Source: a virus. Taken from it: 36,987 bases of DNA. The notes beneath the pieces were generated by a model, which worked only from the letters and a program-made list of their open reading frames with translations, had not been told where the DNA came from and made no database searches. The translations under genes and the position numbers were made by a program. Numbering within the stretch: position 1 is the first letter of the stretch; every line of letters begins with the position of its first letter. Of this stretch, positions 1-36,987 are shown piece after piece. The stretch is from positions 1 through 36,987 of IMG/VR virus record IMGVR_UViG_3300036832_000730; one strand, given 5' to 3'.

Positions 1-238
1 GGTAGTCGGTCCCAGTGACGCCACCGCTGAGTGTAGCGTACAACACCCGGCCATGCACCTGGACCGGGCCGATCGTCCACTCGGTCTCGGCAAAGGTCGG
101 TGGTACCACGTTGTGGAAGATGTCGAGCACGCCGGCGGTGATGCCGACGCCGGGCGGGATAATGGCGGAAAAATCCATGCCGAAGGTGCAACTCTCACCC
201 GGAGCAAATTCCGGGCTATAGCGGCGGGTGAGCGGCAT
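1..238 (-). CDS. Phage virion-associated hypothetical protein, N-terminal part (truncated by window edge)
   Basis: Reading leftward from an ATG at 238, an open frame of 79 codons runs off the window start. It opens MPLTRRYSPEFAPGESCTFG, followed by a 'FSAIIPPGVGITAG' stretch and 'GPVQVHGRVLYATLSGG', a short beta-rich pattern. I recall this style of roughly 100-residue protein lying near tail genes of phages from Hyphomicrobiales, but the function is not known to me. It starts 29 nt after the stop of the gene at 268-573 and is probably co-transcribed with it. No strong Shine-Dalgarno is visible. The C-terminus lies outside the window. Confidence 0.6.
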   Translation of the reverse strand, partial: MPLTRRYSPEFAPGESCTFGMDFSAIIPPGVGITAGVLDIFHNVVPPTFAETEWTIGPVQVHGRVLYATLSGGVTGTDY

Positions 239-267
239 TGGTGGCCTGATCTGTCGGCGGAACCATA

Positions 268-573
268 TCAGCGCCGCCGCGTGTTCGCCACCCAGCGCGC
301 CGCCACCATGCGATGCACCCACAGACCCGGCGTGCCAATGACATTGCCGTCAGGATCAGCGAGATAGAATAACTCGCTGTCATGAAGGATTAAGGCCGGC
401 GCGAGTTGCACTGGGCCGCTGCGGCCGTCATTGAGCGGCAACGCCGTCACGCTGCGGCCACGGCCCAGCGGACTGGGAATTCCAACCTCATTACTGGTTG
501 GGTCAACAAGTGGAGGCCCTTGATTGTCAACGAGAATTTCTGGGCGCGGGGATAAGTTCCGTAATGCCGTCAT
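268..573 (-). CDS. Hypothetical phage protein, 101 aa
   Basis: A 101-codon frame starting at ATG 573 (MTALRNLSPRPEILVDNQG). An in-frame TTG at 591 would add six residues. The middle reads 'LILHDSELFYLADPDGNVIGTPGLWVHRMV', which looks like short beta strands. No catalytic motif, membrane segment or signal peptide is visible. It is followed by the truncated gene at the left edge, so the two probably form one small minus-strand unit, possibly the tail end of the virion genes. Function not recognised. Confidence 0.5.
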   Translation of the reverse strand: MTALRNLSPRPEILVDNQGPPLVDPTSNEVGIPSPLGRGRSVTALPLNDGRSGPVQLAPALILHDSELFYLADPDGNVIGTPGLWVHRMVAARWVANTRRR

Positions 574-682
574 TTGCCTGTTGTATCGCAAAGCGGCGCG
601 GGTTTACAGTGACCGGATCGTGACGGCGAGCGTGCATGCAACACGCGAGCAAACCACGAGAACAGTCCGTATAAAAAGAGAA

Positions 683-706
683 AGGGGCCAGTTGTCGCTG
701 GCCCCT
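683..706 (-). terminator. Intrinsic terminator (minus strand) or 5' mRNA hairpin (plus strand)
   Basis: A perfect 9-bp stem AGGGGCCAG/CTGGCCCCT (683-691 with 698-706) closes a 6-nt loop. On the minus strand it is followed by TTTCTCTTTTTA, the form of an intrinsic terminator. No minus gene lies immediately to its right, so it may stop leftward read-through. On the plus strand a TATAAA at 670-675 lies just upstream. If that is a -10 box, the replication transcript would begin with this hairpin as a stabilising 5' structure. The matching -35 is poor. The rest of 574-798 shows no gene I can support. Confidence 0.55.
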
Positions 707-798
707 GGATAGGAAGGAAACCGAACCTCCCACCAGAGGTCCGTAAGCAACAACACCACTAGTGCCAACCAGAGGTGATCCACGCCCAAGGAGGGGCC

Positions 799-864
799 GT
801 GAACATGACCAACATAGTCATCGTCTATTTCCCTGACAACCTAATTTTCAAACGGGTGCCGTGA
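799..864 (+). CDS. Tiny leader ORF coupled to the primase gene, 21 aa
   Basis: A very good Shine-Dalgarno, AAGGAGG at 788-794, precedes GTG 799 (4-nt gap) and ATG 805 in the same frame. The frame encodes (VN)MTNIVIVYFPDNLIFKRVP and ends with TGA 862-864. That stop overlaps the ATG of the primase gene (TGATG). The primase has no good ribosome-binding site of its own, so this ORF probably acts by translational coupling. It may also be a functional peptide, but nothing shows that. Confidence 0.55.
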   Translation: MNMTNIVIVYFPDNLIFKRVP

Positions 865-2756
865 TGGCACTCGACCAAACAGATTTGATTGCTGCCGCAG
901 AAAAGCTGTGGGGACCACCAACCAGCAAGCAAGGCAACGAGTGGCGGTTCGGGGCGCACGGCTCAAAGTCCATAGATATCAAAGACTTAGTATGGTACGA
1001 CCACGAGCTTGAGGTCGGCGGCGGCGTCGTCGATCTGTGCGCTCAGGCCGGCATCAAACCCAACGGCCATGACGCCAATGAAAATGCCTGGACGATCTAC
1101 GACTACCAGGACGAAAAGTCCGAGTTGTTGTTCCAGGTGGTGCGGAAGCCGGGACATAAATTTCTACAACGGCGCGGCCCCAGCGGGCCTTGGAACTTAA
1201 AGGGTGTGCGCCGGGTGCTGTACCGGCTGCCGGAATTGCTGGCATCAAGCGGCGGCGTGTTCGTCTGTGAAGGCGAGAAGGATGTCGATAACCTGCGCGC
1301 GCTCGGTGTTGCCGCCACCACCAACCCCGGCGGCGCGGGTAAGTGGCGCAGTGAGTATGGAATTTTTCTCAAAGACCGTGATGTCGTGATCCTGCCCGAC
1401 AATGATGTCGCCGGCATCAGTCACGCCCATCAAGTCAAAAAACTTGTCAGCGGTATCGCTAAGTCGGTGCGCATCCTACACCTACCTGACCTACCCGAGA
1501 AGGGCGACGTGTCGGATTGGATCGCGGCTGGCCACGACGCCGCTGATCTGGCCGAGCTGCTGTTTGATCTGAAAGAAGAAGTTGATCTCGATGAGACCGC
1601 TGATTGGCTCGGCCTATGCGCCGTCACCAAGAATGGTGAGCCGCTGCCGACCTTGGAGAATATGCTGATCGGACTGCGCAACGATACAAAGTACAAAGAC
1701 CGTCTCAGCTTCAATGAAATGCTGCGCGCCCCCATGGTCACCAACTCAGCTCCGGTAGCCATCGAAGACAACGACATCACCGACATCCAGGAATACTTCC
1801 AGATCGCCGGCCTGAAGAAAATCAGCCGCGACACCGTGCGGCAGGCCGTCGTCGGCTACGCCAGCGACCACCCCTACCACCCCATCCGCGAGTATCTGAA
1901 CAACCTGCAGTGGGATCAGCAACCACGGTCTTTAGTGAGCTATCTCGGCGCTGCCGGCACCGACTACAACAAAGCCATCTGCTCGATGTTTCTGATCTCG
2001 ATGGTGGCAAGAATTTTTCGGCCGGGCTGCAAGGTCGACCACATGCTGGTGCTGGAAGGCCCGCAAGGGGTGAGAAAATCCACCGCCTGCCGGGTGTTGT
2101 TCGGTGATGAATACTTCTCCGATGACCTCCCCGACATCAGCCAAAAAGATGCCAAGCAACATCTGCGTGGTAAGTGGGGCATCGAGATCGCCGAAATGCA
2201 CGTCTTCGGCAAAGTCGAAAGTTCGCATCTGAAAAGTTTTATTTCACGCCAGACCGAACGCTACCGACCACCATACGGCCATATGGAGGTCGATGAACAA
2301 CGGCAGTGCGTGTTCATCGGCACCACCAACAAAGACACGTATCTCAAAGATGAAACTGGCGGCCGAAGGTTCTGGCCGCTGATCACCGGCGAGATCGACA
2401 TCGAAGGGCTGAAACGCGATCGCAACCAGCTCCTCGCCCAGGCCGTCGCCGAATTCAAAAACGAAGTGCCGTGGTGGCCGGATCACGACTTCGAGGAAGG
2501 AACCATCGCCGGCGAGCAGGCCGCCCGCTACGACCAGGATGCGTGGTTCTCGACCGTCCAGGAGTACGTCAATGGCTCCCAAGCCACCGCTTTTAGCATC
2601 GCCCAAGTCGCCCGCGGCGCGCTCGAAATGAGCCCCGCCCACGTCGACCGTGGCGTCCAACTGCGCCTCGCCAACATCCTGCGTGAGCTGAAATGCAAGC
2701 AAAAACATAGAGGTACAGGAAATGTCTGGGTGAAACCCGGACTGTTTGAGGAGTGA
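864..2756 (+). CDS. TOPRIM primase / VirE-family P-loop ATPase (phage replication protein)
   Basis: 630 residues, probable replicative primase-helicase. Residues 1-60 resemble the degenerate front end seen in such phage primases ('VGGGVVDLC', no zinc cysteines). A TOPRIM core spans about 130-220, with E136 in 'VFVCEGEKD' and D179/D181 in 'VVILPDND'. A virulence-associated-E type ATPase spans about 340-560: Walker A at 399-407 (GPQGVRKST), Walker-B-like 'GIEIAEM' near 440-445, and the family signature 'GTTNKDTYLKDETGGRRFWP' at 486-505. The Walker A carries Arg404 where a canonical P-loop has Gly. The C-terminal about 70 residues may be a winged helix. ATG 864 was chosen because it overlaps the leader stop; GTG 861 is the alternative. 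The stop codon lies inside the first iteron of the downstream repeat array. Confidence 0.9.
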   Translation: MALDQTDLIAAAEKLWGPPTSKQGNEWRFGAHGSKSIDIKDLVWYDHELEVGGGVVDLCAQAGIKPNGHDANENAWTIYDYQDEKSELLFQVVRKPGHKFLQRRGPSGPWNLKGVRRVLYRLPELLASSGGVFVCEGEKDVDNLRALGVAATTNPGGAGKWRSEYGIFLKDRDVVILPDNDVAGISHAHQVKKLVSGIAKSVRILHLPDLPEKGDVSDWIAAGHDAADLAELLFDLKEEVDLDETADWLGLCAVTKNGEPLPTLENMLIGLRNDTKYKDRLSFNEMLRAPMVTNSAPVAIEDNDITDIQEYFQIAGLKKISRDTVRQAVVGYASDHPYHPIREYLNNLQWDQQPRSLVSYLGAAGTDYNKAICSMFLISMVARIFRPGCKVDHMLVLEGPQGVRKSTACRVLFGDEYFSDDLPDISQKDAKQHLRGKWGIEIAEMHVFGKVESSHLKSFISRQTERYRPPYGHMEVDEQRQCVFIGTTNKDTYLKDETGGRRFWPLITGEIDIEGLKRDRNQLLAQAVAEFKNEVPWWPDHDFEEGTIAGEQAARYDQDAWFSTVQEYVNGSQATAFSIAQVARGALEMSPAHVDRGVQLRLANILRELKCKQKHRGTGNVWVKPGLFEE

Positions 2757-2864
2757 ACCAAGTGAACCATGTGAACCATAATCCCAATATAGCCGTACAC
2801 GCGCTACTAGGGTGTGTGGGGGGGTATATTGGGAATTTGGTTCACTTGGTTCACTAGGTTCACT
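2752..2864. repeat. Inverted iteron array, candidate replication origin
   Basis: Three tandem 9-mers (AGTGAACCA at 2752 and 2761, TGTGAACCA at 2770) are followed by an AT-rich 'taatcccaatata'. After a 33-nt GC-rich spacer (2792-2824) the same block returns inverted at 2825-2864 (tatattggga..., then three GGTTCAC units). The two 40-nt arms differ at only about four positions. Iterons, dyad symmetry, AT-rich segments and a place directly behind the primase gene fit a theta-type origin or a binding site for the replication protein. It could also act as a large RNA hairpin or terminator-like element. Confidence 0.65.
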
Positions 2865-2910
2865 GAAGACCCCCCTAACGGGGGCGCGCCCTGCCCCAAA
2901 GGAGAGCAAA

Positions 2911-3102
2911 ATGTGGAAGGTCATCGTCTGGTTGAGTGGTGGCGCGGTCAGTGCGGACCACGCCCTGGTCGCCAAGTTCCGGTTCTCAAAAGCGGCGTTC
3001 GCGGCCCGCGACTTCTTCCGCGAGCGTGGAGCCCAGGCCGAGGTCGTTAATGATGTTGATGGCGGCACAGCCGGTATTGTTCAGGTCGAGGACAGGCGGT
3101 AG
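2911..3102 (+). CDS. Hypothetical protein, 63 aa
   Basis: ATG 2911 is set by a strong AAAGGAGA at 2898-2905. The protein begins MWKVIVWLSGGAVSADHALV and continues 'FRFSKAAFAARDFFRERGAQAEVVNDVDGGTAGIVQVEDRR', an alternating strand-helix-strand pattern of a small alpha/beta protein. No signal peptide or Cys pair is visible. The stop lies 2 nt before the start of the next gene, so they are one operon. Function not recognised. Confidence 0.65.
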   Translation: MWKVIVWLSGGAVSADHALVAKFRFSKAAFAARDFFRERGAQAEVVNDVDGGTAGIVQVEDRR

Positions 3103-3104
3103 CC

Positions 3105-3560
3105 ATGGACCCCGACAAGAAAAAGCGCTTGACGCAGCTCCTCGGCATGATGGGCTCGCAGCACGACGGTGAAATCCTCAACGCCGCTCGGCTGGCGCAG
3201 CGGATGATCGGGTCGGAAGGACTGACCTGGGAGGAGGTGCTGTCGTCCGGTAATGGCGCAATCAGTCAGGACGACATGCAGCGGCTGTTCGATGCCGGCT
3301 TCCGTAAGGGCTACGACGACGGCTATCGGCGCGGCCTCGCCGAAGGCCACGCCAAGCGTGTGCCCAGCGCACGTGAGCCCGGCACCTCGTTTATCTCCTG
3401 GGTGCGCGGCTTGCGTGATGTCTACAATGACGATCTGACCGACTGGGAGCAGGGCTTCGTCGAGAGCTTCATCGAGCGCGGCTGGGCGATGCCGACACCA
3501 AAACAGCGTGTGGTGTTCGAGCGCATCGCCGCTAAGCTCAGTATGGAGTGTCCGTCATGA
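3105..3560 (+). CDS. Hypothetical early protein with DUF2786-like N-terminus, 151 aa
   Basis: 151 residues. The start MDPDKKKRLTQLLGMM, then 'HDGEILNAARLAQRMI' and 'GLTWEEVL', recalls the N-terminal helices of DUF2786-type proteins, where an LLxLA helix is followed by an AA..A..LM helix. The middle is Tyr/Gly/Arg-rich ('FRKGYDDGYRRGLAEGHAK'). The C-terminus ('LTDWEQGFVESFIERGW', 'PTPKQRVVFERIAAKL') looks helical, like small phage proteins near replication genes. It overlaps the next gene by 4 nt (ATGA). The resemblance is by memory only; role unknown. Confidence 0.65.
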   Translation: MDPDKKKRLTQLLGMMGSQHDGEILNAARLAQRMIGSEGLTWEEVLSSGNGAISQDDMQRLFDAGFRKGYDDGYRRGLAEGHAKRVPSAREPGTSFISWVRGLRDVYNDDLTDWEQGFVESFIERGWAMPTPKQRVVFERIAAKLSMECPS

Positions 3561-3907
3561 GCGACGATGACTGGCCGCCGCTCGACGAGCCCGAACTGCA
3601 CGCCCAGCGCTACGATCCCGATACCGCGAAGGCGACCGCCGCCCGGATCAAAATTCTGTCGCAGGCCAGCCGAGTGCTGAAAGCCTACGCCATCACCGGG
3701 CGTGAACTCACCGACCATGATGCTTACCGGCTGGCTGGCTTTCCGGCCGGCAGAACATCGCATCAACGGTGTTCTGATTTGCGCTGGTGGGGCCTCATCG
3801 AACGGGTCGGCAAGCGCGGGCTGACACCGTCCGGGCATAGCGCCCACCTGTGCCGGATCACCGAGCTGGGCATCCGGTTCTTGCTCAAGCTGGAGCCGTT
3901 CCATTGA
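3557..3907 (+). CDS. Winged-helix DNA-binding protein (putative early regulator), 116 aa
   Basis: ATG 3557 overlaps the previous stop (ATGA) and has GGAG at suitable spacing. The 116 residues contain 'ITGRELTDHDAYRLAGFPAG', 'SHQRCSDLRWWGLIERVGKR' and 'CRITELGIRFL'. This is the order helix, recognition helix and wing found in winged-helix proteins that begin with a domain counting open versus restricted reading (MarR-like fold). A role in regulating replication or early transcription is inferred from fold and position. It overlaps the small membrane ORF downstream by 4 nt. Confidence 0.65.
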   Translation: MSDDDWPPLDEPELHAQRYDPDTAKATAARIKILSQASRVLKAYAITGRELTDHDAYRLAGFPAGRTSHQRCSDLRWWGLIERVGKRGLTPSGHSAHLCRITELGIRFLLKLEPFH

Positions 3908-3996
3908 AGTGGACGATCACCACCAGCATCATCGTCGGTGCCGCCGTCATGGTGTATTTCGGTGTGCTCGCCGTGCAGTACTGGGCGCATCACTAG
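3904..3996 (+). CDS. Single-span membrane peptide, 30 aa
   Basis: TTG 3904 overlaps the previous stop (TTGA). The frame gives MKWTITTSIIVGAAVMVYFG then 'VLAVQYWAHH', a basic-polar N-terminus and one hydrophobic span. The tight overlap with the regulator gene and the lack of any other coding option support it; no separate ribosome-binding site is visible. Similar very small membrane peptides occur elsewhere in this window (10813, 29814, 36441). Confidence 0.45.
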   Translation: MKWTITTSIIVGAAVMVYFGVLAVQYWAHH

Positions 3997-4055
3997 AACA
4001 AAAAGTGAAAGCCAAAAACTGGACAAAAAATCTGGAAAATTAATTTGTGGCAGAT

Positions 4056-4089
4056 ATGTCGTAGCACGACATAATTGTAAATTTTTTTT
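4056..4089 (+). terminator. Rho-independent terminator of the replication operon
   Basis: A perfect 7-bp stem ATGTCGT/ACGACAT (4056-4062 with 4066-4072), 3-nt loop, is followed by AATTGTAAA and eight T residues (4082-4089). It lies 60 nt after the last plus-strand stop. In the other direction the stem is followed by an AT-rich tract with TTTTTT near 4025, so it may also end the leftward small RNA. The AT-rich stretch 3997-4055 holds no gene that I can see. Confidence 0.7.
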
Positions 4090-4101
4090 CTGGGAATATT
4101 C

Positions 4102-4188
4102 AGCATGGGGCGCGGCCCGAGAGCGATCGCTACGTCCAAGAGACGTTCGAGCGGGTCCTCCCCCATGCTAACACATCACGTTAGCTAT
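4102..4188 (-). ncRNA. Candidate structured small RNA transcribed leftward
   Basis: The leftward promoter at 4194-4222 predicts a start near 4186-4188. The transcript can form hairpin I, GCTAAC/GTTAGC (4167-4172 with 4180-4185). A long imperfect hairpin II has a perfect 9-bp base (4102-4110 with 4161-4169), a second helix (4114-4119 with 4152-4158, one bulge) and a 5-bp apical stem ACGTC/GACGT (4132-4136 with 4142-4146). Hairpins I and II share bases 4167-4169, so they exclude each other at that edge, as in a switch or attenuator. No ORF explains this conservation of pairing. The transcript could extend to the terminator stem at 4056-4072. I do not recognise a known RNA family. Confidence 0.5.
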
Positions 4189-4191
4189 GAG

Positions 4192-4243
4192 CATGTGTAG
4201 CACGGCCGCCTAGCAATGTCAAGAGAAAAAGTTGGGCGGACTA
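4192..4243. repeat. 52-bp inverted repeat, left copy
   Basis: Bases 4192-4243 are identical to the reverse complement of 36936-36987. The match stops at 4244 on one side; on the other side it stops only because the window ends. The copy contains a full leftward promoter. A perfect 52-bp match in unrelated surroundings indicates recent duplication, selection as a control element, or an assembly break at a repeat. Confidence 0.9.
4194..4222 (-). promoter_or_regulatory. Strong sigma70-type promoter, leftward
   Basis: Read on the minus strand: consensus -35 TTGACA (4222-4217), a 17-nt spacer, then TACACA (4199-4194) preceded by TGC, an extended -10 element. It drives the candidate small RNA. The identical element in the right-end repeat points outward. 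Confidence 0.65.
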
Positions 4244-4269
4244 TAGCTTCTTTTTGTAAAGAAAAATAC

Positions 4270-4298
4270 TTGACAGCGCGAGTGGGTAGTCTATTTAT
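4270..4298 (+). promoter_or_regulatory. Putative rightward promoter for 4304-4870
   Basis: TTGACA at 4270-4275, then 16-17 nt, then TATTTA/ATTTAT at 4292-4298. The -10 is imperfect. The predicted start falls at about 4304, the A of an ATG, so the first mRNA may be leaderless. Confidence 0.45.
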
Positions 4299-4303
4299 CG
4301 GTT

Positions 4304-4558
4304 ATGTCCAAGTGGGTAAAGTTCCTCCTGGTCCTGGCTTGGGGCATGGTGATCCGCAGCGGCAACGAAGCCCTGTTGATCCTGCTCGTCTTTCCCTTGC
4401 TGTTGCTGATCCCAGCTCAACATCACGACGAGATCAAACATGAAAGTGTACCCTTTCGACGAAATCGCTCAGCGGGTAGCCGAAATCTTAGATGGCACAT
4501 CTACCGCCGAGAACTACCTCGCTATGAAAGCCGTTGTCGGCGGCAATCCCCACGTTGA
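4304..4558 (+). CDS. Possible small membrane protein, 84 aa (C-terminal half doubtful)
   Basis: MSKWVKFLLVLAWGMVIRSG then 'EALLILLVFPLLLLIPAQHHDE' gives two hydrophobic segments in the first 40 residues, typical of a small inner-membrane protein. From about residue 46 the frame overlaps the zinc-ribbon gene at 4440 by 119 nt and becomes Arg/Ser-rich, as an off-frame reading would. The ATG coincides with the expected transcription start and has no Shine-Dalgarno, so leaderless initiation is possible. The real product may be shorter, or the ORF may not be translated. Confidence 0.35.
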   Translation: MSKWVKFLLVLAWGMVIRSGNEALLILLVFPLLLLIPAQHHDEIKHESVPFRRNRSAGSRNLRWHIYRRELPRYESRCRRQSPR

Positions 4559-4724
4559 GGTCTTTCAGCAATTCAACTGTGCCGCCTGTGGAGCGAAGCA
4601 AACCATGCCTGATCCCAACGTGCTCTACACCGCCGGCAAGTGCGAGGAATGCGGCGCGATCACCAACCTGCGCAAGTACGGCTGCAACTATGCGGTCCAC
4701 TACAGCCGGCCGGCCAAACGATGA
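4440..4724 (+). CDS. Zinc-ribbon protein, 94 aa
   Basis: 94 residues starting MKVYPFDEIAQRVAEILDGT. Residues about 46-73 hold two CxxC pairs ('FNCAACGAKQ' and 'GKCEECGAITN'), the arrangement of a small zinc ribbon that could bind nucleic acid or a host protein. The N-terminal 40 residues look helical. No clear ribosome-binding site precedes the ATG; the stop overlaps the next gene by 4 nt (ATGA). Partner and function are unknown. Confidence 0.6.
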   Translation: MKVYPFDEIAQRVAEILDGTSTAENYLAMKAVVGGNPHVEVFQQFNCAACGAKQTMPDPNVLYTAGKCEECGAITNLRKYGCNYAVHYSRPAKR

Positions 4725-4870
4725 CCCAGATCATCATCACCTACACGGTGGCCGCCGTCATCATGTGGATACATGCCGGTGACCTGACAGAACTCGCCAT
4801 CGGGGTGGGTGGGGCGTGGACGTTGATTACCGCTATCCTATGGCTGGTTCCCCAACAAAGCGCCAACTGA
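4721..4870 (+). CDS. Two-span membrane protein, 49 aa (holin-like size)
   Basis: ATG 4721 overlaps the previous stop. The 49 residues contain two hydrophobic segments, 'IIITYTVAAVIMWI' and 'IGVGGAWTLITAILWLV', joined by a short acidic loop. Size and topology would suit a holin or spanin-like accessory, and the endolysin gene lies next door. It is on the opposite strand, though, and its last 38 nt overlap the endolysin 3' end. Another membrane candidate for lysis is at 11551-11817. Confidence 0.5.
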   Translation: MTQIIITYTVAAVIMWIHAGDLTELAIGVGGAWTLITAILWLVPQQSAN

Positions 4871-5858
4871 CCTGCCCCATACCTTCCAGCCCGATGGCCC
4901 TAGCGGCGGCCGGGGTGATGTCGATGCCGGCTCCGTTCGGCACCCGCCCTTCATTCGGTCCGCGCGGCAGCTCCATGTCGTTCTCGGCGCAGGTCTCTGC
5001 CAGTGGTCGGCGGTTGTTCTGCCAATACGGATCGTCGGTCAGCCACGGTCCGAGATCGCGGATGGCACAGACCACCTCCCGGCCGGTAGCGAGATTGTGC
5101 ACCACAACCTCGGGCAGCGCGCCCTGGAATTTCCAGGGCAGCGCCACGCCCATTTCGCTATCGGTGATCGGATCGAACGGTGGGTAGGCCGAGTTGTTGG
5201 GATCGGAGCCGCCGCCGAACACCGAGCATTTGATGTCGGTGGTGTAGGGTGAAAATTTACCGACACCGACCGGCGGTGGTTCGGGCTCGGTTGGTGGCTC
5301 CACTGGCGGCTCGATCGGAGCCTCGTCGATGACTTTGCCGCTGATGGCCTCGGCGATGGCGGCGCAGATCGCGGTAAATTCATCGCGATACAAATCAGTG
5401 TCGGCGTGGCTGTCGACAAAGCAAACCTCAACCAGGATCGCCGGCTCTTCGGTGCCATTCAGGAAAGCTAGATCGCTGCGATATTTGGGGCCACGATCAA
5501 TAAATCCGCCGGCTTGGCTAATCTTGTCGGCGACCGTGCCGGCCAACGTTTCCTGAGTGACATACAGGCATTCGGTGCCCATCGGCTTCGAGGTCACCTC
5601 AAAGGCATTGAAGTGGATCGAGACATCGAGATCGCGGCCCTGGGCGTTGTGGAAATTCACAATCCGGTTCAGGTTCTCGCTCTGCGAGGTCGAGGTATCG
5701 TCGTGGTAGGTCACGGTGTCGACGCCGACCGACCGCAGCATGGCGGCGGTCTCCTCGACCACGCGGCGGGCCTCGTTGACTTCGTCCAATCCCCAGGGTG
5801 GCGGGCCGGCAGCACCCCGAATGTATTTGCCATGGCCACTCGAAATCACGATTTTCAT
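4833..5858 (-). CDS. Endolysin: N-acetylmuramoyl-L-alanine amidase (Amidase_3) with C-terminal double-psi barrel
   Basis: 341 residues; start set by AGGAGGA four nt before ATG 5858. The N-terminal amidase spans about 1-175: H9 in 'SSGHGKY', E26 in 'LDEVNEA', H82 in 'SIHFNAF' and the catalytic-type E144 in 'LVEVCFVDS' match the zinc ligands and acid of Amidase_3 enzymes, which cut the amide bond between muramic acid and L-Ala of peptidoglycan. A Pro/Glu linker ('PPVEPPTEPEPPP', about 180-196) leads to a domain with 'VVCAIRDLGPW' and 'DITPAAARAIGL', like the RlpA/expansin double-psi barrel. No signal peptide is visible, so a holin should be needed. The two-domain form is less common than single amidases. 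Confidence 0.9.
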   Translation of the reverse strand: MKIVISSGHGKYIRGAAGPPPWGLDEVNEARRVVEETAAMLRSVGVDTVTYHDDTSTSQSENLNRIVNFHNAQGRDLDVSIHFNAFEVTSKPMGTECLYVTQETLAGTVADKISQAGGFIDRGPKYRSDLAFLNGTEEPAILVEVCFVDSHADTDLYRDEFTAICAAIAEAISGKVIDEAPIEPPVEPPTEPEPPPVGVGKFSPYTTDIKCSVFGGGSDPNNSAYPPFDPITDSEMGVALPWKFQGALPEVVVHNLATGREVVCAIRDLGPWLTDDPYWQNNRRPLAETCAENDMELPRGPNEGRVPNGAGIDITPAAARAIGLEGMGQVSWRFVGEPAIG

Positions 5859-5888
5859 GGCGTCCTCCTGGATGCTGCCGGGTGTTTG

Positions 5889-6473
5889 TTACCGACGTGT
5901 TGCGGTCGGTGACGCTTGTGACGACGACGGTGCCGGTGCCGGCACGTTGGGTGTCCCGACCACAACCCAGCCGGTCTCTTCACTCCAGCCTATGTGCCAC
6001 TCGATCAGCTTCGGCCGCTCGCCACCCGGAGGTGTCGGCGGCAGGAAGATCGGCGGCGTCGGGAACGGCTCATTGGAGCCGCCCCAGATGCCGAGCGGTG
6101 GCGGCGGGATCACGATCGGATGCGCCGGCACTCCGGGTGATACGGCGTCCGGCGGGATGACGATCGGATGGGTCGGGAACGGATCGGTCGGTCCCCAGAT
6201 GCCGGGCGGCAGATAGATCGGGTGTTCCGGCTTGCCGTTGCCGAGGCTGCCCGGCGGGATGACAATCGGATGCGCCGGATAGATCGGAATGTAGATCGGG
6301 TGCGTCGGCACTCCCGGCCCGATGCTGTCTGGAGGAATAATCACGATCGGCGGTGTCGGAAACGGTTCATTGCCGCCACCCCAGATGCCGGGCGGCTCAC
6401 CACCGGGCGCGATCGGATGCGTCGGCACACCCGGCGTCATCGGGGTAATCAAGGCGTAAAAGCTTCTCGGCAT
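5889..6473 (-). CDS. Proline-rich repeat protein, 194 aa
   Basis: ATG 6473 follows AGGAGA at good spacing; longer starts upstream lack a site. After MPRSFYALITPMTPG the protein is built of about eight degenerate units of the form P-(T/A/E)-(H/P)-P-I-(V/Y/F)-I-P-P, some joined by 'GIWGG(G/S)NEPFPTPP'. It ends with a non-repeat part 'LIEWHIGWSEETGWVVVG'. Such a chain would be extended, like a virion spacer, fibre stalk or surface-binding arm. It lies just upstream of the endolysin on the same strand. The repeats are also visible in the DNA, so unit number may vary. Confidence 0.65.
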   Translation of the reverse strand: MPRSFYALITPMTPGVPTHPIAPGGEPPGIWGGGNEPFPTPPIVIIPPDSIGPGVPTHPIYIPIYPAHPIVIPPGSLGNGKPEHPIYLPPGIWGPTDPFPTHPIVIPPDAVSPGVPAHPIVIPPPPLGIWGGSNEPFPTPPIFLPPTPPGGERPKLIEWHIGWSEETGWVVVGTPNVPAPAPSSSQASPTATRR

Positions 6474-6578
6474 TGCTGTCTCCTGTTCAATGGGGATGAA
6501 AATTGCTAACAAATGCGTGGTAGCACCGGGGCATGACAGATGCCACTGCGCGGCAGCGTCAGCGATCGAATTCACGAG

Positions 6579-6656
6579 CTAAGCCACCACGGTTCCCAAC
6601 CGCGGTCGCACCGTCAGATTGTCGCCATTGCGTTGAACAGCGCCCGGAAGGATCAC
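6579..6656 (-). CDS. Possible micro-ORF, 25 aa
   Basis: Immediately after the regulator stop (TAGCGTG) a GTG opens a 25-codon frame, 'VILPGAVQRNGDNLTVRPRL' then 'GTVVA'. It has no ribosome-binding site and would rely on stop-start coupling. It is recorded because the sequence looks protein-like and the 184-nt gap 6474-6657 holds nothing else. Confidence 0.25.
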   Translation of the reverse strand: MILPGAVQRNGDNLTVRPRLGTVVA

Positions 6657-6657
6657 G

Positions 6658-6969
6658 CTAAGCGTCGGGCAGGACGTGCTTCCGGATATCCTCGACGGCG
6701 TAGCCGGTGAGTTTGGCCAGCTTTTGCGCCTGCTTCTTGTTCGGCCGGGTCACGCCCTGGAGCCAGTAATAGAAGGTTTGCCGCGACACCCCCACCGCCT
6801 TGGCCTTGGCCGCCACCGGCTCACCCGGCAGCACCCGCTCCAGCACCACCGGCATCGGCACCACCGTCAGCAGCCGCTGCACCTTCTCGATTGCCCTGGA
6901 CACACTTTCATCGGGGCTCAGTTTGCCCAGCTTCTTGGCCACCCGCAACGCTTCTCTTGTAGCTGTCAT
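6658..6969 (-). CDS. Cro/cI-type helix-turn-helix regulator, 103 aa
   Basis: Start taken at ATG 6969 (MTATREALRVAKKLGKLSPD); an ATG at 6993 is possible but sits in the -35 region of the divergent promoter. The C-terminal half reads 'AAKAKAVGVSRQTFYYWLQG' then 'VTRPNKKQAQKLAKLTG', a clear HTH with recognition helix SRQTFYYW. The N-terminal 50 residues are helical. It is divergent from the early operon at 7036, with the promoter between them, so it probably represses or switches that operon. TGTCCA/TGGACA half-sites flank the intergenic region. Confidence 0.7.
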   Translation of the reverse strand: MTATREALRVAKKLGKLSPDESVSRAIEKVQRLLTVVPMPVVLERVLPGEPVAAKAKAVGVSRQTFYYWLQGVTRPNKKQAQKLAKLTGYAVEDIRKHVLPDA

Positions 6970-6970
6970 T

Positions 6971-7028
6971 TGTCCAATCCTGGGTCTTGACATACTTGGG
7001 GTAAAACATATTACTGGACAGGTAGGAG
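6971..7028 (+). promoter_or_regulatory. Early-operon promoter with flanking half-sites and ribosome-binding site
   Basis: TTGACA at 6987-6992, 16-nt spacer, TATTAC at 7009-7014, predicted start near 7021. AGGAG (7024-7028) then serves the ATG at 7036. TGTCCA (6971-6976) and TGGACA (7015-7020) bracket the promoter as an inverted pair. The same half-sites form a tight palindrome at 33643-33664. Confidence 0.6.
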
Positions 7029-7035
7029 AGCAAGC

Positions 7036-7242
7036 ATGATTACTCAATTCAGCGTCGGCTGCAGCCGAACCATCAACTTGGGCAATTTCGAGAGCCTACG
7101 GGTCGAGGCGACAATCACCGTCGACTGCCCCGAGGACGCCGATCTCACCACCATGAAGGCGTCCGCCCAGCAACAACTCCGGCAGCTCCTGGAGGAGACC
7201 TACCGGGTGCAGTACGAAGAGCGCAAGAAGAAGAGCGCATGA
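7036..7242 (+). CDS. Conserved-looking small early protein, 68 aa
   Basis: First gene of the early operon, with AGGAG at good spacing. It begins MITQFSVGCSRTINLGNFES and continues 'LRVEATITVDCPEDADLTTM', a beta-rich front followed by a charged C-terminal helix 'QQQLRQLLEETYRVQYEERKKK'. I recall similar 'RTINLGNFES..VEA' proteins near recombination genes of other phages, with no known function. The stop overlaps the next start (ATGA). Confidence 0.7.
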   Translation: MITQFSVGCSRTINLGNFESLRVEATITVDCPEDADLTTMKASAQQQLRQLLEETYRVQYEERKKKSA

Positions 7243-7430
7243 GGCCCGGATCAGCAAACCGAAAAGCGATCCTGTTTGGCGTCTTCGTCACACAGCATAC
7301 GCGGACGGCAATGGAGCTGGCTAACAACCAACTCAAGTCACCATGCAAATCAAGCACGGTACGCGCTTGGTTCAATCGGTGGCGCAAACTGCCGTGGCAG
7401 AGCATCATGTCACGGTTCGGTAAATTCTAA
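7239..7430 (+). CDS. Hypothetical basic protein, possible HTH, 63 aa
   Basis: ATG 7239 overlaps the previous stop. The 63 residues are basic, with 'RTAMELANNQLKSPCKSSTV' followed by 'RAWFNRWRKLPWQ', a helix-turn-helix-like order. Evidence is limited to the overlap, its place between two convincing genes and this pattern. Codon use is less GC-rich at third positions than its neighbours, so it could be a recent arrival or weakly coding. Confidence 0.45.
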   Translation: MRPGSANRKAILFGVFVTQHTRTAMELANNQLKSPCKSSTVRAWFNRWRKLPWQSIMSRFGKF

Positions 7431-7454
7431 CCATCAACCAAGGAACCATGAACC

Positions 7455-8108
7455 ATGACAACCAGCAATCCTGACAACCTGCCGATGAAGGACGACGAGA
7501 CCCGCAATCTGATGGATGGAGCTGAAGGCGACGCGGGGTTCCAGAAAATGCTCAAGTTCAAAAAAGGTCTGTACTACTGCGACGGCGAGGAGATCGACTT
7601 GGGCACCAGAATGATTGCCCATGTCGTCGGCTACACCAAGACTTGGGTGCATTTCGAGGATCAAAAAGTCATCGAACGCAAAGTCTACCGTGTCGCCAGA
7701 GGTGAGAAACCGCCAGACCGCCACGAACTTCCAGACAAAGACGAAAACAAGTGGCCGATTGGCATCAACAAGCTGCCGGCGGACCCGTGGGTACTGCAGT
7801 CGCTACTGCCTATGGAGGACCCTAAGAGCGGCGAAGTGCGCATCTTCATTGCCTCCTCGTTCGGCGGTAAGCGCGCAGTGGGTGATCTGGTCACCGCCTA
7901 TGCCCGCCGCCGCGTCAAAAACAAAAACTCCGGCCAGCCCATCATCACTCTGCAGATGCGCATGATGCCGACCAAAAACTTCGGCGATGTGCCGGCCCCG
8001 CATTTCGAGATCGTCGGCTGGGCCGACGAGGGCGTCGAGCGCGAAATCCGCACCGTTTCCGAAGAGGTGATGAAGAAGCAAGAGTTCGACGACGAAATTC
8101 CCTTCTAG
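7455..8108 (+). CDS. Single-stranded DNA-binding protein candidate with SSB C-terminal tip
   Basis: 217 residues, start MTTSNPDNLPMKDDETRNLM. A central region rich in aromatic and basic residues ('KGLYYCDGEEIDLGTRMIAH', 'KTWVHFEDQKVIERKVYRVA', 'ITLQMRMMPTKNFG') suits an OB-fold-like DNA-binding core. The last eight residues, EFDDEIPF, match the acidic SSB tip (DDDIPF-like) that recruits host repair and replication enzymes. Lying in the same operon as a YqaJ exonuclease, it probably coats DNA during replication and recombination. The core does not obviously match bacterial SSB by eye, so this may be a separate SSB family. An annealase is the alternative. Confidence 0.65.
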   Translation: MTTSNPDNLPMKDDETRNLMDGAEGDAGFQKMLKFKKGLYYCDGEEIDLGTRMIAHVVGYTKTWVHFEDQKVIERKVYRVARGEKPPDRHELPDKDENKWPIGINKLPADPWVLQSLLPMEDPKSGEVRIFIASSFGGKRAVGDLVTAYARRRVKNKNSGQPIITLQMRMMPTKNFGDVPAPHFEIVGWADEGVEREIRTVSEEVMKKQEFDDEIPF

Positions 8109-8136
8109 TAAGAGCGACTACAAAGGAGAGCAAAAA

Positions 8137-8469
8137 ATGAAAGCACTGATCTTTTTGTTGATGTCGACGGCGGCCCTTGCCGCCCAGGACCAGCCACCGC
8201 CTTCCGCACCGGAGCCGCCCAAACTCAGCGCCGCGCGCTCGTCATCCCAGCCATGGCAACACGAGCATTGGGATCAAGTCTTTGATAACTCGCCGATCGC
8301 CGACACGGTGTCGCCCCTCTTCGACAGGGCTCGTAAACGCGCACAATGGCTGAAGTGGTCCCGCGCCGGCCAGCAATGTTTCCAAATGCCAAACGGCAGT
8401 TGGCGTTGTCAGTGGGTTGATGACCGTGGTCCTTGTGATCGCGATCCAACCCATCCGAGTTGTCGTTGA
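8137..8469 (+). CDS. Exported four-cysteine protein, 110 aa
   Basis: Strong ribosome-binding site AAAGGAGAGC. The N-terminus MKALIFLLMSTAALAAQDQP is a standard Sec signal with an AxA cleavage site near residue 16. The mature part has a Pro-rich start and ends with four Cys in about 40 residues ('QQCFQ', 'WRCQW', 'GPCDR', 'PSCR'), which could form two disulfides in the periplasm. An exported protein inside an early DNA-metabolism operon suggests superinfection exclusion or envelope modification, by inference only. Confidence 0.65.
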   Translation: MKALIFLLMSTAALAAQDQPPPSAPEPPKLSAARSSSQPWQHEHWDQVFDNSPIADTVSPLFDRARKRAQWLKWSRAGQQCFQMPNGSWRCQWVDDRGPCDRDPTHPSCR

Positions 8470-8480
8470 AGTGAGGCCCT

Positions 8481-8834
8481 ATGTTCAAAATCGAAGACGT
8501 GTATGTGGAAGACAAAAAGCTGGCTGACGTGTTGCGGGCGTTGGCCGGGCTGGTGCGCGGTGCACCACGCCCGGTGCCGGTGCTCAATGCCGAACCGGCG
8601 AACAGCAAAATCAAAGCCAACAGCGGCGGCAATCTGATCGAGGTCTTTGCCGATTGGATGCACAAAACGAACATTCAGGAGTTCGGCTCGAAGGACGTTC
8701 AAGACTGGCTGGTCAGGCACGGCCGCTCGAAACTCAGTGCCAACTACATCTGCAAGAACTTGAAGAAAGCCGGCCTCGTCAAACACACCGGCAAGGGCCA
8801 CGCCAGCCGCTACACCGTCAAGGCCCAATCATGA
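8481..8834 (+). CDS. Winged-helix-like DNA-binding protein, 117 aa
   Basis: GAGG four nt before ATG 8481. The first 40 residues ('YVEDKKLADVLRALAGL') form a helical segment. The C-terminal 70 ('NLIEVFADWMHKTNIQEFGS', 'VQDWLVRHGRSKLSANYICK', 'LKKAGLVKHTGKGHASRYTV') show the helix, recognition helix and wing of a winged-helix domain. Stop overlaps the next start (ATGA). Possibly a transcriptional regulator of the early-to-late change; target unknown. Confidence 0.6.
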   Translation: MFKIEDVYVEDKKLADVLRALAGLVRGAPRPVPVLNAEPANSKIKANSGGNLIEVFADWMHKTNIQEFGSKDVQDWLVRHGRSKLSANYICKNLKKAGLVKHTGKGHASRYTVKAQS

Positions 8835-9109
8835 GCAAGAAAAAATCCAATGGCCGAATGCCGCTGTACCAGTCGTATTTGTTCCGCGACAAGGACCCAG
8901 CGATTGACGCGCTGCGCACCGTGGTCGAGGATTACTTCGGCAAGCGGGTCAATACGCACGATCTGAAAACAATCAACGAGAGCGGCGGCCCGACCCAAGG
9001 CTGCATGGCGGCGTGGTTTTTCGGCAAGACCAAACGGCCGCAGAACGCTACCTTGGAAGCCGCCGGCCGCGCGCTCGGCTATCATCGCACCTGGAGCAAA
9101 ATGAAATGA
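8831..9109 (+). CDS. HTH-containing small protein, 92 aa
   Basis: ATG 8831 overlaps the previous stop and has AAGG upstream. After MSKKKSNGRMPLYQSYLFRD the segment 'AIDALRTVVEDYFG', 'NTHDLKTINESGGPTQGCMA' and 'TLEAAGRALGYHRTW' reads like an XRE-type five-helix HTH. It is one of three putative DNA-binding proteins in this operon. The stop overlaps the next gene by 4 nt. Confidence 0.55.
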   Translation: MSKKKSNGRMPLYQSYLFRDKDPAIDALRTVVEDYFGKRVNTHDLKTINESGGPTQGCMAAWFFGKTKRPQNATLEAAGRALGYHRTWSKMK

Positions 9110-9324
9110 GCCTGCATGAGAGCACATTCCTTTATCTGAAGCCGACCGAGCAACAAACGCGGACCATGGACGATGTGCGGCAGCGCTTCGATGTCATCGC
9201 CCAAGCATTGCAGGCTGCGCTGCCGGACGGTCCTGACAAGACCTATGTGCTGCGGCTCATTCGCACCGCTGCAATGTGGTCGAACGTAGCGATCACCCGG
9301 CATCAGGACGGAGCGCCGCGGTGA
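9106..9324 (+). CDS. Acb2/Tad1-like hairpin protein (candidate anti-CBASS / anti-Thoeris sponge)
   Basis: 72 residues, ATG 9106 overlapping the previous stop. The layout is 'LKPTEQQTRTMDDVRQRFDV', an Ala-rich helix, 'LPDGPDKTYVLRLIRTAAMW' and 'SNVAITR'. The order 'PDG..K...L..L..AAMW.N.AI.R' is the mark of the small helical-hairpin proteins grouped as Acb2/Tad1, which bind cyclic nucleotide or gcADPR signals and so block CBASS or Thoeris defence. Length and position in an early operon fit. This is a motif match from memory. A structural relative with another ligand is possible. GTGA junction with the next gene. Confidence 0.65.
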   Translation: MSLHESTFLYLKPTEQQTRTMDDVRQRFDVIAQALQAALPDGPDKTYVLRLIRTAAMWSNVAITRHQDGAPR

Positions 9325-9494
9325 ATGTGCTGCTGTTTCTGCCGGCGGCGGCCTTGGCCAACATTTACGCCCAGGACGCTGTCCCCGCCATTGATTGCTA
9401 CGACACCCCGCAAGGAGTGATTTGTTTCGAGCACGACCAACCGCCGAACGATCTCGAACATCCCAACCCAGACAACCCAGAAAACGACAAGTAA
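9321..9494 (+). CDS. Small exported protein, 57 aa
   Basis: GTG 9321 overlaps the previous stop (GTGA), with GGAG seven nt upstream. VNVLLFLPAAALANIYAQDA looks like a short signal sequence with possible cleavage after 'ANIYA'. The rest has two Cys ('IDCYDTPQGVICFEH') and an acidic, Pro/Asn-rich tail. Second exported cysteine protein of this operon (see 8137-8469). Confidence 0.5.
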   Translation: MNVLLFLPAAALANIYAQDAVPAIDCYDTPQGVICFEHDQPPNDLEHPNPDNPENDK

Positions 9495-9671
9495 ATGGCC
9501 CACCAAGTGCCGACGGCAGCCAAGTTGAAAGTCATCGAGCGCGAGATCGCGCTGCGCAAGAGCGTCTATCCGCGCCGCGTCCGCCGTCAGGAAATGACCC
9601 AGCAGGAAGCCGACTATCAGATCGAGGTGATGGAGGCGATCCTCGACGACTACCAACACATAGCGAGGTAA
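9495..9671 (+). CDS. Small conserved-looking phage protein, 58 aa
   Basis: ATG 9495 lies directly after the previous stop (TAAATG). The frame reads MAHQVPTAAKLKVIEREIAL, then 'RKSVYPRRVRRQEMTQQEAD' and 'IEVMEAILDDY'. This 'KLKVIEREI.LR..VYP..V..G.MT..EAD..I..M..I' pattern is one I remember from many phage early regions. It is a helical hairpin with unknown function. Confidence 0.65.
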   Translation: MAHQVPTAAKLKVIEREIALRKSVYPRRVRRQEMTQQEADYQIEVMEAILDDYQHIAR

Positions 9672-9688
9672 CATGAGAGCAAAACAGA

Positions 9689-9931
9689 ATGAGCGACGAT
9701 AAGGTTTACGACCGCACCCGTAGCGAGCACCTGGAGTGGTGCAAGAACCGCGCCTATCGCTACTGGCGCGAGGGCAATCTGGCCGACGCGGTGGTGTCGA
9801 TGATGTCGGACCTGAACAAGCACGAAGCCACCCGCAGCCAATCCGCGCCTTATCTGATGGTGCTTGGCGGCATGTACGCAACCGATCATGATCGTGAGGC
9901 GGTACGCAGATGGATCGAGGGCTTCCGATGA
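9689..9931 (+). CDS. Conserved-looking phage protein, 80 aa
   Basis: 80 residues starting MSDDKVYDRTRSEHLEWCKN, then 'RAYRYWREGNLADAVVSMMS', 'DLNKHEATRSQ' and the end 'REAVRRWIEGFR'. The pattern 'HLEWCK.RA..Y...G....A..SM.SDL.KH' is familiar from small phage proteins near exonuclease genes; function unknown. An AGAGC-containing leader resembles the recurrent ribosome-binding motif of this phage but is weak. ATGA junction with the next gene. Confidence 0.65.
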   Translation: MSDDKVYDRTRSEHLEWCKNRAYRYWREGNLADAVVSMMSDLNKHEATRSQSAPYLMVLGGMYATDHDREAVRRWIEGFR

Positions 9932-10101
9932 CCGCCGACGACATCGTCTATGCGCGGCTCGCCCGCGATCTCGCCGACACGCTGCGGGCCTATGCGCGTG
10001 AGCGGCGTGATGATCTGAAAAAAGAAATCGCCCGGCTGCAGACCGAGCTATGCGCCACCCGCCGGCTGGAGCTGGAGGCCGATGAAAATCCACCTGTGTG
10101 A
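9928..10101 (+). CDS. Coiled-coil small protein, 57 aa
   Basis: ATG 9928 overlaps the previous stop; GAGG lies seven nt upstream. MTADDIVYARLARDLADTLR then 'AYARERRDDLKKEIARLQTE' form a nearly continuous amphipathic helix with heptad-like Leu spacing. It overlaps the exonuclease start by 20 nt, so the two may be translationally coupled and could act together. No direct evidence for this. Confidence 0.55.
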   Translation: MTADDIVYARLARDLADTLRAYARERRDDLKKEIARLQTELCATRRLELEADENPPV

Positions 10102-10795
10102 GCAGCGCTCCGACGCGTGGTACCGGCTGCGGATGGGCATCCCGACTGCCAGCCAGTTTCACAACGTCCTCACCCCGCTGGGCGCGCCCACCAAGGGCGA
10201 CCGCCGCGCCAAGTACAAATTCCGCCTGATTGCCGAGCGGCTGCTGAAACAATCCATGGACGACCGCTTCGAGAACTACTGGACCCGGCGCGGCAAAGAG
10301 TTGGAGGACGCCGCCCGTGACGCTTTTGTGGGTCAATCTCCGGGTTGTACGGGCATCGAGACAGTCGGCTTTATCACCACCGACGACGGCAAGATCGGTG
10401 CGTCGCCTGACGGTTTCCTGCGGGATATCACCGGCCGCCGCAGCAAGGAGGGTCTGGAGATCAAATGCCCGTCGCCCTGGGTGCAGGTCGAATATCTGCT
10501 TGAAGGACTGGAGAGCAATTACAAGCCGCAGGTTCAAGGCCACATGCTGGTCGGCGGCTTCGAGACCATGCACCTGTGGTGCTGGCATCCGGCGATGCCG
10601 CCGGTCCATGTCCAGACCGAGCGCGACGACGACTACATCAAGAAACTGGCGCGCGCGCTGTTCGACTTCTGCAACGAGCTGGACGCCGAGACCGACCGGG
10701 CGCAGCGCAAAGGGCCGTACAAGCTGGCGGAACTTTTGCGGCTGTCGGCCGAAATGCACGAGGACATACCAGGGACATTTCCCTGGTTTAGCTAG
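10082..10795 (+). CDS. YqaJ-type (lambda-exonuclease-like) viral recombinase nuclease
   Basis: 237 residues. The N-terminal 'EQRSDAWYRLRMGIPTASQF' is the family's W...R...G..(T/S)AS entry motif. The active site is complete: E75 in 'RGKELED', D110 in 'GKIGASPDG', E126 and K128 in 'LEIKCPSP', and 'YKPQVQGHM' (147-155). Such enzymes resect double-stranded DNA for single-strand annealing recombination, usually with an annealase or SSB; the SSB-like gene at 7455 is the obvious partner. Codon use is strongly GC3, as in the virion genes. Confidence 0.9.
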   Translation: MKIHLCEQRSDAWYRLRMGIPTASQFHNVLTPLGAPTKGDRRAKYKFRLIAERLLKQSMDDRFENYWTRRGKELEDAARDAFVGQSPGCTGIETVGFITTDDGKIGASPDGFLRDITGRRSKEGLEIKCPSPWVQVEYLLEGLESNYKPQVQGHMLVGGFETMHLWCWHPAMPPVHVQTERDDDYIKKLARALFDFCNELDAETDRAQRKGPYKLAELLRLSAEMHEDIPGTFPWFS

Positions 10796-10812
10796 GGAAA
10801 AGGAGAGCGCCC

Positions 10813-10929
10813 ATGTCGCGGATGGCGCTCATGACGATTTGCATCGTCGTAGCTATTCTGTCTGCCATGGCCGGCTGCACCATCGGTGTCCTGACGATGG
10901 CCATGCTGGCTATGGCCAAGGACAATTGA
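10813..10929 (+). CDS. Single-span membrane peptide / possible lipoprotein, 38 aa
   Basis: AGGAGAG precedes ATG 10813. MSRMALMTICIVVAILSAMA then 'GCTIGVLTMAMLAMAKDN'. The segment L-S-A-M-A-G-C resembles a lipobox, so it may be a tiny lipoprotein; otherwise it spans the membrane. The very good ribosome-binding site makes translation likely. Confidence 0.5.
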   Translation: MSRMALMTICIVVAILSAMAGCTIGVLTMAMLAMAKDN

Positions 10930-10941
10930 CGGAGGGGGCGG

Positions 10942-11253
10942 ATGGCCCGGTATTGTGCGGCCTGTGGAGGTGATCTTCCGGTCGGGCTCAGGACCGATGC
11001 TGTCTGCTGCTCAGCTTCCTGCCGGAAGCGGCTGGAAAGAATGAGGATCAAGGGCGTTACTAAGCGTGACAGCTATGGATACATGGGTGTCACGGATAAT
11101 CCGAAGGCTTCCCCCACTCCGCCCCCGCCCCGCGCAGCGCAAAGCGCACCCGACGCCAAGTACCCAATCCCGGATGACCTGAGCATTCCCTCGTGGCTGC
11201 GCCGGGACCCAGGAGCGCCGCACTGGAAACTTATCGACGAGGGAGCCCTATGA
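10942..11253 (+). CDS. Zinc-finger protein with Pro-rich tail, 103 aa
   Basis: GGAGG precedes ATG 10942. Residues 5-27 hold 'CAACGGDLPVGLRTDAVCCS' and 'ASCRKRLERM', a C-x2-C...C-x4-C knuckle of a DNA- or RNA-binding type. A Pro/Ala-rich linker ('SPTPPPPRAAQ') leads to 'PIPDDLSIPSWLRRDPGAP'. The C-terminus overlaps the next gene by 4 nt (ATGA). Function unknown. Confidence 0.6.
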   Translation: MARYCAACGGDLPVGLRTDAVCCSASCRKRLERMRIKGVTKRDSYGYMGVTDNPKASPTPPPPRAAQSAPDAKYPIPDDLSIPSWLRRDPGAPHWKLIDEGAL

Positions 11254-11717
11254 TCCGGGTCATCGTCACCGCCCCGCCCTCGAACACCGGGTTCATGCCC
11301 TACCGGATCGAGAGCTGGGCGCGCGGCCGGCCACAATTCGTCGGGGTTTCGGCAGCGCCGCTGTACGACGCCTGCCGGCAGCTCAAGCAGGCCGGACTGA
11401 TGGACGACACCGTGGTGGCGCTCTATGAACCGGGCGAGGAGCAGTGGAGTTTTCGCACCACAGTCGGGTACGGAGCTCGACACAGGATGGCCGCCATGCC
11501 CTATCGTGAGTTCCCTGGAGGTCCGCTGAAGTATCGGCCCGACGAAGCGCCTAACGACGCGCCGCCAGCCAAATCAGCGGCACCACCACCACCCCCGCAT
11601 ACACCGCGAGAGCCGCCAGCCGGTACGGATCGGGATCACGCAGAACCAAAAAAGCCACACCAATCGCACCACCGACCGAGACCAAAAGGGTCAGGCGCAC
11701 GGCGAGGATCGCGGTAG
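11250..11717 (+). CDS. Hypothetical early protein, 155 aa, with low-complexity tail overlapping an antisense gene
   Basis: ATG 11250 overlaps the previous stop, with GAGGGAG upstream. The first about 95 residues (MIRVIVTAPPSNTGFMPYRI, 'RPQFVGVSAAPLYDACRQLK', 'VVALYEPGEEQWSFRTTVGY') form a plausible alpha/beta domain that I remember from other phage early regions. The last 55 residues are Pro/His/Arg-rich and lie antisense to the membrane protein at 11551-11817 (167-nt tail-to-tail overlap). The true stop may have been lost. Confidence 0.6.
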   Translation: MIRVIVTAPPSNTGFMPYRIESWARGRPQFVGVSAAPLYDACRQLKQAGLMDDTVVALYEPGEEQWSFRTTVGYGARHRMAAMPYREFPGGPLKYRPDEAPNDAPPAKSAAPPPPPHTPREPPAGTDRDHAEPKKPHQSHHRPRPKGSGARRGSR

Positions 11718-11817
11718 CGAGGTTGAGCGCGCCGAGCACGCCGGCCTTCCAGGCCGAGCGGTGAATGTATTCCTGCTGCAGATCAGGCGGCGTCGCCGCC
11801 GTCTCCGTCGTCGTCAT
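11551..11817 (-). CDS. Multi-span membrane protein (holin candidate), 88 aa
   Basis: ATG 11817 (MTTTETAATPPDLQQEYIHR). After a polar 25 residues come 'AGVLGALNLATAILAVRLTL', 'VSVGGAIGVAFLVL' and 'RLAALAVYAGVVVVPLIWLA', two or three membrane spans, ending in basic 'ARR'. This arrangement is familiar to me from phage genomes next to virion genes. It overlaps the gene at 11783 by 35 nt on the same strand and is the last gene of the late operon here. Size and topology make it the best holin candidate, but that is inference. Confidence 0.65.
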   Translation of the reverse strand: MTTTETAATPPDLQQEYIHRSAWKAGVLGALNLATAILAVRLTLLVSVGGAIGVAFLVLRDPDPYRLAALAVYAGVVVVPLIWLAARR

Positions 11818-12121
11818 TGAGCCAATCTGGGGTTGGCTCAGCCCCTCCTGGCTGGACGGCGGCAAGTCGGCGACCCTTCTTTCGCCCACCAGCATCATTC
11901 TTGAAGGCGGTCTGGTATTTGCGGACGGCGGTTCCTGCTGCAGGCTCATCGAGCTTTTCCTTCCGCAAATTGACGAACACGTACTGGATGCGGGCAATCG
12001 CCATCAGCGCCTGGAAGCGGTCCTTGATGGTGACGTGCTCACCCTCCTCAAGCTGATCCAGCAGCCGGGCGACCTGCCGCATCAGCCTTTGGTTGATATT
12101 ATGCGGGTCCAGATTGGCCAT
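11783..12121 (-). CDS. Hypothetical late protein, 112 aa
   Basis: AAGGAGA sets ATG 12121. MANLDPHNINQRLMRQVARL then 'EGEHVTIKDRFQALMAIARI' and 'VFVNLRKEKLDEPA' form a helical N-terminal half. A basic stretch ('NDAGGRKKGRRLAA') and an acidic end ('DWLNDDDGDGGDAA') follow. The gene sits between internal-virion-like genes and the membrane protein. It could be a small assembly protein or a late regulator; I cannot tell which. Confidence 0.6.
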   Translation of the reverse strand: MANLDPHNINQRLMRQVARLLDQLEEGEHVTIKDRFQALMAIARIQYVFVNLRKEKLDEPAAGTAVRKYQTAFKNDAGGRKKGRRLAAVQPGGAEPTPDWLNDDDGDGGDAA

Positions 12122-12130
12122 CTGATCTCC

Positions 12131-13045
12131 TTACTGCCGCTCGACCGCGCCTTCCGCGCTGCCGGCTGCGCCACCGACGGCAGTCGGCAGGGCGCGTTGC
12201 AGTGCGCCGCCACCCTTCATCGCGGCCGCCCTGCCCATTCTGTCGAGCCCTCTACCGACCGGGGAATGGTAGAACACCATCAGTTCGGGAATGCCAATCT
12301 TCCATAGCCAGTCCATCGGTACGCCCATAAAGTGCGCGAGACCCTCGACGCCGGCAAAGGCCGCGCCGCGTGCCGCTTGGCCAGCCGTGAATTGGCCGGC
12401 GCGGGTTTGTGCCAGCGCACCCAGCCCTGGACTGAGCCCGGCGGTTATCGCGCCACTCACTGCGCCAGCGCCAGGGTTTTCCGGGTCGGTGGCCGCGCCG
12501 CCGGCCGCACCCCTGGCGGGAACACTGACGGCTGCTCCGGCGCGCGATGGCGCAGCTCTCACAAAGCCCTGCCCGGCAGCGAACTTTCCAGGGAGCTGCG
12601 CCGGCCCCGCCAGGAGCTGCGCGCCGGTGCCACCAACATAGCCGGCGGTTTCTGCCCAGCTCCGTGACGGCTCGGCGGCAAACGTCTCCATGCGCTTGAC
12701 CCCCGGCACACGCTCGGCCATTGCGCCCAGGCTTTGCCGCGCCGCCGGATCAAATAGCCCGATGCCGGCATTGATGGCGCGCGGCACGCCGGTCGCTGCC
12801 CCGGCCAGGGATTTGGCGACACCGCGGCCGCCTTCGATCTCGCCTTGATTGAGCGGGTCGCGCGCGCCGACAAAGTCGTGGAGCGCTTCGATGCCGCGCG
12901 TGAGCGGCGTTTGCTCTGGTCGTGGCGCGGGCGCGGCTGGGGCAGCACCGCTCTCGATTTTTCCTGTGGGGGTTTTTGGTAGTGCGCTCTTCGGCGGGCC
13001 TTGATCGCCGTACAGCAGTTTGTCGAACTCTGGATCGCGCGGCAT
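12131..13045 (-). CDS. Ala/Gly-rich internal virion-type protein, 304 aa
   Basis: GGAG precedes ATG 13045. The charged N-terminus (MPRDPEFDKLLYGDQGPPKS) is followed by long Ala/Gly-rich amphipathic stretches ('AVSGAITAGLSPGLGALAQT', 'GGAAGSAEGA'), typical of proteins ejected with DNA that insert into the host envelope. TGATG overlap with the gene upstream. Location after two other large late proteins supports an internal-virion or ejection role; no catalytic motif was seen. Confidence 0.55.
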   Translation of the reverse strand: MPRDPEFDKLLYGDQGPPKSALPKTPTGKIESGAAPAAPAPRPEQTPLTRGIEALHDFVGARDPLNQGEIEGGRGVAKSLAGAATGVPRAINAGIGLFDPAARQSLGAMAERVPGVKRMETFAAEPSRSWAETAGYVGGTGAQLLAGPAQLPGKFAAGQGFVRAAPSRAGAAVSVPARGAAGGAATDPENPGAGAVSGAITAGLSPGLGALAQTRAGQFTAGQAARGAAFAGVEGLAHFMGVPMDWLWKIGIPELMVFYHSPVGRGLDRMGRAAAMKGGGALQRALPTAVGGAAGSAEGAVERQ

Positions 13046-15153
13046 CAGTCAACTCCGGGAATGTGCTCGGTGATGCCGATCACTGGCCCAACTCTCCGCA
13101 AAAATTCTTGCGCCTGTCGTTGCTTGTCCGGGTCCGGGCTCGACGCCAGCTCGCGGTACCTGTCTTGCAACTTGAAAATCCGATCCATGGTCAGCGGCGC
13201 TGCCTTGTCTTCGTCGCTCAAGCCCTTTCGTGCCTCTGATGGACTGCGGCTGACCGACAGGCTTTCGGGCTGTGCGTCCTCTGGCATCTGCCCGGTTTTG
13301 GTGTTCATCCTGACGATGTCGCGGAATACCCGCGTGTTCTTCGGGTCAACGCCCGGTACCAGCTCGTGGCGGTTGGTGGACTGCTCGAAGTCGTGCTGCG
13401 CTGTTCCTAAAAGCCGATATGCTGAAATGACATCCGGCATGATCGCGCCGCGCACCTGCATCGGCGAAGCGGTCGAGCCGAGATTTTGAATTTTCGCCAT
13501 CAGCGTGGTCACCCGCGGTGTGCCGGTCAGGCTGGCGACCGCCTGGACGTGCTGCTCCAGATCAAAGATGGCATCGAACGCGATCTTGAACCTGTCGTCG
13601 TTACCGAGCAGGCCGGAGGTCCACTTTTGAAAATTGTTCTGGATGACTGAGGCGCTCTCGTCAAAGACGTTGAGGTTTTTCAGCACGTTGAGCGTGGCCT
13701 GCGGGATTTGCGCGGCGCGCTCGATCACCTTTCTTTCGTTGCTGTCCTGGTTGAACCAGCGCTGCGCATTGGTGAAATTGCCCGGCTTGTAGCGCGGGTC
13801 ATAGGCTTGCGCCAACTGCACCCAGCGCTTGCCTTCTTCGGATTTCGGATCGACCTGATAAGTGGTCATTGCCTGCATGATGGCGGGCAGTTCGGGGTCG
13901 ACCTTGCCCAGCCGGGCGGATTTTTCCGCAAGCTGTTGTTGAATGCTCTTGTTCGGATCGGGATCGCGGTACTGCGCAGCCTTTCTGGCCTGCGCGTCCA
14001 GCCCGCGCGCCATCTGATCAATTCTGCCGGCATTGACCGGATCGACCTTGTCAAACCTATCGAGGCCGGCAACCCCGCGGCCCTTGAAGATTTCACGGGC
14101 AGCGTCCTGGGCTTCAGTCGGCAACTGGTTGAACACGGCCATGTCGCCGGTGAGTGCCGACCCAGACGGTGCGGCGCGTGGCGCTGCGCGATCCTCAGTC
14201 CCGCCGGTCATGCCGCCGGTGTCGTCTCCTCCGGGTCCAAAGCCGAATTGCCGGCGGATTTCGTCGCGCCCGGCGGTATCAAAGGATTTTTGTTGGGTGA
14301 CCAGACCGGACTGCGCCTTGCGCCACTCAGCATCTTCGATCTGCAGCATTTTGTAGACGCCCTTGATGCCGTGGCTCTCAAGGATCGGCAGCATTTTTTG
14401 ATGGCCGCTCTGGATCAGATAATTGCGCATCGCGCCTTCGGCCTGATCCTTATTAAGCAGGCCCGCGCCTTCCGCCTTGGCGATGGTGTTGGCCCCGCGC
14501 AAGAACTCGCCGTGGATTTGGATGGCTTGTTCCTGCTGTGCGAGCCACTCGGCGCGTTGGATTTGCAGCCCGCGTAAATTGGCAATGCTGAAATTCTGAG
14601 AAAAGCGGCCCTGCGAAAAAGCGTCGGCGACGGCCGCCAGCGGGTTCATCAGAAAATTGGCGCGGCCATAAGCGTCGGCCACGGGTTCGGAGCCGAACGT
14701 CGCCATCCGCGAATTGGCGTCGCGCATGACCGGATAGCTTTCTTGCGCGGACGGCATGTCGGGGCCGGGCGGAATACCTGGATAGTTCTGCGCCGCTTTG
14801 ATCGAGAAGTCGTCGTCGCCCAATTGGGTCGGGTCGCGGTTGGGCGATGGCGGTCGATAGATCGACGGCGGGTTGAGATTGTAGTCGGCCGATGCCTTGG
14901 CGTCCTTGGTAGCCTCGTCGCCCGGCATCGGGGTTTGCGGTATCTGCGGCTGCAGCGCGGCGACCTGCGCCGGATTGGTTTGACCCAGACGCGGAAAGGC
15001 CACACCAGGACCCTGCTGTGGCGGTACCGGCTGCGGTGGTGCAGCGCGCGCCCGCGCCGCCTGCTCCTCGGCGGTCGGCTGGGTTGGATCAAGCGAGCGC
15101 TGCGACGGCCGTTCCGGCGTCAGCGGTAGGTCGTTGGTCTCGGTGAGGCTCAT
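13045..15153 (-). CDS. Large internal virion-type protein, 702 aa
   Basis: 702 residues, start MSLTETNDLPLTPERPSQRS, ATGA overlap with the gene upstream. Residues 1-140 are Pro/Gln-rich and probably disordered. The middle ('FSIANLRGLQIQRAEWLAQQ', 'EQAIQIHGEFLRGANTIAKA') and C-terminal third ('NVFDESASVIQNNFQKWTSG', 'AFDAIFDLEQHVQAVASLTG') are helical and charged. Length and position fit an ejected core protein of a short-tailed phage. No lysozyme or protease motif was found. Confidence 0.55.
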   Translation of the reverse strand: MSLTETNDLPLTPERPSQRSLDPTQPTAEEQAARARAAPPQPVPPQQGPGVAFPRLGQTNPAQVAALQPQIPQTPMPGDEATKDAKASADYNLNPPSIYRPPSPNRDPTQLGDDDFSIKAAQNYPGIPPGPDMPSAQESYPVMRDANSRMATFGSEPVADAYGRANFLMNPLAAVADAFSQGRFSQNFSIANLRGLQIQRAEWLAQQEQAIQIHGEFLRGANTIAKAEGAGLLNKDQAEGAMRNYLIQSGHQKMLPILESHGIKGVYKMLQIEDAEWRKAQSGLVTQQKSFDTAGRDEIRRQFGFGPGGDDTGGMTGGTEDRAAPRAAPSGSALTGDMAVFNQLPTEAQDAAREIFKGRGVAGLDRFDKVDPVNAGRIDQMARGLDAQARKAAQYRDPDPNKSIQQQLAEKSARLGKVDPELPAIMQAMTTYQVDPKSEEGKRWVQLAQAYDPRYKPGNFTNAQRWFNQDSNERKVIERAAQIPQATLNVLKNLNVFDESASVIQNNFQKWTSGLLGNDDRFKIAFDAIFDLEQHVQAVASLTGTPRVTTLMAKIQNLGSTASPMQVRGAIMPDVISAYRLLGTAQHDFEQSTNRHELVPGVDPKNTRVFRDIVRMNTKTGQMPEDAQPESLSVSRSPSEARKGLSDEDKAAPLTMDRIFKLQDRYRELASSPDPDKQRQAQEFLRRVGPVIGITEHIPGVD

Positions 15154-17498
15154 CGCGGAAACCGCTCATTGACTTGTTGAGCTGGTGTCGGTGGCACCGG
15201 CCCAGGACCAAACCGCGCTCGCCAATTCGGTCCGTAATAGTTCGTCATTTCCTGTTCCCATAACCCGGCTTCGTTTAATTCTCCGGGAACGGGGGTGGTG
15301 TTCATATCGCGGAGCACCTCCGGTCGGAGATTTCTCGGATCACGGCCCAGAAGCTGCCGAGCGAATGGGTCGTTGGGGTTGAATTGAGGCATCGGCCGGC
15401 CCTGGACCGGCCCCTGGAACTCTGTTTCATTCCTGCGGTCCTCAATCCGCGTCGATGGTTTATCTTTGATCTTGTTCATTTCAGCGCGCATGGCATCAAG
15501 TTTGTCCGACAGCTCGGTGTCGCTGGAAAACACACCGGGTTGTTTGTTGGTAAATTGTTGAGGTGCGCCGATCCGACTACCGGACGGCAATGGCGGCAAG
15601 CCCTGCCGCGCCCGGATGGCGTTGAGCATGTCGGTTCCAGGTGCAGTCCTGGCCGGTACCGTACCTCCCGGCTGTCGTGTGGCAGCGCCGGCTTGGCCAG
15701 GAGCTGGTGCAGGAGCCGGAGCGGTGGGAGCTGCGCTACTGGAGCCCGGCGGATAGCCTTGTTCGGTGTTGAAGCGCTCCTGATTGACGGGAGTGTCGAA
15801 CAGTTTGTTCTGCTTCCGCCAGTTTTCGTAGGCGGCACGCCACTGTGTTCGCTCTTGGACGGTTTGCGGGGCGGCTCGGGCCGTGCCAGAGGGCGCGGCG
15901 GGGGTGGCCTGCACTCCGGGCTGTGCTTGCGGAGCCGCGGGTCGCCCGGTGCCGGGCACAAGTCCGCCCGCCCCGCCGGCTGCTGCCGCCGTCAGCGGGT
16001 CCATGGGTTGACGTGAGCCGAGATCGCCTCTGGCGAGCTGAGTTGAGCCAAAAGTGCCCGGAACGGAGACGGGAGGCTGAAAAGTTTGGTCTGGGGCGAT
16101 CCGTTGCCTCTCAATGTCACCCCTGCCGGGCAGACGCTGCAGATTTTCGGTCGCAATAGGCGTTGGCGGGGGCGGTGGAGCCCCTTTTCCGATCATATTT
16201 TGCTCGTTTGGGGTGCCTAATTGGCCGGTGAGCGCGCGCATAGCCTCGCTGAAAGCCCCGGAGTAATCGCCGCGCATGAGCCGGCCGATGGCGCTGTCCG
16301 GGTCGGCCTTCCAGCCTCCGGTCGGTGTATTTCCAGGGCCGGTACTCGATTGTGGCGAAACTGGGGCAGGTCCAGCCGCCGTTCCTTCCGGCGGTAGCGC
16401 TCGGGTAACACCCTCTGGCGACGTGGTCAGGACATCGCCGGCCTGACCTGTCGGGCGCAGCCCGGCTTCCGGGGTAGGGCCGCCCATACGTCCTGGGATC
16501 GGGTACTCGGGACGGGGTTCTGCGGCCGGCTCCGGTAGAGCTGGGACTGAAGCGGGGCCGGCGGACGGATAAACTTGGCCCGTGCCCAAGGGGTCCATGT
16601 AGCTGATCGCCGTATTCGCCGCCGTTGGTGGTGTTCGAGCCGTCGAAGCCTGCGAAGCCGTGGCCGGGTCCATGTACGCCTGGGCGGTCTGCAGCGTGCT
16701 CGGCGGGATTGGCTCTCCGGCTGGATTGATGGTGGATGTGGTTATCGGCGTATGAGGTGTCGTCGCAGCTTCGACTGTGCCGGTCGGCAGTCCAGGCTGT
16801 GGCACAGCGGTCTTTGGCTGCTCAGGAGTATCCGGCTCGGTCGCCTTCTCGGGCGTCGGATCGGCTGGTGTGATCTTGCCGTCGCCGCCGGTCCCCGCAG
16901 CCGGCTGCTGAGGTTCTGGCTGCGGAGCCGGGGCCGGGGCAGCGACGGGTGCTGTTGCCGCTGCCGCAGACGGCGAATAGGCCGGTAGTGGGTGCGTCGG
17001 TGAGCCCTGGTAGCCGGGCTCGATGGTGTAGGTGTTACCGAAAGGATCACGACCACCCGCGCCAGCCGGTCCGCCGGCCATCGGCCAGCCGGCACTGGCC
17101 GGTGCACCTGATTGCGCCGCGACATTACCCAGGCTGCTGCCGCGCGGCGACTGCGATCCGAACAGCGTCGTGATGATGCTCGACAGGTTCGAGCCCCAGT
17201 TGCCGCCCTGCGGACCGGACTGCGTCCCGGTCGGCGACGATGGCGGGGTGACGGTCGAGGCATAGAGCCCCTGGGTCTGTGCCTGGGTCACCGGGTCGTT
17301 CGGACCGCCGATCACGGACGCCGGCGAGCCGCCGCCCGACATGGCGTTGTCGACAAATTGCGACGGAGCACCGCCCGGCGACATCGCATTGCCGGAAAAA
17401 TCAGTACCGGCGGTTTGGGCCATAGGCTGTGACGTGCCTAGGGCCGAGCCGCTACCGCCGCCGCCGCCACCACCACCGCCACCCATGCCGCCAGCCAT
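15150..17498 (-). CDS. Low-complexity Pro/Gly/Thr-rich virion protein, 782 aa
   Basis: GGAGG precedes ATG 17498. The start is MAGGMGG followed by a run of glycines. Most of the chain is Pro/Gly/Thr/Ala-rich without clear domains, with internal similarity ('AQAYMDPATASQ' and 'AISYMDPLGTGQ'). The last 120 residues are more ordered ('FSSDTELSDKLDAMRAEMNK', 'ELNEAGLWEQEMTNYYGPNW'). It resembles the next two genes in opening with MAG(G/S) and may be an ejection protein or extended tail component. Length of the repeat-rich part may vary between isolates. Confidence 0.5.
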   Translation of the reverse strand: MAGGMGGGGGGGGGGSGSALGTSQPMAQTAGTDFSGNAMSPGGAPSQFVDNAMSGGGSPASVIGGPNDPVTQAQTQGLYASTVTPPSSPTGTQSGPQGGNWGSNLSSIITTLFGSQSPRGSSLGNVAAQSGAPASAGWPMAGGPAGAGGRDPFGNTYTIEPGYQGSPTHPLPAYSPSAAAATAPVAAPAPAPQPEPQQPAAGTGGDGKITPADPTPEKATEPDTPEQPKTAVPQPGLPTGTVEAATTPHTPITTSTINPAGEPIPPSTLQTAQAYMDPATASQASTARTPPTAANTAISYMDPLGTGQVYPSAGPASVPALPEPAAEPRPEYPIPGRMGGPTPEAGLRPTGQAGDVLTTSPEGVTRALPPEGTAAGPAPVSPQSSTGPGNTPTGGWKADPDSAIGRLMRGDYSGAFSEAMRALTGQLGTPNEQNMIGKGAPPPPPTPIATENLQRLPGRGDIERQRIAPDQTFQPPVSVPGTFGSTQLARGDLGSRQPMDPLTAAAAGGAGGLVPGTGRPAAPQAQPGVQATPAAPSGTARAAPQTVQERTQWRAAYENWRKQNKLFDTPVNQERFNTEQGYPPGSSSAAPTAPAPAPAPGQAGAATRQPGGTVPARTAPGTDMLNAIRARQGLPPLPSGSRIGAPQQFTNKQPGVFSSDTELSDKLDAMRAEMNKIKDKPSTRIEDRRNETEFQGPVQGRPMPQFNPNDPFARQLLGRDPRNLRPEVLRDMNTTPVPGELNEAGLWEQEMTNYYGPNWRARFGPGPVPPTPAQQVNERFPR

Positions 17499-17995
17499 CA
17501 GATGCCTCCAATGAGCCCGCCGATGCCGCTGGCGACCTGCCCCTTGGCTTGCTGCGCGCCGACGGCGGCCTGCGTGGTCTCACTCAGGTCCTGGAATTGC
17601 CCCTCGCCGATCGCGCCCTGAAATTCCTGCGGAATGCCGCCGGTCAGGCTGGGCCGTTGACCGATGTCCATCAGAAAGGCAGTCGGTCCAGAGGCGGGGG
17701 TGGCCGGGGTGCCGGGCGTGCCGGGACTGCCGAAAATGCCGGCCGTGCCGGGGGTGGCCGGGGTGCCAGCGGTAGCCGGGGTGCCGGGGGTGACCGGCGT
17801 AGTGCCACTGCCGGGGACGCCGGCAACAGCCCCGTGCGTCCGCCCGGCCGGAGTGGCTCCGGTGCCGCCGAGACCGAGCTGGTTGTAGCGGTTGGTCATG
17901 TCGCCGATCGACATCTGGGTGCCGAACATGGCGTTCTGGGTGTCGGAGCCCTGGATTTGTCCCGGCTGTCCGCCGCCGCCAATGCCGCCTGCCAT
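17498..17995 (-). CDS. Collagen-like (Gly-Thr-Pro) virion protein with Gly-zipper end, 165 aa
   Basis: Starts MAGGIGGGGQPGQIQGSDTQ. Residues about 60-105 are a run of G-T-P/A-T-P units ('TPGTPATAGTPATPGTAG', 'SPGTPGTPATPAS'), visible in the DNA as repeated gccggggtgcc blocks. The order is not a strict Gly-X-Y, so a true triple helix is uncertain. The end 'GQVASGIGGLIGGI' is a Gly-zipper. ATG/TAG junctions are tight with both neighbours. It may be a fibrous or membrane-inserting virion part. Confidence 0.55.
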   Translation of the reverse strand: MAGGIGGGGQPGQIQGSDTQNAMFGTQMSIGDMTNRYNQLGLGGTGATPAGRTHGAVAGVPGSGTTPVTPGTPATAGTPATPGTAGIFGSPGTPGTPATPASGPTAFLMDIGQRPSLTGGIPQEFQGAIGEGQFQDLSETTQAAVGAQQAKGQVASGIGGLIGGI

Positions 17996-18414
17996 CAGAT
18001 ACCTGCCAATCTGGTGATGCCACCGAGCGCGCTGCCGATGCCGCCGAGCGTCGAACCGAGCGCGCCCTTCTGGGCGTTGGCGAATTGCTGCGAGGCCGAC
18101 TTCATGGCGTCGTCAATCCGCATGGTCTGCAGCACGTCGCCGGCCAACGCGCCGACATTGGCTTGTGTCCCCATGGTTGACGAGCCGGTGCCGGAGGAGA
18201 ACGCTTGTTTGTTGGCGGCGACATTCTCGCCGCCGGTAAAGCCGGTCCAGGCCGCTTCTTGCGGCGACACACTGCCCTCTGCCGGCAGACCAAACAAAGC
18301 GCCGACACTGGAGCCCGAGCCGCCAAAACCAAGCGGGGTTGGAGGATTACCGCTGCTGAAGTTTTGGCTCGGCGTGAATGGTGTGCCACCGCCTGTTGTG
18401 CTGCTACCGGCCAT
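17995..18414 (-). CDS. Small virion protein with Gly-zipper C-terminus, 139 aa
   Basis: Begins MAGSSTTGGGTPFTPSQNFS; polar and Gly/Ser-rich for 70 residues, then a helical part ('GALAGDVLQTMRIDDAMKSA') and a glycine-zipper end ('GSTLGGIGSALGGITRLAGI'). The end resembles that of the collagen-like neighbour, suggesting both can pack in a membrane or helical bundle. It overlaps the GNAT-like gene by 11 nt. Confidence 0.5.
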   Translation of the reverse strand: MAGSSTTGGGTPFTPSQNFSSGNPPTPLGFGGSGSSVGALFGLPAEGSVSPQEAAWTGFTGGENVAANKQAFSSGTGSSTMGTQANVGALAGDVLQTMRIDDAMKSASQQFANAQKGALGSTLGGIGSALGGITRLAGI

Positions 18415-18838
18415 AGTCGAGCCTCAAGGTAAAGCGCGGGCTGACCTCAGTTGCGCCGATGCGCTTGCAGAACACGGTCAGGTCGCTGTCGGTTTCCGAC
18501 GAGCAGCGCCATGCCACACAGCGCCGCGACTTCGCCCATTCAACCGACGAGCGCATCAGCTTCAAGGCTTCCCAGCCACGGCCGTCATCGGCGACGATGA
18601 AGACAATGCTGGCCTCGAATTCATAGGGTATCCACGGCAGCGTAGTCAGCATGGAAATGCAAAAGGCGTTGTCGGTGCGCTGCGGCAAGTACAGCAGCGG
18701 GTTCTTCATCACGATGTTGCGAAACCACAGCTCGGTCGAGAGCGCGTCGTATTTGTGAGAATATTTTTTGCGACACAAATAGAACAGCCAGGGAATGTCG
18801 GCCTCGGTCATGACCCGAAGCGGATTTTCGTTTACCAA
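18404..18838 (-). CDS. GNAT-like acetyltransferase-fold protein, 144 aa
   Basis: The usual first strand and helix of a GNAT fold are seen in 'LRVMTEADIPWLFYLCRKKY'. To keep that strand the start should be TTG 18838, which overlaps the upstream stop; ATG 18811 would cut it. The centre 'EFEASIVFIVADDGRGWEAL' and the end 'TVFCKRIGATEVSPRFTLRL' match later strands, but the acetyl-CoA loop (Q/R-x-x-G-x-G/A) is not clear, with only 'DDGRGWEA' in its place. Such proteins recur in tail regions of phages; substrate unknown, activity doubtful. Confidence 0.5.
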   Translation of the reverse strand: MVNENPLRVMTEADIPWLFYLCRKKYSHKYDALSTELWFRNIVMKNPLLYLPQRTDNAFCISMLTTLPWIPYEFEASIVFIVADDGRGWEALKLMRSSVEWAKSRRCVAWRCSSETDSDLTVFCKRIGATEVSPRFTLRLDYGR

Positions 18839-19569
18839 AACGGGAAGTTCACCGGCGCTCGGCTCGTCCACCACCACGGGTTCGACACCACTTCCATTCC
18901 CGGCGGCGTTCCCGCGGTTAAAGGCTGTAGCGTCGGCAGCGGTAAGATCGCGTTGTTCGCTGCGAAGTGTTGCTGGTGGTTGACGAAGGTCCACCATGAT
19001 GTGTTCTCCGGGCTGCCCCCGCTACCTTCTAGCAAAATCTGCGCTTGGGGAATACCGAAGGTCCCGCCCTGGATGGCATTGGCCTGGGTGTAGGGCGGAA
19101 ACGTTATGGTCAGGGCGACGGCGGACAATGTCGTTGCCGCCGTAGTGACGTAAACGCCGTCACCTCCTGGAGTGCCGCTCGCCTGACTGGCGATATTGAC
19201 GCCAGCGGGAACACCGGCACCTGCAACACTCGCGCCAACTTTGATGGTGCCGGTCACCGCCGCCATTGTCAGGTTGGTTGTTCCAGTCGAAGTCCCCGTG
19301 CCGTGAGCGACGTTGGGCGGGATGACTGTCGTGGTGTAGCCATCGGCGTAGTTGGACGGCAGGTCATTATTGAAATCGTTGTGCGATTGCTGATGCCGCA
19401 AATTCCAGGGATTGGCGGGAGTGGTGGTGTCGGCGGCGGGATCGAGCAAATAAGGTAAAACGGAAAAACTCGACAGGTTATTCATCACCGCAAAATAATT
19501 GCGGGTCTGCATCATGTGCTCAAAGGCGTAGATCGGATCATCGGGATTGAGCAGAACCGCGAGCGGCAT
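18832..19569 (-). CDS. Virion protein with an inserted beta-module, 245 aa
   Basis: MPLAVLLNPDDPIYAFEHMM, 'FSVLPYLLDPAADTT', 'NPWNLRHQQSHNDFN' and the end 'WWWTSRAPVNFPFW' form a framework I recall from proteins near the tails of phages of Hyphomicrobiales. Between residues about 91 and 155 sits a Thr/Gly/Val-rich block ('TGTTNLTMAAVTGTIKVGAS', 'VPAGVNIASQASGTPGGDGV', 'YVTTAATTLS'). This repeats the form of a beta-module common in phage fibre and adhesin proteins, so the gene looks like a framework with an inserted domain. A role in surface binding is inferred. Confidence 0.6.
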   Translation of the reverse strand: MPLAVLLNPDDPIYAFEHMMQTRNYFAVMNNLSSFSVLPYLLDPAADTTTPANPWNLRHQQSHNDFNNDLPSNYADGYTTTVIPPNVAHGTGTSTGTTNLTMAAVTGTIKVGASVAGAGVPAGVNIASQASGTPGGDGVYVTTAATTLSAVALTITFPPYTQANAIQGGTFGIPQAQILLEGSGGSPENTSWWTFVNHQQHFAANNAILPLPTLQPLTAGTPPGMEVVSNPWWWTSRAPVNFPFW

Positions 19570-19572
19570 GGC

Positions 19573-19848
19573 CTAGAACAAATTAAATTGGTCGGCCGAT
19601 GGCGGGCGGTAGCCGCGAATAATCAGCCACATGCGCTCGGCGAAAGACGGTGGGTACAGCGCGAAGCAATGACTACCGCCGCCATTTTTTTTGGTTCGCA
19701 AATCCTTGAGCGGGGATGTTCCGGTTTGCCATTCCCAGGCCGATGCGATTAGCGCGCCGACGCTCCAAGCTGCTTCATCTTCAAGATCAACCCCGTTACT
19801 GCGGGCAACGTCATGAACCGTAACCCAGCCGTGCGTATCTTGGTGCAT
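19573..19848 (-). CDS. Hypothetical phage protein, 91 aa
   Basis: GGAGAGC three nt before ATG 19848. MHQDTHGWVTVHDVARSNGV, 'AAWSVGALIASAWEWQTG', 'KDLRTKKNGGGSHCFALYPP' and 'AERMWLIIRGY'. The pattern 'W.VG......W...TG..P.K.LR.K..G.GSHCFA.YP' is one I remember from small proteins linked to phage regulators, but here it lies among virion genes. Function unknown. Confidence 0.6.
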   Translation of the reverse strand: MHQDTHGWVTVHDVARSNGVDLEDEAAWSVGALIASAWEWQTGTSPLKDLRTKKNGGGSHCFALYPPSFAERMWLIIRGYRPPSADQFNLF

Positions 19849-19858
19849 GGTGCTCTCC

Positions 19859-20173
19859 TTAGCGTTTGTATCGGCGTACCTCCTTGGAAATCAGTGTGCT
19901 GGCTTCCTGCGCTGGCGCGCGGGTATCGGACGTGCCGAGCGGATCAAACCCTCTTGGACTGACGCGATCCATGCCGAAGTCGGAGGCGTTGCCGCCCCGC
20001 AATGCGCCCTTTGGGCCTACTCTCGGCTCGGTCGAGAGACGCAAAGGACCGGCGAGTGGTCGATCTGATCTCAGCTTCCCGTCCGAGGTCTGGAAACACC
20101 CGACTGGAGAGGTTCGGGGCGTCCCGTCCGAGGTTTGTTGTCTCGGCCATGGTGCTTGGCTTTCTTTGGTCAT
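19859..20173 (-). CDS. Hypothetical basic protein, 104 aa
   Basis: ATG 20173 overlaps the nuclease stop (ATGA). Its own stop lies inside the leader of the next gene. Composition is Ser/Arg/Pro-rich with little secondary structure ('TSDGTPRTSPVGCFQTSDGK', 'STLISKEVRRYKR'). Two 'QTSDG(T/K)' units are seen at about residues 14 and 28. Junction evidence is good; domain evidence is absent. Confidence 0.45.
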   Translation of the reverse strand: MTKESQAPWPRQQTSDGTPRTSPVGCFQTSDGKLRSDRPLAGPLRLSTEPRVGPKGALRGGNASDFGMDRVSPRGFDPLGTSDTRAPAQEASTLISKEVRRYKR

Positions 20174-20631
20174 AGGGTCATGTCCAATTGACGTACGGTC
20201 TCTGGCGGCCTGCTCTCGGTCACCTTCCGATGTCCGATACCAGCATCGTCCAACGCCGCGACGACATCGCCGATATTGCGAGCGACATAAACTTTGATGT
20301 CGAGCGCCTGCAACTGAGCAAACATCGTGCGTTGCGCGGAGGAGACGGCGTTGACGCCGACTTTCAGTTCGATGCCGATGACTTTGAGACGTTTCTCGAA
20401 ATGCTCTTCGTTGGTAGCGAACACCAAAATATCCGGCATGCCCTTTTTCATGCCGCTGGCTTTGAGCCGGCCGGCTGTTGCCGGTGTCAATCGCCCCCAG
20501 CCGGCCGGGAACGTGGTGAACATCGCTGGAGGTAGTAGTATCCAGTCGAGCAGCTCAGCCACGGACACATGCAACTCAGTCTCCCGCGGATTGTGCGGCA
20601 GATTGAATGGTCTGGCTTTGCGTTTTTTCAC
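20170..20631 (-). CDS. VRR-NUC domain nuclease, 153 aa
   Basis: GTG 20631 overlaps the upstream stop (GTGA). The N-terminal helix 'ETELHVSVAELLDWILLPPA' is followed by 'GMKKGMPDILVF', 'VIGIELKVGVNAVSSAQRTM' and 'ALDIKVYVARNIGDVVAALD'. These give the PD-(D/E)xK core as used in VRR-NUC enzymes: D in GMPD, E and K in ELK, Q in SSAQ. Viral members act as structure-specific or resolvase-like nucleases. It is in the middle of the late operon, so a role in clearing branched DNA before packaging is plausible. Confidence 0.8.
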   Translation of the reverse strand: MKKRKARPFNLPHNPRETELHVSVAELLDWILLPPAMFTTFPAGWGRLTPATAGRLKASGMKKGMPDILVFATNEEHFEKRLKVIGIELKVGVNAVSSAQRTMFAQLQALDIKVYVARNIGDVVAALDDAGIGHRKVTESRPPETVRQLDMTL

Positions 20632-20735
20632 CGCCGCTTCCGTCGAACCGGCCCGGTGCGACCACCGGATCGTGGTGAGCGGGTCTTGGGTTTCACCGGG
20701 CCACGACGGCCCGGTGCTTTGTCTTTGCGAGCCAT
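20628..20735 (-). CDS. Arg/Lys-rich mini-protein (cassette member 6), 35 aa
   Basis: MARKDKAPGRRGPVKPKTRS then 'PRSGGRTGPVRRKRR': 10 Arg and 5 Lys in 35 residues, Pro/Gly-rich. ATG 20735 has GTGAGG upstream. The same frame stays open to TTG 20867, so this may be the C-terminus of a longer protein (20628-20867) with a hydrophobic middle 'RPLAFVATAVIVKALAADGV'. Protamine-like composition suggests nucleic-acid binding. GTGA overlap with the nuclease gene. Confidence 0.5.
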   Translation of the reverse strand: MARKDKAPGRRGPVKPKTRSPRSGGRTGPVRRKRR

Positions 20736-20742
20736 CACAGCC

Positions 20743-20886
20743 TCACATGCGTCCACGCCGTCCGCGGCCAGTGCCTTGACGATGACCGCGGTGGCGACGA
20801 ATGCGAGTGGACGGCCGATGCAGCCGGCCCGCTTTGCCGGCTGGATCGACGCGACTGCGTGGCCCAAGGTTGACGCCTCGTGCCAT
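20743..20886 (-). CDS. Arg-rich mini-protein (cassette member 5) or shadow of a longer frame, 47 aa
   Basis: An excellent AGGAGG five nt before ATG 20886, which overlaps the stop of member 4 (TGATG). The frame gives MARGVNLGPRSRVDPAGKAG then an Arg/His/Gly-rich end with 14 Arg in 47. The third-codon GC is lower than in the alternative frame (TTG 20867, which runs through to 20628). That alternative reads 'AVASIQPAKRAGCIGRPLAF' and is more protein-like. A +1 slip near 20865 would join this start to that frame. Which is real is open. Confidence 0.35.
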   Translation of the reverse strand: MARGVNLGPRSRVDPAGKAGRLHRPSTRIRRHRGHRQGTGRGRRGRM

Positions 20887-21044
20887 CAGAACCTCCTAAG
20901 CGGGCGCATTCGCGGACTGAACCGACGAGTGACGCCACGTTTGAGCGAAGAATTAGGGCGCGGCTGAACGTTCGGGGTGCGATAGTTCAGGAAACGTTTG
21001 TTCTTGAGCTGTCGACCCAGCATCTTGGAAACGTCAGCGGCCAT
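20886..21044 (-). CDS. Basic mini-protein (cassette member 4), 52 aa
   Basis: ATG 21044 lies inside the end of member 3. MAADVSKMLGRQLKNKRFLN then 'YRTPNVQPRPNSSLKRGVTR' and 'RFSPRMRPLRRF': 11 Arg and 4 Lys in 52. The first 15 residues could be a helix; the rest is Pro/Arg-rich and extended. Of the cassette this one looks most like a folded or semi-folded protein. AAGG at the end of member 3 can serve as its ribosome-binding site. Confidence 0.5.
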   Translation of the reverse strand: MAADVSKMLGRQLKNKRFLNYRTPNVQPRPNSSLKRGVTRRFSPRMRPLRRF

Positions 21045-21114
21045 GCCTCCTCGCCTTGCGGGCTCTGACACGACGGGCGCGGCGGGTTTGTTTGAGACGC
21101 TTACCACGCGCCAT
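21034..21114 (-). CDS. Arg-rich mini-protein (cassette member 3), 26 aa
   Basis: GGGAGG five nt before ATG 21114, which overlaps the stop of member 2 (TGATG). MARGKRLKQTRRARRVRARK then 'ARRHGR': 11 Arg and 3 Lys in 26 residues, no acidic residue. The composition is that of protamines or of viral DNA-condensing peptides. It overlaps member 4 by 11 nt. Confidence 0.5.
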   Translation of the reverse strand: MARGKRLKQTRRARRVRARKARRHGR

Positions 21115-21158
21115 CAATACCTCCCGCCTCGACGAGATTTACGCCCTCTGTGTGCCAT
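21114..21158 (-). CDS. Arg-rich micro-peptide (cassette member 2), 14 aa
   Basis: Frame MAHRGRKSRRGGRY, starting 6 nt after the stop of member 1 and ending in a TGATG junction with member 3. 5 Arg and 1 Lys in 14. No separate ribosome-binding site, so it would depend on re-initiation. The stop-start spacing is what supports it. Confidence 0.35.
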   Translation of the reverse strand: MAHRGRKSRRGGRY

Positions 21159-21164
21159 TGGGGC

Positions 21165-21233
21165 TTACCGGCGGCCCTTGCGGCCACGGCGACGACCACG
21201 GCGTTCACGAACTGCGGTTTCAAGGTTACCCAT
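21165..21233 (-). CDS. Arg-rich mini-protein (cassette member 1), 22 aa
   Basis: AGAGGAGAAGAGCAG leads to ATG 21233. MGNLETAVRERRGRR followed by 'RGRKGRR': 9 Arg and 1 Lys in 22. Arg codons are mostly CGT/CGC, the ones usually linked with high expression. It lies 31 nt after the stop of the 541-aa tail gene and opens the cassette. Confidence 0.5.
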   Translation of the reverse strand: MGNLETAVRERRGRRRGRKGRR

Positions 21234-21264
21234 CTGCTCTTCTCCTCTTTCGAGTGTGTGCGGG

Positions 21265-22890
21265 TTAAGCACCGAACAACGTTCGGTCTTCCGATCCTAC
21301 ATGCAAACGCTCAATAGTGAAATCCGGGGAATAGCTGTGCAGGTCGATGCCGCCGGCGATGCCCATGCCGGAAACCTGCTGCGGCTCAAAAGCGGAGGTT
21401 TGTCCTGCACTTAGCTCAAAACCGATGTCTTGGGTGCCGCCCGGAACCCCGCCAAAGAGCGTACTGAGCGTGCCGACAATTGACACGCCGCCACCGAAAT
21501 TGTCGGCAAATTCGAGAAACAGTCGCTTCCAGTTTTTGATCGTCAGTTGTTTCTGGCTTGCGCCGCGCAAGAATTTGGTCTGCAGCCGCTTGATCAAAGC
21601 GGGATCGGGTTGAGCAAACAACTGATACAGGCTGGTGCCGTCGGTGCCGTAGGGCGTGATGATGCTGTCCTGCTCATAAGCGCCAATATTTGTGAGACCG
21701 AGATTTTGCGAAGCCACCGACCAGAACGGTTGCTGGCCGGGGTGATACATCAACAACAAGCTGCGCGTCACACCCAATGGATCAGTAAATCGGCCGTTGC
21801 AGAGCAGGACCTTGAAGCCGAACATCGTCGCCGGACACATAGTCGGCAAAAACAGCGAGGTGTCGAGCGTGTTGAGAATGTTAGTGACGCGATTGCCGAT
21901 CTCGCCGGCCTCGCCACCGCGACACTCGAAGATGCCTGCACCGTTGAAGGTCTGAAAGTAGCGGCCGAGGCGGCCGACCGGGCGCGGGAAGCGCTGACCG
22001 ACTTGCGGGTCGATATTTTCGTAGTTGAAGTTAGTGGAGAACGGATTTTGCGGGGTGCCCTGGCCGGAAAGCTGCACGTTGGCGATCAGGTCGATCGAGC
22101 TGTCGCCGAAGCAGTACAAATAACCGGCCGAGGCCGCCAAATCGTTGAAGCTGTAAGTCAGCTTGTTGCCGAAATAGCCGAACGAGCCGCCGCCATCGGT
22201 GGTGGAAAAATCTGCGCCATTTGAGGGAGCAGAGAAAGCGATCACGTCCTTGCCGGCGACCCATAATCGGCTCTGATAAACCTCCATGCAGTAGATGCCC
22301 GGCAACCCGACCGGCATGGTGTAGCTGACGGGTGGCGATGGTGTTTCCAGTGCTTCGGTCAGCCAGTCCGGTGCGGGATCGCCCGGACTGGAGAGGGTAG
22401 TGCCGTCCCAGGCGTACAATCCGAGGGGGCTGCCAAACAAGACGCCACCTTGCTGCCCGGCAGTGTTACCGAAGAATTGAGGCCGCCACACCACTGCGCT
22501 GGCCCAAAGCTGTGGATGGATGGGGGTCCAAATGGGGGTGAGCCCTGGACCGACCGAGGTGATATCGCCGGTGTCGAGGTCGACTTGGTCGATGGTGCCG
22601 TCGGAGAGGAACATCCAGCCGAGGCGACCGGGAGGTGGGACATTGAACTCTCCTGTCTCGTTGCCGATGAAACCAAAAAACATGCGAAGAATTTTGCGGC
22701 CTCCAACTGCAGTGTAGATCGCCGGCCCATGGCCCCAACAGGAGCGCAAATTGCCAGGGCCAATCGCGAACAGATTTTCATTCCACCATTCTTCCTGATC
22801 GTCGATCGAGCCGCGGAGGCCCTGCTGATTGAGCCCCTTCCATTGATCGAGTGTGAATAGCTCGAACGGGTTGGCGCTCTGGATTGGCAT
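21265..22890 (-). CDS. Beta-propeller-like tail tube/nozzle or DNA-stabilisation protein, 541 aa
   Basis: 541 residues (MPIQSANPFELFTLDQWKGL). Repeated strand blocks of about 50-60 residues contain 'GRLGWMFLSDGTIDQVDLDT', 'GIYCMEVYQSRLWVAGKDVI', 'GYLYCFGDSSIDLIAN' and 'GRYFQTFNGAGIFECRGG', a beta-propeller-like order found in tail tubular B / gp10-type proteins that close the portal channel of short-tailed phages. It follows the adaptor gene by 4 nt. The assignment to tail is inference from order and pattern; no receptor domain was recognised. Confidence 0.6.
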   Translation of the reverse strand: MPIQSANPFELFTLDQWKGLNQQGLRGSIDDQEEWWNENLFAIGPGNLRSCWGHGPAIYTAVGGRKILRMFFGFIGNETGEFNVPPPGRLGWMFLSDGTIDQVDLDTGDITSVGPGLTPIWTPIHPQLWASAVVWRPQFFGNTAGQQGGVLFGSPLGLYAWDGTTLSSPGDPAPDWLTEALETPSPPVSYTMPVGLPGIYCMEVYQSRLWVAGKDVIAFSAPSNGADFSTTDGGGSFGYFGNKLTYSFNDLAASAGYLYCFGDSSIDLIANVQLSGQGTPQNPFSTNFNYENIDPQVGQRFPRPVGRLGRYFQTFNGAGIFECRGGEAGEIGNRVTNILNTLDTSLFLPTMCPATMFGFKVLLCNGRFTDPLGVTRSLLLMYHPGQQPFWSVASQNLGLTNIGAYEQDSIITPYGTDGTSLYQLFAQPDPALIKRLQTKFLRGASQKQLTIKNWKRLFLEFADNFGGGVSIVGTLSTLFGGVPGGTQDIGFELSAGQTSAFEPQQVSGMGIAGGIDLHSYSPDFTIERLHVGSEDRTLFGA

Positions 22891-22894
22891 CGGC

Positions 22895-23629
22895 TTACGC
22901 GCTGCGCATCGCCGCGCCGTAGGCGGTTTGGATCATCTGCGGACAAACCACCGAAGCAGCGAACGGCATTTCGGCGTTGAACACCTGCGCCAGCGCCGAG
23001 GCGTCCTGGCTGCGCTGCTGCTGCATTAGCGCAAGCACTCCCGCCCAGTAACTCACCGCATCACTCCACGGGTAAGGGATGGGATCGGGGTCGTTGTCGG
23101 TGAGCAGTGGCGACGGAACGCACGACAGGTCCAGCTCCATCGGCATGGCCTGGGTGGGGATCGGCGCGAGATACAGCGACCCCAGCGCGCCCTCGCCAAA
23201 TTGCGAGTACCAGCCCGGCTCGGACAGCACGCCGAGAAATGTCCGGCCGTAAATTCTGAACCGCGCCTGAAAATCAGTCCAGACGATGCGCCGCCACATC
23301 GGCTTCCACGCGCCGCCGACAATGATCCACTGGCCGTTGTCCTGCTGCTGCCATTTGCCGCCAATGGCGACCGACAGCGAGCGGCAGGAGAGAATGGACT
23401 GCACGCCGAGCATGGTTTGCTGCACCAGCGCGTTCCAGGAGGCGAACGGATAAATTTCCTGATTAGGAATTGTCTGAATGCCTGGAGGGACTACTCTCAG
23501 ACACCCGCTTGCGGCGGCTATTCTTCGTCGACTGCGATTGATGTAGGTGTGTAGCGTCATCTCCGGGAAAAACTGTCCCTGTGCGTCGTTCAGCAAGTTC
23601 CTCGTGTCCGAGACGTACTGAGCCAACAT
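22895..23629 (-). CDS. Head-tail adaptor / tail tubular A-like protein, 244 aa
   Basis: Begins MLAQYVSDTRNLLNDAQGQF then 'FPEMTLHTYINRSRRRIAAA', the N-terminal helical pair ('L..YV.DTR.LL.D......F....L..YIN..R..IA') of portal-adaptor proteins. The rest has 'WRRIVWTDFQARFRIYGRTF' and 'YPWSDAVSYWAGVLALMQQQ'. These proteins attach under the portal ring. Its first 167 nt overlap the end of the IPT-protein frame on the same strand, an unusual arrangement. Confidence 0.7.
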   Translation of the reverse strand: MLAQYVSDTRNLLNDAQGQFFPEMTLHTYINRSRRRIAAASGCLRVVPPGIQTIPNQEIYPFASWNALVQQTMLGVQSILSCRSLSVAIGGKWQQQDNGQWIIVGGAWKPMWRRIVWTDFQARFRIYGRTFLGVLSEPGWYSQFGEGALGSLYLAPIPTQAMPMELDLSCVPSPLLTDNDPDPIPYPWSDAVSYWAGVLALMQQQRSQDASALAQVFNAEMPFAASVVCPQMIQTAYGAAMRSA

Positions 23630-24338
23630 CGGCGAGCACCGGGGTCAGATTGGAAGCACCGTTGAGTGTAATCGGCGCGGTCGTCGGGGTCGAGGGCGGG
23701 GTTTTGTTGTCCCACACAGCACCAGTTTTGGTCGCGCGGTTATCGGGCAATGGTGGTGGCGATACAGGAATGATGATCGCCGGATGCGGTCCAGCGGCCG
23801 AGAAACTTGGAAATAGGCTGGCTGCGGTTGGCACTGTCGCGCTGCCGGTCTTGTATTGCGGCTGCACGACGCCCGCCACAGAGGGAGGTGCTGCGGCGGG
23901 CGCAATGGCCGGACCGACGAGGTCGCCAACTGGCACCACGCCGATCGGTGGCGGCGTAGGTGGCGGAAAAGTGGGAATGGCTTTGTCAGCGCCAACCGGC
24001 GGTGGCGGATAGATCGGCACGAAGGCCGGGAACACGTCCGTTGTTCCGGTAGCTCCGGTGTAGTTGAAGGCAGTGGGCCCGGATGCGCCGGTGCCGCCCG
24101 GCGTAGTGACGGACACGCTCACCGGGCCATCTCTGGATGCCGGCGGTGTTTTGCAGGTGATCGAGGTGTCGCTGGCAACGACGACATTGGTCGCCGGTTG
24201 GCCGGCAAACCGCACCGAGGTCGCGCCGGTAAAGCCGGTGCCGGCGATGGTCACCGCAGTACCACCGGCCGGCGGCCCGAGGTTTGGTGTGACGCTGCTG
24301 ACGACGGGCGCGGCCAGGAGTTCCGGCTCATCAACCAT
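23463..24338 (-). CDS. IPT/TIG-domain virion protein with Pro-rich linker, 291 aa
   Basis: GGAGG before ATG 24338. Residues 12-93 form an IPT/TIG immunoglobulin-like domain: 'VVSSVTPNLGPPAGGTAVTI', 'GTGFTGATSVRFAGQPATNV', 'TSITCKTPPASRDGPVSVSV'. This is followed by a long Pro-rich stretch with 'PAFVPIYPPPPVG' and 'IGVVPVGDLVGP'. Such domains in phages decorate capsids or fibres and may bind cell-surface sugars. The last 55 residues share DNA with the adaptor gene and are Ser/Arg-rich, so the real stop may have been lost by a frameshift. Confidence 0.65.
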   Translation of the reverse strand: MVDEPELLAAPVVSSVTPNLGPPAGGTAVTIAGTGFTGATSVRFAGQPATNVVVASDTSITCKTPPASRDGPVSVSVTTPGGTGASGPTAFNYTGATGTTDVFPAFVPIYPPPPVGADKAIPTFPPPTPPPIGVVPVGDLVGPAIAPAAAPPSVAGVVQPQYKTGSATVPTAASLFPSFSAAGPHPAIIIPVSPPPLPDNRATKTGAVWDNKTPPSTPTTAPITLNGASNLTPVLADVGSVRLGHEELAERRTGTVFPGDDATHLHQSQSTKNSRRKRVSESSPSRHSDNS

Positions 24339-24647
24339 TTACCGCCTCCAGCGCTGAGCGCGAGATCGCCACCACCACGGCGGGTTGGGCGGACATGGCG
24401 GCGCGCCACTGATCAGCCCGGTGCCGGCAGCGCGGCTTGGGCTCTCGGCCGGCCACGGCACGCGCGGAAACGGCCAACCATCGCGCCATGGGCTCGCGGG
24501 CTGCGGGATTTGCGCGTAGGCCGGATCGAGCCAGAATGATCCCGGTATGACATAGCGCGGCCGATGCGGCGGCGATGCCGGCGGCGGCAGTCCGCACGGG
24601 CTCGGGCTAGGCGGAACAGGATCGCCGTTTGGAAAAAGGCTTGGCAT
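24339..24647 (-). CDS. Pro/Trp-rich small virion protein, 102 aa
   Basis: ATG 24647 with GAGAG six nt upstream (TTG 24653 also possible). MPSLFPNGDPVPPSPSPCGL, 'RYVIPGSFWLDPAYAQIPQP', 'GWPFPRVPWPAESP' and a Pro/Trp/Arg-rich end. No domain recognised. The stop is directly adjacent to the ATG of the IPT gene (TAAATG), and the start follows the capsid stop by 9 nt. It could be a capsid decoration or head-completion protein. Confidence 0.5.
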   Translation of the reverse strand: MPSLFPNGDPVPPSPSPCGLPPPASPPHRPRYVIPGSFWLDPAYAQIPQPASPWRDGWPFPRVPWPAESPSRAAGTGLISGAPPCPPNPPWWWRSRAQRWRR

Positions 24648-24656
24648 TTCCAACTC

Positions 24657-25694
24657 TCATGGCGGTGGCGCAGGTCCGAAGGTTGCGCCGCCGGTGATGC
24701 CTTGCATAAGCAGCCCGCTTGAGGGCTTGCTGCAGACCAGATTGAGCGCGGTGAGCGACAGGCCGACGGACGCGATCTGGCCTTGCGGGATGGTCGAGTA
24801 CCAGCCGGTCCAGGCGAAATTCGCATCCTCGTGGATGACAAGAGTAATATATTTACTGTTGAAACCGATCGCGGTTCCCTTTGGACAGTTAAGGTCAAAG
24901 AAGATGGGAGTATCGCCGAGCAATAGTCCTCGGAACCCACTGTTGACCGGGTCGTCCTTACCCCAACGAGACGCTGGGTCATTGTTGTAGCGCTCGACCG
25001 ACATGAAGTCGGTCATGAGCGTTGTCCAGTCCTCGATCGCCATGACCACGAAATCGAGCGCCTCGCCACCGGAATGTTTGGCGGCATTGAGCAGGAACGG
25101 GATCATGGCGGCGCGGGTCAGGGCTGCACCGGCGGCCGGAACTTTCAGGCCGGCCCAGGTCGGATATGTGGCGCGCGACAGGCCGCCATAGACATCGACC
25201 GTGGTGCCGTCGTCATAGGCGTCGAGCAGACCGAACATCTGCAGCGCGACGTTGCCGGCGTTCGAGCCGAAGAGTGCGAGCGCCAGCGAGTGCAGTGCCG
25301 AGTTTTTCAGATCGTTCAACTTCAACATCAGCCTGCTGGCGACCGCAATCGCGTCCTGGGTCACGAGCTGCTCGAGACCAAGCGACGAGACCGGGGTTGC
25401 CAGAGCACAGAGATTGAACTCGGCGTTCACTGTTGCCGCCACGTCGGTCGGCAAATTGAACTGGCCAGCCGGTCCGATCCACGACGATGTGACATACTGG
25501 CCAGTCTGCACAGGCTGCGTGTACGGAGACACGCCGCCCGATGCGCGGATGGCATTTCTCAGGAGTAACGCGAGCAGAGGATTCTGCCGATAAATTAAGA
25601 TGACCACCATCTGCGCGAAGACGCGGCGAACGGTTGCTTCCAGCTCCAGCCCTATCGGACCTGAGGGAATTAAGCCCGAACCCAAGATCGGCAT
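24657..25694 (-). CDS. Major capsid protein (probable), 345 aa
   Basis: AGAGG before ATG 25694. 345 residues (MPILGSGLIPSGPIGLELEA) with an N-terminal helix, strands 'YVTSSWIGPAGQFNLPTDVA', a helix 'TQDAIAVASRLMLKLNDLKN', a domain with 'FVVMAIEDWTTLMTDFMSVE' and 'NSKYITLVIHEDANFAWTGW'. Length, position behind the scaffold gene, and the mixture of a long helix with beta sheets fit an HK97-fold coat protein. No direct signature motif exists for this family, so the call depends on gene order. Confidence 0.75.
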   Translation of the reverse strand: MPILGSGLIPSGPIGLELEATVRRVFAQMVVILIYRQNPLLALLLRNAIRASGGVSPYTQPVQTGQYVTSSWIGPAGQFNLPTDVAATVNAEFNLCALATPVSSLGLEQLVTQDAIAVASRLMLKLNDLKNSALHSLALALFGSNAGNVALQMFGLLDAYDDGTTVDVYGGLSRATYPTWAGLKVPAAGAALTRAAMIPFLLNAAKHSGGEALDFVVMAIEDWTTLMTDFMSVERYNNDPASRWGKDDPVNSGFRGLLLGDTPIFFDLNCPKGTAIGFNSKYITLVIHEDANFAWTGWYSTIPQGQIASVGLSLTALNLVCSKPSSGLLMQGITGGATFGPAPPP

Positions 25695-25696
25695 GA

Positions 25697-26242
25697 TTAA
25701 AACCTCTGTTGCTTGCGACGCTCTTCGTCGTTGTAAATCGACTTTAAGATTTCACCACGCGCCCAACCTTCCGGGTCTTTGGCAATCTCCGTGAAGCCGG
25801 GTGCCTTGTCGTGGTTCCACCGACCATCGTTATAGGTCACGTCACTGGGCTTGGGTTCTTTGCTGGCCTTGTAGCCAGCCGCAACTTCGTAATCGCCGAC
25901 ATTGTGGTCAACCATGAACTGCTCTAGCTCTTCCATGGCCTTGTCGGTGAAGCCGTACTTTTTCTGCGTGTCACCACGCACGCTTTGAAAGCGTTCTTGT
26001 TCTTGTGACTTGCGCGCTGCCGCCTCGCGATCCTCACGCTCTTTTTTTTCGGCGTCGAGGCGCTGATTGACCTTGGCTTCAAGGTCGTAATCGGGGATGG
26101 CGAGGTTGGGATATTTCTTTTTGATCAGGGCCTGCGCTTCTTTGGTCAAAGAAGGATCTTGATAAATACTTTCAACGAAATCGGCGATCTGCCGGCGGCC
26201 TTGGAGGAAGGTGTACTCCTCATCGGGTATTGTTCGCGGCAT
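25697..26242 (-). CDS. Scaffolding-type protein, 181 aa
   Basis: ATG 26242 overlaps the zinc-gene stop (TGATG). MPRTIPDEEYTFLQGRRQIA, then a highly charged, Glu/Lys/Arg/Gln-rich helical centre ('YDLEAKVNQRLDAEKKERED', 'REAAARKSQEQERFQSV') and a basic C-terminus ('SIYNDEERRKQQRF'). The coiled-coil middle, acidic N-terminus, basic C-terminus and place directly before the capsid gene are typical of scaffolding proteins. Confidence 0.65.
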   Translation of the reverse strand: MPRTIPDEEYTFLQGRRQIADFVESIYQDPSLTKEAQALIKKKYPNLAIPDYDLEAKVNQRLDAEKKEREDREAAARKSQEQERFQSVRGDTQKKYGFTDKAMEELEQFMVDHNVGDYEVAAGYKASKEPKPSDVTYNDGRWNHDKAPGFTEIAKDPEGWARGEILKSIYNDEERRKQQRF

Positions 26243-26388
26243 CAGAGTGCATTCCATTGATAGGAGGGGATCGTACCAGACCACTTCGTGGGGGCGTGCC
26301 ACCCGTTGAAAGTTTGGTATGGCTTGATTAGCTCGCCGCAGTACAGGCAAGGCTTTGTGGCCGCAGGTTCTTTGCGCGGACGTGGCAT
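26242..26388 (-). CDS. Small zinc-knuckle protein, 48 aa
   Basis: ATG 26388 follows the previous stop by 1 nt; it ends in a TGATG junction with the scaffold gene. MPRPRKEPAATKPCLYCGEL then 'IKPYQTFNGWHAPTKWSGTI'. CLYCG plus a downstream His gives a partial zinc-binding site. Both exact junctions support translation. Function unknown. Confidence 0.5.
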   Translation of the reverse strand: MPRPRKEPAATKPCLYCGELIKPYQTFNGWHAPTKWSGTIPSYQWNAL

Positions 26389-26389
26389 G

Positions 26390-26575
26390 TTAGTTGTTGT
26401 TTGATTTTCCTACTATACTTGGTTGCAGCGGTACCCCGCCTTCAGGCTTTGGCACCACCTTCGGGATCGCACCCCACTCGCTCACCTCGCTCTGGGTGTC
26501 CACCTGCAGAACGGTTCTGGGCGGCGTCTCGGGCGGCGTAGTAATCGGCGGGTCGTATGATCTGTTCTGAGCCAT
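26390..26575 (-). CDS. Hypothetical Pro-rich late protein, 61 aa
   Basis: AGGAGA nine nt before ATG 26575. MAQNRSYDPPITTPPETPPR, 'TVLQVDTQSEVSEWGAIPKV' and 'PEGGVPLQPSIVGKS'. The composition is polar and probably extended. It overlaps the gene at 26442-26732 by 134 nt in another frame, so one of the two may be shorter than shown. Confidence 0.5.
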   Translation of the reverse strand: MAQNRSYDPPITTPPETPPRTVLQVDTQSEVSEWGAIPKVVPKPEGGVPLQPSIVGKSNNN

Positions 26576-26732
26576 CTTCAAAGGTCTCCTCTATCGCCAT
26601 CGTGTAGTCTGGGCCGAAATGAAGAAGCGCGATTTCGGCGCAGAAGATCGCGGCCTCAAGGTCCGTGAACGGGATCGGACAGCGCGACGACGGACCGCTT
26701 TCACGGAATGCAACAATTCGGTAACAGCCCAT
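26442..26732 (-). CDS. Hypothetical late protein, 96 aa
   Basis: Starts MGCYRIVAFRESGPSSRCPI 3 nt after the TGA of the upstream gene (TGATAAATG), no ribosome-binding site. Residues 1-65 look well formed: 'FTDLEAAIFCAEIALLHFGP' and 'TMAIEETFEDGSEQIIRPAD'. From residue 66 the chain runs over the start of the next gene and becomes Arg/Gly-rich. The front part is the reliable portion. Function unknown. Confidence 0.5.
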   Translation of the reverse strand: MGCYRIVAFRESGPSSRCPIPFTDLEAAIFCAEIALLHFGPDYTMAIEETFEDGSEQIIRPADYYAARDAAQNRSAGGHPERGERVGCDPEGGAKA

Positions 26733-26735
26733 TTA

Positions 26736-27236
26736 TCACGCGCCGGGTAGTGGTGTCGATGGCATCGGGGCACTAGCCATAGCGCCGGGCGGGCCACCTT
26801 GCTGGCCGCCTTGCGGTGCGCCGGCACCGCCTTGCTGGCCCATGATGTTCTGCAAAATGAAATTCTTGGCGAGGCTCGCCAGCATATCCATCAGGTGGGT
26901 TTTTTGCTGACCGGCCCCCAGACTGGTGCCCTGAACGTGCTTGCTCAAGCGCTGCGTCGCCTTCAGCACATCCTGCTGAATGGGGGTGCCGGCCTCAAGT
27001 CCGGGCAGCGCTTGTGTCAGCATGCCGATGGCGTGCTGCACCAAACCCATCGAGGACGCGGTATCGCCCGGGCCGGGCGCGCTGACCTGATGCCCGCGCG
27101 TCCGATTAGCGAGTGCAGCGAGGATCGGACCGCCACCTTGCGGCGGGCCGGGTAGGCCGCCACCGGGCGGACCTGCGGCTGCCGGCGGTGGGCCTTGGTT
27201 CTGTTCGGGTGCGGCTGCGCTGTCGAGAAACGACAT
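26736..27236 (-). CDS. Pro/Gly-rich head-region protein, 166 aa
   Basis: GAGGAA before ATG 27236. MSFLDSAAAPEQNQGPPPAA, a Pro/Gly run, then helical 'GLVQHAIGMLTQALPGLEAG', 'IQQDVLKATQRLSKHVQGTS' and 'LMDMLASLAKNFILQNIMGQ', ending in a Gln/Gly/Pro tail. Helical core between two disordered arms. It lies between portal and scaffold, so it may be a second assembly or head-completion factor. Confidence 0.55.
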   Translation of the reverse strand: MSFLDSAAAPEQNQGPPPAAAGPPGGGLPGPPQGGGPILAALANRTRGHQVSAPGPGDTASSMGLVQHAIGMLTQALPGLEAGTPIQQDVLKATQRLSKHVQGTSLGAGQQKTHLMDMLASLAKNFILQNIMGQQGGAGAPQGGQQGGPPGAMASAPMPSTPLPGA

Positions 27237-27269
27237 TTCGGTTCCTCGTTTTGTGGCAAAGCTACAACA

Positions 27270-28988
27270 TCACTGCCGCTTTCGTCCACCTGATGACTTC
27301 TTGCCACCGGACGGGAAGCCGAGGACGCCCTTGATCAGCTCCTCCTTCTTCTCCTCCTGGGCGGTTTCGGCGGCCTTCTTCTGCCGCTGGCGCAAGCGCG
27401 ACAACAACAGTTCGGCTCCCGGCGGATGCAGCATGTGGATCAGGTCTTCGGCGTCGACCGCACCGGCGCGGGCCAGCGCAATGGCGACCTGCCGATTGTC
27501 CTCGGCGAAGGCGGGCGAGGCGGAATGGCTGTCGACCTGTATCTGAAAGCCGTCCGGCATGGCGGCGAGACGGAATTCGATTTTGTTGTCTCCGGTGATG
27601 TAAACGTGCGGGTCCATGGCCTGCATGATGCGGAAGGCGAGATAGCCGCTTTCGTTTAATTGCCGTTCGATGCGCGCGGCTTGGTCGATCAGACGCGGCG
27701 TGGATGTGCGGACCAGGGTTTGGGCGTGGACCCCTGCCCGCACCCCTGGTTCACCCTGGCCCGACATCACCGGGCTGAAGCCCGATGCCTCGTCGAACAG
27801 TTGGAAGAGGAACTGAAGCTCTTCCAGATAGTTGGCCGGCGGCGGGTCAACCAGCTTCTGAGCCTTGGCGTTCGGGTTCGGATCATTGATAAAACCGCCT
27901 TCGGAAATGATCTTGAAATACTGCTCTTCGGTGATTGAGGTAAAGCCGGAGAACACTTGTGGAGCTGCAACATTGCGGTCCCACATGACTTTGAGATCGC
28001 GCAGCCTTTTGTTCAAAATGTCCTGCAGCATCTGCACGTCGGCGAGCAGCGAGCGGCCCCAGAAATAGCCGGGTGTGGCTTGGGCTTGGATTTTGACGAA
28101 TGCGCTGCGGCCGGGAATTTTCGATAAGTTTCGCCGGGTCTTGTCGCCCTCGATGATGATCGGCTCGTGGCCATAGATCATTTGAATGACGGAGTAGTCG
28201 CCGTCACGGTCGCGATCCTTGATCCAGAGTTCGACGTGCTTGACGGTCGGGGCAAGTTTGCGATTGGGCCGCCAGGGCGTCGGGATGGGAAAGACGTTGA
28301 CAATGCCCGCCGCTTCGGCGCGGGGCGCAGACCCCGGATAATCACCCAGCGGGTTGAGGCCCCCCACCACCATCTGATGAAAATACGTGGGGCGTTCACT
28401 GTCCTGTTCGCCCGGCCGGGTCTCGCCGACCTTCTCCAGAATGGCCTCACGACGCGGATGGCTAGCCAGAACCTGACGCAGTCGCGAAACCGTTGGATAG
28501 CTGACATGGCAAAAGGCTTCTTGCTCGTCGAGGTTGATCGTGGTTTCCGACAGCACACCAAAATTTTGTGGATGCACTTGACCGAGCTGAAATCCGCCCT
28601 CCTCGGTTGGAATGTGCTTGAGCAGCGTGCAGCCATTGATCAGCGACCACACCACGCCCTCGGCGAAAGTGATGTCGCTGTCGGTGTTGCGATAGTCGGC
28701 GGTCAGCTTGTCGGACACGAGCTGAGCGCGCTCGACCACGCTGTCGCTCTCGGCGTCGTCGTAGATCATGGCAAAGCGAACGTCGGTCGGCTGCATCAGA
28801 AAGCCGGCCAACTTGTCGATGAATGGCTTACACTTGTTGTAGATGGAGGCGCGGCTGTCGTAGGTGCCGGTGTAGTAGTATTGCGCGGCGCGGGCATAGA
28901 TCATGCCGCGCTCTTCGCTTGAGGCCATGCACTCGTCAGCGAGTTCTTTGAGCCACAGTTCGAGGTCTTTGTCGGGGATGCGGAGCAT
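27270..28988 (-). CDS. Portal protein (head-tail connector), 572 aa
   Basis: ATG 28988 with AAGGA upstream (GTG 28991 also possible). The chain holds the helical entry 'DLELWLKELADECMASSEER', 'RASIYNKCKPFIDKLAGFLM' and 'RFAMIYDD', a middle 'FPIPTPWRPNRKL' with strands around 'HVELWIKDRDRDGDYSVIQM', and 'GYFWGRSLLADVQMLQDILN', which resembles the portal stem-helix approach. The C-terminal 'RLIDQAARIERQLNESGY' and a Lys/Glu-rich tail follow. The dodecameric portal is the DNA channel and terminase dock. Place next to the terminase supports the call. Confidence 0.8.
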   Translation of the reverse strand: MLRIPDKDLELWLKELADECMASSEERGMIYARAAQYYYTGTYDSRASIYNKCKPFIDKLAGFLMQPTDVRFAMIYDDAESDSVVERAQLVSDKLTADYRNTDSDITFAEGVVWSLINGCTLLKHIPTEEGGFQLGQVHPQNFGVLSETTINLDEQEAFCHVSYPTVSRLRQVLASHPRREAILEKVGETRPGEQDSERPTYFHQMVVGGLNPLGDYPGSAPRAEAAGIVNVFPIPTPWRPNRKLAPTVKHVELWIKDRDRDGDYSVIQMIYGHEPIIIEGDKTRRNLSKIPGRSAFVKIQAQATPGYFWGRSLLADVQMLQDILNKRLRDLKVMWDRNVAAPQVFSGFTSITEEQYFKIISEGGFINDPNPNAKAQKLVDPPPANYLEELQFLFQLFDEASGFSPVMSGQGEPGVRAGVHAQTLVRTSTPRLIDQAARIERQLNESGYLAFRIMQAMDPHVYITGDNKIEFRLAAMPDGFQIQVDSHSASPAFAEDNRQVAIALARAGAVDAEDLIHMLHPPGAELLLSRLRQRQKKAAETAQEEKKEELIKGVLGFPSGGKKSSGGRKRQ

Positions 28989-29199
28989 CACGCCAATCCT
29001 TATCCAGAGCGCGCCATTCGATCTCGCGGTGGATGGCGTTCAGTTGGTTGACGACATCCTCGCTCTTGTACTTGAGCCTGTCCACCCAGTGCCATAGCGT
29101 GGCCTCATACTGGACCAGCTCCTCCACGGTCATCTTGGTGATCCGCTCTTGCAGTTTTGACAGCCTTGGTTTGCCGTTGTGCTGCAGAATGATTGGCAT
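28936..29199 (-). CDS. Small helical late protein, 87 aa
   Basis: MPIILQHNGKPRLSKLQERI, 'KMTVEELVQYEATLWHWVDR', 'LKYKSEDVVNQLNAIHREIE' and a Pro/Arg-rich end that overlaps the portal start by 53 nt. The core is a helical hairpin rich in Leu/Glu/Lys. No ribosome-binding site was clear. Function unknown; position suggests a packaging accessory. Confidence 0.5.
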   Translation of the reverse strand: MPIILQHNGKPRLSKLQERITKMTVEELVQYEATLWHWVDRLKYKSEDVVNQLNAIHREIEWRALDKDWRDAPHPRQRPRTVAQRTR

Positions 29200-29341
29200 G
29201 AAACGGTCTCAGCGTTCGGTGCATTTGCTGATAGATTTTGTTTGTGACCGTGTTCTTAATCTCCGGCGACTGATTGGGGATGACTTTTTCGATGTAGTCG
29301 AGGGTGGCGTACAGCAGCTCCCATTCCCAGCGGTACATCAT
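29105..29341 (-). CDS. Small helical late protein, 78 aa
   Basis: Two start codons (29341, 29338) lie in a TGATGATG junction with the zinc-ribbon gene. MMYRWEWELLYATLDYIEKV then 'IPNQSPEIKNTVTNKIYQQM' forms a helical pair. The last 30 residues overlap the next gene by 95 nt and are Gln/Arg/Asp-rich. The front part is well supported by the junction. Function unknown. Confidence 0.5.
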   Translation of the reverse strand: MMYRWEWELLYATLDYIEKVIPNQSPEIKNTVTNKIYQQMHRTLRPFHANHSAAQRQTKAVKTARADHQDDRGGAGPV

Positions 29342-29814
29342 CACCACACGCGCATGGCTCGTTTTTTCGACGCCTCGATCAGGTCGGGCTGCTCGCCCGA
29401 CTTGAGCATGGCCTGCAGGGTGTCGACGCCGGAATAGCCGCCGTTGGCCATGCGGGTGCGCCGGCCGAGTTCGAGCGCTTCGGATAGAACATTGCCGGGC
29501 GCGCCCCAACTGCTCATCTGTTGTTGCTGCAGTGTGTTGCCCTGATCCTTGTATCTTACTTTCGGGGTGCCGCCGCGGCGGGTGTCGTGCTGCATGTCGG
29601 CGACGCCGTAGTCCTCGGCGGCAATCGTTTCAGCAAGTCGGACGGCTTTACCGACAATCGAACCACCGATGGCGACTGGCTTGAACTCTTGCGCCATGTT
29701 CTGGTTGGCGCATTTCGGACACTCTGGGGGCGGATCATCGACCTGCTCCATCGTCAGGGTGACTTCGAGGAAGTGGCCGCAGCTACCGCAGCCGTAGGTT
29801 CGGACGATGGGCAT
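29341..29814 (-). CDS. FmdB-like zinc-ribbon protein, 157 aa
   Basis: ATG 29814 overlaps the tiny membrane ORF stop (TGATG). MPIVRTYGCGSCGHFLEVTL, 'PPPECPKCANQNMAQEFKPV' and 'AIGGS' match the CxxC...CxxC zinc ribbon of FmdB-type regulators in the first 50 residues. The other 100 residues have 'KAVRLAETIAAEDYGVADMQ' and 'GVDTLQAMLKSGEQPDLIEA'. Joining of a zinc ribbon to a late helical part next to the terminase suggests a DNA or packaging function; inferred. Confidence 0.65.
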   Translation of the reverse strand: MPIVRTYGCGSCGHFLEVTLTMEQVDDPPPECPKCANQNMAQEFKPVAIGGSIVGKAVRLAETIAAEDYGVADMQHDTRRGGTPKVRYKDQGNTLQQQQMSSWGAPGNVLSEALELGRRTRMANGGYSGVDTLQAMLKSGEQPDLIEASKKRAMRVW

Positions 29815-29903
29815 CAGATGTAACCTGCGTAGTGAGCGATCACGAGAAACCAAGCCGCCATCACCGTCCACCTCAACCAGCGCGGCGGCGGCGGAATGTA
29901 CAT
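29814..29903 (-). CDS. Single-span membrane peptide, 29 aa
   Basis: AAGGAGAG six nt before ATG 29903; ATG overlaps the terminase stop (TGATG) and the end overlaps the next start in the same way. MYIPPPPRWLRWTVMAAWFL then 'VIAHYAGYI': Pro/Arg front and one span. Exact junctions on both sides make it likely to be translated. Confidence 0.55.
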   Translation of the reverse strand: MYIPPPPRWLRWTVMAAWFLVIAHYAGYI

Positions 29904-31744
29904 CAAAATCTCTCCTTGCGCACTCGCGACTGACGATTGATCATCGACATGTGCTGAGAGAACGCGAACGACAACACCGTGCCCATGTCCTGCGGTGGTC
30001 GATCGCCCTTGATGCTGTCCCAAGTGATGTTTCTCGCGACCAACATGGGCCGCCGCCACTCGATCCAGGCGTGATGGGCGAGCACCAATGCAGAAACCAA
30101 GTCGTCGTTTTCGCCAGTATCTGGTCCAGCTCCGATCCAGCCATCGTCTTCAACGATGCTTTGCATTTGCGCTATCAGTCGTGGTGATCGGATTTCCAAG
30201 CGCCGCAGCATCAGACTGTCGCGAAGCTCCGAATATACCTGATGCTTATTGTCAGAATTGGCCTTCCACGCGATTACGTTTCCAGCTCCGCCTAGCGTGT
30301 CAGGTCTTTTGTACAGAAACCAGCGTACTGCGCCAATCATATTCAGAATGTTTTCTGTACCCGGCTCGCCTTGCAGAATGCCCCGTTCCGCTAATTGACG
30401 GAGGTTTCTCACTTCAGGCAAAACAGCCGCGCCCACTCCAGTTACTTCCAGGTTTGCGATATGATCCCGGTACGCGCCCGCTAGGTGAGCTAACACCCAA
30501 GCTAGCTGATATGTTAGGGGTCGGTTCGACTGAAACTCCGCGACCTGAACCACTTTATCAGCGTAGCAACGTAAAACCTGGATGGCATGGTCATCACTTT
30601 CGCCGCCACCGCCACCGGATGGATCGACGCCAATGACATAAGCGCCGGCGGCCTCGGGCGGCTCCCAGACTTTGAGCATGGCGTCATCGGGTTTACTGAC
30701 CTGTTCAATCCGGCTGGCAAGAAACTTGTCGTCGAAGGTATATTTGTAGCCCTTGTAGGGCGGTCCGATAGGCGATAGCAGCTCGGCAATTTCCAAGGTC
30801 CGCGCTGCCGGAAAGAAGCCGGAGCCGGAGGCGATGAAGCATTCGCGCTCGTGCCACGGGTAGTGGCGCAGCATGTACTCCTCGGCCTTGAACTCGCTCT
30901 CCCGTCGCCACCACGCGATCTGCTCCGGCTTGATGATGACCTTGTAATTTTCCTTGACATACTTGGCGCGATTGATTTCGTCGACCGTCAGCCGGCCGTC
31001 CCAATAGATTTTGTAGTCGGGATCGTCCTTGGGAATTGCGTAGGTTGGGTTGGCCCAAAAACCGATGAAAATAAATTGCATATGCCTGTCAACTTTTGCT
31101 TGTTGACAGTGGTTGTAGAACCAGTTGAAGCCGGAGGCGATGCTCTCCCAGATGTAGAGCCGGTTGGGATTTTGCCGCGCCAGCGACGCCTTCAGACTTT
31201 CCACACCGGCCAAGCTTTTCCACTGAGCACACTCAGTGGCGTGCATCATGTTCAGCGCACGCGACGCGCCAAGGTCCGGATTACTTGCAGCAGCCATAAG
31301 GTCGATAACGCTGCGGTTCGCAAAAGCCATCCCCGTGCGATTGTTCTGAATGAGTTTGTGCTCCGGTGAGCACCACTCTGCAGGCAGTGTTTCCAATAGG
31401 CTCCCAAAGATGCGACGCAGGCGTTCGAGATTGTCTGTTCTATCCGCGATAATCGCGCCTTGTACTCCGGGGTTGGCGAGCGCCCAGAATAGCTCGATGA
31501 CGGAGCAAACAGTCGTGATCGCCACTTGCCGGCATTTGAGAACCACGAACTCATGGACACCTTCATTGAGCCCGCGTGCCACCGCGTCAATGACAATGCG
31601 TTGCGACGGCCACGGCTCGATGCGCGCCCTCCCAAGCTCTTTTGTATCTATTTCAACGCTGGTGAGGAGGTCGTATATTCCCTGGCGGATGGTCGGCATG
31701 ATGCTCTCCGGGGCGCGGAAAGATACCGTAGCCATCACCGTCAC
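29903..31744 (-). CDS. terL: Terminase large subunit
   Basis: 613 residues from GTG 31744, or 610 from ATG 31735. The ATPase half has Walker A 'LKCRQVAITT' (69-78) and a Walker-B-like 'MMHATECAQW' (166-175) in the style 'h-x-x-x-E'. The nuclease half has the RNase-H-like acids: D374 in 'VIGVDPSGGGGG', E433 in 'NLEVTGVG' and D547/D548 in 'GENDDLVSALVLAHHAW'. The enzyme cuts and packs DNA through the portal. Walker A has Ala75 where 'RQ(V/I)G' is usual. No clear small terminase was found; the gene at 31653 is a possible one. Confidence 0.92.
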   Translation of the reverse strand: MTVMATVSFRAPESIMPTIRQGIYDLLTSVEIDTKELGRARIEPWPSQRIVIDAVARGLNEGVHEFVVLKCRQVAITTVCSVIELFWALANPGVQGAIIADRTDNLERLRRIFGSLLETLPAEWCSPEHKLIQNNRTGMAFANRSVIDLMAAASNPDLGASRALNMMHATECAQWKSLAGVESLKASLARQNPNRLYIWESIASGFNWFYNHCQQAKVDRHMQFIFIGFWANPTYAIPKDDPDYKIYWDGRLTVDEINRAKYVKENYKVIIKPEQIAWWRRESEFKAEEYMLRHYPWHERECFIASGSGFFPAARTLEIAELLSPIGPPYKGYKYTFDDKFLASRIEQVSKPDDAMLKVWEPPEAAGAYVIGVDPSGGGGGESDDHAIQVLRCYADKVVQVAEFQSNRPLTYQLAWVLAHLAGAYRDHIANLEVTGVGAAVLPEVRNLRQLAERGILQGEPGTENILNMIGAVRWFLYKRPDTLGGAGNVIAWKANSDNKHQVYSELRDSLMLRRLEIRSPRLIAQMQSIVEDDGWIGAGPDTGENDDLVSALVLAHHAWIEWRRPMLVARNITWDSIKGDRPPQDMGTVLSFAFSQHMSMINRQSRVRKERF

Positions 31745-31901
31745 GTCTATGCCAGCGGCCGCTTAAAAGGTCGTTGCCGCGCCCATGCGGCTGCGGCAGC
31801 ACCGCAGGGCTCGGGGGTGGCTTGAAACCGTCCAAGGTGGTGTTGAGGCGTTCGAGCTGTTCAGTGATAGCGGCGAGGGCCTTGGCCAGGGCGTTGTCCA
31901 T
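31653..31901 (-). CDS. Small helical protein before terL, 82 aa
   Basis: AGAGGA seven nt before ATG 31901. MDNALAKALAAITEQLERLN then 'TTLDGFKPPPSPAVLPQPHG' has a clear coiled-coil start. The second half overlaps the terminase start by 92 nt and turns His/Arg/Gly-rich. It could be a very small terminase partner, but no HTH is seen. Confidence 0.5.
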   Translation of the reverse strand: MDNALAKALAAITEQLERLNTTLDGFKPPPSPAVLPQPHGRGNDLLSGRWHRRDGDGYGIFPRPGEHHADHPPGNIRPPHQR

Positions 31902-31970
31902 TTGCGGTTCCTCTGCAGCAATGCTATATGGAACTCGTCTCCACATAGACGGCACTGAGACTTGGGTTTG

Positions 31971-32015
31971 AACCGCCGGGCGCTGGCTGCTCTCCTCGCC
32001 CGGCGGTTTTCTTTT
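31971..32015. terminator. GC-rich 12-bp hairpin with plus-strand T-tract
   Basis: AACCGCCGGGCG (31971-31982) pairs perfectly with CGCCCGGCGGTT (31997-32008), followed on the plus strand by TTCTTTT. That is the form of a terminator for rightward (antisense) transcription. On the minus strand no T-tract follows; instead the loop exposes GAGGAGAGC, a ribosome-binding motif. It lies in the gap between 32015 and 31901, where I see no gene with a start codon, though a frame with 'CRLCGDEF' without a start is present. Confidence 0.5.
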
Positions 32016-32248
32016 CACTTCACCCGCCGGGTCAACTCGATCAGGCTGTCGGCGGCCTTGCGGGCTTCGTCGACGCTGGAATTGATCACCCGCTCAATGT
32101 TGTCGCAGATCGTGTTGAGCCGTTTGACTTCGGCCCTGATTTGCTCGACCAAGGCGGCGAGCGTCGGCTCACTCTTGGGAGCAAACTTGGTGATCTCGGG
32201 GTCGTTGAGTACGTTCTCAAACCTTTTCATGTGCTCTTTTTCGTCCAT
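32015..32248 (-). CDS. Coiled-coil small protein, 77 aa
   Basis: GGAGAGC before ATG 32248. MDEKEHMKRFENVLNDPEIT, 'EPTLAALVEQIRAEVKRLNT' and 'ICDNIERVINSSVDEARKAA' form a long helical chain with heptad spacing. The end 'DSLIELTRRVK' is also helical. It could oligomerise; partner unknown. One of a series of small genes opening the late operon. Confidence 0.6.
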   Translation of the reverse strand: MDEKEHMKRFENVLNDPEITKFAPKSEPTLAALVEQIRAEVKRLNTICDNIERVINSSVDEARKAADSLIELTRRVK

Positions 32249-32249
32249 C

Positions 32250-32501
32250 TTAGCTCTCCTCTCTGAAGTATCGCTTGGCCTCTTCGATCTGCTCTTTGGT
32301 GGGCGGCTCAAAAACCGGCTTGACGCTAGCGGCCTTGATGCGCGCCGTAGCGCACGTCGCACACAGCACAGTATCGACTTCGGGGCTAGTGTAGGCGCGC
32401 CAAACAGCACGCTGACAGTCTGTGCAGGTATCGACGAAGCTTTCAGCGAGCGGTTCGCTGTCCGCGCAGCGAATGCAGACCAAGACGCTTTCTTCACTCA
32501 T
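32250..32501 (-). CDS. Three-CxxC zinc protein, 83 aa
   Basis: GGAGAGC three nt before ATG 32501. MSEESVLVCIRCADSEPLAE, 'SFVDTCTDCQRAVWRAYTSP' and 'VLCATCATARIKA' have three CxxC pairs (residues about 9, 26 and 47). Two pairs would bind one zinc; the third pair is extra. The C-terminal 25 residues are a charged helix. A nucleic-acid- or polymerase-binding factor is possible. Confidence 0.6.
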   Translation of the reverse strand: MSEESVLVCIRCADSEPLAESFVDTCTDCQRAVWRAYTSPEVDTVLCATCATARIKAASVKPVFEPPTKEQIEEAKRYFREES

Positions 32502-32532
32502 GACGCTCTCCACGACACTGCCTTATTTTAGT

Positions 32533-32578
32533 CCAAAATTTTTTTTTGGGTTTTTTTATTTTTTTGGTCGTTTTTTGT
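32533..32578. other. Homopolymer-rich leader (A-rich on the coding strand)
   Basis: Between the stop of the gene at 32579 and the start of the gene at 32501 the plus strand has T9, T7, T7 and T6 runs broken by G and C. On the minus (coding) strand this is an A-rich mRNA spacer without a hairpin. The base composition differs sharply from the GC-rich surroundings. It may be a slippage-prone or ribosome-standby site. Confidence 0.5.
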
Positions 32579-32797
32579 TCACTCCTCCTCGGCCGGGCGT
32601 GGCGCGCCCCGCTCAATCAGCTTGCTCCAGCCGATCTTGTGGGCGAATTGGATCAATCCCACGAACACTTGCGGTTCGAGACCAACCCAATGATTGTCAC
32701 TGTTGCGTGGCGCGCGCAGTACGATCATTTGCGCTGCATCGTAACGGGCGTACAGGCCGTCGCCCAGATAGGTTTCGTGCGCGTCCCATGACGACAT
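32579..32797 (-). CDS. Small conserved-looking protein, 72 aa
   Basis: GGGAGAGC before ATG 32797. MSSWDAHETYLGDGLYARYD, 'AAQMIVLRAPRNSDNHWVGL' and 'EPQVFVGLIQFAHKIGW'. The pattern 'YLGDGLYA..D..Q..L.A.......W..LEP.V...L..FA' is one I remember from many small phage proteins. It is a beta-then-helix fold with unknown role. Confidence 0.65.
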   Translation of the reverse strand: MSSWDAHETYLGDGLYARYDAAQMIVLRAPRNSDNHWVGLEPQVFVGLIQFAHKIGWSKLIERGAPRPAEEE

Positions 32798-32810
32798 TTG
32801 TGCTCTCCCT

Positions 32811-33005
32811 TTAATCCTGTTTGACGGGGTAGACTTTGGCCTTGATGATGCCGCTGATGAAGCGCGTGCGCTTGCTTTTGTTTTTGTAGGCCGCGTGCGC
32901 GAGCGCGTTGTTGAGCGCGGCGTCGTCGATTTCCACCTCGACCATGACCTCGACCGATGATTTGCCGTACCATGCCAGTGTCACGCGTTTGGTGTAGCCG
33001 CTCAT
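32811..33005 (-). CDS. Hypothetical small protein, 64 aa
   Basis: MSGYTKRVTLAWYGKSSVEV, 'MVEVEIDDAALNNALAHAAY' and 'KNKSKRTRFISGIIKAKVYP'. Two amphipathic strands followed by a helix and a basic end. ATGA overlap with the gene upstream. No known motif. Confidence 0.55.
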   Translation of the reverse strand: MSGYTKRVTLAWYGKSSVEVMVEVEIDDAALNNALAHAAYKNKSKRTRFISGIIKAKVYPVKQD

Positions 33006-33196
33006 TTCACTATCTCGTATTTTATCTTGCGGCAGATTTCTCTGGCGGCTTTCAGGCTAGGAACCGACACTGGCTGCGGCAAGGCCGCCAGAATACCCTC
33101 GACAGCTTCCAGCGTTACATCAAGGACATCCGCCGTCTCGCCTAATAACCCGCGCAGCCTCTCATTTTGTTGTTGTAGATGTTCCAGCTCGTTCAT
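33002..33196 (-). CDS. Leucine-zipper-like small protein, 64 aa
   Basis: GGGAGAGC before ATG 33196. MNELEHLQQQNERLRGLLGE then 'TADVLDVTLEAVEGILAALP' is a long helix with Leu/Val in heptads, followed by a basic helix 'SLKAAREICRKIKYEIVK'. A dimerising coil plus basic end is compatible with DNA or RNA binding, not shown. Overlaps both neighbours by 4 nt. Confidence 0.6.
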   Translation of the reverse strand: MNELEHLQQQNERLRGLLGETADVLDVTLEAVEGILAALPQPVSVPSLKAAREICRKIKYEIVK

Positions 33197-33369
33197 CGCA
33201 GCTCTCCCGCTCTCGTGAATGTATCTCGCACCAGCTCGACTGCCGCCATTTCGTGGCGGTATCGGGTTGGATTGTCGACGCGATCACAGACGCCTTGTAC
33301 CGCCAGCTCGATCACCAGATCGAGCGCGGCGTCAATGTCGTCATTTTTGGTGGGTTTGATCTTCAGCAT
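33193..33369 (-). CDS. Helical small protein, 58 aa
   Basis: AAGGA before ATG 33369. MLKIKPTKNDDIDAALDLVI, 'ELAVQGVCDRVDNPTRYRHE' and 'MAAVELVRDTFTRAGELR'. A helical protein whose second helix carries conserved-looking charged residues. Its start overlaps the end of the frameshifted gene upstream by 29 nt. Function unknown. Confidence 0.6.
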   Translation of the reverse strand: MLKIKPTKNDDIDAALDLVIELAVQGVCDRVDNPTRYRHEMAAVELVRDTFTRAGELR

Positions 33370-33506
33370 TTGGGTTGTCCTTGGTCTCAAGTGCGTCAAT
33401 GAAGATTTGGGTCTTCATGGTTTCGTCCCAAGTCGCGCGGCCTTCGGCGAAAGCTCGGGCGACTATCTCACGCAAGCGCTTGATATTCTTGATCGTGGTT
33501 TGGCAT
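33341..33506 (-). pseudogene. Small gene with apparent frameshift near its start
   Basis: AAGGAGAGC and ATG 33506 form the typical start of this phage, but that frame stops after 12 codons (MPNHDQEYQALA). One base over, a frame reads 'TIKNIKRLREIVARAFAEGR', 'ATWDETMKTQIFIDALETKD' and 'NPNAEDQTHQK' to TGA 33341, with good codon use but no start codon at its beginning. Removing one C from 'AAACCACG' near 33498 would join both into a 54-residue protein. It is a sequencing error, a real mutation, or a slip site. Internal ATG 33418 would give only 25 residues. Confidence 0.55.
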
Positions 33507-33642
33507 TTGGGCTCTCCTTGACTTTAAGTCCGTGGGTCGACATCCTTGAATGAGCGGCCTTTCCAACCGTCTCACAGAATGCCTTTCGGTTCGGAGCCCC
33601 ACGGTGCCCCGATACTTTACCGGCCATAGGAGCGGGCCGGTA

Positions 33643-33675
33643 TGTCCAACTTAATCATTGGACATTGACTGTCAA
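33643..33675 (-). promoter_or_regulatory. Operator palindrome overlapping a leftward promoter (late operon)
   Basis: On the minus strand TTGACA (33675-33670) begins a promoter whose -10 region (about 33654-33647, TAAGTT-like, weak) overlaps a perfect inverted repeat TGTCCAA-N8-TTGGACA (33643-33664). The weak -10 suggests need for an activator, or control by a repressor that covers it. Half-sites TGTCCA also flank the early promoter at 6971-7020. The genes read from here start at 33506. Positions 33507-33642 hold no gene that I can see. Confidence 0.55.
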
Positions 33676-33685
33676 GGGGAAAAGT

Positions 33686-33747
33686 GCAACGGAACCCGTA
33701 TGGAACCTAGCCCGTATTGGCGCTAGGCCATGTCGCGGTTCCGTTGC
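33686..33747 (-). terminator. Nested-hairpin terminator of the AAA+/VWA operon
   Basis: Outer stem GCAACGGAACC/GGTTCCGTTGC (33686-33696 with 33737-33747, 11 bp perfect), inner stem CCTAGC/GCTAGG (33706-33711 with 33722-33727). On the minus strand it follows the stop at 33755 by a few nt and is followed by ACTTTTCCCC, a short T-tract; on the plus strand by TGTTTTCTC. It can end transcription on either strand and separates the two minus operons. Confidence 0.6.
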
Positions 33748-33754
33748 TGTTTTC

Positions 33755-34030
33755 TCACAAGGCGGCTTGTGGACCGTCTGGGTTGGCTAACCATTCTTCG
33801 TGACGTTTGTCTTGTTCTTCGTCGCGAAGCATACTTTCGAGCGCCCACAACTCGGCATGGCCGTCTGGTCTTGGATAGCCACGAAGGCTAGAGTAGTATT
33901 GATTGCCTTCGCTCCCGTAGCGAGCGACGAGACTTTCGCCACACAGATACAGGTCTACCAGTCTGCCCCCGCCGATGGTTTGCCCGACAAGGCGGCACTT
34001 TGTGCAGTCGTGTTTCCACTCAGGTTTCAT
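33755..34030 (-). CDS. Hypothetical zinc-binding-like protein, 91 aa
   Basis: MKPEWKHDCTKCRLVGQTIG, 'GGRLVDLYLCGESLVARYGS' and 'EGNQYYSSLRGYPRPDG' give a CxxC plus a third Cys and several aromatic residues; the layout 'HDC..C...G...G....YLCG..LVARYG..G..Y.S' recalls small phage proteins of unknown role. The C-terminus is an acidic helix. Overlaps the previous gene by 4 nt (last gene of its operon). Confidence 0.6.
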   Translation of the reverse strand: MKPEWKHDCTKCRLVGQTIGGGRLVDLYLCGESLVARYGSEGNQYYSSLRGYPRPDGHAELWALESMLRDEEQDKRHEEWLANPDGPQAAL

Positions 34031-34251
34031 GACCGCTCCTCGCTTTTGCTCAGAGCGTATTCGACGGCGTAGGCTAGATAGTTCACGTCGTTTTCCTGAC
34101 CAAGCTTGCGATTGATCTCTGGCATGAGCGGCTCGATCAAAGCTATGAGCCGTCCATGAAGCATGCCGTCATCGCGATGTAGTTTGTAGATCGCGATTGC
34201 CTGCTTGATTTGTTTGTCGGTTAGAAAGTCTTTCACTGTGATGGTTTTCAC
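34027..34251 (-). CDS. Helical small protein, 74 aa
   Basis: GTG 34251 chosen because GGAGAGC lies just upstream; an in-frame ATG further up lacks a site. VKTITVKDFLTDKQIKQAIA, 'IYKLHRDDGMLHGRLIALIE' and 'PLMPEINRKLGQENDVNYLA' is an all-helical protein. It follows the VWA gene by 56 nt and could be an accessory of that system. A 25-nt sequence just upstream (34276-34300) recurs inverted at 36564-36588. Confidence 0.6.
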   Translation of the reverse strand: MKTITVKDFLTDKQIKQAIAIYKLHRDDGMLHGRLIALIEPLMPEINRKLGQENDVNYLAYAVEYALSKSEERS

Positions 34252-34307
34252 GTTGCTCTCCTGTTTGTTTGCTCCGCAATCGCGCGGCATAGGCGCGGGA
34301 GTAGTTG

Positions 34308-35513
34308 TTAGTCGTCGGGATTTTCTTGGCTGTAATCCACGACGGTGATGTCGCCGGCCGCTTCCAGTATTTGGAGCCGCACGACTTGCGCCGTGCTGTC
34401 CCACGCGCCGCAGAATTCGCGGTCGGTGACCATGATGCGCGGCCCCGGCTGTTGCAGCAGCCAGTCCATTGCCGGACCATCGACGGTGTTGTTACCGCCA
34501 TCCGGCTGGACGATTTCGGCCGCACGCTTACCGTTGCGGGCGTAGACGTACAGCCAACCGTGGTTGCCGCCGCCGCCAGCATAGTAAGCGATGGTACCGA
34601 ACGGCGCTTTCTCGCACCATCGGCTGACTTGATCCCACGAGCCCATAGAGCCCGAAGCATCAACCAGGATGGTGCCGCCCGCCTCGATGGCCGCACGGCG
34701 CACAAACATCCGCTGCGGTAGGACTGGACGGCGCAAGGCGGGGCGATACAGTCGCGAGCCGCTGGTTGCTAGTCGCGTCCCTACTGAAGCCTCTGCAATG
34801 TGCTCCGTGTGGTTTAGTTCGATAATGTCCATCGTTGGCGACCTGTCGCCGTCGATGGCGCGGCCGGTTTTTTTGCCTGTGCGCTCTTTGCCATCGCCGT
34901 TGACAATTTCTGTAGATGACGGCGGGAAGAACGCCGCTTGTAGTAGTCGCGCCGCTTTGCCTTCCTTGCCACGTTGACACAAGTTGATGACGTTGATCGC
35001 CAACTCGCGTTGCTGCTCAGTGACAAAGTCGGCCGTGATAGCACCGTGGTAATAGTCGCGACCAATACCGCCCTCAACAGCAACTTGCCGCATGCGGACG
35101 GCAAAGTCCGGCCATGTGCCGCGTTTGTGCTTTTCTTTTTCGAGGCATTCGGCCATTTCGCTTCGTTCATTGGCGATGAAGCTTTTGGCCGCCGCCACGA
35201 TACTTTTAGGTGTAAAACCTCTACGCCACGGCCAGAACTTAGTGTGCAATCTCACGTCTTCGGTGAAATTGGCGACCGTGGGCAGAATGTCTCGATACTG
35301 CTTTGTGTATCGCCGTCTTTCCGTGTGACGTGCGTGCATTAGTTCATGCACGCGGATTAACGGCGATTGCGGAGTGTGGACCGCCACGACTTTGCCTTTA
35401 CGATCAAAGTCGGTGTAGGCCGTTTGGTCATCATGCTCGACATGTATCGGGGCACCGCGTTCGAGCGGCACCCCGGCAGTGAGCATGGATTTGATTGACG
35501 CTCGCTGCGACAT
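34308..35513 (-). CDS. CobT-like protein: HExxH metallopeptidase motif joined to a VWA domain, 401 aa
   Basis: The N-terminal half carries 'RVHELMHARHTE' (H56-E57-L-M-H60) and, 22 residues on, 'NFTEDVRLH' (N82, E85, D86, R88). This HExxH...NxxEDxR layout is that of CobT-type/DUF2201-like zinc-dependent proteins. The C-terminal half is a von Willebrand A domain with a perfect MIDAS 'DASGSMGS' (D285, S287, S289) and a later metal-site stretch 'IMVTDREFCGAW'. It starts 6 nt after the stop of the AAA+ gene and must work with it, as CobS-CobT, RavA-ViaA and other MoxR-VWA pairs do. Substrate unknown. A basic linker (205-260) separates the halves. Confidence 0.8.
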   Translation of the reverse strand: MSQRASIKSMLTAGVPLERGAPIHVEHDDQTAYTDFDRKGKVVAVHTPQSPLIRVHELMHARHTERRRYTKQYRDILPTVANFTEDVRLHTKFWPWRRGFTPKSIVAAAKSFIANERSEMAECLEKEKHKRGTWPDFAVRMRQVAVEGGIGRDYYHGAITADFVTEQQRELAINVINLCQRGKEGKAARLLQAAFFPPSSTEIVNGDGKERTGKKTGRAIDGDRSPTMDIIELNHTEHIAEASVGTRLATSGSRLYRPALRRPVLPQRMFVRRAAIEAGGTILVDASGSMGSWDQVSRWCEKAPFGTIAYYAGGGGNHGWLYVYARNGKRAAEIVQPDGGNNTVDGPAMDWLLQQPGPRIMVTDREFCGAWDSTAQVVRLQILEAAGDITVVDYSQENPDD

Positions 35514-35519
35514 GGATGC

Positions 35520-36221
35520 TTACTCCGTGATCGCAGACAGAAAGTCGGTCGCCTCGTTGTCGGTGAGGCCAAGTGCCTTTGCCATCGTATCGGAACGCAT
35601 TCCGATGCGGTGCAATTGCGCCGCGGCCAGCAACAATCCCGGCGACATCGGCCGCGCCCACTCGAGACGAGTGTTGCGGCCGACGACACGCTCCGCTTGA
35701 TTAACGAACGGTCCAAGAGCGGATTTGACGCCCTCCGACAAGGTGTCGGCTTTCAGTACGATGTCAAAACGCTCGTAGATCGGTTCCGGCAGAATTGACG
35801 GCGGCGGGTTCATCGTCGCGACCACGCAATAGCCCGGTGCCGCTTCGATGCGTTCGCCGGTGGGAAGAGTGATCCCAGCCGGATTATCGAGTAGCGCATA
35901 GCAGAAAGTCTTGCACTCGATGGGAACGTCATTGAACTCGTCAATTTGCAGACAAGTCCCGTTGCGCAACGCGCGAACGGCCGGGCCATCGGCCCAAACC
36001 GTTGCACCGTTGCGCAATGTCCAACCGCCAATCAAATCATCCAAGGGCATGCCTTGGTGGAACGTGATCCGTTCGCTGTTGAGTAAGTGCTTGACCAGTG
36101 TTGATTTGCCGGTCCGACTGAACCCCCAAATCAGCGCCCGGTTCAGCACTTTTGGAAAGAGATCAGTGTGAACCATTTCGGTGAACACCTGATCCCAAGC
36201 ATGAACGTTTTCGATCGACAT
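35520..36221 (-). CDS. MoxR/CobS-type AAA+ ATPase, 233 aa
   Basis: Start ATG 36221 (MSIENVHAWDQVFTEMVHTD) with GGAG upstream. Walker A 'GFSRTGKST' (33-41), Walker B 'LQIDEFNDVP' (D94, E95), sensor 1 'VVATMNPP' (N138), Arg finger 'IYERFD' (R151) and a C-terminal lid helix bundle give a full AAA+ module of the MoxR group. Such ATPases form hexamers and remodel a partner or insert a metal with a VWA protein. At 233 residues it is at the short end of the group. Tight operon with the VWA gene. Confidence 0.85.
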   Translation of the reverse strand: MSIENVHAWDQVFTEMVHTDLFPKVLNRALIWGFSRTGKSTLVKHLLNSERITFHQGMPLDDLIGGWTLRNGATVWADGPAVRALRNGTCLQIDEFNDVPIECKTFCYALLDNPAGITLPTGERIEAAPGYCVVATMNPPPSILPEPIYERFDIVLKADTLSEGVKSALGPFVNQAERVVGRNTRLEWARPMSPGLLLAAAQLHRIGMRSDTMAKALGLTDNEATDFLSAITE

Positions 36222-36291
36222 AGGTTGTGTCTCCACACAATACGCTCTCAAGAGCGGGGCGGGATGCCCGCATTGCGGCCGGTTTTGTTGC

Positions 36292-36444
36292 TTATCGTTT
36301 TTCGCAGACGTATGCGCCATTGTCGTCGAAATGGCAGCATAGACCGGAAGGCCAACAAACAACGGTGTGATCAGGAAGTTGCGCTCGAACCGTAACGGCA
36401 GATGCAAGTAATGCAGTTGCCGCGATCAACAGAATTTTTATCAT
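36292..36444 (-). CDS. Exported four-cysteine mini-protein, 50 aa
   Basis: MIKILLIAATALLASAVTVR then 'AQLPDHTVVCWPSGLCCHFD' and 'DNGAYVCEKR'. A clear signal sequence with cleavage after VRA, and a 29-residue mature part with four Cys (C-x5-CC-x9-C spacing by eye), likely two disulfides. ATGA overlap with the membrane peptide upstream. Similar in kind to the exported protein at 8137-8469. An export function together with the AAA+/VWA genes is intriguing but not proven. Confidence 0.6.
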   Translation of the reverse strand: MIKILLIAATALLASAVTVRAQLPDHTVVCWPSGLCCHFDDNGAYVCEKR

Positions 36445-36530
36445 TCCGCGTCGTCCATCATCTGATAGTACGCAGTCAGAATGCTGAGCATTCCGACCGC
36501 GATAGTCATGACCAAAAGTGTCATCCACAT
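36441..36530 (-). CDS. Single-span membrane peptide, 29 aa
   Basis: AAAGGAGAGC before ATG 36530, one of the best ribosome-binding sites in the window. MWMTLLVMTIAVGMLSILTA then 'YYQMMDDAE': one membrane span and an acidic C-terminus. Overlaps the next start by 4 nt. First gene of the AAA+/VWA operon. Confidence 0.55.
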   Translation of the reverse strand: MWMTLLVMTIAVGMLSILTAYYQMMDDAE

Positions 36531-36563
36531 TTTGTGCTCTCCTTTTTGGCCGCAAGGCGAGCA

Positions 36564-36588
36564 TCCCGCGCCTATGTCGCGCGATTGC
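36564..36588. repeat. 25-nt element repeated inverted at 34276-34300 (24 of 25 identical)
   Basis: The element contains CGCGC-loop-GCGCG dyad symmetry. Both copies lie upstream of a GGAGAGC start (36530 and 34251), in opposite directions. It may be an operator for two points of the same operon or a recombination trace. Confidence 0.55.
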
Positions 36589-36657
36589 TTTTTGTGAGTG
36601 CAGCGTCCTAGCGTGTTTCAGCATAGCTTTCTGTGATCCGCTGCGAGGCCCGTGCAC

Positions 36658-36891
36658 CTAACCGGAGGCCGCGTGGCGAACATGAGTGCAAGCCGTGCAA
36701 ACTTGCTCAAAGCGACAACGTGCTAGGAAGCCGTGATCCGGGATGACGTTGTTAGTTGCAATGGTCCCGTCAAGACCATATGATGTTTTGATATCCAACC
36801 AACTCCATATCCATCTAACAAAACGATAGTCGCACAAATCGTTGTCAAAGAAAATACCTTTACAAGCATGGCAGGCATGCACGCAATGCAA
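36658..36891 (-). CDS. Possible Cys-rich protein, 77 aa (doubtful)
   Basis: The only start in this frame is TTG 36891, without a ribosome-binding site. The product is MHCVHACHACKGIFFDNDLC, 'RFVRWIWSWLDIKTSYGLDG' and the end 'RCRFEQVCTACTHVRHAASG', with two CxxC pairs at the ends that could join in a zinc ribbon. Base composition is more AT-rich than the operon next to it, as is the rest of 36660-36935. I see nothing else in this stretch. Confidence 0.3.
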   Translation of the reverse strand: MHCVHACHACKGIFFDNDLCDYRFVRWIWSWLDIKTSYGLDGTIATNNVIPDHGFLARCRFEQVCTACTHVRHAASG

Positions 36892-36935
36892 CGCGGAAGG
36901 CTATACGCTTTTGTATTTGTCAAGCGATTATTTGT

Positions 36936-36987
36936 TAGTCCGCCCAACTTTTTCTCTTGACATTGCTAGGCGGCCGTGCTACACATG
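36936..36987. repeat. 52-bp inverted repeat, right copy (cut by window end)
   Basis: Reverse complement of 4192-4243, perfect over the 52 bases available. The window stops within or at the end of the match, so its true length is not known here. Confidence 0.9.
36957..36985 (+). promoter_or_regulatory. Outward-facing promoter in the right repeat
   Basis: TTGACA (36957-36962), 17 nt, TACACA (36980-36985) preceded by TGC. Same element as at 4194-4222. It would transcribe off the right edge, perhaps into a second copy of the structured RNA or into the next gene. Confidence 0.6.

Follow-up and report, generated by a model that had tools for sequence, protein, structure and literature searches.

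The window analysed here is a virus record of 36,987 bases, the minus strand of which carries a podovirus-like late operon. On this strand lie the genes for the large terminase (29903-31744; phrog_2, PF17289), the likely portal protein (27270-28991), the major capsid protein (24657-25694; phrog_9953, net charge -5), which is 78-95% identical among relatives, and a tail adaptor at the tubeA position (22895-23629; PF24175 SU10_adaptor, E 9.8e-8). They are followed by the gene of a 541-aa tail protein (21265-22890), directly upstream of the cassette described below and assigned to the nozzle/tubeB position by synteny only. This protein is homologous to the 662-aa tail protein of MW202753 and has no detected similarity to p52 of Mx8 or to the 529-aa protein of BUCT555; its AlphaFold model (mean pLDDT 48.7) is too poor for naming a fold. 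On the 3' side of the nuclease gene that follows the cassette, the operon continues with small conserved genes, a GNAT-like gene (18404-18997, minus strand; phrog_1249) and genes for long Gly/Pro/Ala-rich proteins. These low-complexity proteins (165, 782 and 702 aa; 13045-17995) are found where ejection proteins would be expected and are without a PHROG match. No promoter-like site was found between the capsid gene and the nuclease gene. The capsid and tail proteins of the window are 23-36% identical to those of two phages assembled from Manatee Spring samples, and the capsid protein also has a weak match to Myxococcus phage Mx8; a search for a host with tail and capsid queries against 84,980 prokaryote genomes found no close relative. 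Elsewhere in the window (within 34308-36407) an AAA_5 (MoxR/CobS-like) ATPase gene adjoins a gene that looks CobT/VWA-like by eye and has a weak match to one unnamed PHROG, nothing more.

Between the tail gene and the nuclease gene, at 20628-21233 on the minus strand, there are six tiny ORFs rich in Arg and Lys, whose lengths and Arg+Lys counts agree in every case with those given by the first-pass annotation. ORF1 (21165-21233; 22 aa, Arg+Lys 10/22, net charge +8) consists of a short leader and poly-Arg and typifies what we call family A, and ORF2 (21114-21158; 14 aa, 6/14, net +6) is a second member of this family that is present in only some relatives. ORF3 (21034-21114; 26 aa, 14/26) belongs to family B, with the motif RLKQTRRARRxRARK, and ORF4 (20886-21044; 52 aa, 15/52) to family C. 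In ORF5 (20743-20886; 47 aa, 15/47), of family D, the motif MARGVxLGPRSRVDPAGK is joined to an Arg-rich arm, while ORF6 (20628-20735; 35 aa, 15/35), of family E, carries PGRxGPV followed by SPRxGGRTGPVRxxRR. Each of ORF3 to ORF6 has a net charge of +14. The central MPWSDGAWPSDW-type segment that most relatives have is missing from ORF6 of the window, and likewise from that of contig L001. The tight joining of the ORFs that had been described is also borne out, with TGATG at the ORF2/ORF3 and ORF4/ORF5 junctions, an 11-nt overlap between ORF3 and ORF4, and gaps of 6-7 nt between ORF1 and ORF2 and between ORF5 and ORF6; as reported for most of them, SD-like motifs precede five of the six, ORF2 being the exception without a clear SD.

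The ORF6 stop is overlapped by the GTG start of the next gene (20170-20631, minus strand), which encodes a VRR-NUC nuclease of the Holliday-junction-resolvase type; the assignment made at first pass holds, with a PF08774 score of 24.7 bits against a cutoff of 23.8. Stand-alone VRR-NUC proteins are known to cleave four-way junctions (PMC4103454). The gene after the cassette encodes a nuclease of the Holliday-junction-resolvase type in all 68 contigs that could be compared, the kinds being VRR-NUC in 35, a MOC1/RuvC-like enzyme (phrog_1770 and PDB MOC1 matches) in 23 and an Hjc/PDDEXK-like enzyme (phrog_244) in 10; this slot lies at 20170-20631 in the window, at 10284-10823 in L022 and at 10174-10584 in L132. 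As the enzyme has been swapped while its place is conserved, and the peptides keep the same place, the arrangement suggests that this block serves late DNA processing.

A search with the tail protein retrieved 46 viral contigs with proteins 62-89% identical to it, and profile searches located family D at 59 loci and family E at 57, all adjoining the same tail gene. The comparative set comprises 77 distinct contigs including the window, all with the neighbouring tail gene, and presence by HMM was counted in the 68 that have at least 1.5 kb downstream. Family D was found in 67 of these, E in 65, C in 63, B in 59 and F in 17, figures that may be biased upward, because the families were initially picked out by their motifs or, in the case of A, by Arg content. 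In almost all contigs the genes follow the tail gene immediately and in a fixed order, A(A)-B/F-C-D-(G)-E: one or two copies of family A, poly-Arg with or without a short leader, are followed by B, F or both, and family G stands between D and E in some contigs. The row holds four to seven separate Arg-rich mini-genes. Family E has a 20-aa short form in some contigs. An Arg-rich family H with the motif RRNLRK, missing from the window, follows the nuclease gene in 38/68. The genes are closely packed throughout the group: one-base overlaps number 130, and most starts are preceded by an SD motif. The proposal of the first-pass annotation depended on frames and starts being conserved in related phages, and the same families in the same order were found in dozens of relatives. 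Two contigs have HNH-type insertions in or beside the cassette (HNH-endonuclease-like; in L149 at 10183-10746 and in L111 between families C and D), and the core families are kept in both.

The cassette is missing from the more distant phages that were compared. A very common freshwater-type group (L170-L249, relatives of MW202753; at least 598 stretches by capsid protein) is a distant relative of the present one; its sampled loci have no cassette, and the profiles of the cassette families gave no match in 80 loci of this group. In Stenotrophomonas phage BUCT555, a gene pair of similar size (244 and 529 aa) has a GNAT gene immediately after it and no cassette. Judged by the sequences compared, the cassette is lineage-specific, confined to a group of uncultured and probably short-tailed phages.

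We evaluated the coding status of the cassette by calculating uncorrected pN/pS from independent nearest-neighbour pairs for each annotated frame. In their own frames, the families gave values of 0.25 (A), 0.16 (B, 21 independent pairs), 0.20 (C), 0.22 (D) and 0.25 (E), whereas the two other forward frames gave 1.3-2.6 with the same pairs. One antisense frame also had a low pN/pS, 0.32-0.43, always weaker than the sense frame, which we regard as an artefact that arises where third codon positions coincide. Among 15 tail-based pairs, pS was 0.49-0.55 for B to E and 0.50 for the tail gene, and pN/pS was 0.22-0.33 and 0.28, respectively. Since the pS of B to E equals that of the tail gene, it is the peptides that are conserved and not the RNA, and there is no extra constraint at the nucleotide level; selection on the peptides is about as strong as that on a normal structural gene. 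An RNA element at the cassette was also considered and rejected, as Rfam has no match in 20000-23000 and the synonymous rate is not lowered. When the window and the three long relatives closest to it were aligned without selection by motif, the result was the same for ORF1 to ORF5 (pN/pS 0.12, 0.07, 0.06, 0.19 and 0.14, in this order); ORF6 had a weak value of 0.51, due in part to length change and uncertain alignment. The fifth ORF had been called ambiguous because of better codon use in another frame, but its 47-aa frame has a pN/pS of 0.14 against 5.4 and 3.3 in the other forward frames, which removes the doubt. The 79-aa ORF of the alternative frame (20867-20628) was rejected: its pN/pS over ORF5 is 5.4, and its phase is open in only 37 of 63 D genes.

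Short ORFs in a GC-rich genome that have no database homologues might not be genes at all, but chance Arg codons in GC-rich sequence or a spacer for translation coupling. A strict scan for chains of ORFs (ATG or GTG start, SD, R+K at least 0.27, gap at most 15 nt) found a chain of four in the cassette and of one in the rest of the window; the maximum was two both in 60 dinucleotide shuffles and in 80 loci of the freshwater group (0.75 Mb). The chance or spacer explanation is contradicted by these controls, by the own-frame pN/pS of 0.16-0.25, by the switching of the selected frame at gene boundaries and by the use of all six Arg codons in the cassette, and we regard it as extremely improbable. 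Arg codon use is no more biased in the cassette than in other late genes, so that unusually high expression is unsupported. Altogether, the comparison of synonymous with non-synonymous change among relatives that had been proposed finds separate purifying selection on each family in its own frame: each of the six ORFs is a protein-coding gene in its own right, and what selection maintains is the peptide.

The encoded peptides are dominated by arginine. In the 71 sets that reach E, a few of which are short of members that escaped automatic gene calling, there are 4610 Arg and 712 Lys residues (R:K 6.5:1), the R+K fraction is 0.27-0.43 and the median net charge is +68 per set. The set of the window has a net charge of +70, as against a near-neutral or acidic character of its capsid, portal, tail and putative ejection proteins. 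The peptides of families A, B, F and H consist of little more than an arginine arm, while in C, D and E a short conserved motif is joined to an arginine-rich arm. The composition of the peptides had been likened to that of protamines, and across the group they are indeed small, strongly cationic and Arg-dominated. However, uncharged motifs are among the best-conserved positions: LGPRSRVDP in family D, PRxGxRxGP in family E. In 58 distinct complete sets, the total charge tracks gene number (rho 0.79), and no compensation of bulk charge was found, sets with gene H being no lower in charge; nothing thus indicates that selection holds the bulk charge at a set value. The kept uncharged motifs and the unfixed total charge argue against a purely bulk-charge protamine. 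An AlphaFold model of family D, built on a shallow alignment of 18 sequences, is almost all coil at low confidence (mean pLDDT 58.7).

Database searches returned no relatives of these peptides. Consensus-like D and E sequences had no match by tblastn in 50,697 phage records even at E 10, with low-complexity filtering on; the scanned peptides matched no Pfam or PHROG family; and against PDB sequences the D profile had no match and the E profile only chance-level ones. No similarity of the cassette peptides to any known DNA-condensing protein was detected. With its peptides the cassette defines several protein families that none of the searched libraries contains.

Small basic proteins that act on viral DNA are known singly from other viruses. 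Protein J of phiX174 (Microviridae) is a tiny basic phage protein with a basic arm and a capsid-docking end; unlike the cassette, it is the product of a single gene in a virus with an ssDNA genome, and the D and E profiles find no such PDB chain. Baculovirus P6.9 and other viral protamine-like proteins are small, Arg-dominated and DNA-condensing as well, but each is a single gene in eukaryotic dsDNA viruses. The gp7.3 and gp6.7 proteins of T7 resemble the cassette peptides in being small internal proteins of a podovirus; they are encoded by single genes at another operon position and are longer (gp6.7 has 88 residues), and T7, unlike the present group, is not known to have an Arg-rich multi-gene cassette. 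The neutralisation of DNA in tailed phages is usually credited to salts and polyamines. The adenovirus core contains the Arg-rich proteins VII, V and X/mu (PMC7998265). Like the cassette peptides, X/mu is a small (19-aa mature) Arg-rich late protein, which binds and helps to condense the viral dsDNA (PMC7998265); it differs in being cut from a precursor by a protease and in belonging to an animal virus, whereas the cassette peptides each have their own gene and start.

We propose, with a probability of about 0.5, that the cassette encodes late nucleic-acid-binding mini-proteins that hold or neutralise phage DNA in the head or the tail channel. The peptides would be made late by coupled translation and would bind phage nucleic acid, and the motif in C, D and E may be a docking site on another virion protein, such as the capsid or a tail component. 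The neighbouring resolvase would debranch replicating DNA ahead of packaging, and the peptides would then neutralise the DNA and keep it in place, either during its entry into the head or tail channel or once it is there. In this they would work as adenovirus mu, phiX174 J and other small core proteins of viruses do, with the task divided over several co-expressed mini-proteins.

The nearest rival, to which we give distinctly lower odds, is a role in the tail channel like that of gp7.3: a few copies of each peptide would bind the end of the DNA, help the nozzle and adaptor to assemble and then be ejected, as gp7.3 and gp6.7 of T7 are, with DNA binding only local. The cassette does lie directly 3' of the adaptor and nozzle-position genes, and the conserved uncharged motifs of D and E would suit docking. 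In T7, the N-terminus of gp7.3 is mostly positive and sits at the DNA end, and the protein is linked to the adaptor and nozzle, scaffolds nozzle assembly and is ejected (PMC11784390). The likeness, however, is one of position and charge, gp7.3 is a single gene, and such a role leaves four to eight separate Arg-rich families, pure poly-Arg included, unexplained. Somewhat less likely still are peptides that bind ribosomes or phage or host RNA and act in late antitermination, RNA protection or translation control. Arg-rich disordered peptides bind RNA as readily as DNA, and families B, F and H are similar in composition to arginine-rich RNA-binding motifs, but in the contigs examined the site is inside a structural operon, between tail and resolvase genes, and the locus has neither a nearby Rfam element nor the lowered synonymous rate expected from a local RNA target. 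An Arg-rich antiterminator of the lambda N type would be expected to have a boxB/nut-like target hairpin close to the promoters on which it acts; the Rfam scan, which covered 20000-23000, gave no hit there. Members of A, F, G and H come and go among the contigs, and these late genes lie upstream of likely ejection-protein genes; both would fit peptides that leave the virion with the DNA and protect it against nucleases or restriction in the host, or else disturb host functions as the DNA enters. We consider this improbable, given the near-universal presence of C, D and E in the group and the absence of similarity to any PHROG family.

If the mini-proteins do hold or neutralise DNA, they would probably accompany it once packaged; their presence in the virion and their condensing of DNA are inferences. 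A stronger form of the proposal, which we put forward tentatively and consider rather doubtful as it stands, is that the genome is packaged as a nucleoprotein, in which five to eight separate, co-translated Arg-rich mini-proteins, some with capsid-docking motifs, would condense dsDNA packed into the head by the motor. As arithmetic and not as evidence, an assumed 415 sets (about one per capsid subunit at T=7) at +70 each would offset roughly one in three phosphates in a genome of 43 kb. If true, packaging of this kind would amount to a protamine-like system, of which no example has been described among tailed phages.

A search of mostly open-access journal papers found no precedent for phage protamines, Arg-rich virion peptides or such a cassette in tailed phages. 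Single proteins of this type being known in other viruses, a cassette of Arg-rich core-type proteins in a tailed phage appears to be new. Tailed phages have been described as having no typical basic arm and as packing their DNA by molecular motors (PMC7096446), and a conserved set of Arg-rich mini-genes selected at the peptide level makes this picture of the tailed dsDNA phages directly testable. Because genes so small are easily missed by gene callers, similar cassettes may have been overlooked elsewhere.
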